A stretch of 64,000 bases of DNA from Puccinia triticina (Eukaryota > Basidiomycota > Pucciniomycetes > Pucciniales > Pucciniaceae), in the NCBI RefSeq assembly GCF_026914185.1, contig NC_070559.1, positions 1,922,001-1,986,000 of the forward strand, written 5' to 3'. Below are positions 1 to 64,000 of the stretch, piece by piece. Numbering within the stretch: position 1 is the first letter of the stretch; each line of letters starts with the position of its first letter. The notes below the pieces were generated by a model. That model had not been told where the DNA came from, did no database searches, and was given only the letters and a program-made list of their open reading frames with translations. Position numbers and translations under genes: made by a program.

Positions 1-1004
1 CTAGAAACAGGCTATTGAGCACGTGTTGAAGGCGGGTAAATTCAAGTAGGTATGTAAAACCGTGAGGAAAGGGCTTTTTGGGCGGACAGAGGGCTCTTTA
101 AATACCTTTTGCAGCCCTCTGGGGCGCCCAGGGGAGCCTCAGGGGCACTGGCCAACTTGTGGGCGCCTGCAAACAGGTTTTTTGCCGTGTTGATGGCGCC
201 ATAGAGGCTTGAAACCCTTTGGGAGTGTGCCAAGGGAGACTAAATCAGTATCTTGATACCCAGTTCAACCTTGCTACATGTGTGGTACAGAAGGGGCTGA
301 GACGTGTGGCCATTTGTCCCAGAATGGGCCACAGTATTTCCCAATCTAGTGTACTGTGCATGTACTAGTCCTTCTGCTGTGTCAGGAATATTCTGTTTAC
401 ATCCATGTGACATCATTACATAAGTACAGATTATGTAATGTGTGTAGTGTTTCACGTGGCGGTGGAAGGGCAGACTTGATGTCATTACTTCCCTGGTGGG
501 CGTGCTGTAATGTACAGGTAGCCCTTTTGGGGTTTCATTCATTTTTGGAGCTCTGTGCCGTCTTTGGGCCAAGTGCGCAGCACGCGGGTTTAGTTTTAAC
601 TCAACTTAAGTTGGGCTATCTTCTAAAATAAAAATAACACTTCAGTTTCATGGTTATTGAAGTGTTATAAGCATATGTAAATATGTATATAAGCATACAG
701 GTGCATTCACACGGGACGTGGTGCACCTGTTAAACTTTGAAGTCAATTTACACAAGGAAAGAATAACAATTAAGGGTACCTTGAAGTGAGGTACCCTAGG
801 TTGAATTAGGCTTAGATTAAGAATATGGAATAATATTCCGGGTTTTATATGTGTAAGTATAAGTAATGGTAGTAATAATGTCTCTTTCTTATGTAATGAT
901 ATTTCATGTTTGCTTTTGATATTATGTCACGGTGGCTCTGACATAGTAGCCAGCTGACACCCAAGAAATCCAACTATTGCCCCCCATTACTTGTGTCCTG
1001 CTGT
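1..1004. other. Gene-free left flank
   Basis: No supportable gene. The short open frames have no domain, no splice context and no composition bias. The stretch becomes AT-rich after about 600 and runs into the 5'-truncated copia remnant. Confidence 0.5.
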
Positions 1005-1568
1005 CACTATAGAGACTCAGGCTCACAATTCCCAAGAACATCAAAGTGGCCCTGTCTGGTCCGGATAGTGCTGAATGGCGAGTGGCTGCTGAGTACAAGA
1101 TCAACAAATTTATGAGCCTCGAAGTCTGGGAGCCAGTCAACCCATACAACGGAATCAAGGTCCTAGGTGCATGCTGGGTTTTCACAATCAAACGACTCCC
1201 AGATGGCTCAATAGACAAATTTCGAGCTCGCTACGTTGCAAAAGGATTTAATCAAACCCCGGGGAAAGACTGCAACAAAACATATGCTCCCACTGCCTCT
1301 CTCAACACCTTCCGACTACTGATATCCATTGCTTGCAAGCACAACTACCCCACAGCAACCTTTGACATCAGCAGCGCATACCTATATAGTCCCATAGAAG
1401 AGGAAGTTTATGTACAACCTCCCATAGAACTCTTCCCACAATGGAAAGGAAAAGTCATGCATCTTAAAAAAGCTATGTACAGGACTTGCCAGGCTACACC
1501 GTGTTGGTGGTTGTTTTTCAAAGGAAAAATGGAGAATATTGGTTTTGTTGCCAGTGAACTAGAACCAT

Positions 1569-2680
1569 CACCAGGAAAAAAAAATAGTCACTTGATGGCA
1601 AGTGACATGATGCAGCTTTGATTTCTGCTCAAGAGCTACTCCAGCGCTGCTCCAAGTCTGCTCCACCAGCACTTGTAGAGCTTGCAGGACTGCACCAGAG
1701 CACTCAATGTGGCACAGTCAGCTGATCCTAATTTTTTCCCAGGAACAGCTGAGCAGTAGGCATTGACTGAGCCTGGGCCAAAGCTGAGCATTGGCTGAGC
1801 CTGGGCCACAGCCGAGAATTGGATATTCCAAGCCTGAAACAAATCCAAGTGTCAGCTGGACCAAGAATATTCCAAGTCTGAGCATCAGCTTAGCCAACAA
1901 TGGTCCAAAGCTGAGAATTGGCTGAGCCAAGGCTGTTCTAAAGCTGAGTATCACATGTTTTGAGACTATTCAAAATATTAATATCACCTGAGCCAAGGCT
2001 GTTCCACAGCTGAGCATCAGCTGAGCCAAGGCTGGTCCACAGCTGAGCATCAGCTGAGCCAAGGCTGGTCCACAGCTGAGCATCAGCTGAGCCAAGGCTG
2101 GTCCACAGCTGAGCATCAGCTGAGCATCAGCTGAGCCAAGGCTGCTCCACAGCTGAGCATTGTCTTAGCCAAGGTTGGTCCACAGCTGAGCATCAGCTGA
2201 GCCAAGGCTGGTCCACAGATGAACATAAGCTGTTACAGGAGTGGTCAGACTCAGAATCTGAGCATTGGCTGGGCCAAGATTTAACCAAAGCTGAAAATCA
2301 GCTGAGCCAATACTGGTCCAAAGCTGAGCATTGGCTGGGCCAATGATAGTCCTAATCTGAGTCTAAGCTGAGCCATGACTGGAATAAAGCTGAAAATAAG
2401 CTGGGCCAGGACTGGTTCTTATCTGGGCAACAAAGCTGAGCATGAGCTGGGCACCAAAGCTGAGCATAAGCTGGGAGCTAAAGCTGAGTATCAGCTGACC
2501 AGAAATGGGGATCAGTGGTGCCCAGCAAAAACTGAGGATCTCCTGTGGAAATTCTTAAACTGGTTACATGGTGGGTAGATGGTGGGTAGATGATGGGTAG
2601 ATGGTGGGTAGATGGTGGGTAGCCCGCTGGAGCTGGCATGATTTCACTTGTCATCAAGTGACTATTTTTTTTTCCTGGTG
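1569..2680. mobile_element. Non-autonomous DNA transposon, CACCAGG ends, CAT target duplication
   Basis: Inverted ends of about 45 bp begin CACCAGG followed by nine A, then TAGTCACTTGATG, at 1569 and, reverse-complemented, end at 2680. Only about three bases differ over the first 40. CAT at 1566-1568 and at 2681-2683 is the 3-bp target duplication. The host copia protein frame is continuous (Glu-Pro-Ser-Leu) once the element and one CAT are removed, which fixes both borders. CAC-type ends with a 3-bp duplication fit the CACTA/EnSpm (CMC) superfamily. No transposase is encoded; the interior is mostly a 33-bp minisatellite. Confidence 0.85.
1985..2220. repeat. 33-bp minisatellite inside the CACCAGG element
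   Basis: About seven imperfect copies of a 33-bp unit built from GTCCACAGCTGAGCATCAG plus CTGAGCCAAGGCTG. Looser copies of the AGCTGAGCAT word extend over about 1750-2500. A second short tandem repeat (GGTGGGTAGAT) lies at about 2570-2625. Subterminal repeats are common in CACTA elements, where they bind transposase; whether these do is inference. Confidence 0.75.
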
Positions 2681-3663
2681 CATCCCTCTTCATCTGTTGG
2701 AAAGGCTCAAATTTTGTAGTCATCTGGCTTCATGTGGACAACGGTTTTGCAATGGCGTCTTTAGACTTGGTTTTGGAAGAATTACATTCAGCAATGGCAA
2801 CGGAGATGGAAGTGAAGTGGTCACTGAGGGTTGAGAAGATTGAGGGAATCAACTTGAGTGAAGATAATTGAAACATATATTTGAACCAACATTTCATGAT
2901 CAATCAAATCTTGGATGGCTACAAGAGGCCCTACTTTCCTAGACGTAGCACACTCCCGGAAACCAACCTTGTCATCAACAATGGGGAATTGTAAGACGCT
3001 ACCGAGTATAGATCAACACTTGGTTTGCTGATGTATTTGTGCGCAGGTACCAGGCCTGATTTGTTGTACTCCATGAATCTACTAGCACGCTACAGCAACA
3101 ATCCATCTTTGAAGCACTGGGAGGTGTTGGATATTCTGATTGGTTATCTAAGAAGGACACGGGATCTGACTCTGGAATTCAGCGACGGAGGGAACAACCT
3201 GAAACTGTGGTTGGATGCCAACTGGGGCGGGGAACATGAGCGCTCAACATCAGGATACATCATACAACACAACGGTAACTCAGTGGTTTGGGGGGCAAGA
3301 CAACAAACTGTGGTGGCTCTATCAACTTGTGTGGCTGAATACGTAGCACTTTCAGATGGCGCTCAACAAATTGCTCAGATGAACGACCTCCTGATTGACA
3401 TGAACCATACAGTTCCAATGGAAATTTACTGCAATACTCATTTCCGGGGATAACACGTCAAAGAATTAAGAAGACAAGATATCTGACACACACCTTTTAT
3501 TTCATTAATGATTTCATCCAACACTATGGCATCAAGATACATTGCACAAGCACTCAAAATCAAGTAGCAGACATATTCACCAAGAGGCTTGGCCCAAACC
3601 TGATTGAGAAGGCACTCAGCAAGCTCAACCTCAAGACATCAAACACTGTCAAGCTCACAAACG

Positions 3664-3673
3664 CAGGAGGGAG
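3664..3673 (+). other. Polypurine tract of copia element A
   Basis: The purine run GCAGGAGGGAG directly precedes TGTTAGAG at 3674, the expected arrangement for plus-strand priming next to a 3' LTR. Confidence 0.6.
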
Positions 3674-4218
3674 TGTTAGAGTGTAGGGGTGACACGTTTG
3701 TGATATGTTCAGATCTTAGCTTGTACCAGTCAGCTATACATGCGCCGCAGTTAGTTAGTCATACGCCGCAGCACCTTGTACATAGTTTATCTACCACCGC
3801 GCAAGGTACCGGTTTCTCTTCCTCACCGATTTGGGAAACCGGGACTGGACGCAGCGGTAGCCAACCGCCGGACACGGGACATCTGCAGGTTAGTGTGGCA
3901 ATTCAACCGATTTGGGAAACCAGGACCGGACGCAGCGGTAGCTAACCGCCAGACATGGGACATCTGCAGTGTTGCCCGTTTACTTCTTCACACGTCCAGC
4001 TGGCGTCCCAGCACTCCATGCGCCACAGTTGCGTGACGGGGACCCAGAGCCGTACAGGCGCCACTCTGTCATGCAATGGGGCGCCACCGGGACTGTGGGA
4101 ATAGGTGGCGCTACTGAGATGCCACCAACCTGGGCGCCAGATGGCCGCCCCGGTGAGATGCCTGCGTGACGCACCGGTAGGGGAGGCGTCACAGCCGGCT
4201 GTCACGGGGGCGTCGATG
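3674..4218 (+). mobile_element. 3' LTR of copia element A, left piece
   Basis: Starts TGTTAGAG immediately after the polypurine tract. It contains two 64-bp direct copies (3825-3888 and 3906-3969) starting ACCGATTTGGGAAACC. It is broken at 4219-4223 by insertion of copia element B; the rest resumes at 10137. Confidence 0.55.
3825..3969. repeat. 64-bp tandem duplication in the LTR
   Basis: Two 64-bp copies separated by 17 bp, both running from ACCGATTTGGGAAACC to GGGACATCTGCAG with a few substitutions. Confidence 0.8.
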
Positions 4219-4223
4219 CCGGT

Positions 4224-4356
4224 TGTTGTAGCCCAAGGGGCTACGCATGCTCAACCTTGCCGCAGTAGCGGTATATTCAGCATCCGGGATCAGATCCCGG
4301 ATGCTGAGCTGGGATTCACAACCATTAGAGTCACTCGAGCCTGCCACGTCACAACA
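4224..4356 (+). repeat. 5' LTR of copia B
   Basis: 133 bp, TGTTGTAG...CACAACA. It holds a TATA-like TATATTC at 4272 and, just after it, a perfect 29-bp palindrome (4278-4306; arms CAGCATCCGGGATC around a single A). Confidence 0.95.
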
Positions 4357-4368
4357 GGTTATGAGCCC
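4357..4368 (+). other. Primer-binding site complementary to the tRNA-Met anticodon arm
   Basis: GGTTATGAGCCC directly follows the 5' LTR. It is the exact reverse complement of GGGCUCAUAACC, the anticodon stem-loop of eukaryotic initiator tRNA-Met (anticodon CAU). Drosophila copia is known to prime from a half-tRNA of this kind. The match may extend rightwards (TTGACGC), depending on the host tRNA stem. It is not the usual TGG...CCA 3'-end site. Confidence 0.75.
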
Positions 4369-5011
4369 TTGACGCTCTTTTCTTTCCAACACCCAACCAC
4401 CATTGATCGCCAAGCTTAATCAGCTTGCTTATCCAACTGACTAATCATCAGGAAGAAGATCGATAATCCTATCAACTGCTGAGTCAAGTCTAAACTTAAT
4501 CCGTTTGGTTAATCCGGGCATCCAAACAACATCCCCGAATCGACTCCGAAAGCGTAATAGAAGTGACAGTTTGTTTTCAAAAACTTTCATAGGCTAGGGG
4601 GACTAGCCATCCTTCCGAAAACAAGACTGTGGCACGGTTTTGACTGCTGGTGATCATTGGAGGAAACAGACTTGATCCTATATCTCACCCGACACGTGGA
4701 TCGACTCAACTCAATCTTCTACTTTTGTTTATCACTTTCTTTTTCATTACTCTATATATCCAACTATCATCCCATCAACTCACACCCTCTATATCCATAA
4801 CTCAATATTTAACTCTTTCTCCTTCCGTTTTTCCATATCCAACAAATCTGAATATCCTTCCTATTTTTTTCCGTCTCTTCTCATCAATAACCCCGTTTTT
4901 TTTTTCCTTTTTTCTCCACCACTCCCATTATATACATCATCCAAATTTTTTTCCGTTTTCAACCTGCTTACGACAATCACTTGACTCCCAAACACCTACA
5001 CAGCCGAACTG

Positions 5012-8000
5012 ATGGACCCAGCAAAGGATCGACAATCGACGTTGAGATCGGCCACCACGTCAAATTGGAACATCGACGACTTGTCTCACAGAGCTAGACT
5101 GGAGGAAGATATTGCCATCCTTCAATCCAACCTCGAAAGGCTGCCGCCGAGCCCTGACACAACAGTCGGCCAGGGATGTCAAAAAGGCAAAGCCCCGCAA
5201 AACAAGCCAAGAGACCCTGCTCCAGCCGATGAGCGTGGACCTCCGCCCCACATGGATCCCAGATTGCCCCGCATCTCACAAATACCACCTTTGAATGTGA
5301 CTGACGATGCTCCGCCCGTGCAACGTAGACCAGCCCGCTACAATGAGAGGGACGAGTTGCTGGCCAAGGAGATCAGGGATTTCAAAGAAGCAGAGTTTCA
5401 CCTTTGACAAAGCAAACTCGTGGGCAATGCGATCCAGACGGCGAAGGCACAATTTTGATCTGTCAACACTCTGAAGGCGGACGGGTCAAATTTCGGCGAC
5501 TGGTACCCCAACATGGCGGAGGTGGCAAGGTTGAATCTGAAGGATGCCCGTTTCTTTTTTGAAACGTGCAACAACTCGACGTAAGAAAAGATTGGCCGTG
5601 CTATCCTCATTGCCAGCATTGATCAGTTGTTGGTGGCGGAAATGCAAGCACTACCGACTTGCTTTGCGATGTACTGGAACCTATTGGCCAAATTAAAGAC
5701 ATCTTCGAGGGCCGCACAAATGAACATCTTCAACAAATTCAGAAGATTCAAGATCGACCCCAAGAGACATAACGCCGGCATAGTGTCCGATCTGAAAGAT
5801 CTTTATGCCAAATGGGCCTTGATCAACGTAGCAATCGGAGTGGACTCGTTTCTTGGTTTTGTGCTGCAAGCGGCGGTGATGGACTCAAACGCGGAATACA
5901 AGAAAGCATTTGAGTTAAGAGTTGAGCAACTGTTCCAAGATGACAAGAAAGGCCGCTGCCCATCTTTTGAGTCCATCATGTTGGCCCTGGACATCTGCAA
6001 GGACCAACACAAACATGCGACTGAGTTGGACGGCGATCACAACCCATCCTTCACCTCTCCCAACCCTCCAGCAGCTCTGATCATGTCGACGAGCAACCCG
6101 GCGGACTTCGACGTCTCGGCTTTCTTAGCTGAAGTGAGTGAAGACGAGTGGGTCGATGCACTGGACTTCTATGCAGTAACAGCCCACAAATGTTGGCAAT
6201 GCGGCGGCGAAAATCACTACGCGAAGAGCTGCCCGGATTGCCCTTGAGCAGGGCAACCAAGCCGAGGGAATGGGCAAGCAATCGGCACGATTGTCGGCAC
6301 GATCTACGGACATCTTCCCAGTGGCACAGCGATGGACTCCGGCCGCTTCCCGAAGACCAATTTCCGGCGAATGTTTTGCCCCCCCACCCGAAACCAAGAA
6401 CATGCCCGGCACCTAGCGGACTACTACCAACCATGGTATCAGCCCAACCAACGGTCAGCCAGCCAGGCTCTTTTGCAACAGGGGTCGGCTACTTCGAATC
6501 CGACAAAAGGGGGGGTGACTGCTCACGTTGTGGAAGTCAACAGTCTTCCAGACGACCTGGACAACCTGGACTTCCATTCGATGGCGCTCGGGGAAGATTT
6601 AGTGAGTGAGACTGCCATTTTTGACACTGGGGCGTCCCACGGGTTCACCGGTTCTAAATCATTACTCCATGATTTCCGCCTACTCCCGAAACCTATTGGT
6701 GTTTCTGTAGCTACCAGTGGAGCAGGGTCAGTGATCACTGGCATGGAGGCCCTAAAGTTCCTGGCCCCTGATGGATCTGTCATTGTGATCAGACAAGTAC
6801 TGTATTGTGAGCAGGCAAAGACCACACTCATATCAATGGCAGCCCTGCGAAAAGCTAACGCACTTGTTGCCTATGACAACGCCACAGATACGTTTCACAT
6901 CTTGCGCTCAACAGGAGAGCATCTCTTCGACTGTGTTTTTGAAACCGCAAAAAATAGGTGGTGCTTGCCCTATCCAATGATCAGATCGGATAGTCAGCGG
7001 GGAACTCAGTTAGGCGATTGCCATATGCTATTCTCAAACACCTTGACGCCAAGGCCGCAAATGTCCAATTCAAAATCCTCTCCCCCTGCCTCTTCCCTTG
7101 CTTCCTCGCCCAAATCCCTTTCTCTCTCTTCTACATCCTTGTCTCTTCCTTCCAATCATACTTCTGTTTTTTCTCTTAAGCCTGCCCCTGATGACAATAA
7201 CATATCAATTCTTGCATCTAAAGCTAAAGTGCCACTGTCTGATGAAGTGTTCAGGGAACCAGTGGCGAAAGCGACTGACTTTTGCTGGAAGTCAGAAGAC
7301 CTTACAAAATATGAGAAGAAACTACTCTACTATCACAGAGTGTTTGGTCATGCTAGCCTCCGACACATTAGGAGCATTGTGAAACGGAAGTTGGGAAATG
7401 GACTACCTGATGAGATCCCAAGTGGCAAAATACATTGCCCTGTGTGTGCAATAAGCAAGAGTACTCAAATTAACCCTTTAGCTTCTTCACTTAGGACAGT
7501 CAAACACTTAGATGTTTTGGCGGCGGATTTGATGGGTCCTTTTCAGGTAGATTCGATTGACGGCGGACGGTATCTACTCACGATGAGAGATTTAGCGACG
7601 GGCTATGCGTTCGTGAAGGTGCTGAAACAGAAGTCAGAAGCAAATCAACACATCATTGACACCATCAATTGCTTAGAACAAGCAGTAGGGAAGAGAGTCC
7701 AAACACTCAGGAGCGACAACGGAGGGGAGTTTGCCAACAAGAAGCTAGCGGATTTCCTTGCGGAGAAGGGCATTCAAGCGGAAAAGGCGCTCCCTTACCA
7801 TCACTATCAGAACGGGGTGATAGAGAGATTTAACAGGACAGTCGCGGATACCGGGAGAACAGTTCTTATTGACAGTCCCCTACCAAAAGAATTATGGAGT
7901 TATGCTTTCGTCTGGGCGACATACGTGCTCAATTGACTGCCCAACAAAGCCAGTAAAGAACTGACTCCGTATGAACAAATGTTCGGCAGAAAACCTCAAA
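5012..8000 (+). pseudogene. Copia B gag-protease-integrase, broken
   Basis: One frame (ATG at 5012) carries all domains. Gag: 'LKADGSNFGDWYPNM' at about 5480 and a CCHC knuckle 'CWQCGGENHYAKSC' at 6193-6234. Protease: 'FDTGASHGFTG' at about 6620, the DTGA aspartic site. Integrase: HHCC zinc motif (H...H at about 7330, 'CPVC' at 7437) and a DDE core with D in 'AADLMGPF' (about 7527), D in 'LRSDNGGEF' (about 7710) and E in 'NGVIERFN' (about 7815). In-frame stops lie at 5405 (TGA), 5456 (TGA), 5582 (TAA), 6245 (TGA) and 7934 (TGA). At the last, related proteins have Arg, pointing to CGA to TGA. Near 8000 a deletion shifts the frame. A serine-rich stretch (7060-7180) separates protease from integrase. 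No ATG-initiated intact product is possible. Confidence 0.92.
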
Positions 8001-8012
8001 ACTGGACAAACG

Positions 8013-9850
8013 GGCGGTTAAAGGTCTTGTCATTGCACACTTAGAACAGAGCAAGGGGTGGTTATTCTGGATTCCAGATCAAAAGCGCTTTGTGTCTTCG
8101 GCGATGGTCCGTTTTCCCAATGAAGAACCAACACGCGTGATCCCAGTCGAGACAAACCCGATATCAGATGGTCAGCAATCGACACCGGAGGGCCCTTCGC
8201 AAAAGCTCTCAGTTGACTACATCATGAACCTGCTCCAACTGGGTGATTTCTCTCAAGAAATAGAGTTCACGAATCAGGAGTTAATTGTAGATAAAATTTT
8301 GGACATGTGCCAGTTCTACGCCATCTCAGTACCGAAAACTTTCCGCCAAGCAATGAATTCACCGGAGAAAGAAGCGTGGTCAAAAAGCCATTGCCACAGA
8401 ATTGTCCAATCTCGAGGAAATGAGGGTTTGGATTCTGAAGCTGAAACCAGAAGACAAAAAAGCTCTAGGAGGGAGATGGGTCTTTGCTACAAAACCAGAC
8501 ACGGATGGCAATGGTCTACGTTTCAAGGCGCGCTACGTAGCAAAAGGGTTCACGCAGGTTGAGGGAGAAGAATTCACCGCGACTTTCGCGCCGACAGCAA
8601 CCTTTGTTTCCTTACGTCTTTTACTGGTGGTTGCTGCGGCATACGGTTGGCCAGTTCAGAGTTTCGACTTTGTGGCTGCATATCTCAATTCCCCAATCGA
8701 CAAGGAAGTGTGGGTGAAGCCTCCAGAAGGGATGAAAACGCCGCCGGGACATGCGCTACTTCTCAAGAAAGCTCTTTATGGCACGCGTCAGGCCGCTAGA
8801 TGTTGGTGGCTACACTTGAAAGCGGTTCTGGACAAGTTTGGTTACTCGCCGTCCCAGTACGACAACAGTCTGTACATCCTCCGCCACCCGGAAGAAGCAG
8901 GTGTTTTGTGGCTGCATGTTGACAATGGGGTGGTCACGGCGTCAAGCCCCGCCCTTCTACGACGCCTGGAGCAAGACCTAAAGGATATTCTCAAGATTAA
9001 GTGGTCTACGGGTCTAGATTCGATAGTTGGACTGAACGTGAAAAGGTCCGATCAAGGTTTTGAACTATTCCAACTAGAGCTTGTAGCTGGGATCCTGCAA
9101 GAACACTGGGATGGGACGACAATAGCAAAGACACCTTTGCCGGCTGGTTTCAATGCGACGACAGATGAAGAAGGAGTTGAAGCCAATTCAGGCCGCTATT
9201 TATTGGTAATTGGATCATTCAGCTATCTAGCGGTAGGGACGCGGCCAGACATCTGTTTTGCAGTCAATTACCTGGCCCGTTTTGTGGCAAAACCTGGAGT
9301 AACCCACTGGAAAGGGGTTAAACACTTGGTAAACTATCTGGCAGGCAGCAAAGATGTTAGGCTATGCCTTTTCCCTTCCACTGACAATAAACCGCTTAAG
9401 ACATTTGCAGATGCATTGTGGGGAGGAGAATTCTCCCGATCTTCATACGGCGTCTTGATCACATTCCTGAACTGTCTGGTCCTCTGGGTATCGCGATGCC
9501 AACAATCGGTGGCGTCGTCGACATGCCACGCAGAGTACATGGCTCTGGGGGTGGCAACGAGGCAAACACTGTGGGTTAGACATCTGCTTTGCGATGTACT
9601 TAAGAAAGATTTCGTAGGTTTTCTATTTTGTGATAATCAATCTGCAATAAAGGTTTCCACTGATGACGCGTCCAATAAACGGACAAGGCACACTGACCGG
9701 GATTTTTACATCACTAATGAGGCACTGTTTCAAAAGAAGACAGTATTAGAATGGATAAGCACGAAGAATCAGCTGGCCGACATCTTTACCAAGTGTATAT
9801 TGCCACAGGACAATTTTGCAACATTGAGAGAAAGGATCATGGCAGGTTGA
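8013..9850 (+). pseudogene. Copia B reverse transcriptase-RNase H, frameshifted
   Basis: The frame from 8013 ('VKGLVIAHLEQSKGWLFWI') runs to a five-A run at 8382-8386 where one extra A shifts it; the RT continues in the next frame to 9850. Landmarks: 'WVFATKPDTDGNGLRFKARY', 'FDFVAAYLNSPIDKEVWV', 'LKKALYGTRQAARCWW', active site 'LWLHVDNGVVTAS', 'YLAVGTRPDICFAVNYLARF', RNase H 'TFADALWGGEFSRSSYG', 'STCHAEYMAL', 'CDNQSAIKV' and a 'QLADIFTK' end. The catalytic motif reads HVDN instead of YVDD, as in element A. The A-run could be a sequencing error, but with five upstream stops the copy is dead either way. Confidence 0.92.
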
Positions 9851-9983
9851 CTTGTTTCTTGTTAATAGTTGTTGTTATTTTTTCTTCTTCTTTTATTGGT
9901 TAATCTTTTTCTACTCAGCTCAAGTTCCTTTTATCTCTATTGTTTTCCGTTTCCTTTTCTGGTTGTAGGTAGTACCGCTTCTA

Positions 9984-9998
9984 CGGCGAGAGGGGGGG
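9984..9998 (+). other. Polypurine tract of copia B
   Basis: CGGCGAGAGGGGGGG abuts the 3' LTR at 9999, as required for plus-strand priming. Confidence 0.85.
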
Positions 9999-10131
9999 TG
10001 TTGTAGCCCAAGGGGCTACGCATGCTCAACCTCGCCGCAGTAGCGGTATATTCAGCATCCGGGATCAGATCCCAGATGCTGAGCTGGGATTCACAACCAT
10101 TAGAGTCACTCAAGCCTGCCACGTCACAACA
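9999..10131 (+). repeat. 3' LTR of copia B
   Basis: 133 bp. It differs from the 5' copy by T/C, G/A and G/A, each at a CpG in one of the two copies. One change breaks the LTR palindrome (10053-10081). Confidence 0.95.
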
Positions 10132-10136
10132 CCGGT

Positions 10137-10569
10137 TGCCTGGCTGACGCAAGGGTCTTGATGGCACCACTGGTCATGGGGGGCCCCCACTGCGTCGTGG
10201 GGTCGCCGGAGCGGCTAGAACGCCCAATGGGCGCCCCGTCCAGGTTTGGGCAATCACAGGGCCCTTGAGCCGCGATCCAGTTGGCTTGGATTCAGCCGGC
10301 TCGCGTCATGGATGAGTGTGGACAGTGTTGGTGGTCCTCGACCCGGCTTCCCTGCCCCAGACCTAACCCTGACCTGGTGATATATATTGCATGTATCACC
10401 TTGCTCCAAGTCAACACATCCCTTGTCTGCCCAAAAACTTTCCCCCAAGTTTCCCCCCATACGAGCAACTTCTCCGATATCATGAATAAATCCACCCCTG
10501 CCCCCTACTCCTGCCCCCTACTTCTAAGGTAAGTCCCCACACCCCCCAGGTAAGTCTGACCTAGTAACA
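10137..10569 (+). mobile_element. 3' LTR of copia element A, right piece
   Basis: Continues after the CCGGT duplication of element B. It holds a TATA-like GATATATATTG at about 10378 and may end CTAGTAACA at 10569, which pairs with the TGTTAG start. The right border is a guess, since the 5' LTR lies outside the window. Confidence 0.4.
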
Positions 10570-10843
10570 ATCCCCTCCTCAGCCTGCTCTTGCCTTGCCA
10601 AGTCTTAACCAACGGAGAAATACATCAACGCGTGAGTTTGGAGGGCTCTTGCGATCAACTTTGGATCTGACTCAAGTTATGCTTTGCAGGTGGCATCACC
10701 TGATGTTCCAGAAGGACACCGAACTCTTCGGCGCGTCCCCCATGTTGGAGGACTTACTGTGTTTGCCCAACCGTGGACAACGTCAGGGCCCCAGCTGCCG
10801 AGATCACTGATATGTGAATGTACTCGTGATTGCCCTCCCTCCA

Positions 10844-10863
10844 CCCCCCCCCCCCCCCCCCCC
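10844..10863. repeat. Poly-C run of 20
   Basis: Twenty consecutive C, with no function suggested; prone to sequencing error. Confidence 0.8.
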
Positions 10864-10882
10864 AACATTCATTAGTCCTTGT

Positions 10883-11721
10883 TAGGGATGTAAACAGGTC
10901 GGGTTTGCGTCGGAAAATGGTGCCCAAACCCAACCCAACGTGAGCACCGGGTTGGGTTGGGTTGGGACAAAACTGCAAATGTAGTGCCCAAACCCAAACC
11001 CATTAATGAGGAGTTGGGTCCGAGTTGGGTCCAGGTCGGCTCTCGGGCCGACCCAGGACAACATCAGTCGTGCTAAATGCACACTAGATTTTTATGCCAT
11101 CCTTGAAAACCTGTGTACGCCATCTTTTTTTGGCGTGCAGGGACATATACGCCAAGACACCCTGGACAATTGAACCAAGCCCAGCTCAGAGAAATACAGC
11201 AAGCTGGACTTTGGCCAGGTCTCCGTGAGTATTCTTCCCAGCAAGCTAAGCTTTGACTAGCTTGCCAAGAGGCATGTAGTCCTCTTGGCAAGCTGGTACA
11301 AATCCATCTTGCCAAGAGGTATTTATCCCTCTCGGCAAGCTGCTCATAAGTCTAGCTCTCTGGGAGGTATGCATTCCTCTTGCCAAACTGCTGACAAAGT
11401 CCTTCTCGCCAAGAGGTATGTATTCATCTTGGAGAGCTGATTGAAGTCCAGCCCACCGGGAGGTATGTATTCCTCTTGGTGAGCTGGTACAAATTCATTG
11501 GCTGTATCCCTCTCGGCGAGTGATTGAGCATGATGTGCCCTCATTTTGGGTCACAATTGGGTTCATGGGCCGACCCGAGTGGGAAAAACCCTGCCCAAAC
11601 TCGACCCGATTATCTAATTGGGTCGGTTTTTTAAAGAGAGGCCTGAGGGCTGCCCAAACCCAACCCAGAACCCATTGGGTCTTGGGTCTTTCCAGGGCGA
11701 CCCAACCCATTTACATTCCTA
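10883..11721. mobile_element. Non-autonomous hAT element
   Basis: Ends TAGGGATGTAAAC (10883) and, reverse-complemented, TAGGAATGTAAATG (11721), flanked by a perfect 8-bp duplication GTCCTTGT (10875-10882 and 11722-11729). TAGGG-type ends plus an 8-bp duplication are diagnostic of hAT. GGGTTGGGT-rich subterminal repeats occur at both ends (10905-11060, 11540-11710). No transposase is encoded. Confidence 0.9.
11200..11520. repeat. Degenerate tandem repeat inside the hAT element
   Basis: Five to six diverged copies, about 55 bp each, of a unit containing TTGCCAAGAGGTATGTATTC and CTTGGCAAGCTG. Confidence 0.65.
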
Positions 11722-11981
11722 GTCCTTGTGAAGTGATGTTGCCTATTTTTGCTCCCTCTTCCCACCCCCCCCCAATCTTGTTTCCCTCCCGTTGTATCTG
11801 TATCTAAGTAGATGTCCCCGAGCATCTTGATTTTGAAAATTATAAGAGATACCTCCAAACATTTACCCTGTGTGTTATTGCCCGTGAGGTTTTGGCACCC
11901 TGGACGTTGTTTGTGGCCTCAATAGAGTCCCCACGTGCGCGCCTGCCTTCCAGCCAACGGCGGACCCTGAGGCATCTCAAG

Positions 11982-12339
11982 CAACGGTGAAACAAATACA
12001 ATACATGTATCTGTATCTGCCTGTATTTGTATCTGTTTTGCACCCAATACTATTTATTTGTATTGTATTCAAAGACCAATACTATACAAATTTATTCAAA
12101 CTTTGGTATCTTGTTGCAAATACAGCCCAATACAAGATACTGTATTTTTACGTTTTTTGATAGTTTTTCTGTATACAGTCCACAGTGGCCAAAAACAAGA
12201 AAATCAAGTTTTAATAATTTATTGATACAATACTATGGTATTGTATCTTCAGGCAGATACAATACATTTGTATTTTTCAACAGATACAATACACAAGTAT
12301 CTGAAGATACTGTATTGTATAGTATCTGTTTCACCGTTG
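11982..12339. mobile_element. Miniature element, CAACGGTGAAAC ends, 7-bp duplication
   Basis: 358 bp. Left end CAACGGTGAAACAAATAC, right end (reversed) CAACGGTGAAACAGATAC. Flanks TCTCAAG at 11975-11981 and 12340-12346 are identical. The interior is AT-rich with many copies of TGTATTGTATC in both orientations. No coding capacity. Confidence 0.85.
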
Positions 12340-12346
12340 TCTCAAG

Positions 12347-12818
12347 GCATTTGGGCCCTAGCACTATAGCTGTGCTGATGTAAACACTAGTAATGTAAAT
12401 TACTAAACTTGTTACGTGGTAAATATGGCCACTGCAAGGGTTTTAAACACTCTTTAAAATAGGAGGATTTATTATGTAATTAATAATATATAATTATTAA
12501 TTACAGGGAATAAATTTGGCGTAAAAAGTAGGTGGTAAGCGCTTAAACTGATTGGCTGCTTGACAGAGGCGGAGGTCTTACGGAAACTACTTATAAGGAT
12601 ATAGCTTTAAATATGCTAATAAGGGATTTTCGATATTTGAAAGGTTTAATCCAGTGGATTTTGCGTGCTGGGGATGGTTTTAAAGCAAAAAGGTGCTACA
12701 GTAGCAGAGAAGAATATTCACGGCAAACTTACAGTTTATGGGCGGTGAATGGTCTGGGGGATCTTTTCCTGAGGGCCAAATAGGCCTCTATTTATAGAGG
12801 GAACTTCAGTGGACGCAA
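12347..12818. other. Gene-free AT-rich stretch
   Basis: No coding or repeat structure seen, apart from an AT palindrome-like ATTAATAATATATAATTATTAATT around 12479-12505. Confidence 0.4.
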
Positions 12819-13824
12819 CAACACCCCAACTATTATGCTACATTTAGCGCATATAGCAAATTGTTTAGCGTAGCGGTCTGCCAGCTACGCTGCAATTTAG
12901 CGCAGTTGTCTTTCAGCTACAGTTACAATTTCAACCTGAGTTGAGAGAATAACAGACAAATTTAATCGCTAATGTTTAGCGTTTGTAGCGCAAAAAAACT
13001 ACGCTAAATTTCTTTTAGCGCCCCATTTGCTAATGCAGCGATTAATTAGCTAAGTTAGATCGCTAATTAGCGACGGGAGTAGGTAAGCAACTCAGATATA
13101 GTTTCATTGAATTAATTAGTAATAAGAGTGAATTATTGCGCACTCCGTGGTAATATTTGCCTACTCAGCGCTTGCAGAGCTCATAGTACGGCTGTGCTAC
13201 TGTTGAGTTTTACTGTCAGATTTCACGAAATCCTGCAGTGCGCACTCCGCTGGAATATTTGCCTACTCAGCGCTCGCAGAGCTCGTACTGTCGGATTACG
13301 CGTAATCTAACTGTACGACTGTGCTACTGTTTAGTTGTACTGTCGGATTTTGTGAAATCCGACAGTACAACTGTGCTACTGTTGAGCTGTACTGTTGGAT
13401 TTCGTGCAACAGTAGCTGTACAAGCGCTGGGGGCGCTCGGGACCGCTCGCAGAACTCTTGCTGTCGGATTACGCCAAATCCAACAGTATAATCATTTTTA
13501 GCGGTGCTGGTGTGTTCCAACCAGGTCAAAGCCCCGCTAAAGTACCCCTATACTGCTGATTACTCAATGTAGCGGCGTAGCGGGTACTTTAGCAATTGAA
13601 AGCCGCTGCACCGCTAAATTACATGTAAACTTAGTGTTAGCGCCCTCATTGTAGCTACGCTACATGGGAGGCGTATAAAGATTAGCGGCACCTTCGCTAC
13701 GCTACCCCTAAAAAGTGGATTTTTGCGCTACCGCTAACGCTAACCGCCATTTTATTTAGCAATGGTTCGCTACGCTACGGAATTAGCGCCGCTAATCTAA
13801 TTTAGCGTAATAGTTGGGGTGTTG
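12819..13824. mobile_element. Inverted-repeat element, CAACACCCCAAC ends
   Basis: Left end CAACACCCCAACTATTATG at 12819 and right end (reversed) CAACACCCCAACTATTACG at 13824. Flanks TGGACGCAA and GTGACGCAA suggest a duplication of about 9 bp with mismatches. Ends are rich in TTAGCG words. The core (13130-13500) holds two copies of a unit of about 110 bp (CGCACTCCG...) and several inverted copies of CTGTCGGATT. No coding capacity. Confidence 0.7.
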
Positions 13825-13946
13825 GTGACGCAACCACTAAGCCCTTTTCTCCCTATGGGAGTATCCTGAGGTGTAGCCGTGAACAAGGCTTGGCTGTGGG
13901 CAATTTATTTATATTATAATAGACTAATTTCCCTGACTCTGTCACA

Positions 13947-14427
13947 CAACAATGGGTTGCTACTTTACTCTATGATAACCGGGGCTGTAGAGTAAAGTAG
14001 CAAGCTGCACCTAACATTTTTACAGGTATTGTTAGCGCTAGCGCGCGGATAGCCGCGTCACAGTTATTGTAACTGGCCTTTTTTTGCACAGCAGTTATTA
14101 GTAAAGTAACGTGTTATCGAGAAAATTAACATGTTATTAAGCAATTGAGGGTCAACTTGGCCCTTATCAAGCAGAGCAACACTTGATTGAGCAGTGAAAG
14201 GTCAAATCAGCCCTGAAATGGCCTTTTCTTGATCAATATATTGATAAATACCTCCTGCTCTGCCCATAGATATTGTAGCGGCCTTGAAAAGAAAAACACC
14301 CGGCCGGTGCAATATTGATATTGCACCACATTTCCCCATTGCTACCGGTCCGGTTATTGTAGAGGGACCAAAAATCGCTATGATAATGTTACGATATGGA
14401 TAACCGTAAAGTAGCAACCCACCGTTG
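13947..14427. mobile_element. Miniature element, CAACGGTGGG ends, 7-bp duplication
   Basis: 481 bp. Left end CAACAATGGGTTGCTACTTT, right end (reversed) CAACGGTGGGTTGCTACTTT. Perfect flanking duplication TGTCACA at 13940-13946 and 14428-14434. Same outer end type as the elements at 11982, 26170, 28869 and 34634. Confidence 0.9.
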
Positions 14428-14434
14428 TGTCACA

Positions 14435-15094
14435 TGACTTAACCAATTGTCATGTGAAAGAGCTTCAGTAGAAGTCTACATAATACTTTCACGGGGTATT
14501 TTTACATGACTAACATTAATCTTTCATGTACAATAGTTTAATTTTATGTACTTTGTTTATTTTACTAATTTTTTGTATGTAATACCTTTTTTGGGCGCTT
14601 TCTGGGGCCAATTCTTAATTATAAAATTAGTACATGAAGGAATAGGAGGAAGGGGTTACTTTGAGTGGGTGACCCGCCTTAATTTATGATGAGGAATCTG
14701 ATTCTGCAATAATGATTCATTAATTATTATTATTTACCAAGTTATTGCAGTCTTTTGGATAGTTGAGGTATCTCTAAGGCTGACAAAAGCAATTGAATTC
14801 CAGAAGCTGTAATTATTTCAATAATCATGGCCCTGTGCTGGTGGGAGGAGGATAATAATGATAGCTATTCCTTGAACCAAAATATTTACCTGGAGGGTTT
14901 ATACCACTTATTTTGATAGAGGTGTGTCAGAACAATTTGACAGTGTTAGGGATTTCATTGCCACAGGAAAAATTCTGCTAGAACACTTACTAGTGTAATT
15001 TGATGCCAAAAATAATTATCACACCCACAATAACTGTGAATACAAAACACTCAAAAATATGACCAAAGAAGTTGCTTTGTTGCTGAGCTGGTGA
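14435..15094. other. Gene-free stretch
   Basis: AT-rich, with no gene or repeat border recognised. It lies directly downstream of the RING-finger relic on the minus strand. Confidence 0.4.
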
Positions 15095-15717
15095 TTATTC
15101 ATCACTTTGTGCTACTTCTTGATCAGTTAATGCAACATCTTGAGAATTTGATTCATTTGATACCAACCTGGCCTGAGTGGTAAGATCCACCTGGCAGCAA
15201 AGTGGGTAGGAAGAATTCACCTTCAACCATGAATCAATGCAAGTGGTGCAAAATGTGTGCTGGCAAGCTGGAAGCACTGTTTTTTCATCCAAGCACTTTT
15301 CCAAGCAAATTGGACAGTCTTTTTCTACTTCTTGAATTCTTTGGGAAGCAACCAGAATTTCAAGAAGATGTGCTTCGCCACTAGAGGTTGTGAGCTCTTT
15401 TGATTTGTTACTGCAGATTTCCAGAGCTTCCTGACTGTCTTTGGCTTCTTCAATTAGAAAATGTACCTCAGGCTGCTCAGCTCATCAGATAGAAAGACGG
15501 AAAAAGTCAGCTGCTGGGACCCTTGAAACTTCAATCTCAGCTTGATACGGCCTTCACTGACATTGGGAGGTATTATTTTGGGAAAATTTGTGTTAAATTG
15601 ATTTGAAAGGTGCTGACATATGTTAGATTTACTAGCCAAATATAGTTCAGAATGTCCAACAGATAAAATGTGACCAACTTCAATTGATGATTCTACTTGT
15701 AAAATATTACCAACAAA
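15095..15717 (-). pseudogene. RING-finger protein (E3 ligase-like) relic
   Basis: Reading leftwards, an exon begins at 15717 after an AG acceptor (VGNILQVESSIEVGHIL...). It runs to about 15460, then must change frame to continue through 'LLEILVASQRIQEVEK' into a C3HC4 RING: 'CPICLEKC', 'CQHTFCTTC', 'YPLC'. It ends at 15095. RING domains recruit E2 enzymes for ubiquitin transfer. Two defects: the frame change near 15465 without a clean intron, and Tyr where the seventh zinc ligand (Cys) is expected, a single TGC to TAC change. No upstream exon was found. It could be a live gene with an unrecognised intron, but the lost ligand argues for decay. The family beyond RING is not recognised. Confidence 0.6.
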
Positions 15718-15926
15718 CTAAAGATCAATGCATTAGTGGTGATTATGATCCAATACCATCAGAAAATCAAGAGCACTTCCTATCAGATATAATAAACAGA
15801 AAACCATCACATGAAATGTAGTGGATTTTTATCTAGTGGAACAAATAAGGGCAAGCAGGGTATCAGATAATAGGGTTAGAACTTCAAAGCTTAGGGGTTG
15901 TCAGAATAGTTTGCCTATGCTTTATC

Positions 15927-15995
15927 CAAGTTTATTAAAGACAGCCAATCACAGAAATCAAGATCAAGGGTTCCCCCTACAACTTATCAAAATAC
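15927..15995. repeat. Dispersed repeat, copy 1
   Basis: TATCCAAGTTTATTAAAGA followed by AATCAAG and GGGTTCCCCCT. A second copy starts at 19004. Confidence 0.65.
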
Positions 15996-16740
15996 AAAAA
16001 AAATACAACATAGCAAGACTGGGAAAAACACAACACAGCCAGCCCACCATCCTTCCCTGGCTAGCAGGGTCAAAAATGGTGGGCAGATGACCCCCAGCGC
16101 GCCGCAAGGGCATTATGCAAAGGGGGGTCACCAAACTTAACCCCTCAAACCGTGCAAGTGCAACAGCAGAGGGGGTTGAGTACAAACCAGTGGCTGGAAA
16201 TGCAGCACAATGGTTTGATGCCCCCTCAAACTGCGCAAGTGCAACAGCGGAGAGGGATGAGGCAACTCCTGGCTGGAATTACAGCAGTAGGAGCTGCCTG
16301 AGGAGACAGCAGCAGAGTCTACATGGAGTACTTATAGGCCCCAACTCTGTGCCCGCTCCTTCAATTTCTGATACACATAACCGTTGCCACGACTCCCTTT
16401 ACAACTCGCCTTCCACGCTGTATCCCGGCAACCCATACCTTGACTCACCTTGTTTGTAACTACCATTGCATTGTATTACATGCTGCCTTGCTCCTGGTGC
16501 CATCATCATACCAACATTACCGTTGCAACTGGAACTACCACCAAGCTCAACACCATACAGGTGAGCCTCTTCACCTGATTCAGTCCGCAGTGCTTGAATG
16601 AAAGTCAGTACAAACCTGAAAACTCATCACAAAGGACAGCATCCACTCCACCCGCAGCCCATCAGACCGTCCCCGGCGCCGTAGCTACCATATCCTCAAG
16701 CATATCTCCCCGCCCTCTTATTCGCCCTCCTGACCCAATC
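15996..16740. other. Gene-free stretch with a short direct repeat
   Basis: Two copies of CTCAAACYGYGCAAGTGCAAC (16142 and 16226). A possible TATA (CTTATAGGCC) lies at about 16331, upstream of the decayed gene. The open frame over 16115-16459 has no recognisable domain. Confidence 0.35.
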
Positions 16741-17868
16741 AGGACCAGCTGAGTCGCCGCGAAGTCCGCCGGACGAAGAGCAACAGGCAGGTCAATCGCG
16801 AGCGCTTCTTCGGCCACAAGGGCCCCTCCACCGTATCACACTCTGTTGATGCTGATGAGCACCATAAGGATGAGGACAAGTATCAGGGGCCGAGAAATTC
16901 AGCTATCCAGGCTGGGTAAAAGATGGGGGTTGGTGACGGGTCCCGAACCACCCAAGAAGTGCCTTCAGAGCTTGTTGACGCCCTACAAATCACCTTGATT
17001 GCCTCATCCATGCCAGTCTCGAGGCAGCCGCTTGACCAGTCCGCCTGTGCACAATTTATCCATATCCTTTGGCACACAGATTGATCTCGCTGGCTGCAGC
17101 TGCTACTGCGGCGGCTGGGGCCAATGCTCAGCCGCCGTGTGCGTCGGGAGCAGTTACTGCTAATGGAGGATCTCACCTGCTCGCTGTTTTGTCCATGCGT
17201 GCTGAAACTCGCAAGCAGCAGTACAAGAGTAAAGGTACACCTTCCAGAACAGCTGATTTGCCTCAGTCTCTTGCTGGGGCTTGTTTGTTGACTCCCTTCA
17301 CCAAGCTATACAACACCCGGGAATATGCAAAGACTTGAACCAGTCATACACCAACCTCTCAACCATGCTTAGCTACTCCGCCTCATCCTCCACAGATTCC
17401 GGGCCAGCCATGAGTACCTGGCGCTCCTCTTCAAAAGCCTTGATAGTCTTGCAGCACACACCTTTTTCCGCCTCAACCAGCCCATCGCCTTTTCCCCCAT
17501 CCACCCCAGAATATCTTCCGGCTCCCCCAAAAATACTCCTCTGATGAGACCCACTCGGCCTGAGAGCTTATTTCCCGAGTGGCCAGCCAACCTCATTGCC
17601 CTTATTAAACATCTCATCCAATACTCCGGCCGCGCCAGGCACACCAGCCTCAAGCTCCTGATTTTCCATGCCCTTTATACCAATCCCACATCCGCACTGT
17701 CCCCAAGCTCCTGCTTTACTATGTCCCTCAAAAGGATTCCCGCCGAGGTCCTGAAGGACCCCGCAAATAAATGGTACTTCCAATTTGGGCATTACTTTCT
17801 GTGGCCCTCTTTTTTCTGTTTGGTGCTTGGTTTTTGTGCCAGTATTATTGTCTCTTTTGTTGATCTAT
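16741..17868 (+). pseudogene. Decayed gene with a C-terminal membrane segment
   Basis: Coding-like sequence runs in one direction through several frames. The first part (16749-17084) reads 'VSHSVDADEHHKDEDKYQG', 'VPSELVDALQITLIAS' and 'ACAQFIHILWHTD', with a stop at 16918. A middle part (17290-17544) includes 'LNQSYTNLSTMLSYSASS' and 'GPAMSTWRSSSKAL'. The last part (17544-17868) ends 'AEVLKDPANKWYFQFGH' and a hydrophobic 'FFCLVLGFCASIIVSF' just before the stop. Two or more frameshifts and a premature stop break it. The family is not recognised; the tail suggests a tail-anchored or single-pass membrane protein. Introns could account for some of the frame changes. Confidence 0.45.
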
Positions 17869-17879
17869 AAGATGGCTTA

Positions 17880-19003
17880 AACACACTTATTTATTCTGTT
17901 TAGTTTATTTTCTCTTTGTTTCTTTCTCTTTCTCTTAGTAAAAGAAAAGGCATACACTCTCTTTAAACAAGAAAAATAAAATACATGCATGAATAGATAT
18001 CAAAATATTAATATCTTGACTTGATAGATAGAAGTATTGTGATGTGGTTGAAAAAATGCTATTTGTTTGTGTTTTAGTTTTTCAATGGAGAAACAATAGG
18101 TGAGTTCATGTTGGAGCATTTCAAGTCCCCAGCTAAAATTGATCTTGCTGTTTGATAAAATTGGGACCTTAAAAAGCCAAATAATGGTGGTGAGAGTCCA
18201 ACTTTCAGCAAGAACTGAAATTACATGAAGTTAATTTTAATTAGAATTTTGCTGGTCCTGGCCCAATGTGAACCGGGATAATGAATAGCAAGGTTTTATT
18301 TGAAACAAATAGTGCATTAGTAGACTAAATTGATCTCATATGTGTGTCTTGTCTGAAACCAGTCAGGTTTGTAGGTTCAATTCAATTGAATCAGAGTTTG
18401 CTGCATGGAAAAGGTCTTGGTGGCTGGGGCACTTCATGTGTAATGTTTATGAATCAGACATGCAAGAAGTACAAAAATTCATTCATTCTCATATTTCCAG
18501 GGATATTGGCTGTGATGACACATCAAGGCCTTTCCTGATGATTGAGTTTAGGTGTTTGGTGGATGGATTGTATTTGCAGGTGTAGTGCGGCTTTGAGGGT
18601 GAGGTCGTGGGCCCAGAAGTTGGAGATTTTATTAATTGTAAAGGAATCTATTTTTAATTTGCTTTTGATCATCATAATTTTGTCATTTCATCATCTGTGT
18701 AACCTCCTTGACACATTCATTCATAGATCCTACTACTTTGGTCATTTACTTTGACCTTGCTTATGCTTTGTGTGTATTAATGTATGGGCCTTCTGCTTTA
18801 AAAGATAATTTATCAAAATTATCCTCTTTAGGTTTGTCACTTTTGCTGTGTTATTGATTGAAATGATCCTTGACCAAGTTTAAAGTTTGAGGATCATTTT
18901 GACTTCAGAAAAAAATAAAAAAATACCACAGGAAATTGACCTTTGCAAGGTGTGGAAGTGTTGATGTGAGGATGTCATGTTTGATTTCATTTATGATGTG
19001 ACT
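17880..19003. other. Gene-free AT-rich stretch
   Basis: No gene, repeat border or RNA gene recognised. The small open frames at 18340-18754 overlap each other in different frames without coding character. Confidence 0.4.
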
Positions 19004-19100
19004 ATCCAAGTTTATTAAAGAAACAGATTTCCCAGAGCACTAAAAAAAAAAATCAAGGGTTCCCCCTGTAAATACACAAAATGAGAGAAAAAAAATCATG
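19004..19100. repeat. Dispersed repeat, copy 2
   Basis: Same start as at 15927 (TATCCAAGTTTATTAAAGA), then AATCAAGGGTTCCCCCTG. It leads into a stretch rich in AACCGA/CGGTTG words and then the minisatellite. Confidence 0.65.
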
Positions 19101-19579
19101 GGTTTCCCCATTGGACAAAAAACCAATGCAAAATCCGCAACAATCAATATATGAATCAAAACACTGCCAGCATATAAGGCTTGGATGCGTGCATCCGCGT
19201 TAATCTGGGGTGCGCGCAACCAATTTAAAATTGGTTGCACGCATCCGAGGCAATCCGCACCCAAGTCAACATCGGGGGACAGCAACCCAAAGGTTTTGCT
19301 GTCCGATTCAAAGTCGGCTGCTCCGCAGCCGAGCCAAAATCGGCACGATGCCTGACCGATGAATTCAATTCTTTGGTCAGGGGTCAGCCGAGTCAACCTT
19401 GGCCGCCACCAACCGAGTAGTGGAAGCTCGGTTGACAGTTCAACCGAGCTTTCATATCATCGGTCATCCACAACCGATCATATGAAAACTTGGTCGGGGG
19501 CCCACCGAGGAAAATGAATATTGGTGGCTCAATAACCGATGATTTTGAATCATCGGTTGTTGGCTAATCCGAGGAAACT

Positions 19580-20470
19580 TTTGCCAGCAGGTCAACCTGT
19601 CAAGCTGCTGGCCGAGCAGGTCAACCGGCTGGCCAAGCAGGTTCAGGTACCTGGCAGATCAACCTGCTGGCCAAGCAGGTAAAAGTACCTGCTCGCCGAG
19701 CAGAAACAGTTACAGGTAGCTGCTCCGGCTCAGCCATACCTGCGCGGCGACGAGCAGGTTGACCTACTCGCCGAGCAGGTACTTCTACCTGCTCGGCCAT
19801 CAGGATGACCTGCTGGCCGAGCAGGTACAGTTCCATGTACCTGCTCCGGAGCAGGTAACAGCTCAGCGAGCAGGTTAACCTACTCGCCAAGCAGGTTAAC
19901 CTACTCGTCAAGCAGGTTAACCTACTCGTCGAGCAGGTTAACCTACTCGTCGAGCAGGTTAACCTACTCGCCCAGCAGGTTAACCTACTCGACGAGCAGG
20001 TACTTTTACCTGCTTGGCCAGCAGGATGACCTGCTCCGGCGAGCAGGTTGACCTACTCGCAGGGAAAAGCTCGCCGAGCTGGTACATTCACCTGCTTGGC
20101 CATCAGGACAACCTGCTCGCCGAGGGGGTACAGTTACAGGTACCTGCTCCAGCTCAGCCAGCAGGTAACAGTACTTGCTCGGCGAGCAGCCCAACCTGCT
20201 CGCCGAGCAGCCCAACCTCTGCCCGGCGAGCAGCCCAACCTCTGCTCGGCGAGCAGCCTAACCTGCTCCGCAAGCAGCATATCCCTGACCTGCTCCGCGA
20301 GCAGGTCAAGCTGCTGGCCGAGCAGGTCAACCAGCTGGCCGAGCAGGTCAACTGGCTGGCCGAGCAGGTACTTGTGCCCGCTTCGAAGCCGCTACAGGTA
20401 CCTGCTTGTCAAAAGCACCTGCTTGGCGAGCAGGTCAAATCGCTGGCCAAGCAGATTGGCGAAGCGGGTA
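19580..20470. repeat. GAGCAGGT minisatellite, about 21-bp unit
   Basis: Long degenerate array. The most regular part (19860-20060) repeats GAGCAGGTTAACCTACTCGTC every 21 bp. Elsewhere units read GCCGAGCAGGT, CAGCCCAACCTGCTC or the reverse complement, so the array carries both orientations and can fold on itself. Several overlapping open frames (20014-20502, 20048-20593 and minus-strand ones) are products of a period divisible by three and are not annotated as genes. Confidence 0.85.
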
Positions 20471-20756
20471 CAAGTATGTACCTGCTCCCTGCTCAAACTT
20501 AACACAAGTCCCCTGCTGCGGGGTGCGCCAGCCATTTGGCTGGCTGGTCGGTTCGCGAAGCGAACCCCCCCGCAGGGGGGACTTGCGCCTTAGGTCAGCA
20601 AACCCGCGTGATGAGTTTCCCACCTTTTGGTGGGAGGAAACTTCATCCTCAAGTTGCTCACTTTCCTCAAAAATTTGAGGATGTTTGGTCAGGGTTTGTG
20701 GAAGAGCTGCATCTTCCTGTTCATCCCACCCAAACTCAGAACAAGTACATAATCTT

Positions 20757-20893
20757 GTGATTTTATAATGATTTTTATGAAATCACACTTCAAACTTTTT
20801 TTTGCTCGAACGAGCGGTTCGAGCACCCCGCGCACACCAAAACAAGTCCTAGGGAGCTGAAAACAGACAGTTTTCAAAAATCATTATAAAATC
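20757..20893. repeat. Inverted repeat around a GC-rich loop
   Basis: TGATTTTATAATGATTTTT at about 20757-20777 is matched by AAAAATCATTATAAAATCA at about 20876-20894, enclosing about 100 bp that include CTCGAACGAGCGGTTCGAG. This could be a very small fold-back element. Confidence 0.6.
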
Positions 20894-22753
20894 AGTGAGA
20901 ACCAGTACAATATGATACATAACACCAAAAGAAAGACAAGAAGCAAGCCTTCATTTGTTGAAATACTGCGTCTTCCAATTGTGAATACGCAGCAAGCATT
21001 TCCAATTCTCACGCTCATAGTGAATATCCTAAACTCTACACGCCCATAGTGAATATCCCAAACTTGAACCTAACCCAAGCTGAAAATTTCCCTGACATCA
21101 AAACCGACTCTGCCCAAGCCTGCTAGTCTTTTCCTCACGCGCAACAAAACATTCAATTGTGAGGAAGAGACTAGTAAGCAAAATTTCCCTTCTTCCAGAT
21201 TCCTCAAGTCATCAACATCAAAAATCAACAACAACTAAACACTCTTCCCATTATTTTCTTTCCCCTATCTTTACCCATTGAATAGATCACCGTTCTCTTG
21301 CGCGCGTCCCTCGTAAAACATCAATCAATCAAATCAAAACAAAATCACTCTGCGTTCATCGCAGGTATGCCTATTTTCCGTTTACATTATCTTTATCATT
21401 CTCATCTAGTCTGCTTGTCTTTCATCATTTCTATCTTTTATTCTTCTCATTTGTTTTCTTTTAGGTGTGTTATTGCTCAAACTTGTTGTGTCGTTGCTCA
21501 GGTTGTTTATCAGATTCTCAATCACTTTTATAAGGTTAGTTAAAATTGAAATAAAATTACGCGCAACAAAACATTCAATCGTGAGGAAGAGACTAATCAC
21601 CGTTCTCTTGCGCACATCCAACTATCTTAAATACACAAAATCCTAGACATTTAGATCTAAGTTTTTGCGTGTTTAAGTCTCAAAAATAATTAACTAGCTA
21701 CATTACAAAACAATTACACAAGCAAAAACACGTTGAAATATCCACAAAGACCCAAAGGCCCTATGGATGACCCTCCAGCTGTGCCGGAGCAACAAGCAAA
21801 AAAGGGCCGGTTGGTAAACTGTCCAGGGGGGGCCTAACCAAGCAGTTAGGGGCCTCCCAGGGAGGGGGTAGGACAAAACCGGATCCCCTGCGGTTCACTC
21901 GACCCCACAACCCCCCCTTTAAATACCCCACAGTTGACCAGTAACCACGCACTCACCACACCGTCTTTGTTTGCCCCGCCCTCAGCGCCGTGGCCGCCCC
22001 TGTTCCTACGCCAACAGTTCCCATCTCAGTGGTGCCACTGCTTACCTACTCTTTGAGCTCAATCCGCTTGGCACACCAACAACTGACCTCGCCTGCCAAT
22101 AAACACCTCAACTGCAGCTTAGTTACAATCACTCCTTTGGCAGTCACACTGGAAACGGGTTGACGCCACACTCACAGACTAACCTTGCATTCCACCTGCT
22201 ATCAGCCAAAACACGTTCCTGCCACTCCATCGGGCTTACCTGGTCAAACCATGCACATCCAACAGCCCAATCTAGCTCACCACCGCCCGGTCCTGACCAG
22301 GTACTCTTACGCAACCCGTCATCCTGACCTTATTGACTCCTGGCATGCACAGTTACTCGCTTTTGCGCTCGGAGATAATCGCTATCCACTCCTTGGCCGT
22401 TAAACAGATGAAGTTCGCCGGTCACCAATCGCAAATGATAAAATGACCAGCAAATGCAGCAGCTTGCGGCTCGATGCTGGACTACGCTACAACAGATGTC
22501 TTGGATCACCAGGCTAAGCTTCTTTTCCAGCGGCCTAAAACAGACCGTTCGCTGGAGCGCGGCAGTTTTGGCCGTTGTCCTGCCTCTACTTTGTCTGGTT
22601 GGATATGTCAATATTTCTCTCTCTCAACCTCTGTATCCTTTATGATATCTTATAGAGACATCCATCTCACTTCATGAAGATCAAAGCTGATCTAACCAAA
22701 ACTTAGGACCAGACTTTTGAAGAGCACCACAGCTGCTTATTGGAAGGCACACT
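20894..22753. other. Gene-free stretch with a duplicated segment
   Basis: ACGCGCAACAAAACATTCAA followed by GTGAGGAAGAGACTA occurs at about 21138 and 21561. ATCACCGTTCTCTTGCGC occurs at 21286 and 21597. A TATA-like TTTAAATACCCC lies at about 21918. No gene recognised. Confidence 0.4.
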
Positions 22754-23212
22754 TTGAGTTTTCTGGCGAAGATCTTTTCTGACGGATTGCAAGAGCTCCC
22801 GCGGACTCTAGACACGAAGGACGGCGGTGATTTAGCTGAGGGGAACAAAGTTCTGGTCGGCAAGAGTGAACACCCCGCTGCCCGGGCCTCCTGGAAGGCG
22901 CTGTCCATCTTGCGTCACTGTCCTTCCACAGCACGCTGTCCAGCTGTTCAGGCTCTTACTCATTTTATCAAGATGAATTCTCAGGAGAAGCCGTTTGACA
23001 ATCACCTTGATGCACTGGTACTTCAGGTTTGTACAAGTCTCTCCTGACCTGGCTATCTTTGATTCATCTTTTTTCTCCCCTTTTTGTGTGGTTTGGATTA
23101 GGATGACAGGAGGGAGACAATCGGAGACGTGGATCTCATTCTTGTTGTAGACCTTGGTAATCCAACTGGGATTGATCTTGGCCTCTCTTCTGTCCAAAGC
23201 GGTACCTACTAT
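22754..23212 (+). CDS. Small two-exon unknown gene, 5' end uncertain
   Basis: Exon 22754-23026 ends '...NHLDALVLQ' and exon 23102-23212 continues 'DDRRETIGDVDLILVVDLGN...' to a stop. The 75-bp intron has GTTTGT and TGGATTAG ends and keeps the frame. The first exon opens without an ATG at its start, so an upstream exon may be missing or the gene truncated. No known family is recognised and no neighbour gives context. It could be a remnant in repeat-rich DNA. Confidence 0.35.
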
Positions 23213-23729
23213 TGAGACTCAAGGAAAGGAGAGCAAAAACTCTTAATTTTCATTGCTACCGCGGCTCCACCTCTTGAATCCCCTGGCACTCCAGGTTTGG
23301 AGTACACCCACACACTCACATCTGCTTCCTCTCTCCCCCACTTGTCTATGAATAGATGGTTGACACTGAATCTGTCAGTTATCATAATAAACAAAATACA
23401 AGGAGCAAAGTATGATTAATCATTTTTAGTTTACATGTTGGCTTTCAGATCTTGCAAACAACTTGATTGGCGCTGTAGAAAAACAGGGGCAGAGTCAGAC
23501 CTATTTTTGAAAATCCACCATTTTCAAGGAAAACTGTTTTCTGGATGTCCCAAAAATCAGGTGCTGTGGTGTACTTCTTTTGGGGAAAACTGTTTTTTGC
23601 AGAAAAAATTGATTCCCACTGGAAAACCGGTTTTTACGCCCGCTTTGGTACAGGCCCTAACATAATTTTTTTCCAAAGACTTTGATCTTCCTGTTGATGT
23701 GACAGCAATTATTACCTGAAGCAACATTG

Positions 23730-24213
23730 TAACCACTGCGCTGCACTAAAAAAAGCGGTCATTTAGTGCAGCACAGCGGTTGAATTTAGCGGAAGCTGTT
23801 GAAAAAACCGCTGCGCTACTTGCTACGCTCAGCGTTTGACCGCTACCCACCCAGGGCAATTAGCAATAGCGCAGCGGAAGCGGAAATCTGCTATGCTATC
23901 CGCTAATTTAGCGGATAGCAGCATTTTACTGTATGTTAAACCTCTTTTAACAGCATTTAAACCATTTTTCTTCTTCTTTTCCAAACCGCCGACGCGCAGC
24001 GGTTCAGCGCTACGTGAGCTCTTTTTTTAGCAAGCTAAAACCATCATTTTTTTCCAGGAAAAACAAAAGGCGGTTAGCACAGCGGCACAAAAGTCCGCTG
24101 CGCTAAACACAGCGGCACAAAAGTCTGCTGCGCTAAACACAGCGGCACAAAAGTCTGCTGAGCTAAACACAGCGGCACAGAAGTCCGCTGCACTAAACAC
24201 AGCGCAGCTGTTA
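23730..24213. mobile_element. Miniature element, TAACCACTGCGCTG ends, 8-bp duplication
   Basis: 484 bp with imperfect inverted ends TAACCACTGCGCTG and TAACAGCTGCGCTG. Perfect 8-bp duplication CAACATTG at 23722-23729 and 24214-24221. The interior is rich in AGCGCAGCGG words. An 8-bp duplication suggests hAT. No coding capacity. Confidence 0.85.
24079..24198. repeat. 30-bp tandem repeat, four copies
   Basis: Unit ACAGCGGCACAAAAGTCYGC plus TGCGCTAAAC, four copies with few changes, at the right end of the 23730 element. Confidence 0.9.
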
Positions 24214-24221
24214 CAACATTG

Positions 24222-25315
24222 TGACTGAAGTTGCAGGACATGCTGCCCAAACTAATCAAATCATGTTTTCTGGGCTTGCAAACAGTGTTTTTGGGCCTGC
24301 ACATGGGAGGAACTGGCATGGGCAGGCAAATTGTGGTCAAGGTGAGAATTACTGTTGATTGTGATGGGAGAATCACTGGCTGATTCAAAATATTGTTGGA
24401 GGTGTGGTGGCACGGCAGCAGCAAGGGTGGTCAAGGGCAGGTTGGCTTGCAACAGTGTATTCACTAGAGGGTCATTACTGTCAAGACTCGGGCCTCGGCC
24501 CTGAGCGCAGGAAGCAGCAGGAACTAAACCCTAACCCCGCAAGGGGGACTGGAGTCCGCGCTTCTCTTAGGCACATGCATATGCATGTTGCTCCCAGGCA
24601 GAAGGATTAAGCTAACGCTAATCCTCTGCTCCAAACCAGCCACGTCAGCAATCGACGGAGTGCCTAAGCGACCTAAGCAGACTCAGACACCTACAAGGTA
24701 AGTCGAGATGCTAGGATTGTCACAGCTAGGAACGTTACGCTGACAGGACTCTAACTCCTGATACAGTTCAATAACTTCCGAAGCCATAGACCGATTAGGT
24801 CCAAGCCTCAGCGACAGGATCACCCACCCCGTTAATGGAGGTAAGTCCTGCGCTGCAGAGTCCAACCAGGGTTGTCAGAAGCTGACCGGAGCACCGCGTA
24901 CATAGCAGGAGCCGGCAGCACCTGCAACCTCATAGCTCAGATTGGCTAAAGTGTGGAGCGCTAAGCCTACTGAGTCCCCGTAAGAGAACTCATCTTTCTC
25001 TACAGCTTCACTCACTGAAGTCTCAGCGCTGACGCTCTGCGCAGTGTTCTCAGACCATACCAGACGTACTTGTCCCTCAACCGCCACTGCGCGTGTATAG
25101 CTGCCCAACAGCCCAATCCCTTTACCAGAGCCGGCCCTGATTCCGCTCTTAGGTAAAGCTTGTTTTTCATTCTTTCTCTAAGTCTCTGAGCCTGTCAGAT
25201 AGACCAGTCTTTCTCATAATGAAATATACCTCTTAGTTCTGTGGAATCTTACAGATTTACAGTCTCGGACGCGGAACCTACCGATCTCAACTCCACGAAT
25301 TAAGAGCGGATCCTA
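24222..25315. other. Possible LTR or leader upstream of a gag fragment
   Basis: No gene recognised. The stretch leads straight into the gag-like frame at 25316 and could be its LTR and leader, but no TG...CA borders or primer site were found. Confidence 0.3.
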
Positions 25316-25657
25316 ATGGCCGGAACTAGACAGAACCCCGCTGGATCTTTGTCAAAGACTCCCGCAATCACAACTGTCAGCAATGATTGGGACATCTTCA
25401 AATGCTCAACCTTCACCGGTGATAATTTCCAATCTGGCAGCGAAAGGTTAAGACGTATCTTGCGGTCAAGAGTCTACTTAAATGTAACAAGCATCCACTC
25501 CCTGCAAACGCCTCTGAAGAATTCAAGCTGGAATATGTTCGCGCTTCAGCTATCCAGCACGAGCCAGCAGGCCAATCTGCTGGCCCAATTGAGTCAAGTT
25601 ATGTTTCCAGTGTGTAAGATCTATAGAGATGGACCAAAACATGGAAAAACTCACTAA
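25316..25657 (+). pseudogene. Copia gag N-terminal fragment
   Basis: Starts at an ATG. 'WDIFKCSTFTGDNFQSGSER' followed by 'LRRILRSRVYLNV' resembles the N-terminal part of copia gag, where a L/F-x-G-x-N-F-x-x-W block is typical; here the W position reads G. The resemblance ends near 25600 and no pol follows, so it is a truncated copy. Confidence 0.5.
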
Positions 25658-26169
25658 TAAAACTTTCAAGCATGGTTTTTTTCTTGCAGGACATGAGAAA
25701 TACCAGTATGCAGCTGTGAGCTAAGATGCCCATTGTGGGAGGCTGACACAAGGAGATGAGAGAGAGGAAACTAAAATTGCCGGATATTTTCCAGGTATTG
25801 AAAGGCATTGCTGCGGACTGCCCCACATTTACATGGAGTTGCCAGCATTTCTGGCATTAACCGCTGTAACACAGTGGTATGAGCAGTCTTCCTGCCACTG
25901 CACTCTGCAAATTTTTGGTCTCAATCCAAACCAACAGCAACCTTGGTCAGTGCAACAGTCATTGCCCCACTTACCAAGCTCTCACTAGCAGACCGGTCAG
26001 AACCCCTCCCCTTTTTTTCTGTTCCTGGAAGGACCCACCATGTCTAATCAACACCCTTCCATCCCAAATTCCAACTCCTGGAAGCATGGCAAGAGATCTT
26101 CAACATTGACAAAAACTGAAGATTTTGTTAAGCTGATGCTACATTTCCAGCAGCAGAATGCCATACAAG

Positions 26170-26612
26170 CAACAGTGGGCCACTACGCTACGCTATTTCA
26201 GCGCTACGCGTTAGTGTAGCGGCAAAAAGCGCCCGCCAATTTGGAATAGCGTTAGCGCGCTGCTAGTGCCGCTACGCTGCGCTAATTTTCAGCGGTGCTC
26301 ACAGCGCACCAATTCTTTTTTAGCGTTAGCGCGCCGCTACAGTCGCTTTTAGCGGACAAAAGGCCTTTTTTTCCGCTAAAAGGGCTGTAGCGCAGCGTAG
26401 CGCGCGCTTCTTTGCGCCCTGCGTGTGTAATGTTAGCGCAAGCGCGCGCATCTGCGCTAACACTACACTAACAGCTAATTTAGCTGCGCACCCTGTGCGC
26501 GTAGCATTAGTGCAGATGCGTGCAATTGCACCAACGCCACGCTAAAAAATAGTGCATTTGTGCTGTGCTACGCTACACTAACCGCTATGGTTAGCGTAGC
26601 GGCCCACCGTTG
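26170..26612. mobile_element. Miniature element, CAACGGTGGGCC ends, 7-bp duplication
   Basis: 443 bp. Left end CAACAGTGGGCCACTACGC, right end (reversed) CAACGGTGGGCCGCTACGC. Perfect duplication ATACAAG at 26163-26169 and 26613-26619. The interior is a dense patchwork of TAGCGTAGCG and its complement. Confidence 0.9.
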
Positions 26613-26619
26613 ATACAAG

Positions 26620-27362
26620 CCTACAAGGATTACCAAGCGGCGGCAGAATAAATGGCTGGCTGAGAGGAAATGCTGCTCCTCAAAACTGAACCTAGGTAAT
26701 TACCCACTCCCACTCCACACTTGACATCTAATAATATTGATTTAAAGCAATTCTGTACAATGTATGGACCACACTTACAGGGGCCGTTCCAATAGGTCAA
26801 GCCTTTCCTGAAATGGATTAATGTGGTACAAATTTACTTTTCAAAGAAGGCACTTTGGCATGATAATGAAAATATCAGAGTCACTGGTAATCTGATTGAG
26901 GAAAATAAAATTCTGTAGGTATCATATGCTAACAAGGCCAAATTGTTCATTGGAAAATCCTGGAAACAGTCCCCGACTTGCATTGTGTTTCTTGCTTACC
27001 TCCGACGACCTCCCTACCACTCCCTCTGACCAATCATTGCGACCGACCCCACCAAGGACCCTGCAGGCTATAGACCCCAGGACGCCCTTGACGACCCCTT
27101 TTGATCCCCCTCTCCATGACCTCCAATTAGACTAAACAGCCGCTAAATGACAACAAACAATTAGCCTATTTGCCAGACCGCCCTCAGGCCTCCCCAAGCG
27201 GTCAAGGAACACCAAATACAGCCCAACTTCGTCATGGCCTGCAGAGCCTATCCCTCTCTTGTCAACATCCTTGCACCTGCCCTCGCCTCTGCTCCACCCC
27301 ACCAATGGCAACGACTTCCCAAAGATGTCCCCTCTACATACCTGACACATCTCTTGCTTTCT
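26620..27362. other. Gene-free stretch
   Basis: No gene recognised. It becomes C-rich towards the minisatellite on its right. Confidence 0.35.
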
Positions 27363-27608
27363 TCCTCCAAGCACTTTGGCTCACAGCAACCTTTCAAGCA
27401 CTTTGGCTTACACCCTCCGAGCATCGCGGCTCGCGTCCTTCCACCAAGCCCCATGGCTCGCGTCCTTCCTTTGAGCACCACGGCTCACGTTCTTCCTTTG
27501 AGCAACATGGCTTGCGTTCTTCCTTCAAGCACTTTGACTTGTGTCTCTCCGGGCATTACGGCCTGCGTCCTTCCTCCCAGCATCACGTCTCGCGTTCCTC
27601 CTCCGAGT
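27363..27608. repeat. 27-bp minisatellite
   Basis: About nine degenerate units of the type GAGCACCACGGCTCACG plus TTCTTCCTTT. The overlapping open frames here (27170-27662) come from the period being divisible by three. Confidence 0.75.
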
Positions 27609-28345
27609 AACTGTGGGCCGCTACGCGTTAGCTTAGCGGGAAAAAGCGCCTGCCAATTTTGAATAGTGTTAGCGCGCTGTTAGCGCCGCTACGCTGCACT
27701 AATTTTCAGCGGCGCTAACAGCGCGCCATTTCTTTGTTTGCGTTAGCGCGCCGCTACAGTCGTTACGCTGCGCTACAGCGCTTTTAGCGCAAACAAAGGC
27801 CTTTTTTCCGCTAAAAGCGTTGTGGCCTTTTTTCCGCTATAAGCGTTGTAGCGCAGCGTAGCGCGCGACCTTTATGTGAACCCTCCCTCTCAAGAGTTTC
27901 ACAAAACCTATCACAAGACTCCAAGCGGGATCTACGTAGTCCCACTTCCTCCCCCTCCTACCTAGCTCTGCAGAGATACTGAGATCTCTCTGAGCTAGGC
28001 AAGTCAGACCATTTCCCTTGTTCTTCTTCTTTCTCTTTCTTCTCCATACTCCATTGCACAGAGAGATACTGACATCTCTCTGAGCTAGTTGTTCTTCACT
28101 TTGAAATACAGAATTGTGGTTACTAGAACTCTTTAGAAATTGTCTCTGTGCCCCATCATTGCCAGTGAAGGATCCTCAAATTAAGTATCCTTACACTTTT
28201 GCGCCCTGCATGTGTAGTGTTAGCGCAATTGCGTGCATCTGCCCTAGCGCTACGCTAACAGCTAAGTTAGCTGCGCACCTTGTGCGCGCAGCGTTAGCGC
28301 AGGGAAGGCGCAATTCCGCTAACGCTGTGAAGGCCAAACTTGTGG
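27608..28345. mobile_element. CAACGGTGGGCC-family element, split and 3'-truncated
   Basis: Left end TAACTGTGGGCCGCTACGC matches the 26170 element. The body follows it closely (TTTTCCGCTAAAAGCG, GCGCCCTGCATGTGTAG, TAGCTGCGCACC). It is split by a solo LTR at 27875-28195 and loses similarity near 28345 before reaching a right end. Confidence 0.7.
27875..28195 (+). mobile_element. Probable solo LTR inside the TAGCG element
   Basis: 321 bp, TGTGAACCC...CCTTACA, flanked by CTTTA (27870-27874) and CTTTT (28196-28200), a 5-bp duplication with one change. Comparison with the intact element at 26170 shows sequence continuity across it. It holds two copies of GAGATACTGASATCTCTCTG (27974 and 28064). Strand is arbitrary. 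Confidence 0.6.
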
Positions 28346-28760
28346 CGGCCATGGCATCAGTCTTTATCAGCCATTTCTCAGTTTCAGTTGTGGCGAATCC
28401 AGGATCAAGACCTCATCAAGACTCCCTCAAGGACCCTCAAGATCAATCAGCATAGCGCGTGTGCAAGGCTCAAGGCGTTTCAGGATCTCCCTCCCCCCCT
28501 TTCCTTCTTTTTTTTTCTGTTTTGTCTCTTCCTTCTCTTTCTTGGTTTGTGTTGTCTATCTTTTCTCTTTTCCTATATGCGCACTTTTGGATGGAGATGT
28601 ATGTGGTGGGTTGGTGTGTTATTTGTGTGTTTTCTTTTCCTTCTTGTTTTCTTGTTGCGCACGCAGAGCCGCGCAGGTGTATGATGACCTGTCCATACAT
28701 TTCACAAACCCCAAAGTCTAAGTTCAGCTTGAACTCAGATGATGGGAGGGCATGGGACTT
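28346..28760. repeat. Dispersed repeat, copy 1 (CT-rich)
   Basis: GGATCAAGACCTCATCAAGAC, a CT-rich run, GGTGGGTTGGTGTG and GTTGCGCACGC recur in the same order at about 31270-31640. Open frames here are low-complexity. Confidence 0.5.
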
Positions 28761-28868
28761 TGTCTGAACCAATTTTTTTCAGACCATTTTCATCAAAATA
28801 TCAGAATCTCAAGTTTATCGATCCCCAATCCAGATCTGCGTGCCTTCTGAGTTCAAACTCTCAGCACC

Positions 28869-29319
28869 CAACACTGGGTCGCTACGCTAACCATAGCGGT
28901 TAGCGTAGCGTAGCGCAGCGCAAATGCGCTATTTTTTAGCGTAGCGTTAGCCCAATTGCACGCATATGCGCTAACGCTACGCGCACGCGGTGCGCAGCTA
29001 TTTTAGCTGATAGCGTAGCGTTAGCGCAGGTGCGCGCAATTGCGCTAACGCTACACATGCAGGGCGCAAACGAGCGCGCGCTACGCTGCGCTACAGCGCC
29101 TTTAGCGGGAAAAAAGGGCTTTTTTTCCGCTAAAAGCGCTGCAGCGCAGCGTGGCGACTGTAGCGGCGCGCTAACGCTAACAAAGAATTGGTGCGCTGTT
29201 AGCGCCGCTGAAAATTAGTGCAGCGTAGCGGCGCTAACAGCGCGCTAACGCTATGCAAAATAAATGGGCGCTTTTTGCGGCTACGCTAACACGTAGCGTA
29301 GCGTAGCGACCCAGTGTTG
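28869..29319. mobile_element. Miniature element, CAACACTGGGTCGC ends
   Basis: 451 bp with matching inverted ends CAACACTGGGTCGCTACGC. Flanks CAGCACC and CAGAACT are compatible with a decayed 7-bp duplication (5 of 7). The interior is the same TAGCGTAGCG patchwork, in the opposite order to the 26170 copy. Confidence 0.8.
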
Positions 29320-30563
29320 CAGAACTCCTCAAGTCCTTTCCCAAGAATCCCTCTTCAGATAACCATTCTCAGTCCTTTTGGTGGACTTCTTCCTTTCAGA
29401 TCCTCAACAAAAAAACCAATGCCAACAAGAATCCAACCCTTGTTGTCTCTCAACAAATCACCACCCCAATTTCAATTGGGACAGAGTCAGCTCTGGCGTT
29501 GATGGATGCCAGAGTCTTATTTATGCTGGTTGTAATGTTGGTAGCTGAGGCTGTGTCAAGTGCGTTGAAGCCAGGCGGAGTGTGAATAACACAACTGGAG
29601 GGTTTGAATTTGTTAAGCTCCGTATTGGATGGTATTGGTGCCGTGATGTGTTCCATTGGCCAAGTTCCCTTGTTGGTGTTTGGACCTTTCTGTTTGTCAG
29701 CTGCGACCAAAACCCAAGTTGCACAAATTGGGATAGGAGCTGGGTTGGGTTGTCATTTGATATGGTCTAAACAGTCTAGAATTTTCTGCAAGGTGTTTGT
29801 GTCTGCTGTTGCTGAGTTGCTGTTGCCAATGATAGCTGATCTCAGTTTGGTGAGGGAGAAGATTAGATCAATAATTTGGTCTAATCTTCTCCCTGATATG
29901 TAAATTCCGGGGTAAGATTGCGGGTGACAGCACCTGGGAACATGGCTCTATATATACGTCTGAAGCTGAACCTAGCCGTAGAATATTAAAGCCAGCAAAT
30001 ATGTCAAAAGCATCAAGAATGCTTTTGGCTTATCCCTTGCCACCTCCAGAATCAAGCAGCATGCATTTCAAACCTCAAGACATTTTTCTTTTCATTTGGC
30101 TGAACTCAAAGCACCAGGTCAGACAAGGAACCACAAAATCAAGCTTCCACCTGCTTACATCTCTATGCATGTTTCCCCCCCGCCCACACGCTGATTCTCT
30201 CTCCCTCTCCTTGATTTCCGTAGCTTCTCTCTTCCAATTATCCGCAAACATTCTCACAGCTGAAACCTGAGCTCAGCTTCAATGATGGCCCACTTCCTTT
30301 CAACCCGGGCCCCCACCAACGGCTTGGCTACTGCCAAAGTAGTACAGTGCAAATGGCAGGAGCCGCCCTTCTTGGAATTGTTTCTGGATCCTGAGGTCAT
30401 TCTATGTTTCTTCCTGCTTAGCTTCCCTCAAAACCCCTGAGCTCATCGTACCATCTGTTGCTATCTATCCAAACCTTCAGCGACCGCGGCTGACTGCCCA
30501 ACGCGAGTCTCCAAACCGCTTGCGCCACACAAGCTTTCCGCCATTGAGCATTACTTCACGTTG
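29320..30563. other. Gene-free stretch
   Basis: No gene recognised. Frames over 29450-29903 overlap on both strands without coding character. Confidence 0.35.
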
Positions 30564-31307
30564 ATGGGCATTCAAAAAGTGAACCCCCTGCAACGGGCTA
30601 TCCCGGCTGCTACTCATACACCGGCCTCAGAGCGCATGCTTCAGTCGTTGGGCCCAAAACTGGTGGACCACACCAAGTTATCTAGCAACGGCGTGGATTC
30701 AAGTTACGGCTGTCTGAGGTTCAACAACAGTCTTGATTTGGCCCCAATTGGAGCTAGTAAACTGAAGCCGTTATCTGGAACGACCTTACCACTATTCCGG
30801 GCCTTGTTTGGCAATTTTGATCAAGGTTTGTTGCCGGTCAGTGCGGTCTCATCCCCAGGCTTGCCAGCTCAGTCCGGGAGCTTCAAGCAGACTGGCCGCA
30901 GCACAACAGGCAGACCCAAACTGATCCACCCCTTGTTGATGAATCTGACGGCAAGTTTCAGTTGGCCTGGGCAGAAGAAGACTGCAGGCAACAACACGGA
31001 GACAGGAGACTTGCTGGTGCCCAGCGTCCGTGGAATGAACCTTGCGTCTTGCAGGGCAAGTGTGTCGTCACTGAGGTTGACCTTGTCGCCATTGGTGCCA
31101 GAGGAGTGGGTGAACAAGATTGAGGAAGAGAGCGGTACGGCCCAAGAGGACGGAGACTCAGACTCAGAGGCAGGAGATGAAGGCTGCAAGAGTCTGCCGC
31201 ACCACAGCGGTTCCGGCTCAACATGCCGTTCCACGCCCTCCCTGGCTGCTGTGGAGTTCTGGCGCGTACTCAGGATCAAGGGCAGCAAGATCATCAAGAC
31301 CTGTTGA
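30564..31307 (+). CDS. Uncertain 247-residue open frame
   Basis: An ATG at 30564 opens a frame to 31307 with no known domain. It has a Ser/Gly-rich middle and an acidic stretch 'EEESGTAQEDGDSDSEAGDE' near residue 195. It runs directly into a CT-rich segment repeated at 28346, so it may belong to a repeat. An antisense frame of 165 codons overlaps. It is kept only because it is the longest ATG frame in 20 kb. Confidence 0.2.
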   Translation: MGIQKVNPLQRAIPAATHTPASERMLQSLGPKLVDHTKLSSNGVDSSYGCLRFNNSLDLAPIGASKLKPLSGTTLPLFRALFGNFDQGLLPVSAVSSPGLPAQSGSFKQTGRSTTGRPKLIHPLLMNLTASFSWPGQKKTAGNNTETGDLLVPSVRGMNLASCRASVSSLRLTLSPLVPEEWVNKIEEESGTAQEDGDSDSEAGDEGCKSLPHHSGSGSTCRSTPSLAAVEFWRVLRIKGSKIIKTC

Positions 31308-31700
31308 AGCTTCAAGACTACCCATTTGGATGTCCTCTCATATTTTTTACTTCTCTCTCCCTTCACTTTCCTAAATTCTTATTCTTTTGTTTTGTTTTGT
31401 TTTATTTCTTTGTACCTTTTCTTTTGTTTCCTTTTCTATGCCCTGCTTTTCTTTTCTTGTCAGCGCGCGTTGGTTAGGATTGTAGGAGGTGGGTTGGTGT
31501 TTTCCGTCTTTTGTTTGTGGTTTCATTTTCTCTTTTTTTTCCATCTGGTTGTTGTCTCTGATCCTTAGTTGTATGCGCGCGTTGGGCACAAGGGCCTGTT
31601 GCGCAGCCTGTTGCGGATCTGAAATCCAAGTTCAGCCAAACTTGGAGGAAGGATCCGCATGGTATTCACCTCCCAAACAAAAGGAATATCATCAGTTTTT
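31260..31700. repeat. Dispersed repeat, copy 2 (CT-rich)
   Basis: Shares with 28346-28760 the ordered words GGATCAAG...CATCAAGAC, a CT-rich run, GGTGGGTTGGTG, GTTGCGCA and AAGTTCAGC. Confidence 0.5.
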
Positions 31701-31948
31701 GAGTTCTGAGTTTATTGATCCTGGATTGTGTCAATCCATCCCCCACATCTTTCTGAGTTTTTTGAGTACCAGAGCTTTGTGAGTTTTCTTCATCTGATCC
31801 CTTCCCGATATTCCAACGAACACACCGGCTTCCCTCTGAGTTTTCCTTTCCCTGAGCCTTTTCTACCCAACCAAAACCGCCAAGGGTATTCCATCCCCTC
31901 GTTCCCTCTCACACAAAATCCCCCCCCCCCAACCGCTATCACTTTTGT

Positions 31949-32395
31949 TTGACCTTACCCAATATTCTTTGCAGGACCACCAATGAGGGCAGCAATCAGC
32001 ACCATCCTCTCACACGACTGCCTCCGCCGGGCACGGCCGTATTCCATACCGCATCGTCTATCCAGAGCCTCGCCCATAAACTCTTAGGCCACAACAAGGA
32101 TAAGCTTGAGCAGACCGGCAAGCAGCTGATCAGCCTCATCCACTCCCTCATCATGCGCATCAATGAGGCCCACTGGCAGACTATTCTCGCCCAATCCGCG
32201 GCCCGTCTCGCGCCCTCTTATCCCTTCTACCCCTCGCCCAATTATCTCGTGGCCCGGCCTATTCCAGGCTTGAAATGCACACTGTTTTGTGCTGTAGGTT
32301 GGGCTGAGGGCATCAATTCAAAGCTGAAAAATTTTTATCAGCCTCTCGGAGGCGCAGACGGACACATCTGTGACAGTTATTTTTGGCAAGCATAG
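31949..32395 (+). other. Coding-like fragment of unknown family
   Basis: The frame 'GTAVFHTASSIQSLAHKLLG' through 'LIHSLIMRINEAHW' looks coding: an amphipathic helix pattern, preceded by a TTTGCAG acceptor at 31967-31973. There is no recognised family, no clear start, and it ends without a donor. Possibly a remnant. Confidence 0.3.
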
Positions 32396-33960
32396 CCGAG
32401 AGCGCCGCTATGAAATTCATCTGGCAGGCCTGTCTGAAATGGCACCGCACAGAACAGTCCGGCATCATGTAGGACATGTCAATTGAATGCTTCTGAATCT
32501 GTCAGATACTGCGGATGCATAACCAGTTCATGTTTATGCAATTTGATTTTCAGTCCTTTTCTCAAGCCCCACATTGCTTGTGTGAGATCTTCAGACTCAA
32601 CAAGAACCACAAACTCCCAAACGCCGTCACATCCAAAAAAAATCCTTTAATACACTGCCAACAATACCTACCTGCCTGTTGCTAGATCCATGTTTACCGC
32701 TTGCTTTAGACAGCCAAGATCCAGGAGGATCACGGAAATAATCAAGTGGAGGTACACCCGATCTTCTGCCCCTGGTCTCTCTTTCTTCTCTCATTGCTCG
32801 CTCTACTCTGATTGATCTTGTTTCTTTTCTTAGGCTTGTTATTATTTCTCTCTCCTAAAAAGATCTTCTTATTGTCTAAATATTTGAGTCACAGATTGGA
32901 CTAGAACAACTGAAGGTACATAATGTTTTCACTCTTTTATCCCATTATGTTCCTACTTATCTTTTATTTCTTTTCTTATCTGTTTTTCCAAGGTTCTTTA
33001 CTACTATTAGCATTTGTTTTATGCTGCAATAGAGTACTTGACCTCAATTTCCTACAGGACAAGCCTGTTTTATTGTTATGCTCAACATAGCATCAGACAG
33101 TTTGTCTGATGCCATTTTGGACAAGTTGTCTCAAATGCTTGGTCCGACTTGTGATTGGACTTATTTTTCTGCAATGAAATGTCGGACCATGCCGGTTTGA
33201 TGATATTATTGGCCAATTGTTTGATTGAGGGGGGCAAAAACCCCGTTAAACAAACTCCCAAGGGGCCACAAAACCCTGGAACAGTCGGTCAGCTGAGCTA
33301 GATCTAATCAGACCGTTCCGGTCTGACATAGCATCAAAGAACAAGGCCAATTCCACGCCGCACCAACCCTTTGAGAGAATTTGTACGACACGGCATAGCC
33401 ATAGGCCAAACTTTCAATGTCATTTCCAAAAAATTAGTCTGGCCAGATTTTTCAACATGGCATTGGACAACTCTATCCAATGCTGAGTCAGACTAGTCCA
33501 CCGGATAGGTTCTTTTTGCCAGAGGAGGCCCCTGGAGGTGTGAGGTGCAATATCTCTGCCTGGGCACATATTGTATATAGTGCTACAAAAAGGCTTCAAT
33601 CCAACTTGATACAGATCCCTTGCTGTGTAGGCCTCCCCATCCTCATGAACCCCAAGAGGGCATACAATAATAGAATATACATACATTCCAAAAAGAATCC
33701 CCAGGGCAAGGATTTATCCCAGCACCAAGTGAATGCAATTTTCTGAGAGGAAAAAAATGTATGTAGCATGTTATATCTGATGATGATTAAAAACCCACAA
33801 GGAGAGATGACAACAATTTCCAAAAAGAATTTGGAATCAAAATGAGTTTTGTCCACCGGATTCTTTGGTCCCAAACCAATGATAAAACCAGTATTATTAT
33901 TGGTTTGGAACCGTAATCTCTGCAGAGCTGGGTGAGCCTGCTTCATCAACAGCTCTCCCA
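32396..33960. other. Gene-free stretch
   Basis: No gene recognised. A perfect short inverted repeat, GCATCAGACA-GTT-TGTCTGATGC, sits at about 33091-33113. Another (CCAAACCAAT...ATTGGTTTGG) sits at about 33878-33910. Confidence 0.4.
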
Positions 33961-33979
33961 GATCACTCCAGCTGTGATC

Positions 33980-34155
33980 AGACGAGTTTTTGTGAGCTGG
34001 CGCGGGAGCTGTGTGAGCTGGGGCAGGAGCTGCATGAGCTGGCGTAGGAGCCGCGTAAGCTGGCGCAAGAGCTGTGTGAGCTGGCGCAAGAGCTGCGTGA
34101 GCTCGCGCGGGAGCTGTGTTAGCTGGCGCAGGAGCTGCAGGAGCTGGGTGAGCTA
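33980..34155. repeat. 21-bp GAGCTGGCGC minisatellite
   Basis: About eight units of GAGCTGGCGCGGGAGCTGTGT type, degenerate. Confidence 0.75.
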
Positions 34156-34633
34156 GCTATTGCGTGATCTGGGTGGGCTAGATGATTGCCACACCTTGCC
34201 CAGGTTTTTTGAGAGAAAAATCCCTAACCCTAAGCCTCAAATCTAGCAGAAGAAACCATTCACAGAATTTCCTGGATAAATGCCTGGAAAATGCACAAAA
34301 ATGCCTTGAAAATGCCTGGAAAATGACTCACATTGGCGCATGATGTGGTAGTTCACGGAAATGCCTGGCAAAGGGGCATAATTGCCTGGCAAATGCCTGG
34401 AAATGCACGGCAATGCCTGGCAATGCACAGCAATGCCTGGCAATGCACAGCAATGCCTGGCAATGCACAGCAATGCCTGGCAATGCACAGCAATGCCTGG
34501 CAATGCACAGCAATGCTTGGCAGTGCACAGCAATGCCTGGAAAGGCACAGAAATTCCTGGCAATGCACAGTAATGCCTGGAAATGCACAGCAATGCCTGG
34601 CAATGCACGGCAATTCATGGCAATGCCTGACAT

Positions 34634-35149
34634 TGAACGGTGGGCCAGCTATGCTGACCGTAGCATTAGCGTGGCGTAGTGTAGCGGAATTACGCCAACC
34701 TGTAGTGTAGCGTTAGCGTAATTCTGTCAACTTGTAGAGGAGCGTTAGCGGAATTACGCTAACCTGTAGAGTAGCGTTAGTGGAATTGTTCCTACTCTGC
34801 GCTAACGCTACGCTCACAGGGTGCGCAGCTAATTTAGCTGTTAGCGTAGCTTTAGCGCAGATGCGCGCAATTGCGCTAACGCTACACACACAGGGCGCAA
34901 AAGAGCGCGCGCTACAGCGCTTTTAGCAGAAAAAAGGCCATTTTTTCCTCTGAAAGCGCTGTAGTGCAGCGCTGCATAGCGTAGCAACTGCAGTGGCGCG
35001 CTAACACTAATAATGAATTGGCGCGCTGTTGGCGCCGCTGAAAATTAGTGCAGCATAGCGGCGCTAACAGCGCGCTAACACTGCTCAAAATTGGCGGGCG
35101 CTTTTTGCTGCTACGCTAAAGCGTAGCGTAGCGTAATGGCCCACCCTTG
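34634..35149. mobile_element. CAACGGTGGGCC-family element in the minisatellite
   Basis: Ends TGAACGGTGGGCCAGC and (reversed) CAAGGGTGGGCCATTACGC. The body is the TAGCG patchwork, and minisatellite units lie on both sides. Flanks CTGACAT and CTGGCAA fit a decayed 7-bp duplication. Confidence 0.8.
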
Positions 35150-35776
35150 CTGGCAATGCATGGCAATGCCTGGCAAATGCACGGCAATGCCTGGAAAATG
35201 CACCACAATGCCTGGCAATGCACAGCAATGCAAGGCAATGTACAGCAATGCAAGGCAATTCACAGCAATTCCTGGAAAATGCACCTCAATTCCTGGAAAA
35301 TGCACCACAATGCCTAGAAAATGCACCACAATGCCTGTAAAATGCACCACAATTCCTGGCAATCCATGAGAATGCCTGGCAAATGCATGGCAATGCCTGG
35401 CAAATGCACAGCAATGCCTGCAGCATGCATGGCCATGCCTGGATAATGCATGGCAATGCCTGGAGAATGCATGGCAATGCACAGCAATGGTTGAAATGCA
35501 AGGCAATTCCTGGGGAATGCACGGCAATGCCTGGAGAATGCCTAGCAATGCACAACAATGTGTGGCAATGCATGGAAATGCCTGGCAAGTTCCTGGCAAA
35601 TGCCTGGAAATGCACGACAATGCCTGGCAAGTTCCTGGAAATGCCTGGGAATGCAATACCTGGCAAGTTCCTGGCAAATGCCTGGAAATGCACAAAAATT
35701 CCTGGAAATGCCTCTCCATGCCCAGCAAATGCCTGGAAATGCATGACAATGCCTGGCAATGCCTGACAATGCACGG

Positions 35777-36744
35777 TGTGGTAGACGGAAATGTGGAAAA
35801 ATAAAAAGTTTTTTCTATGCCACATAATTCCTCATACTAGGCCTCAGGATACCACCAAATGGACCCCAAAAATGGATTCTACGGCCAATTTCACCCCTAG
35901 TCACCACTGGAAGCACCCCTTGACCCCCTCTAGTGTGGAAGTTACACCTCATGGGCACCTATCACACGGCCAGCCCCAGTAACCCAGCTGTCACCTGCCC
36001 CAACCCAAGTTTCACAGTAGTACACATATACACATCACAGGATACAACAATACATCTCCATGTCAGGCTACACCCATTACATACCAGCTAAATACACTCC
36101 TTTATATACATAGTATGACATCATTGACACTGTTTCTGCAGCCTCAGACATTGTGTATACACTAATTCCCCTTGTATGACAGATCCTGCAGTCTACTGTC
36201 ACCTCACTCATGAGTTAGAATGTTCTTTTGTATATTCTGACATCATGTATGCACCCCTGACATATTTAGAATGTTCTGTGGTATATTCTGACACCATCCA
36301 TGCACCCCTGAGGGGTTATGACATCATCTGTACCTACTCCCACCAGCTAAAATCCCTCACCCTGTTGTCTAGATTAGCTGAAACCCTAACCCACAAGCCC
36401 CTTTGGGGCTCCCCTCTTGTCTATAAAAGGAGTTCTCTCCACCCCCAGTGATCTGCTCCCCAGTTCCTCACCCAGAACTCACAAGTCACCCAACACTCAT
36501 CAACACTCAAATCCTAAAACCCTTATAACAATAATTCAACCCTTATAACAAAGTAATTAAAACACTTCCACATTGCCAGTCAAACAGATTTCATCTCGAA
36601 CAGACCAGACCTATCACTTAATAAAACTTGCCAAGCTGAGATTGGTGGGTCTTGTTGACTGATAACAGAAGGGCAGAGCTTGCAACTCCATCATACCCTT
36701 CACCATTCAGCAAAAGAGTTTCATTACCACTTTTGAGTCTTACA
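35777..36744 (+). mobile_element. Solo LTR, 4-bp duplication family, copy 1
   Basis: 968 bp, TGTGGTAGAC...GAGTCTTACA, flanked by ACGG on both sides (35773-35776, 36745-36748). A strong TATA box, CTATAAAAGG, is at 36421. The right quarter contains AAACTTGCCAAGCTGAG and GTCTTGTTGACTG, shared with the copies at 37122 and 58108. No internal domain remains. Confidence 0.85.
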
Positions 36745-37121
36745 ACGGCAATGCCTGGAAATGCCTGGAAATGCACGGCAATTCATGGCAATGCCTGGCA
36801 AATCTGCAAAAAAGCAGTCATTTAGCGCAGTGCAGTGGGGGACTGCTGCGCAGTCAGCCCAAAAAGTGGTAGCGCAGCGCTAGTCCGGCTGTGCTACTGC
36901 TGGGAATAGCGGGCCCGCATATTTCCCCAACCCAAAAAGTGGTAGCGCAGCGGGCGGGGCCGCTCCTTTCAGTGTCACACAGTGCCCTCCAAAAAAGCTG
37001 TGCGTTGCACGGCGCTGCACTTTTTTTTGCCGGCAGTGGGGGATTGTCACGCCGCTAGATCAAAAAGCGGTAGCGCAGCAATGGTTCCACTGCGTTACCG
37101 CTAAAAGTAACGGGTCCCCGC

Positions 37122-38523
37122 TGTGGTAGACGGAAAAGTCAAAAATCAAAATTTTTTTCTATACTACATATTTACTCACAATACGCCTCAAGATACTGTT
37201 GAGGGTGACTGAGGTGACACAAAACGAAGAGAGATTTGACAAGGTGTCAAGGAAAAAGTCAGAGCACAGTAAGTCAAAGTAAAATCATCATTCAGTGAGG
37301 AAGGATCAAACAGGGGAAACAACTTGGTTATATACATGTACTGCGTAGGCTAAGTTGTGGGTGTATAGGTTAGAAGCATAATACATAGATGGATGCTGAT
37401 ACCCTATCTTAACAGATACCAACTAAAGAACCTCAGAAATGGATTCTACGGCCAATTTTACCCCTAGTCACAACTGGAAGCGTCACTGGAACCCCGCTGG
37501 ATTGGAAGTTACACCATCTTGGACCCTCATGGACACAGCCAGCCCCAGTCATCAACCTGTCACAACCCTCAAGTCACCTTTCCCAGGTATACACATACTC
37601 AGACCCAGCCAAACACATACTCTTTTCTATCCCTCTTATCTCCACTGCATATGCAGGGGACCAACCCCATTTCTTCTGTATTTCACATGTCCCCGCTTCA
37701 TTTATGCACCCCTTGCAGCTGCCTGCAGTCTTCTGACCCCATTTCTGCACTCCTTGCATTAGTCTGACACCACTCATGCACCCCTTGAATGAGGTGACCC
37801 TGTATTTGACATTTCCCTGCCTTGTTTATGCGCTCCTTGCATTAGTATGATATCCTCTTTCATTTCTCACCCCAATTTTGCCTGTATTTAGTATCTTCTG
37901 ACACCACATGTACGCAGCCCACCAGCTAAAATCCCTCATCCAGGGTCGCCCTTGTAGCTAATATCCCTCACATTTTTTTATATAGGGAGCTCTCTCCCCC
38001 AGTTGTTTTTCCCTCAGCTCAGTATTCCCCGGTTATTTACATACCACCCATAGCCTTACCATTACCTTATCAAAACCCTTATAACACCTCATAACAGCCC
38101 TTACATTTGCAAATAACCACCGAGCTCACTCTTATAACTCTCATATTTCCTGCTTGACATATCATGTGCCCGTCACGAGTTACCCAGTTCCTGGTTCAAC
38201 TGCCAACTGAGACATATACCCTTCTCAGCCCAGGAACTTTTCTCAACCTTTTATATCACCCTCTCAAGTACCTGTGTTCAATTCCCACCAGAAAAATCAA
38301 GTCAACTTTCATCCTTTCCTCTCCTTATAAACTCTCTCATCTTTCACATACCTGTTATTGAACAACCTCATCTGGAACTAGACCAGACTTATCACGATTA
38401 AAACTTGCCAAGCTTAGCTTGGTGGGTCTTGTTATCTGATAGTATAGAAGGGCAGAGTTTGCACCTCCAACATCCTCTTCTCCATTCAGCAAAAGGGTTT
38501 CACAACCACTTTTGAGTCTTACA
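37122..38523 (+). mobile_element. Solo LTR, 4-bp duplication family, copy 2
   Basis: Same ends as copy 1 (TGTGGTAGAC...GAGTCTTACA), flanked by CCGC at 37118-37121 and 38524-38527. It holds an internal solo LTR of another family. TATA-like TTATATAGGG at about 37976. Confidence 0.85.
37197..37414. mobile_element. Solo LTR nested in a solo LTR
   Basis: 218 bp, TGTTGAGG...TATCTTAACA, flanked by the perfect 5-bp duplication GATAC (37192-37196, 37415-37419). Comparison with copy 1 of the host LTR confirms that the sequence is continuous once it is removed. Copia-like size and ends. Confidence 0.9.
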
Positions 38524-38814
38524 CCGCTTCTTCCCAGACCCAAAAAGTGGTGGTGCAGCGGGTGGGGCCACTACTTTCAGCACAGTGCAGCGGCCACAAA
38601 AGCTGCTGTGCTGCGCTTTTTGGAGTGCAGTGCTTCCAACCTTACTGGCAATGCCTGGAAACGCCCTGCAAATACCTGGCAACACCCAGAAAATGCCTGG
38701 AAATACCCTGCAAATGCCTGGCAACGTCCAGCAATTTCCTTGCAATGCCCTGCAAATGCCTGGCCAGTGGCAACACCCTGCAAATTCCAGGCAAAAAAGT
38801 TACTTATCTTGCCG

Positions 38815-38956
38815 CTCAAGATGCTTTAGCTTAGCGTGACGCAGCACAGTGGAAGTAGCTTGGTTTAAAACTACAGGAAAACAGGGCCACTTTTTACTCT
38901 GCTATGACCATGCTAAGATGCCCTGGAGTTTAGTGTAGCATAGCGGCCCACCATAA
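38815..38956. mobile_element. Remnant right end of a CAACGGTGGGCC element
   Basis: TAGTGTAGCATAGCGGCCCACC at the right end, preceded by TAGCG-type words. No left end was found. Confidence 0.45.
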
Positions 38957-40401
38957 CCATTGATCCAATGGCCTCTCTTCTTCCCCCTGTTGGGCTTCCA
39001 CCCCTATTATTCTGCTCTTGGCCTTCTATCCACTTTCATCTACTGACCATTCTTATCCAAAACTGGTATCTAACTTGTAGCCTCCTTAGGCTGCATAAAT
39101 ATATGTATCTCATTCACCAGGGGAGATATGTTCCCACTCTCCAGGGAGTGCCCTACGTGAATTTTTTTCCATAACTGTGCTGGAGGCCTTTAGTAAATAT
39201 AGCTTAAGCAGTGATGTATATAGTGAGGAAGATCATCCATAAGTGGTCTGGAACTCATCCCAAAAGTCTTCTTGTCACAGGGGAAAATTATTCAGAACTG
39301 ATGCACAGCTCACCCTGAACTCTTCCAGACAGTATCAATAAGTAATTCATAACTGAATTCAAACTAATTTGGGAATCATCCATAACTCATCTTGAAATAT
39401 AACCCAGAACTCAAATTCAAATCAGTTGTAAATGAACTGGAACATATCAAAGCAGTTTCCTGTAAGTATAATTGAATTATTTGTGGCCATTTGTTTATTG
39501 CACCAGCGGGAAGTGACAAATGTTTCTGAAAAGGATATGTTGTTTCTTGCAGTTGAGCACAAACAAACCATTCAACTTGCACCTAGAAATAATAGTTAAT
39601 GCTAATGCTTAGTGGCTTCGATGTACAACTAAATAACCTTATCTTGCTGAAGTACTCAATTTCAATGATGCCAGCTGTTGTTCATGGCATGTTGAATTGA
39701 TCCAATTTTTGATAATTCCATTTTCACGTTGTTACACAGTCATTCTTGCATAGAATTATCCATGGATTAACTACAGTGAAACAAGTGCTAAAAACACCTT
39801 GTCTAAATTGATTACAGCTCTGAATGGCTTAAATAAAGCCCAATTAATCTCCACAAAGATTTATTGTTTATCAGATTACAATTGCAGTATAAAGCCAAGG
39901 GATTGAGGGAGTTGTTGGAATGGTTTGTGATATATGATTTCATCCTCAAATACAAAATGCAGTGAGAAATGCTTGTGATGTTTCAAATTGTCCAAAGGAA
40001 AGAAAGTGACAAAACTCATACATAAATGCACATATGTTTGGTCAATTTGAACCAGAAATCTTAATCTCAGTTACTTTCACAAATGTTTAAGCACACCGCA
40101 TGAGCACTTTGACTATTTTCAGCGTGGTATATTGATTCTGTTGAGAAAGAAACTTGAACGGTTCTTCATCAAAAACTTAATATTCCACATTCATCCAAAC
40201 CATTCATTCGTCAGAAATTGACTTTCACAACTGATGAGATACATTCTCACAAATTGATGTGGATCAAAGCACTGTTTGGGACATTTGAGAAGGAAACTTG
40301 AATTGGATTGAAGACAGATCACTTCAAGACATGGGTTGGATGAAGAGTTTGGAAATTAAGGAACATAAAAAAAAGAGGAAATCATGACATTTCATTTAAA
40401 A
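38957..40401. other. Gene-free AT-rich stretch
   Basis: No gene or repeat border recognised. It lies downstream of the Tet-like gene (minus strand) and may hold its 3' end. Confidence 0.4.
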
Positions 40402-41412
40402 CTAATTGTAAAAAGATTTGGAAAACAAATATTTATTTCTTTTCTTTGGAGGAGCGTTTGCATTGTCAATTTGATTCTGCAAGCCACCAATGTCTAAATC
40501 TTTTTTATATAAGCCATTGATATAAGCGGTAATAGCATTAGCCATTCTCCTGTTTATCTGACAAGAAAATCCAATTCTGGTATACATTCCAGAAGGGGAA
40601 CAGCCAGGCAGAGTTTGATGGCGGTAGTCTTGAGATCTGAATACGCACAGTGTAACACCAAGGGTTTTGTTCAAGTCTAGACAGACTTGAAAATCACGAA
40701 AGGAGAACTGACCCCCCTCCATGTCAAACATTTCATCGGCCAAGATCTGAGGATTATCCGAGTTTTTTGGGTTGAAGATCGGAATCCAACCAACAAGCGT
40801 CCAGTCGTTCACATCCTTATCGGTGTGCGGATGATTGTAAAAGTCGTACATGGTAAAGGTCAGGAAGAAGGAGAAGTCGGCCAATGTATAGGGTTCGCCA
40901 TACTCCGTGTGATTCATCGAAGGGTACTGATTAGTGATGAGCAGCTTTTGATTCGAGTCGTGGACGCCAGGCGCAAAGCTTCTCAATTTGTCAGAGATCC
41001 ACTGTCCAGCTTCAAGGAGTCGGGCTTTCTGGTCCTCTGGGTCGAATTTCAGGAGCTTCATCTGTTTCCGCAAAAACTCCACGGAGCAAAACCGTCCAAA
41101 GTGTTCAGTGTTCTTTGAACATTTCCGCCAGCCATCGCCCCATAAAGATCCACAAATTTGGGGCCCGTTGGTGTTGATTTCGGAAACATAGTTGATTTGG
41201 CTAAGGAGGTGAAGGACAAATTTTTCCCAACCTTTTTTCTCGCTGGCCGCCATTGTTTCAAATGGATACCAAGCTGCCATGCAGAACGGAGGAAGGTTGT
41301 TCGGCGCAACAATGCAAACGCCATGCGTCAGAGATACGTAATGTTCTCTGATTGTTTGGTCAGTTGTAATGACTTCATCAGGGCACGGATCGTGTTGACG
41401 AGAAGGTGGCAC
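40402..41412 (-). CDS. Tet/JBP-like 2OG-Fe(II) oxygenase
   Basis: Members of this family oxidise methylated bases in nucleic acids using Fe(II) and 2-oxoglutarate; they are expanded in rusts and mushrooms, often next to transposons. Over 336 codons the frame shows 'SLWGDGWRKCSK' (residues 89-100), the iron-binding H196-x-D198 in 'FYNHPHTDKD', a distal H265 in 'QDYRHQTLPG' and R279 in 'MYTRIGFSCQ', spaced as in a double-stranded beta-helix, so the active site looks complete. The frame stays open upstream of 41412 to about 41480 without an ATG, so a 5' exon is missing from this model and the coordinates are a minimum. No stop or frameshift is seen. Whether it acts on 5-methylcytosine cannot be told from sequence. 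Confidence 0.8.
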   Translation of the reverse strand: MPPSRQHDPCPDEVITTDQTIREHYVSLTHGVCIVAPNNLPPFCMAAWYPFETMAASEKKGWEKFVLHLLSQINYVSEINTNGPQICGSLWGDGWRKCSKNTEHFGRFCSVEFLRKQMKLLKFDPEDQKARLLEAGQWISDKLRSFAPGVHDSNQKLLITNQYPSMNHTEYGEPYTLADFSFFLTFTMYDFYNHPHTDKDVNDWTLVGWIPIFNPKNSDNPQILADEMFDMEGGQFSFRDFQVCLDLNKTLGVTLCVFRSQDYRHQTLPGCSPSGMYTRIGFSCQINRRMANAITAYINGLYKKDLDIGGLQNQIDNANAPPKKRNKYLFSKSFYN

Positions 41413-41654
41413 GGTACGGTGGTGTATGTTGTCGTGCTGGCCGGGGATACAAACAGGTGCTTCTCTTTTTGCCTTTTCTCACGCAAATCGCTTAGCGTCC
41501 TTGCCCATTCGTGAGCGTTTGCCTGGGCTGAATAAACAAATGAAGAGTTTATATCAGCCAAAAAAACATTACACAATTCACTACAAGAAGGGAGATACGA
41601 CAAGAATAGCCGGTCCAAATAATCTTGAGCACCGCTTGGTGGTAATGCAGAAGA

Positions 41655-41726
41655 GGTGTGGTGTACATAGGAGTAGCTGTGGCACGGTTGATGTGCACGC
41701 CGACCGCACTACTCGTACATAACACC
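41655..41726. repeat. Hairpin a between Tet-like and Kelch genes
   Basis: Arms GGTGTGGTGTACATAGGAGTAG and CTACTCGTACATAACACC enclose GCTGTGGCACGGTTGATGTG and the following GCACGCCGACCGCA. The central part is nearly identical to that of hairpin b, while the arms differ but still pair. Confidence 0.7.
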
Positions 41727-41750
41727 AGAACCTCCCTGGTCCAACGGCTT

Positions 41751-41840
41751 CCCCAAGAATCAGTGCCTTGTAGAATTAGCCGTGGCACGGATGATATGCA
41801 CGCCTACTGCACTAACTCTACAAAACACCAATTCTTGGGG
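41751..41840. repeat. Hairpin b between Tet-like and Kelch genes
   Basis: 90 bp. Arms CCCCAAGAATCAGTGCC + TTGTAGAATTAG and CTAACTCTACAAAACACC + AATTCTTGGGG enclose CCGTGGCACGGATGATATG and GCACGCCTACTGCA. It sits just downstream of the Kelch stop. Confidence 0.75.
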
Positions 41841-41876
41841 AGCCATGAGGATTGAGGGAATCTATCAGAGGAAAAC

Positions 41877-43472
41877 TCACGGTAGATTGTTTGTCGGGTA
41901 CAGTTCATGTGGCAGCGCCACAACAGTTTTGCAGACATCCCCGAATACTAGCTGGAAATCCCGGGATGGTGTGGATGATGAAGTTATTTTTGAGCAGTCA
42001 AGCATGTGGTAGAGCGAATGACGAAGGGGCAGGCCGGCAGTGGTAGTGTTGCTACCCAATAAGTAAATCGTTTCATCCCACGCCGCTGTGAGTTGGCCGA
42101 TAGTCATCATTTCTGCACCTCCTTCGCAAGCGACCTCATACCAAGCATAACCTACATATGACAAAGAAGCTCGTGTTCAGGTGCAGGGCAAGCAAGGCAA
42201 AATTGGACCAATAAGCAGAAGAGATACTCACTCAGGAGGTCCAAGGCCCACATGTCGCACAGTTTCGAAGTTTGGCCATCTACTCCGCCAAAAACAAACA
42301 TTTTCTTGCCAAGTCGAAGTGCTGAGTGCTGTTGGCGTGGAGGGGGAAGAGATCCCGAACAAGCTACAGATGTCCACTCCTTTTTACCAAAATCAAACGT
42401 CCATATATTGTTGAAAACGTTTTTGCCGTTCGAACCACCAAAAACGATCCATGAGCGAGCATATACAATGGCCGAATGGCCTGTTCGCGCTGCTGGGCTA
42501 CAGGGGTATGAAACATTCTCCCATAGCAAGTTGGAGGTCACTGGAGAGATATACATTGAAATAGAAGACGCTCTCAGCTTTGAGATCATGTAGAGGCCAG
42601 AAAGAGAGACAAGCTTGCAATGGTCGATGTCAATTCGCCAAAGGCGATTGTGAGCCAATCCATTCATGTCAGTCCCGGCGTAAACGTCAAAGAATCCTTC
42701 AAATATCGTTGTTGTTGATCCAAACGTCGCAGCTGGAAAGGGTCCTGAGACTGTGTATTGACTCCAGGAACTAGTCGATAGCGAGAGGGAATAGATGCGT
42801 GTATCTTGCTCGGCACGACCTGGTTCTTCTGTCATGCCACCCCAGAGGAACAGATGACCATCTGCTGCAGCTAAAAGTGGTTCAGATCGAGGAGTTGGGG
42901 CGGGACCTCGCGTGGCGACAAGTTTTGCGGTTAAGTTTGGTGTTGAGACGGCAGGATCAATGCTGAATGAGTATAGATTGCCTTGTAAGGCACCATCGAA
43001 CGATCCGCCAAAGGAAAAGATGGTTGGGGGATCGATGAGGGGGAAGTACACCGTTGAGCCGCTTCTCGTCCGAGGAAATGGGGGCTGTAGGGGAAAGGAA
43101 GTCAACATGATTCTCTGGCGGGTGGGATAGGAGTACACAAGGGGATGATGTGACCACCAATCGGTAAAGTGGACTAAGAGAGGAGCTGGGGCATCGATTG
43201 CACCTGTTACAGATTGGCAGGCCGAAATAAGTGGAATCGGGCGATGGGGTTGATCCCGAAGTGCAAAAGCTCCAGGAAACCAAGGTGGGCTTGCAGGGGA
43301 ACTGTCCTGTTCAAGAGCCGAATTGTTCTCCTGGAGCAAACGATCAGAATGGGTCATTTAAGAGGATATCAGCGCTGTTATCGAATCAACGCTGTAGGAT
43401 AGATGAAGGGAAAGGTGTTCTTACGCCCGCTCCTGATTGATCTTTGCTGAAACCAATATCCGTTAGCTCCAT
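41877..43472 (-). CDS. Kelch-repeat protein
   Basis: Three exons, 43472-43425, 43330-42232 and 42151-41877 (473 residues). Introns are 94 and 80 bp with GTAAG/CAG and GTGAGT/TAG ends, and frame is kept throughout. The ATG at 43472 was chosen because its short exon joins in frame to the repeat region. Five Kelch blades are visible: 'IFSFGGSFDGALQGNLYSF', 'LFLWGGMTEEPGRAEQDTRI', 'FDVYAGTDMNGLAHNRLW', 'WIVFGGSNGKNVFNNIW' and 'MFVFGGVDGQTSKLCDMW'. Together they would form most of a beta-propeller, a protein-binding platform. No BTB, transmembrane or coiled-coil region is seen, so the partner and pathway are unknown. It looks intact. Confidence 0.8.
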
Positions 43473-44696
43473 GGATGATACAGGATACTCCTGGGTTGAT
43501 GGGTGGATGAGCGCTTGCGCAATGAAACGATTGAGGTGGGGGTTGAACAACAGATGCAGACGAGTGATCAGGGTTGATAGGCAAGTTGTAGAGGTTCTGA
43601 AAACTGCAGGCAGGGGTTGTTGAGCGATTCCAGGAGAAGATTACAGAAGAATGAGGTCTTTGCTCTAGAGAGCAACACTCACATTCAAAAACGAGGTTCG
43701 GATCATTCGTTAGCTGAGGTACAAACAGGTGCGAGGCACTCACCGGAAGGAGCAGCGGGTCTAGATCAAGCATTTGAAATGAGGGGCGCGCGGTGGGAGA
43801 GTGATGCTGTAAGCAACGAATTCAAAGAGCGAGCGAGCAGACAAGAAGATCAAAAAACCCTACCAATTGAAAATAAAACAGCACATCAGACTGGAAATAC
43901 ATATATGTAGTACTCAACGGTCCTCAATGATAAAATGAAAAAACAAGCCCTTGCCTCATGAATATTTCGCAACAGTTCATCAGAAAGATGCCAGTGGGAG
44001 ATCAGGGAGATGTGGTCCATTTGAGTAGAAATTTTGGAATCTAGATGGTTAGGATCCTCATATGAGGCTTTGTACATCTAAATGACATGAAAAGCCTTTG
44101 AATGAACAAATGGGAAGTGGGAACTGGATGACGTTATGAATATCAGGCAGCATGTTGAGTAATCAACTGTGATTTGCTATTTGGGTACACGTCAATTTGA
44201 GCAGGGGATATGATGGTGAGGTCCGATCTGGACCCAAACAGACCCAGACAAAATCATGTTGAGAACTTAAACATGTGAGGTGATTTTTTGACATCTCTCT
44301 CACGAGGAACATGCAAATACAAAATTTGCCTGATGTGACAAATCTTGGAAAGTATAGTGTATCAATTGTTCAGAGTTTGCTGGCTATGAAATCATGCTGA
44401 AAGGATCACAAAGTTAGAATTCACTTGAATAGACTACATACATATCTATGAAATGAAATGTTTATATAACAGATTCAATAGCAGGGAGGCACATGCAAGG
44501 AAACAATTTGCTCAGTAGATTGTCATGTACGGGCAAGCGAAGGCAGAAATGAAATCTGTATTCAAGTGAGTTGTACGAAATTCTATTTCCCCTCTGGAAC
44601 TGAGGTTGTATCATGTGGGCATATGTATTCCCATGATTCAGTCTGCGCATGCATGATTCTTTACATAACTGGAGATAGAGGAAACAAGAAGCATCC
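43473..44696. other. Intergenic, Kelch upstream region
   Basis: No supported gene. A minus-strand frame at 43886-44077 ('HWHLSDELLRNIHEA') looks exon-like but has no partner. A half-palindrome CATGTACGGGC lies at about 44524. Confidence 0.35.
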
Positions 44697-44722
44697 CCAT
44701 CATGTACGTGCGTACATGATGG
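44697..44722. promoter_or_regulatory. Palindromic site 1 (upstream of gene at 45087)
   Basis: A 26-bp palindrome with only the central two bases unpaired; the core is ATGTACGTGCGTACAT. It lies about 370 bp upstream of the start codon at 45087 and is followed by GGTGGACATC, a tail also seen after site 3. Confidence 0.7.
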
Positions 44723-45086
44723 TGGACATCGAAAGATGCACTGGCAGGGAAGTCAAGTTTGTATGGAGATTCAAACAAGATCCAACTCTGAATGATCTTC
44801 TGATCTAATTATGTGTGATGATTAAACGGGCAGCAATCATAGGGGCGGAGAATGGTAGGATTAAGCTCCGGCGGTGGGATATCTTCAAGTGGTAAAACAG
44901 AATAATGACTCCGAAGATGACTCAGGTGTAATATCAGCTATTTCTGCTGCCAAGATAAATTTGATGTACTACCCAAAAACTGGAAGGCCCTGATGTATAT
45001 TACCATGCCAGCACAACCATAAAAGGAATTTCTTGCCAGCCAGTCCTTTGTTTCCTGATATTCACCTACAACAAATTATACACACA

Positions 45087-45917
45087 ATGATGAAAATTTT
45101 TGCAAATTGCTTCTTAGACACAAATACCCCACGAAGCAGTCATGGTGATATGATTAGTTTTAATAGTGTCATCTTCTCACGTAACTCCCAAGCTAGAATT
45201 TACCCACAAAAAATGAGACGTTATGATATAAATCTCTGTAATACACCCAGACCAGAAGTTATTCTGCCATCCACCACACAAATTCTGCTTTCAGGAACTC
45301 TGATCCTTACACAAAATATACCATTCCCAACTATTACATCCGACAACGGCAATTGGATTCCGCATTCTGGATTGCTATGTATCCACCTGGGGGAACCGGA
45401 TGCAACGGAGAGAATGCATGTGGGGGGCAGAGTGGCAATCACAAGTGACTTTTCGCCCGGTGGGAACAAATCAGATCATGGATTTCTGATTGCTGTAGAT
45501 GCCAGCGAATTGAATGTTTGTCATTTCCCTACTCTAAGCTATGTGTGCGGGAAACCAACTGTTGATCCTTTTGCATATTTCATGGCCAATCAGCCCACGC
45601 CAATGCGTCTGGTAGGTGATCCACAACTGAATAACCTTAACCTGGCCAGGTTCAGGGTGGGAGATCAGATCGAGATGAAGGGATCAATTGTTCCAGGGGA
45701 TTGTACCAGCTTATTAACTATCCAGGTGTGTGTAAAATTTAAGGCTAGCTGAGCGGGAATCATGAGAGATTTTGATTGAGCCCTCCGGAAACTGACTGCA
45801 GTAATCTTCCAACAGGTCTTTGATATAAACAAACTACCCAGGAATACAGGGCATAATCACTACCTCCGGGAGAGACCAAATCGGCGTTTTAGATTAGACT
45901 CACACAACCGCTACTAA
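45087..45917 (+). CDS. Unknown protein, member 1 of a tandem pair
   Basis: Exons 45087-45725 and 45816-45917 (246 residues). The 90-bp intron has GTGTGT and CAACAG ends and keeps frame. The ATG at 45087 was chosen because the paralogue at 46882 starts at the matching place (MMKIFANCFLDTNT versus MIEIAANLLLANTR). Shared blocks include 'TQILLSGTLILTQN' / 'SQIFLCGKLSLCPV', 'DNGNWIPHSG' / 'ENLNWYIHHG' and 'VGDQIEMKGSI' / 'HGDCIRFSGNA'. Alternating short beta-like segments around 'GDxIxxxG' suggest an OB-like barrel, a weak inference. No signal peptide or membrane segment. Function unknown. A palindromic site lies upstream. Confidence 0.7.
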
Positions 45918-46372
45918 GAAGATTCAATTTGTGCTGGTTGCCATTGGTTGTTATGCAGATGTTACTCAATTACAAGTTTTCTTGTCTTGCCTGGTATGCT
46001 GGGGAATTTTTTATCTGCAAACATTTTCTCATTTGAGGACAATTGGATTACAAGCAGTAAGTTACCATTTACAATGTTGTCCAGTTTTCCTTGCCAGAAA
46101 ACATGCTTTACACAAGAGGAATGAAGTCCTCGTCAGAAAATGAGGCAGATTTCTATGATGGAACTTCCAAATTGAGGATTCCCTTGTGAGGTTCCAAGAA
46201 AGAGTTTTCTTGTTACGTTAGCCTTTGGGTAATTGGGTGGAGAAGACCTTGGGGGCATGGGTGGTGGTATTGTTGTTTTTATGTATTACACATTGTAGAA
46301 ATAGACTTTGCAGTCCCTCGTGCACATGGATATTTTGGTGGTGGAAGGGATTTTGTGAAATGGGTCACAATC

Positions 46373-46388
46373 ATGTACGCGCGTACAT
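46373..46388. promoter_or_regulatory. Palindromic site 2 (upstream of gene at 46882)
   Basis: Perfect ATGTACGCGCGTACAT, about 490 bp upstream of the start codon at 46882. Preceded by GGGTCACAATC; GTCAC is also found before sites 5 and 6. Confidence 0.75.
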
Positions 46389-46881
46389 GGCAGTCAACAC
46401 TGAATTGTACATATGCAAGAAACTATCACAAAGGTTAATCACACAAATATGTTATGTATTATCCAAATAAAACGGTTAACAGGAAGGCCTGACAAAGGAT
46501 ATCTTACACATAAAGACAAACAAATCCAAACCAAAATGCCTGCCGTGGAGAACACACTTTGTAGCAATTTTCAAATTGCACCAATTAACACAGTAGAACA
46601 AAGAGGCACATTGACTTGTACATTTCAAAATTGATACATAAAATCCTTTATTCCTGAGATGAGATAACGCAGGGAAGGAAAGGGAACAAGTCATTTGCCT
46701 TTGTGGGTGGAAGGCCAAAACAAAAGTTGCTTGCCCTCCAACACTTTGGGATAGATGAGTATCGCCATTAAAAGGCGGGATTGAATGCTAGGTGCCTCTT
46801 CTTGTCCCACCCCTCCCTAGAATTCCTCGATTGCCAGTCATAACTCAGCCTGCCGTATTTCCAAACTATTAGACAATCATA

Positions 46882-47578
46882 ATGATTGAGATTGCTGCCA
46901 ATTTACTTCTTGCAAATACACGTAGTATACAACGAGTTGGAGATGAAATACACCTTGGGACCCCTATTGCATCATTTAATCTTCCCCCATCATTCACTGG
47001 GTATCAAGAATATCATGTTGTGCTCAAATTTCATGATCCTGATATTCCTGCAATCTTCGACAATACTCTCAGCCAGATCTTCCTATGTGGAAAATTATCA
47101 TTGTGTCCTGTATCCAACCAACCAACGATTACTGTAGAGAACCTTAATTGGTATATTCACCATGGAGAACTCCCCGACCTATATCAATACGAAAATGCCC
47201 AGGTCTTTGGTATGGCTCAAGTTGTGCAGGTCCACTGGCATCCGATTCACAAGAGGGTCTCTCATCTTGAAATTGTGGATAATACCATCAAGCAGGTATG
47301 GGATTTACCTCTAGACTGAACACTAAATATAGCAGTTCTCTAAAATGCCCATGAACATTTGCTTGAGTGTGCCCCATCAAATTGCTGACCTTGTTCCTGC
47401 GCAGTCCCACTCAGGTCGAATCAATTTGTGTTCACTCAATTCCGAGGCGCTCAAAAACTTTCAAGACCTCAAACACGGAGATTGTATTAGATTTAGTGGC
47501 AACGCAGCTCGAGTTCCCAGTGTCCGCTACGGATTTGTTTCTGTTGGTGTATGTGATACTCCATATAATCAAGATTGA
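46882..47578 (+). CDS. Unknown protein, member 2 of a tandem pair
   Basis: Exons 46882-47295 and 47405-47578 (195 residues). The 109-bp intron has GTATGG and GCGCAG ends and keeps frame. Paralogue of the gene at 45087, shorter by about 50 residues, mostly in the middle. Its C-terminal block 'LKHGDCIRFSGNAARVPS' followed by 'YGFVSVGVCDT' aligns with 'FRVGDQIEMKGSIVPGDC' of the first. Both lie on the same strand 960 bp apart, each with its own palindromic site, so the promoter appears to have been duplicated with the gene. No stop or frameshift. The family is not recognised; OB-like folding is a guess. Confidence 0.7.
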
Positions 47579-48319
47579 CTCTAACAATAAGCACTGACTC
47601 GTGGTCTGGGTGTATATCATATTAGGTTGAGTGTATAGTGAAACTTTCTCGATCAGAGGTAACTCGATACGGCTTGAGGAGTGATCCAAAAAAGAGATAC
47701 AAACTCGAAGCAAAGGATTGGAAGGCACCCCGCACTATACGAAGAAAATCCACCAAGAAATTTCACTGCCGCCAAACGTGACGATTGGCATTTAGTTTGA
47801 TTTTTCTCAAAGATTACTACATATATATAACTTATGTCCTAAAGGAGAAATGAATTAAAACCGTTATCAAATGAAAAGATATCCCATGCGCCAATGACTA
47901 GAAACCGCAAGTGATGCATGGAAGGAAGACTACTATGGTCACTGAGGTTTTGTTGATGAATACCCATTGTCTGAGGCAAGAATCTGCTTGGTGTTTGGAA
48001 GTGTTACACATTCCACGGTTTGCAAAACGCACAAACAGATGTAAGGGAGAGCATTAGAGAGACTTCATTTCAGAAATCAGCAGAACAATGGCAATTTTTA
48101 ATCTTAAGCGCATCAGGGCAAGATGAATTACTTATAAACAATTGTGGCTAGGAACAACAGTTGACTAGTACAGGCTTGGTATCTGGGAAGCTGAATTTGA
48201 GATATAAAAGACCAAATCACAAAGGGAATAAAAGACGAGAAGAACAGTTTGAGTGAGAAGAGGCCAGACAGCAATAAACTTCAGCGTATGTACTGATGTA
48301 TATGTACAAGTTTGAAAAA
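47579..48319. other. Intergenic between convergent genes
   Basis: No gene recognised. It separates the convergent 46882 (+) and 48731 (-) genes. Confidence 0.4.
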
Positions 48320-48730
48320 TCAACTGTCTTCTATATGACGGGAAGCATGGGGAATAAGGAAAGGTGAAGTGGGCTGGCATTCTGCCCAATGACTGAGAAA
48401 ATCAAGAGTAATGGCCTGAGCAATCTCATGTTGGGTTGGGGTCTTTTCCATGTGGGAGATTCTGTTCGGCAGGCGGAAGACAGGGGAGAATATCTTAACA
48501 ATGTATGCTGAGAGGTTTTTCCAGATGGGTTCTTCGGGCGTATGAGTTGAACTTGAGTGTTGTTTAATTACTGAGATTACCTGGGTGAATTCCATGCAAT
48601 CAGAGACAACGGCGTGGCGGTGGTTCTTGGATGCTAGAAAAAGACTGCAAACACCACCGAGGAGGAAAAATATCAAGGGCTGGTAGTTTTGACAACGCTG
48701 GTAGGACTGTAGTTTGCGAGTTGATTCATC
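48320..48730 (-). other. Open continuation beyond a TGA stop
   Basis: Past the TGA at 48731-48733 the same frame stays open for 136 more codons ('TRKLQSYQRCQNYQPLIFF', then 'LGGVCSLFLASKNHRH...'). This is either the original C-terminal part of the upstream protein, lost by a CGA to TGA change, or a chance open frame. Confidence 0.45.
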
Positions 48731-50890
48731 TCAAAGCTGGATCAATTCTGATGATTCTTGGTTCGTCTGAGTGAGAGCATCAGATGATTTGTGGGTGGCA
48801 CCGCGGTTCCGCTTATTGGTTTTCTTGTGCACCTCTGTCTGTGGGGGCTTGCTGAGTGCATGAGTTTGGAAGATGACATATGCTGAGAGAACATCAAGAA
48901 TGAGGTTTAAGAAATCATGGAGAACATTGAAAGAATGAGATTGCTGGGGGGCTGGAGCATCTGAGGTAGGATTTTCTTTGGCAGACTCAAAGCTGGAGGG
49001 GCGGTTTTTGATGGCCTTGATGTATTGAAGTACTTGTACGCCTTGAATGATTTGATCGTTGCTCTGCTGGGTTGTGGGGACGGGTTGCTTGTACAGACTA
49101 TTGGCCATGATCTCCACAGAAGCGGCAACAAGCTTTGCCCACTCTGAGATGGAGGTTTTGGTAGGGTGCGCAAGTTGATAAAGGAACCGGACTAGAGTTG
49201 ATTTGGGATGGGGTGTCTTTGCAGCAGTAGAGATGTAGGATTGCGGCGGGATGGATTTGTCCTTGTTTCCAAATGTGGCAAGCAAGGGGAAATCAATGAT
49301 GTCGGGACAGTACCACTGTTCATTGGTGGATGGTGACAAGAAGCTGTCCGCTAGATACATGGAAGAAACAACCTAACAGTTAGTTACGCTGTGTTTGGAG
49401 ACACGAATGTAGAAAAAAGAAAAGAACACTTACCCAGGGAGCTGATTGTTTTAATCCATGATGCGTATGAGCATGCCGTGCGTTGGAATTGGAATTCAGG
49501 GTTTGAAGGAGTTGAAGCGTGCATGGACTGTACACAAAATTGAACCAGAGACGTGAGGGAAGCCCAGGTGGTTCGGTACCTTTGCCAAGATGGTTTGGAT
49601 CCCTCGAAATCTTGGTGAATATGAACAACTTTAATTCGCACATCGACAGACTTGAGGATTGTCAGCGGGTGAACAACAACCTGAGAAGAGGGATCGGAAG
49701 GGTTTGGGTTGGATGGGCCACTTGGGGTTGGATTTGCTTGACCAGAATGGGTTTCTGGGATACTTTGGGAAGGTTGCAGAACTTGGTTGGTTGGGGATGG
49801 TTGAGGGGCCGTTGTTGTTCCGTGTGCAGGTGGCTCCACTGGAGTGGCTAGATTAGTGTTGGAGACCCCAGCTTTCGCGTTGTTGGTCTCAGTCGCAGCT
49901 GATGGAGAGGATTCGGGCGGGATATGATGTTCTGGATTTCCAACCACTGAGTTGCAAGCTACAGGTCCAACTTGAGAGTCGGCAGGTAGAGTTGGTGAAG
50001 CCTGCACAGCATTATCAGGGGTATCCGGAGAGTGGTGCGGTTCCAAGTCTCTGATGGTGGCAAGAGCTGCTTGTGCACCCATTGGGGTGTTAATGTTTGG
50101 ATTCTCGGTAGGGGCATGTTTCGGGATGGTAAGCTGAGATGTGTCCGATTTGTTTGAGAGAGCTGCTGGATTGGAATCATTACTGTTTGTTGGAGTCTTG
50201 GTATTCTTTTCCAACAAGTCGGCTGGCCGACCAGAGGCACCTTTTTTGGCTCGTTTCTTGGGGGGCTTGCTCGAAGTTGCTCCAGTTGATGTTCGAGGTG
50301 ATGTGGAGCTTGGTTTGATTGATTCAATTTTGATGGCTTCATTGTCCGGAATCTCGCCTGTTTCCTCCCAGGCTTTGCAAGAGCTTCAGTCAAAAGAGAA
50401 GGCAACATCCGGATGGGGAGGGCAATCTGGGAAAACTTGAACTCACTGCGTTTCGTGCTGGTAATGGAATTAGCAAGGACATCAACTAGGTGTTTCCAAC
50501 TACGGGGAAGCTTGAGATTTCTCAGCCCTTTGGCTGCTTGCTCAGCAGCTTGGATCGTTTGTCCAAATTCCTCCGCTGTAATTCGCTGGATTTCATTATC
50601 AAGGATCGGTTCAGTAGGATTCAATGGAAGAGGGCCGCCGGGATCACTTTTGCTAATTGCAAACTCCTCAAAAGTGGGGGCTGGTAACATCTTGACTGGA
50701 AAGTTTGCTTCAAGTACCTGCTGACCTAGGGGGATATGGGTAAAGTGAGAAACAGCCTGGGGGGTGATCATGAGGATAAGTCTATTGACTTACTTGGTGG
50801 TGGAGTCGGAGCATCTGATGGGAGGGGTGGTTGCAGAGATGTTAATTCCTGAGGAAGCTGAGGGGCAATTCTGGACTCTGGCTCTGCCAT
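48731..50890 (-). CDS. Unknown proline/serine-rich protein
   Basis: Model: exons 50890-50794, 50725-50437, 50383-49434 and 49350-48731 (651 residues). Introns 1 and 3 have good GTAAGT/TAG ends. Intron 2 (53 bp, GTTTTC...TGAAG) is inferred from a frame change between two clearly coding parts. The N-terminal third has 'LPRSWKHLVDVLANSITSTK'. A basic 'KPPKKRAKKGASGRPADLL' resembles an AT-hook or nuclear signal. A long Pro/Ser/Thr/Asn-rich low-complexity region follows, then a helical C-terminal part ('VRFLYQLAHPTKTSISEWAK'). Probably nuclear; function unknown. It ends at a TGA beyond which the frame stays open to 48320. Two palindromic sites lie 567 and 693 bp upstream. Confidence 0.6.
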
Positions 50891-51065
50891 GTTAATATGA
50901 ATTGAGAGCAGTAGTTATTTCGCCAATGGTTTTTGAGGATGTGGGGGGGTCACAAAAATAAATGATGCGATGATAGGGGAGGAATGAGGTGAAAGTGCAG
51001 AGGAGGAGGAGCCACTTATATATTGAGGATTTCATTCCAGAATGATCCCCTTGTGTAAAATTTTT

Positions 51066-51389
51066 TCACTCAGCCTTTGTCCACCCACAATCCACCTTTG
51101 TGATTAGATTTGCTGACAGATCTATTTGGTATAACCAAAACCAGACTAAGCATGGTTTTGACTTAGACAATAGATTCCTCAGGCTGTAATGTGTAAAGTT
51201 TGTGATGTGCCAATTCATGGTTTTGGTAGGAGACGTTTTGCAGTCAACAGTCATGCGCATGATGAAGTGATCAGGACAGCTGTAATGTTCAAATAACTTC
51301 ATTAGACTGTTACTCAGATTATTCATGGAACTGCCCAGATCTGGAGCAATGATCTTAATTACAGGATTATGGGCAACTGGCAGAGACAT
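51066..51389 (-). CDS. Small open frame, doubtful
   Basis: ATG at 51389, 107 residues ('DLGSSMNNLSNSLMKLFEHY', then 'FIMRMTVDCKTSP'). It reads coding-like but has no known family. It lies between the palindromic sites (67 and 194 bp upstream) and the start of the proline-rich gene, so it is an alternative target of those sites. Confidence 0.3.
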   Translation of the reverse strand: MSLPVAHNPVIKIIAPDLGSSMNNLSNSLMKLFEHYSCPDHFIMRMTVDCKTSPTKTMNWHITNFTHYSLRNLLSKSKPCLVWFWLYQIDLSANLITKVDCGWTKAE

Positions 51390-51456
51390 TTGGATAAGTC
51401 AGGTGAGGTCCCATGCACAAGTGAACTTCAAGGATTTCTGAAGTTGGTGCAAACTC

Positions 51457-51472
51457 ATGTACGCGCGTACAT
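51457..51472. promoter_or_regulatory. Palindromic site 3
   Basis: Perfect ATGTACGCGCGTACAT, followed by TAGAGTGGACATC. It lies 567 bp upstream of the start at 50890 (minus strand). Forms a pair with site 4, start to start 126 bp. Confidence 0.75.
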
Positions 51473-51582
51473 TAGAGTGGACATCAGACTCACTTCCGGT
51501 CCCGCATTTGTACCGAATTGACTGAGTATATATCAGGTTATCTCAAATCATGATAGCTTCTGGCAGGATGAGCCCCTCCCCT

Positions 51583-51598
51583 ATGTACGCGCGTACAT
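51583..51598. promoter_or_regulatory. Palindromic site 4
   Basis: Perfect ATGTACGCGCGTACAT, followed by GAGAGGGACATCTC. The tail GAGAGGGA is identical after site 6, eight kb away. Confidence 0.75.
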
Positions 51599-51791
51599 GA
51601 GAGGGACATCTCAGCATTAATCAATGCCGTATATATTTTTCATGTGTAGGTGACAAACAGCTGGCCCCATGGATACAAAATACTTAGTTACCAAGTAATC
51701 TCGAAAACAATACAGCAGCTGGAGCATCCCTCAATGATAAGCGTTTCAACAGGCAAATTGATATGGAAATGGGTGAGATGATAAAATAAAG

Positions 51792-53493
51792 CTAATCAAC
51801 ATTCATCCTCCCTCCGGCAGCCGTGGCCGAACCCTCTCCGGGAGCTAAACTTGGACCAACATTTCCAGATTCATCTTCTAACCTCCGTTTGTTGTTGTTA
51901 CGAGTTGGGAGTTGAGAAGCGGATTGTTGACCAGTGGATGTGGCGGTGGTGAAACAGTATGTTTGGAGATTCTTGGTAATCTCTGGCAGCCCCATTTTTT
52001 TGACCTTGGAGATGGTTTGTTGCTCAAAAGGACTCAGGAGTTGCCACCAAGCATCGGCATAGCAATCACGCGGCAAATCTCTGGGGACCCCCTTGACGCC
52101 TTTGAAATTCTTGATTCGAGTTGCGGAGCGGCCATAGATCTTCTGATTAGTGGCAATAGTCTTGTGGTGATCTGCCTGTGCCTGTACCATTTTGTCGAGA
52201 CAGTGAACAACGGAGGTGAGATGGCTGCTACGCCAATTCGGGGAAACGGTTAACAGTAACGTGTTCTGATCGCCATCTTCAATATCGGAGCCACAGTCCT
52301 TGTTTTCAACAACGTGCGCCAGTAGTATATTCTCTTTTAGGACTTGACCAAGCATCTTGCACCTGTTCTCTCGTATCTTTAACACACGGAAATATATATT
52401 TACATATTTTGTCAGAATGAGTTACAGATAGACAGGAGAAGTAGAAAGGATGTACGGACTTTCTTCCTCCATCGTTGGTATTGTGCCCTCGTGGCTTTTT
52501 GATCCTTCAATTTCTTGTAATCGTCACCGCTTATGTTTCTGGACTCGCAAATTTCGCGGCATTTAGTATGGAACCATTGTTGGATTATTGCTTGGGCCTG
52601 TGAAGCCTGCTGATTGGTTAAGGGCATTGATTGACGGATCCACTCAATAGATTTGGTTGCCAAAACCTTGACCACAGTGGAGTTCCAAGGCAAATCCGCA
52701 CCAAGATGGGTATCCCAGTCAAAAGTGAGTCTTGAGATACCGGCCAACGCAAGAGTCCTCTCCACATCGGCCTTGGTTTGAGAGCTGATGGCTAGGCCCT
52801 TATGTTGGCCTTTTGAGAGAGCAGGAGTAAAGGGGGGCGACTTGATGTTCTTCCGTATTTCTTTCTCTGCCTGAGAGACAAAGTATTCTATCTCTGCCGG
52901 AGTCTTAGCCTTCAACGTGAGGCGTAATTGATTGAGTTGCTTCTTGATTTCAGCCGTCCTTCTTTCCACCCAGTATTGGGCCTTGATTTCTTCAGCGTTT
53001 GGAGAAGCTGGGTAATCATGAGGCTGAGTTGGATGACCAAGAAAAAACTTGACAAAGGTTTGGATACTCCGAGAGATCTTATCACAATGTTCCGCCAGAG
53101 CCTGTTTTCCCGTAATTCCTCTTATCCGTTTTTCAGCTCGATTATGGTCCTCATCAACCTCCGCCTCCTCCCTCGCGCGCCGGGCATTTTCAACCACAAA
53201 CTTTGGTTCTAGTCGAGACTTTTCAAGCAAAGCTGATGGCTGGTTCAGTTGTGTTGAAGGAATTGCTCCTACGGATTCAAAACATTTCTCAGCAAGAAAA
53301 TACATACAGCAAAAAGTAGCTACTCACCATCAGGACCGGTTTCCATTGCAGAACTGTTTCCCACTGATTGGGCTTTTGGAAGAAATCCATCTACGACCGC
53401 CGAAATCCAACTTTCATCTGGATCCACAGGAGAAGATGTATCTCCCTGGTTTCCATTCCCAGATATGCTCTGTTCATCTTGTGCTGAAGGCAT
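51792..53493 (-). CDS. Unknown protein with PRxLPxxCY motif, paralogue 1
   Basis: Exons 53493-53328, 53268-52460 and 52376-51792 (519 residues). Introns are 59 and 83 bp; the second has a weak donor, GTCCGT, but is the only in-frame solution. Frame is kept. An acidic N-terminus is followed by a charged helical region ('ENARRAREEAEVDEDHNRAE'), a mid-domain ('AGISRLTFDWDTHLGADLPW') and a C-terminal 'GVKGVPRDLPRDCYADAWW' followed by 'LLSPFEQQTISKVKK'. The last block matches the gene at 60094 ('EVPRNLPLNCYSLEYLSTLS'). The tail ('NNNKRRLEDESGNVG') is basic, suggesting a nuclear protein. Family not recognised. It lies next to the Tnp2-like gene on the same strand and could be an accessory gene of that element, an inference only. 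Confidence 0.65.
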
Positions 53494-53814
53494 GGGGACT
53501 GATTGGATTCGAGAAGCTAATTAGTAGATTTTTATGGGGCAAAAAGCAGATGATAGACGGGTTGCAGTATACAATGCAAAGGTGTTGTTGGTGAAATCAA
53601 GCAAAAGAGGTGGTTGAGGATATGGAATAGTTTAAGGAAAACGTGAAATCATGTTGGATGGAGTTATAAGCAGAACACAAATTTGGGGGAATTGCCGGGC
53701 AATTCAGGCAGGCTCCACTTTGTTTCTCAAATGGAGGAAAATACAGTTATACGGATGTTGCAATTCAAAAAAAGGGAGCATGTGGCTAACAAATAAATAA
53801 TGATCCCCTTTGTT
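53494..53814. other. Intergenic, upstream of paralogue 1
   Basis: 320 bp with no motif recognised. No palindromic site occurs here, unlike upstream of paralogue 2. Confidence 0.4.
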
Positions 53815-56800
53815 TTATGCCTAAAAATCGTTGCATAGGCCTTCCCATCCCTTCATGTGTAAATAAAGCCCAAATAAAATATCAGAAAGACATAGACCAG
53901 CACGTTTTAATGGTAGTTGTTGAGACTTACAGCTGTCCCCAATCCCACAGCACTCATTTTTTGTATTTCAAAACCAAATGTTGAGATCAGATTTAAAAGA
54001 ATTGCAACATGTCCGATGACCCTTTCACTGTCAATTACCTCAGTCAGGTCGTGATCAGATTTCACTAAGCGGCAGTTGAGATCTGGGTAATCCTTGTATG
54101 GATCTTCCTCCCATCCCACTTCCTTGAATGCTTTCACGATCAACCAAGTTTTCCCAGCTGTTTGTTCCAATTGGAAAATTTGCTCCACTTCACCAAATCG
54201 CTGGTCCTTCCCTAGGTAGAACTCGACCAAGGAATTTGCTGGATGCCGATCTTTAGTTGTGAATGTCTTGCCGTTGAGTTTGATGTATTCAACAAGATCA
54301 ACTTTTGAGTTAAGTGGGGGTACACCTGCATGTTGACCAAGCTTTCCCCTTGAACCTTCCTTTCCAGCCACCGCCCGCTTCCATTTTGACATCAGAGTTC
54401 TGTTCAACTGAGTAGATTTCTTCTTATTGTTGTTCTCCGAGCCGCGGTTGTGTTTTGCAGTGTGGTCTTTGAGAACTAACTGGAATGTTGAGTTGATATG
54501 CCATTCCTTCATCAATGTCTTCGGTATATCATCTAAGTACAATACACATGTCACCTTCTCAGTAATTAAATTCTCACAATGGCAATAGTTACACACAAAT
54601 AAGCATGAGACTAACCGATGTGATGGTTTGTTGGCATCCTCTGCAACATTCCATTAACTCTTTCCTGTGCCCAAGCTGCTGTCGATTGAGGTGGGCCAAA
54701 TCGGCAGATAACTTCAGAGTAATGCTGTGTCAGATGTAGATTTGGCTTGCTTGGTGCTTCTGGCCAGCCTTTTTGAAGACACTTTTGATAATCCAAGATT
54801 AAACTGTCAAGCTCATCAAGATCTTGAAGTTTGATCTTTGGGAGAGTCAGGAAGTGAGAAATTTTGGATAGCAAGGTAGTTGATTCTAGGAGTGAGGATA
54901 TCCTTATTTTGCTTTCCTCAGTTGCGCAATCCTTGTATGCTGTGGTCCAAATAGGAATCAAGGCAATGGGATAGTAGATCTTGTAAAGTATCAGCCATTC
55001 TGCTGCTTTTAAAGATCCGTGGGTAGCCAATCCCAAGTTGCGTGGAACCCTATCAATCCAAGAGGGTACAATTGTATGCAAGATAGTCCGCCGTACTATG
55101 TCCAGCTCCTCTGGCAAGAGTTTTGGTTGGTTGAAATCCGGAATTGGTGATGCAGCAGCTCTGCGAGCTCTATGTCAAGGACGAGTCGCAGTGTGATCAC
55201 TTCCACTCTCATCTGCAGAATCGGTGGTTACCTCCTCATTTGCGTCACACAGCGCCTTCTTCCGCATCCGCAGGCTATAGGAATGGGCAGATGACCCATC
55301 TGATGTTGCACCAGCACCACTACATGTTCTGCTTTGACCAAGACCTAGCGTTTTTGTGGCTGGTGTTTGCTTGGCTTTGGCTGCACGGGCTCGCTTGTTT
55401 GGTTTTTCAGAGGTTTGATTTGATTCTTTGATATCGTCTAATTTCCGCTTGCCCTTGTTGGTGGAGTTAGGGACACAATTTGTTGCAAAAGGAGTATCGG
55501 TATATGACTGGTCATTCTGCCATTCCGCATCCTTCTCTTGAATATCCTTAAGCTTGGATGCGACTGATGGCAATGACATGAAGCGCATCGTGTGATCTTT
55601 CAAGTCACCCAAAATCAAGGCATGCATCAATTCAATCGAGCAGAATTCTATTGGCCTCCAGTATGGGAGCTCATTGAGCACACTCCATCTTGCGCCATGT
55701 TCCTTCACAAACTTCTTACGTTCAGTCGCATTTTCTAGTTGAAGCCAAAGTTTTGCATGTTTTTGGTGCTCTTCATTCGTCCGCCGGGTAAACTTTGTGG
55801 TGTCCGTTTCCTCAATTTCATGCTTGCTCAACATACAAAAAGAGCAAAACCTAATTGAGGCGTGACTTCCAAATCCAGCAACCTTCCGGAGAGCAGGAAG
55901 ATCTGCGATCAGGGGAAAGATCACAGCCCGTATAGTTCTTCCTTGAGCATGAGAAGCAGTGGATTCAAAGAAGACTCCATTCCAAAATTCTTTCAATTCA
56001 TTCACCAGCGGTCGTAAGAGATGGTTCACCTCGTCTAGACTGGGTTCGTTGGGCCCAGGGATAATTCCGAAAAGGAATATGTTTTCCTGCTTGTAGCGCT
56101 GATTTGGAGGAAGGTTCAAGCAGATCAAGACAATCTCTCCAACAGAGTTATGCTTCCCCAGATTTGAAGTTCCTTCGGCATTGAACCAGTCAAGATATAG
56201 GCTGAACACAAGATTTCCAGAATTCTGGGTAAATATCCCAGTTCCATCGTCCAAGTTGGGGAATTCGCGCCAGATTTGACCATGCCACACATCTTCCATG
56301 TCGTGGTGTGGTTCCCATCTAGTTTTGGGAAGGCTGGAGTCTAGCAAGGTCTCGAAAGAATTCTGAGAAAGCCGCTGTTTCAACCATGACTTGAGAGTTA
56401 AGTATGAGTATGTCCGAATTGGTTTTGATGCTTGCTGTTTATTGAGTTTGAAGAGGGCTTGATCACATCTGGGTACAATTTCTTGCAACTTAGCCCACTT
56501 ACAATACCCCTGATATTGGGAAAAGAAGGACTGGGTGCATGTGATCAGAGGATTTTTGTCTTCTTTTATCAGAGGGTAGAGTGCAAAAAATTTTTGGCAA
56601 CATATTTGTGTTGTCAGATCTGGTACAAGGCCAAGTCGATGAAAAACTGCATCTCTAGTTTTGGGAATCTGTTGGATCATTGCTTTAGCATCAATAATTT
56701 GTTCCTCAGTGCTCCACAGCTCTGCCAAGAATGAGATGTTCTGCCTTGCTGACTCGAGGAAAGATGCGGACCCACCTTTGCTCAGTTTGTCTTTTAAGAC

Positions 56801-57180
56801 AGATTGGGCCATCTGAATCATGACCTGTGTGCAAAACTGCTCCTCCAAAAGTGGCGCCTTCCTCGTGTTGTTTTCCAGTGGATTAGAGGTGGAGGCAGTC
56901 AGACCAGTCTGGGTCAAACTTGGATTAGCTCAAGATCTAACTATGCTTTTAAAGCAGATGTGATTCAACTCACCCGGATCGGATTAGAGCCCATTGGGTG
57001 TGCCTCCGGATGATTCGTCCCTTCCTTCTGGAGTTGCATAGTTGCTTTCTTCTGATGCAATTGATAGTCTTTCCGTCCCAAGACCCTCCCAGGAACAATT
57101 CCACCGCCATCTTCTGCATGCTGCGTGGTGTTGCACCCATAGAATTCACAATGGCAAACAAGATTGGTTGTTTTAGGCAT
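53815..57180 (-). CDS. Tnp2-like (CACTA-type) transposase, one in-frame TGA
   Basis: Exons 57180-56974, 56908-54616, 54532-53931 and probably 53820-53815 (about 1,035 residues). Introns of 65, 83 and about 110 bp have GTGAGT, GTTAGT and GTAAGT donors. The N-terminal exon has a Cys/His cluster ('VCHCEFYGCNTTQHAEDG'). The core matches Transposase_21/Tnp2: 'SLYLDWFNAEGTSNLGKHN', 'IFLFGIIPGPNEPSLDEV', 'PLIADLPALRKVAGFGSH', 'CSFCML' and 'EFCSIELMHALILGDLKDH'. The likely acidic residues are D of LDWF, D of ADLP and E of IELMH, where relatives often have D. A C-terminal region typical of the fungal family follows ('VIGHVAILL'). A TGA at 55175-55177 interrupts an otherwise open 764-codon exon. No flanking inverted ends were found, so it may be an immobile or domesticated copy. 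Confidence 0.8.
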
Positions 57181-57876
57181 GTTGCGAGTTTGTTTGTTTT
57201 AATTCGAGTAGATTGGGGATGAGTAATTTCAGACGTCTTCTAGATGTTCGATGGGACACGAGGAAAAAATTCACATTCATACATAAGCTGGGGAAAGCTG
57301 GTTGATGCAAGCTTTATATCATCGCTACTCAGATACCAAGATCTACTTTTTTCATGAATGTTTTGAGGAAACAGTTACGTACTTGGCACCCAAAAGTTGC
57401 ATGTGCATATCTTGACTCACCACCTGACCAAAGAATATGCAAGCCACCAAGTTGATGTGATGTACTACAATCATGCACAAGTGCAAGTCATTTAGATAGC
57501 AAGATGAGCATATGTACATATCATGTGCTTCAGTACATTTTCATGAGGAGCTGGCCCAGGTCGGACTTCATCTCACCCTGTGATGCTTCCTCGTTGAACT
57601 GGATGTACATTTTTCGGTTGGATTGAATCTCAAGTTCTAATGCCCCTTGTAACCCCGCGACCATCATGCCTTCAGATGCTGTTTCGGAAAAGACTGCATC
57701 AACTGAATCCACATATTTGTGGTTGCGTTAGCCTGTTATAAAATTTTACATCATAAAAAGGGTGTTGTACCCACGGTCCACAACTCTGGAAATGACATCC
57801 TCCCCCATTACAAAAAATATTAATTGGCAGAGGACCTATCTTATCTCAATCCAACATCTCATCAACCAATGGAACC
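57181..57876. other. Intergenic, upstream of the Tnp2-like gene
   Basis: No supported gene. A 60-codon minus-strand frame (57530-57712) may be an exon remnant. Confidence 0.35.
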
Positions 57877-58781
57877 TTTTCGTACTATTCTATCTCCCAT
57901 ACAAATTGTTTGGCTCAAAGACATGCAGACAATGATTGATGAATCACTCAAGATTTTTGAGCCAGATTCTCATGAAGAGCAACAATTGAACATTAGCAAC
58001 ACCAAAGAAAGGGAACATGAGGCTTGGCGTTGGTATATTTTGTGTGATGGAAAAATCAGAGCGGGAGCACAAGATATGCGTATTCCTGAATGGGCAATCC
58101 CAAACGTTGTGGTATACAAAATGGGAAAAATCAAAAGTTTTTCTCTCATTTGCGTAATTAGTCATAGAATGCCTCATGGTACAACCATATGGACCCCAGA
58201 AATGGAATCTACGGCCAAATTACCCCCTAGTCTCCACTGAAAGTGTAACTGTAGCCCCACTGCACTGGAAGTTAGACCCTCCGGACAACCTGTAGCACCC
58301 TGTTGACCCCTGTCACGCACCTCAAGCCACCTTTCCCTACTCCATGGTATCTCCACTGCATATATTATTTTGCCTTTGTTTTCTAGCTGCATGACATCAT
58401 CCAGCACTGCCACTGCAGTCTGTGCCATTGTTCTCCGCATTCTAGAACTTTCACCTCCACTTTTGTTTGGTTTTATTGCATCACATGCCATTGTTCCCTG
58501 CATCATGCATGCACCCCTCGCATAAATTGTACACAGCGCAGGCCAGCTAAAATCCCTCACTGGGGCTGCCCTGGAGCTAAAATCCCTCACATTTGTCTAT
58601 ATAAGGGGCTCTCTCCCCCTCATTTGTAGCTTGGGAGTTTATTACGGATCAGTGATTCACTCACCACCTTGTACTCTCAACACTTACAACTATACTCATA
58701 ACAAACCTTATATATCAATAACAAATCTTTATAAAGTGTATTGAATAAACTCATCTTGAGCATTCACTCCTATCACCTAAT

Positions 58782-58815
<34 letters not shown>

Positions 58816-58990
58816 AGCTGGTAGTATAGAAGGGCAGAGCTTGCAACTCCTTCATCCCCTTCTCCATTCAGCAAAAGGGTTTCACAACCACTTTTGAGTC
58901 TTACAACGTCAAGGCCATATGGGATGCAAAAAGGAACCGTCTTGGAAAAGGTATTTGGCCTCAAGTTCTTCTTCTACTTTTCTGCTGAGC
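57877..58990 (+). pseudogene. Unknown gene cut by a solo LTR
   Basis: From an ATG at 57877 the frame runs '...EREHEAWRWYILCDGKIRAG' to '...PEWAIPNV', where the LTR begins at 58108. Removing the LTR and one ACGT joins it in frame to 'KAIWDAKRNRLGKG' at 58910, then a stop or a donor (AAAAG|GTATTT). The insertion is therefore in an exon. The first part is about 77 codons with a helical, charged character. Family not recognised. It is inactive unless the LTR is spliced out or supplies a new promoter. Confidence 0.6.
58108..58905 (+). mobile_element. Solo LTR, 4-bp duplication family, copy 3
   Basis: 798 bp, TGTGGTATAC...GAGTCTTACA, flanked by ACGT at 58104-58107 and 58906-58909. TATA box CTATATAAGG at 58598. 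The right end (AGCTTGCCAAGCTGAGC, CAGCAAAAGGGTTTCAC) is shared with copies 1 and 2. Confidence 0.9.
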
Positions 58991-59689
58991 TGATTTTTCA
59001 ATTCACATTTGACAAGGACCATTGATGTTTTCCACGCCAGATACCACCCCAGGGGGATTGGGCGGCTCGGCAGCAGGCCAGCATTCTTAGGATGATCAAG
59101 GTTAAACAATTGGGTATAGTTTGATCGTAAGTTATCAGAACAAAAGACAACTGCTAACTTCCTGTAACTAACTGTTCCTTCTACCAACAGCTAGCTGGCT
59201 TATCTCTCTCTGGATTCCACAATACTGCCTCATGGTTTCCTGTTTTTGGTTCTGTTCTGTGCTTCCTCTGTCTGGATGGTAGTAAATCTTTGGTTTGTTC
59301 TGATCCAGATTCAAGTGAGAAATTCACGATCTCCTATCTATCTGATGTCTGTGGTTGTGTATCGCAATGAGATGGCTTAATGTGTCCCCCGCACGTCAGA
59401 CAAATCTATTCTTTTTCCCATGTCTGTGTCTCTGCTTTTGGAATCTACTTCAGCTAGCAATCAATTTTTGATGTATTGACGTTGTCTGGAAATATTAGGT
59501 TATGCTATACAGTGATCAGAATTTTACACCAAAGTTATATTGCTTTGGCTTAACACTCAGGAAAGGCATTGAATCTGCTGGATGTTGGGACTAAAGAATA
59601 CATGGTATTGGTGTTTGCTCACGAGGAAGAGATAGCAATGGTTGCGGCTCATGTACTCTCCAATATTTGATCTGGTGGGTGTCACTGTC
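58991..59689. other. Intergenic
   Basis: No gene recognised. Confidence 0.35.
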
Positions 59690-59705
59690 ATGTTCGCGCG
59701 TACAT
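59690..59705. promoter_or_regulatory. Palindromic site 5
   Basis: ATGTTCGCGCGTACAT, one base off the palindrome, 389 bp upstream of the start at 60094. Preceded by GGTGTCACTGTC. Paired with site 6, 133 bp apart. Confidence 0.65.
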
Positions 59706-59822
59706 TGGCGGGAACCTTTGAGGGCAAAAAACCGATTATGTGTTTTCACATGTGATGGGCCCAAATATTCAGATTGTAATACCAAGCTGGAACAAGCAAT
59801 GCATTTGCCCAAAGTCACCCCC

Positions 59823-59838
59823 ATGTACGCGCGTACAT
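59823..59838. promoter_or_regulatory. Palindromic site 6
   Basis: Perfect ATGTACGCGCGTACAT, 256 bp upstream of the start at 60094, preceded by AAGTCACCCCC and followed by GAGAGGGATACTC. Confidence 0.75.
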
Positions 59839-60093
59839 GAGAGGGATACTCAATTGACCAAATACAACTCCTTTCATCAAATGAGAGCCAAACTGAGTTC
59901 TGAGTTGGCCAAGGCCCTTTGTCAATTACATAAACTCTCATTTGCCTTTCATTCACATTAATAATTTCTCTCTCCCCTCATCCCTTTGCACTTTCCTAGA
60001 CACAACCTGATTTGTGTAATATATAATCTGGACCTCCTCTTGTCTTCCCCCTCCTGACTCTGCTCTTTTGTCCTGTGATTCCTTTACTTCAGA

Positions 60094-61199
60094 ATGTCCT
60101 TATCCCAGACTCATTTCGCCAATGGCAAACCACCTGTTGGTGTTGCAAAAGTTAATCTTGCATACTCAAAAATCCTCCTAAATTCCAAATCATCATTTAG
60201 TCGTTGTATTGCTGCCTTCACGCGAGCTCTCTTAGACATAGAATATGACCGCAAGAAAACTCCTTCAGAGGCATGGAAGCTCCCACCTTCTGCCCACGAT
60301 TTCCACATTGGCTCTAACTTGCCAGACTCCATTCTCATACAGCCCATTGATCCCATTCCTGTTGGTTCAACATTACCCACCTCACAGAAGATATCCCCAA
60401 TCTTTCGAATCCTATTTGTCCAAGACCTCTCAAAATCTTGTTTTCCTGGTGTTACTTTTCGCTGGTCTCATCCATGGGATTCTCACTGGAACCAACTTTT
60501 TGCAAAATTTATCCTAAAACATTGGAGGAATGCCTATGCAGCTGGAACATTTACTCCTTTTTTCATGGATCCGGTTGAAGCCTCAAACACATCCTTCCAG
60601 CTTGGCGTTCTCCACAGATGGTTTCTTGGAAGGCAGAAAGGATTACGATTGGGTCAGTTTTCAGAACAGCACAAATCCAAGAAGAAAAAATCCAAATGTA
60701 AATCCAAAGTACGAATGCAGGTATGCCACATTATTGCTTTTCTCTTGCCCAAAATGTGGGCTAAGCTCTTTCTTCATTTCAGATCTCGCAGCACCGTCAA
60801 GAAACGCTCTCTACACTCCCATTCAACCCTAACACGAAATCTTTATTCGATAACATCAAGGCTACTTCTGAAACTGAGATCAATCCCCCTCGCTCTCTGT
60901 TCAAAATCCCTTTGCTCTGGAGGTCACCGGAGTTCTCAAAATTTGCGCAAGAATTGGATCAGATTTTTATTCAGAAGAAGACCAGCACCAAAGGACGCCA
61001 ATTTGTACATGATTTTGTCTTGGAAGCTCGCAGGCAGACTTCAACCACATCTCCTCCAGCTGGCTTCAAGGAAGTTCCTCGTAATCTTCCGTTGAACTGC
61101 TACTCCCTCGAATACTTGTCAACGCTTTCCGAGTCCCAGAGAAATCTTCTTAATCCAACGGATACCATCAACTTCTTGGAATTGCTAACAGTCAGATAA
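60094..61199 (+). CDS. Unknown protein with PRxLPxxCY motif, paralogue 2
   Basis: Exons 60094-60720 and 60783-61199 (347 residues). The 62-bp intron (GTATGC...TTTCAG) keeps frame. The N-terminal half has 'CIAAFTRALLDIEYDRKKTP' and an aromatic block ('GVTFRWSHPWDSHWNQLF'). A very basic stretch ('EQHKSKKKKSKCKSKVRMQ') sits at the exon end and could be a nuclear signal. The C-terminus carries 'GFKEVPRNLPLNCYSLEYLS', matching the gene at 51792. It is shorter than paralogue 1 and shares only this C-terminal domain clearly. Two palindromic sites lie upstream. No stop or frameshift. Function unknown. Confidence 0.7.
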
Positions 61200-61351
61200 G
61201 GCTTGCTGTCCACCGTGAGTTACATTCAGCGACTTTCAAGCTGTCATATTGCTCATGAGTAGCTGAGCACATTCATACTGCTCATTTCCCCCTGATGGTA
61301 CACTTAGCCTATTTACAAGACATTCTCAAATCAGTAAGTACAAAAAGGAAA

Positions 61352-63585
61352 TTAGCAAGAAATCACATACAGTGCAAGCTCTCCTTTCCTCTTTTGAACC
61401 TGATATATATTCATTTCCAGGCTCCCTTTTAGATAGTATTGATATACATGAACTGGATGACCCTGTCCCAAGCGGTAAAGTCGGTCGACAGCTTGGACTT
61501 CTGCTGCAGGGTTCCACCCCGGTTCCTGAATGATGTAGTATTATTAGCTCTCTTCTATGCCTGTAAAAAACAACTATGGCTTACCGTCATGTACACATTC
61601 TGAGCGCAACGCAAATCAATGCCTACCCCGGCAGCTTGGATTGAGGCCAAGAGAACATTACACTGTCTGTTGGTTCAAAATTGATTCAGGTTTTCATCAC
61701 GTTTTTTGATTGTCTGGTCCCCAGTAAGCCAGGTTAATCTAATACCGTTCTCCTGAAGTGCCCGTTCAATACTATAAGGTTGAATCAGAATCAACATCTA
61801 TCCCCTTTCCATGCTCCAAAGCAAAACAACATAACTTACATCCCCAGAAACCCAGTGAAACTAGAAAATACCACTGCTTTCGTCCTTTCAATTCCACGAA
61901 CTCCTCCCAAGAAGACCTTCAGGTTGTCGACTAGGTGGACAATCTTTCCTGAATCCTGCCATCGCCATTCTGGTTGATGAAGTATCTCTGATCTTGCAAA
62001 TAATGGATGGTTGCAAAATTGACGAAGCATTGTCAACTGTCTGAAAAACTCCGATGAATCCCATCGCTCCCCCGCTGTTCTTAGCCTCCCAAAATATTGG
62101 ATGAACGTCTGGTGCAGATCCTTCAAAATCTCCTCCCATTCGGAGCTGATTTTGACAAGTATGAATTTCTCCACTTTCTCGGGGAGATTCAACAAAACAT
62201 CCTTTGTTCTTCTCAAGCAAACAGCTTCCATGAGTTGGCTTAAGGTCTTGATTGCCTCTCGAGCACCAACGTTCATTCGAGGGACCAGACAGCTCCTCCA
62301 TACCCACTCTTTGTCCCATGGATGTATTTTCAACAGCGTAATCAAGCTTTGCAAGTCGGTCAATCGGTTTTGGACAGGTGTCCCTGTCAAGCAAAGAACA
62401 AACTGGCACTGAAGATTTTGAATGCTCTGGGTTCGGTGCGTTGCTGCATTCCTTATCAAGCTATCATCGTAAAAATAAATCAGAACCATGTATGCCAATT
62501 GTCCACATGAATCATTTCACTTACTGGGCTTCATCCAATACAATCCTGAACCAGAACAGATCTAGAGCTCCAATGTTGTGCTGGTTGGGGTGTTTCTTGT
62601 TGCCACTCGTTCCAATCATTTCGTAAGTTGTCAAAATCAGCATTGTCGACTGCAGGTCTTCACTAGTAAGGCTCTTCCGATTGTCTCCATGGAAAACCTC
62701 ATAAGGGATTGCGTGATCTCTGAAATGGAGATCAATTTCGTTTTTCCAATTTGAAAGGGTTTCCAGAGGGCAGATGACTAGTGTAGCTGCAGATCGTTTG
62801 TTGGGATCAGCTTGTCGGAAATTTCTTGCGTTATCACTTGTCGCCAGGATAAAAGCAAGGGTTGTTAACGTCTTTCCTAATCCCATATCGTCAGCTAGTA
62901 TTGATCCCTGGGACCTGTTGTGATTTGGTTCCTTCGCGCTAGAATTTGAATCTTTCTCGCAGTAATCGCGAAGCCAGGCATTGTCATGATGGTACCACAA
63001 GGCTTCTGGCTTGTTGTTCTCGGAGTCCTCATTCTTGAGGAGGAAGTTTAGGGCGGAAATCTGATGGGGTTTCATACTTGTCTTGCACTTTTGAAGCGAT
63101 GTCGAGAGCCAAGGTGCTGGTCTGGAGTTTGAGTCCCTAGTGGTTTCAGTGAGGTGGGGAATTGCGAAGAAAACATCTGGGCTGTAGTTCCAGATTGGGC
63201 TTAGTTCCACTTTGGCAGCTTCAAAGGCCAATTGGACTTGAGATATGTTTTCCAAGCGGCTGAAGACACATCCCCTCAGCTGAGGCTGTATACAATTCTT
63301 GGTCACGAGGAAGGCACGCAACTTCACCAGAGCTACATCATTGGGAGGGATTTCTGGTTGGGTGGGTGGAGTTGAACAGCTGGAAACTGGCCCTAATAAT
63401 GGACCTAGATATTCACTCTGCTTTCGGCTGAGATCTCCAAAGCAATTATGTGGCGCGCAGTATATGTGAACTAGCTGTCGGCCTCGTTGAAGAAAAGCTA
63501 CCTGAGGGACATCAGAAGTAAGTGTTACAGTCCTAGTGGAAGGCAAGGTGATGATAAATTGGCCAAGACAGAATGTTGAAGACAT
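61352..63585 (-). CDS. SNF2-family DNA helicase (Rad5/Rad16-type), one in-frame TGA
   Basis: Exons 63585-62525, 62460-61840, 61771-61585 and 61525-61352 (680 codons). Introns are 64, 68 and 59 bp, all with GTAAG donors, and frame is kept. ATP-driven DNA translocase motifs: I 'DDMGLGKTL' (K238), II 'LDEAH', restored by splicing at 62525, III 'LTGTPVQN', 'LRQFCNHPLF', V 'AAGVGIDL' and VI 'QAVDRLYRLGQ'. The N-terminal part ('RKQSEYLGPLLGPVSS') is like the region before the helicase in Rad5/HLTF proteins. The RING expected between the lobes in Rad5/Rad16 is absent. A TGA at 61675-61677 interrupts exon 3 between lobe motifs ('LNQF' and 'TNRQCNVLLA'). Unless read through or edited, the protein loses motifs V and VI and would be inactive. 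The 3' end could continue past a donor at about 61371. Confidence 0.8.
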
Positions 63586-64000
63586 TTGTGGAAAGGGATG
63601 GGTAATTTGATTTATTCTGTTACACAAATGCGAACTGAGAAAGACAGGGGAGATAGTGTGTTCCTTTTGAAACGTTCCAGAGATGGGCCACTGGGGGTAT
63701 CACTGAGCATGACAATATCAAAAAATCTGTTTTGAATTTGTTTGGCACTTGTATTTGGGCTCTTGAGCTCTGCAGGTTGGGTTAGGATGGTCCAAATCGC
63801 TACTTGATTACAAGAGCATGCAGGGTCAACTTGAACATATCATGAACATGAAATCATCTCCCCTTTGCCCCTTTGGATATTGAATCTTTATGTAAACTCA
63901 CAGGCAAGGATATTCATGAAGATTGTTTTTCTATGTTTAACGTGACAATTGAATATCCAATATGTGGGATATGTGGGAGTGACCTCACTTACGACTGCAA
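63586..64000. other. Intergenic, upstream of the helicase gene
   Basis: No gene or motif recognised. Confidence 0.4.

What the first reader, a model, noticed from the sequence alone, without database searches (positions are those of the whole stretch)
44697..59838. A 16-bp palindrome repeated six times upstream of four unknown genes
ATGTACGCGCGTACAT is seen perfect at 46373, 51457, 51583 and 59823, and with one or two changes at 44702 and 59690, and was not noticed elsewhere in the 64 kb. Each copy is intergenic, 250-700 bp upstream of a start codon (45087, 46882, 50890, 60094). Two promoters have a pair 126 and 133 bp apart. Short flanks recur too: GTCAC before sites 2, 5 and 6; GGTGGACATC/GTGGACATC after sites 1 and 3; GAGAGGGA after sites 4 and 6. 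A random 16-mer would not recur like this. The neighbouring Tet, Kelch, Tnp2 and SNF2 genes lack it. The core ACGCGCGT resembles fungal MCB-type sites. I infer a dimeric regulator controlling a set of uncharacterised rust genes, or a transposase site carried by a gene-bearing element.
Basis: partly seen in the sequence, partly recalled or inferred. Interest (0 to 1): 0.88.

Follow-up and report, generated by a model that had tools for sequence, protein, structure and literature searches.

The report
Family-specific palindromes in rust transposons
The repeated 16-letter palindrome is part of a longer two-sided DNA signal inside a 25-kb jumping gene of a rust fungus, and related jumping genes carry differently spelled palindromes at the same places, which suggests that each family marks its own gene switches for a protein partner that is not yet known.

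Summary
Observation confirmed: six sites within 3 mismatches in 64 kb, 0.05 expected. The "four unknown genes" belong to one transposon: 25,520 bp, CACCAGGGG termini, 3-bp duplication ATT, with TET-like, Kelch, Tnp2 and SNF2 genes. It fits the TET+ EnSpm transposons of rusts (Kojima 2025, PMC12730594). Of 255 perfect 16-mers in the genome, all 47 on contigs C1-C3 lie in copies of this element or its short relatives.

New here: the 16-mer is the core of a 34-bp palindrome, GTCAC-N4-core-N4-GTGAC. Relatives with 54-69% identical Tnp2 carry differently spelled palindromes, several perfect over 34-46 bp, at homologous places (13 of 16 places clear). Positions are conserved: about 2.0 kb upstream of the Tnp2 frame and 237-270 bp before gene F. 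Of 23 short gene-less copies chosen by their ends, 21 keep an exact site.

Best reading: binding sites of an element-encoded dimeric regulator that recognises its own family, in logic like VANC or Spm TnpA. The binder is unidentified and no function was tested.

The parts
39115..64000 (.). Left 24,886 bp of a 25,520-bp EnSpm/CACTA-like transposon; the right 634 bp lie beyond the window (L016 1-634).
   Evidence: Terminal inverted repeats and 3-bp duplication ATT; inverted copy at C2:8015924-8040648, about 99% identical.
39112..39114 (.). Target site duplication ATT; its partner follows the right end in L016.
39115..39152 (+). Left terminal inverted repeat, CACCAGGGGAGATATGTTCCCACTC...GGGAGTGCC.
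   Evidence: its first 25 bases at 273+289 places with up to 2 mismatches, control 0.
44693..44726 (.). Site 1 (core 44702-44717, one mismatch), between Kelch and gene C.
46364..46397 (.). Site 2 (core 46373-46388, perfect), upstream of ORF 46882.
51448..51481 (.). Site 3 (core 51457-51472, perfect), upstream of gene D.
51574..51607 (.). Site 4 (core 51583-51598, perfect), 126 bp from site 3.
59681..59714 (.). Site 5 (core 59690-59705, one mismatch that diverged copy C shares), between the Tnp2 gene and gene F.
59814..59847 (.). Site 6 (core 59823-59838, perfect); its near edge is 256 bp before the gene F ATG.
40402..41478 (-). TET-like 2OG-Fe(II) oxygenase exon.
   Evidence: Pfam PF20515, E 7.3e-53.
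42152..43773 (-). Kelch-repeat gene; that ORFs 42152-43357 and 43378-43773 form one gene is inferred.
   Evidence: Pfam PF24681, E 1.1e-40 for the main ORF; ORFs.
45087..45752 (+). Gene C, first large ORF; no Pfam match.
46882..47319 (+). Second + strand ORF of the C region; only a weak Pfam match below its cut-off (E 0.16).
48320..50890 (-). Gene D, multi-exon, of unknown function; its 3' end was not settled.
51792..53493 (-). Gene E, three exons, 519 aa; distant paralogue of F.
53907..57170 (-). Tnp2-type transposase region (main ORF 55175-56929, a stop at its end); the outer limits are approximate.
   Evidence: Pfam PF02992, E 2.9e-18; PF18759 Plavaka, E 1.2e-4, below its curated cut-off; 76 matches in the genome.
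60094..61199 (+). Gene F, two exons, 347 aa; related to E.
61836..63699 (-). SNF2-type ATPase exons.
   Evidence: Pfam PF00176, E 6e-24 and 4.4e-27.

Best explanation
The palindromes are operator-like binding sites of a protein encoded by the transposon itself. A dimer, or a dimer of two-module subunits, reads two contact blocks per half-site, the core block (GCGTAC or variants) and the outer block (GTGAC or GTGGAC), whose centres are about 10 bp, one helical turn, apart. Bound about 0.25 kb upstream of gene F, about 0.6-0.7 kb upstream of gene D (window) and near C and Kelch, it switches on or keeps open the element's own promoters. The same protein recognises short gene-less relatives, which keep the sites and so can be served in trans. 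Protein and site change together, so each family has its own palindrome. SHOWN: the element, the composite dyad, different spelling at homologous places of related elements, site-to-F spacing, presence in two short-element lineages. INFERRED: protein binding, dimerisation, promoter control, help in trans, co-evolution. NOT KNOWN: which encoded protein binds (D, E, F or C are candidates).
For: (1) Diverged copy C (Tnp2 76% identical) keeps six of six sites; four cores are identical to the window's counterparts, two differ at 2 of 16 bases, while 9 of 12 flanks (24-200 bp) align no better than 60 random pairs. (2) All six sites of copy C have GTCAC and GTGAC at the same spacing. (3) In 8 further elements chosen by Tnp2 and E homology, not by sites, 13 of 16 homologous places hold clear composite dyads, 1 a weak one, 2 none; 15 Markov shuffles of each stretch reach at most 13 of 17 symmetric pairs, the clear sites 15-17. 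(4) Both arms differ together between groups: in 32 sites found by core similarity, outer pairs 9-21 are symmetric in 253 of 416; with halves swapped 210 +- 9, maximum 244 in 5000. (5) 24 of 76 Tnp2 matches have a listed site 1.7-3.0 kb upstream, 0 of 76 at the mirror distance, 0.2% chance each; most site lists were cut off, so 24 is a lower bound. (6) Core to F start: 237-270 bp in seven copies whose F is 49-100% identical to the window's. (7) Of 23 short copies on C1-C3 chosen by exact ends, 16 hold the perfect 16-mer and 5 more the exact second-site form (counted by hand).
Against: No protein was shown to bind. D, E and F have no match above cut-off in the local Pfam copy; PF26792, listed for relatives of E and F, is not in that copy and could not be looked up; structure prediction was off. 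Swapping halves within a group does not lower symmetry (726 observed, 726.6 shuffled), so compensation is seen between groups only. Short elements have no genes to regulate, so promoter control alone does not explain their sites. Retention within short lineage 1 is moderate: second site intact in 16 of 22 copies, mean 16-base window 63%. The comparison of the two short lineages is biased, because all 11 copies were chosen for holding a site; a neighbouring block without the site is nearly as conserved (0.83 against 0.84). Two of 16 places had no composite site (L062, L068), and L062 and L065 each hold an unrelated inverted repeat of 15 of 17, so high symmetry alone is not unique to the sites. 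TET recruitment as a universal role is not supported: 0 of 13 matches with GTTC-core sites have a TET match within 25 kb.
Confidence: 0.55

Rival explanations
1. The sites are primarily cis-acting transposition sites: an accessory transposition protein assembles on them, as TnpA does on Spm ends, and promoter proximity is secondary.
For: Short gene-less copies bounded by the TIRs keep the sites: of 23 exact TIR pairs under 1.3 kb on C1-C3, 16 hold the perfect 16-mer and 5 more the exact second-site form. A second short lineage with diverged ends also carries the composite site, though its copies were chosen for it.
Against: In the full-length element the nearest sites lie 5.6 kb from the left end and 4.8 kb from the right end; sites sit at gene starts with conserved spacing.
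Confidence: 0.2
2. Family-specific anti-silencing sites (overlaps with the best reading): the bound protein brings the element's chromatin machinery, TET-like oxygenase and SNF2, to keep CpGs in promoters unmodified, as VANC does in VANDALs.
For: The element encodes TET-like and SNF2 proteins. The cores of the sampled families hold 2-3 CpGs. In 22 short copies 105 of 214 CpGs lie in the two 16-mers; all 22 were chosen for a perfect first site, which gives 66 of the 105. Young TEs are preferentially CG-methylated in P. graminis (PMC8444563, passages). Family-specific motifs in noncoding regions are found in VANDALs (PMC5735166, passages).
Against: Matches with GTTC-core palindromes have no TET match within 25 kb, 0 of 13. 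Some decayed sites, such as site 1 of copy B, hold no CpG. No methylation data were available. VANC motifs form dense arrays, these do not.
Confidence: 0.35
3. The sites are bound by a host transcription factor, and the elements borrow it.
For: Promoter-proximal position; the core contains ACGCGT, an MCB-like word (recalled).
Against: 47 of 47 perfect 16-mers on C1-C3 lie in transposon copies; spelling differs among related elements at the same place.
Confidence: 0.08
4. The dyads are hairpin or cruciform structures, sources of double-stranded RNA, or products of quasi-palindrome correction, and no dimeric protein is involved.
For: Perfect symmetry up to 46 bp, including linker bases. Unrelated inverted repeats also occur in the sampled intergenic DNA.
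Against: Window sites are symmetric in only 11-14 of 23 pairs; fixed GTCAC spacing; conserved distance to gene F.
Confidence: 0.1

Closest known systems
TET+ EnSpm transposons of Puccinia (Kojima 2025, PMC12730594: abstract, passages and part 1 of 2 of the Discussion read)
   Same: CAC..GTG termini, 3-bp target duplications, transposase with Plavaka/EnSpm similarity, TET-like gene.
   Different: In what I read the palindromes are not described; the paper's single use of 'palindrom' denies one at TET gene borders. Supplements were not read.
VANC / VANDAL anti-silencing system of Arabidopsis (PMC5735166 and PMC10398659, passages read)
   Same: Family-specific DNA motifs in noncoding parts of a transposon, changing between families.
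   Different: VANC21 motifs are 9 bases, arrayed in one orientation at high density; here single long palindromes or groups of two or three. No VANC homologue was searched for beyond the Pfam scans.
TnpA sites of maize Spm/En (recalled; Schlappi 1994 seen only as a reference in PMC10398659)
   Same: Element-encoded protein acting on the element's promoter and needed by non-autonomous copies.
   Different: Spm sites are short subterminal repeats at both ends; here the sites are 4.8 kb or more from the ends of the full-length element.
MCB/MBF cell-cycle site (recalled)
   Same: ACGCGT word in the core.
   Different: Related elements replace CGCG with GGCC; the perfect sites examined lie in transposons.

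Membership tests
TET+ EnSpm transposon (element) | 5'-CAC..GTG-3' termini with inverted repeats | tested here: met
TET+ EnSpm transposon (element) | 3-bp target site duplication | tested here: met
   ATT for the window copy; 24 of 25 TIR pairs under 6 kb among the loci fetched by then.
TET+ EnSpm transposon (element) | Tnp2/Plavaka-like transposase plus TET-like gene | tested here: met
   Transposase_21 E 2.9e-18; Plavaka E 1.2e-4, below its cut-off; Tet-like E 7.3e-53.
TET+ EnSpm transposon (element) | Conserved catalytic residues and the C(2)C, H(3-4)H motifs | not tested
   No residue-level check was made.
Spm TnpA-type system | Sites in subterminal regions of both ends of the full-length element | tested here: not met
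   Nearest sites 5,587 bp and 4,796 bp from the ends.
Spm TnpA-type system | Sites kept in non-autonomous copies | tested here: met
   21 of 23 exact TIR pairs under 1.3 kb on C1-C3 hold an exact first or second site.
Spm TnpA-type system | An encoded TnpA-like binding protein | tested here: inconclusive
   No Pfam match above cut-off in D, E or F; PF26792 could not be looked up; structure prediction unavailable.
VANC-type anti-silencing | Family-specific motifs in noncoding regions | tested here: met
VANC-type anti-silencing | Dense arrays of the motif | tested here: not met
   Single sites or groups of two or three, mostly about 99-145 bp apart.
VANC-type anti-silencing | Loss of DNA methylation when the protein is present | not testable with these tools
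   No methylation data.
Host MCB/MBF regulon | Sites upstream of host genes | tested here: not met
   47 of 47 perfect 16-mers on C1-C3 lie in transposon copies (loci); other contigs were not examined site by site except three sites on C4, which agree.

The most novel reading that the evidence does not exclude
A private recognition code among coexisting giant transposons: each EnSpm-like family in this rust genome marks its own promoters with a palindrome of its own spelling (34-46 bp), read by a cognate element-encoded protein, so that families with the same genes do not cross-activate; gene-less short relatives live by carrying the code; TET-bearing and TET-less clades use two different code classes (GTCAC/GTAC and GTCCAC/GTTC).
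Probability: 0.33. Interest if true: 0.8.

Novelty: new variant of a known kind. Interest (0 to 1): 0.63.

Why it matters
Coexisting transposon families with the same genes must tell their own DNA from that of their relatives. VANC in Arabidopsis is the worked example that I know of. Here a fungal lineage of large transposons, many of them TET-encoding, shows long palindromes of different spelling at conserved promoter places. The site can be read off the DNA without an experiment, and many families coexist in one genome, so the question 'which element protein co-evolves with the site' becomes directly testable. It also gives a handle on what the TET and SNF2 genes of these elements are aimed at.

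Tried and rejected
Host regulon or MCB site: rejected. Pure by-product of common descent: not enough, since copy C keeps the sites where 9 of 12 flanks do not align and relatives respell both arms. TET recruitment as the universal role: not supported. Per-site compensation within a group: tested, not found. Known DNA-binding domain in D, E, F: none above cut-off in the local Pfam copy; E profile against PDB sequences: 0 hits. Matching short elements for two other palindrome spellings (L070-L073): dispersed repeats carry them, but no CAC..GTG ends were found within about 850 bp; unresolved. Sites 5/6 of copy B were not examined (that stretch was not obtained). Literature: searches listed no paper on such sites in rust transposons; I judged from listings only, apart from the four papers named in the Full report section.

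Selection effects: for L062-L069 sites were picked by symmetry; the other 32-plus sites by similarity to a palindromic core, which favours symmetry in pairs 1-8, so the outer pairs 9-21 are the fairer test. The one-site-per-group test (151 of 189 against 123.5 +- 6.6, reached in 2 of 5000) includes the core pairs and is biased in that way. The two weak sites of E2_3.83 were kept. The short copies were all chosen for holding a site. Confidence in the best explanation was lowered from 0.58 to 0.55 on re-check because of the bias.
Full report
WHAT WAS CHECKED. In the whole 122.8-Mb genome the 16-mer occurs 255 times and its reversed control 0 times. The window lies on contig 2 of 18. A relative of gene D is 93% identical over 80% of the query to a protein of Puccinia triticina, so the organism is probably that leaf rust or a close relative; this is an inference.

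THE ELEMENT. Comparison with other copies showed that window 39115 to 634 bp beyond the window end is one transposon of 25,520 bp. It begins CACCAGGGGAGATATGTTCCCACTC and ends with the inverted repeat, and ATT flanks both ends. The first 25 bases occur 273+289 times with up to two mismatches, control 0. An inverted copy about 99% identical lies at C2:8015924-8040648. Genes: TET-like oxygenase, Kelch protein, Tnp2 transposase, SNF2 ATPase, and unknown genes C, D, E and F; E and F are distant paralogues (probability 97%). Kojima 2025 (PMC12730594; abstract, passages and the first of two parts of the Discussion read) describes TET+ EnSpm families of Puccinia with CAC..GTG termini and 3-bp duplications; this element fits. 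The window's transposase frame ends at a stop; I left it so.

WHERE THE 16-MERS ARE. The list runs in contig order and covers C1-C3 wholly: 17, 20 and 10 sites, 47 in all. Four are in the window. Of the other 43, 40 sit in DNA that aligns directly with this element or with short relatives, and three sit in two diverged full-length copies whose genes align (loci). Three further sites on C4 also sit in short relatives. Of 25 TIR pairs under 6 kb in these loci, 24 have matching 3-bp flanks. So the palindrome belongs to a transposon family.

THE REAL UNIT IS LARGER. Aligned outward from the core, the flanks repeat as exact GTGAC at offset 4 in 24 of 44 half-sites (29 with up to one mismatch) and at none of the other 17 offsets. 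The unit is GTCAC-N4-ATGTACGCGCGTACAT-N4-GTGAC. With up to three mismatches it occurs at 755 places, control 0. The core block and the outer block are about 10 bp apart, centre to centre.

CONSERVATION BEYOND DESCENT. Copy C (C2:5480000-5499800; Tnp2 76% identical) keeps all six sites in order; 14 to 16 of 16 core positions are identical to the window's, four cores wholly so, although 9 of 12 flanking stretches align no better than 60 random pairs. Copy B, whose flanks do align, keeps three of the four sites that I could see as perfect 16-mers and the fourth with three changes. Two lineages of short gene-less elements, with 42% identity per column, both carry the site and their best conserved 34-column window covers it (0.84), but all 11 copies were chosen for holding a site, and a block some 45 bp further on reaches 0.83 without it. 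Fairer counts: of 23 exact TIR pairs under 1.3 kb on C1-C3, counted by hand, 16 hold the perfect 16-mer and 5 of the other 7 the exact second-site form; 2 hold neither exactly. Within 22 lineage-1 copies the second site, not used to choose them, is intact in 16, against a mean of 63% for 16-base windows and at most 64% for 57 overlapping other windows with a CpG.

DIFFERENT PALINDROMES IN RELATIVES. The Tnp2 search gave 76 matches, from position 32 on mostly 54-58% identical (the tool scores only the best candidates). If the site were needed, these should have a counterpart. I looked at two homologous places in eight further elements (16 places), chosen by Tnp2 and E matches. Thirteen hold clear dyads of the composite type, one a weak one, two none. 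Examples: GTCACCCAATTGTACGCGCGTACAATTGGGTGAC; GATGTCCACCCTGATGTTCGCGCGAACATCAGGGTGGACATC; TGTCACCAAAACGTACGCGCGTACGTTTTGGTGACA; GACTGTGTCACACAAACGTACGGCCGTACGTTTGTGTGACACAGTC. Shuffled DNA of the same stretches reaches at most 13 of 17 symmetric pairs; two unrelated inverted repeats in L062 and L065 reach 15. Pattern searches for two of these spellings found 142 places (up to 2 mismatches) and 49 (up to 3), controls 0.

SYMMETRY TEST. With 45 sites of 13 groups, 726 of 945 pairs are symmetric; exchanging right halves among all sites gives 578 +- 17, maximum 632 in 2000. The fairer test uses only pairs outside the core of 32 sites found by core similarity: 253 of 416 against 210 +- 9, maximum 244 in 5000. 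Exchanging halves within a group changes nothing (726.6). So the symmetry is a property of each group's motif; compensation at single sites is not shown.

POSITION. Of 76 Tnp2 matches, 35 have a listed site within 15 kb. 24 have one 1.7-3.0 kb upstream of the frame start, 22 of these at 1.95-2.10 kb (the window copy and C2:3726388 at 2.9 and 2.7 kb); 0 of 76 have one at the mirror distance; chance is 0.2% per match. Other clusters lie about 5.3-5.5 kb and 10.3-11.6 kb downstream, in elements with different spellings. Most of the site lists were cut off by the tool, so the counts are lower bounds. From gene F's start codon the near edge of the nearest core lies 256 (window), 256 (L005), 255 (L012), 237 (L054), 270 (L056), about 237 (L058) and about 249-261 bp (L060) upstream; F is 49-100% identical to the window's, and the last two starts are read from partial alignments.

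TET ASSOCIATION. A TET match lies within 25 kb of 24 of the first 31 Tnp2 matches by score (66% identical or more) and of 8 of the other 45, which include two window-like fragments. Of matches whose site class I know outside the window's group, 8 of 8 with GTAC cores (five of them copies of one family) and 0 of 13 with GTTC cores have one. The TET search reached 25-30% identity elsewhere but scored 114 of 219 candidates, so absence is not proven. The classes follow clades, so this is no independent association, but it argues that the palindromes do not need TET.

MECHANISM. I favour an element-encoded dimeric binder that works at the element's promoters and also serves gene-less relatives. This unites promoter position, family specificity and retention in short elements. 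Logic of this kind is known for VANC proteins (PMC5735166 and PMC10398659, passages read) and, as I recall, for TnpA of Spm. An anti-silencing role is attractive because the element encodes TET-like and SNF2 proteins, because most cores are CpG-rich in CpG-poor short elements (biased as told), and because CG methylation marks young TEs in P. graminis (PMC8444563, passages). It is untested.

NOVELTY. The element is a known kind. I found no description of the palindromes in what I read of PMC12730594 or in the listings of searches; most subscription papers, and all supplements, were not covered.

Noticed in passing
L071 197-817, L073 1273-1649; by eye also parts of L048 and L070; perhaps window 19599-20383: A minisatellite with units of about 43 bp that are themselves near-palindromic (GATGACCGGTCTGTACCGGTCATCGAG-like) lies beside composite sites. 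A self-similar stretch in the window against L016 may be of the same kind; not compared.
   Followed up: partly
L070-L073: Dispersed repeats carry the composite sites of other families, but no CAC..GTG ends were found within about 850 bp; their nature is unresolved.
   Followed up: partly
window 58108-58904: About 0.8 kb absent from the copies in L005 and L011, apparently a later insertion between the Tnp2 gene and site 5.
   Followed up: no
window 55175: The window's Tnp2 main frame is 584 aa and ends in a stop, while several other copies of 97-99% identity have open frames up to 772 aa. The window copy may not be active.
   Followed up: no
window 40402-41478 and relatives: Most TET matches over 71% identical show a TAG inside the aligned stretch where the window copy is open; it may be an intron border or a real difference.
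   Followed up: no
window 25564-26970: 99.3% identical inverted copy in L016 2994-4403, just beyond the element's right end: a recent repeat.
   Followed up: no
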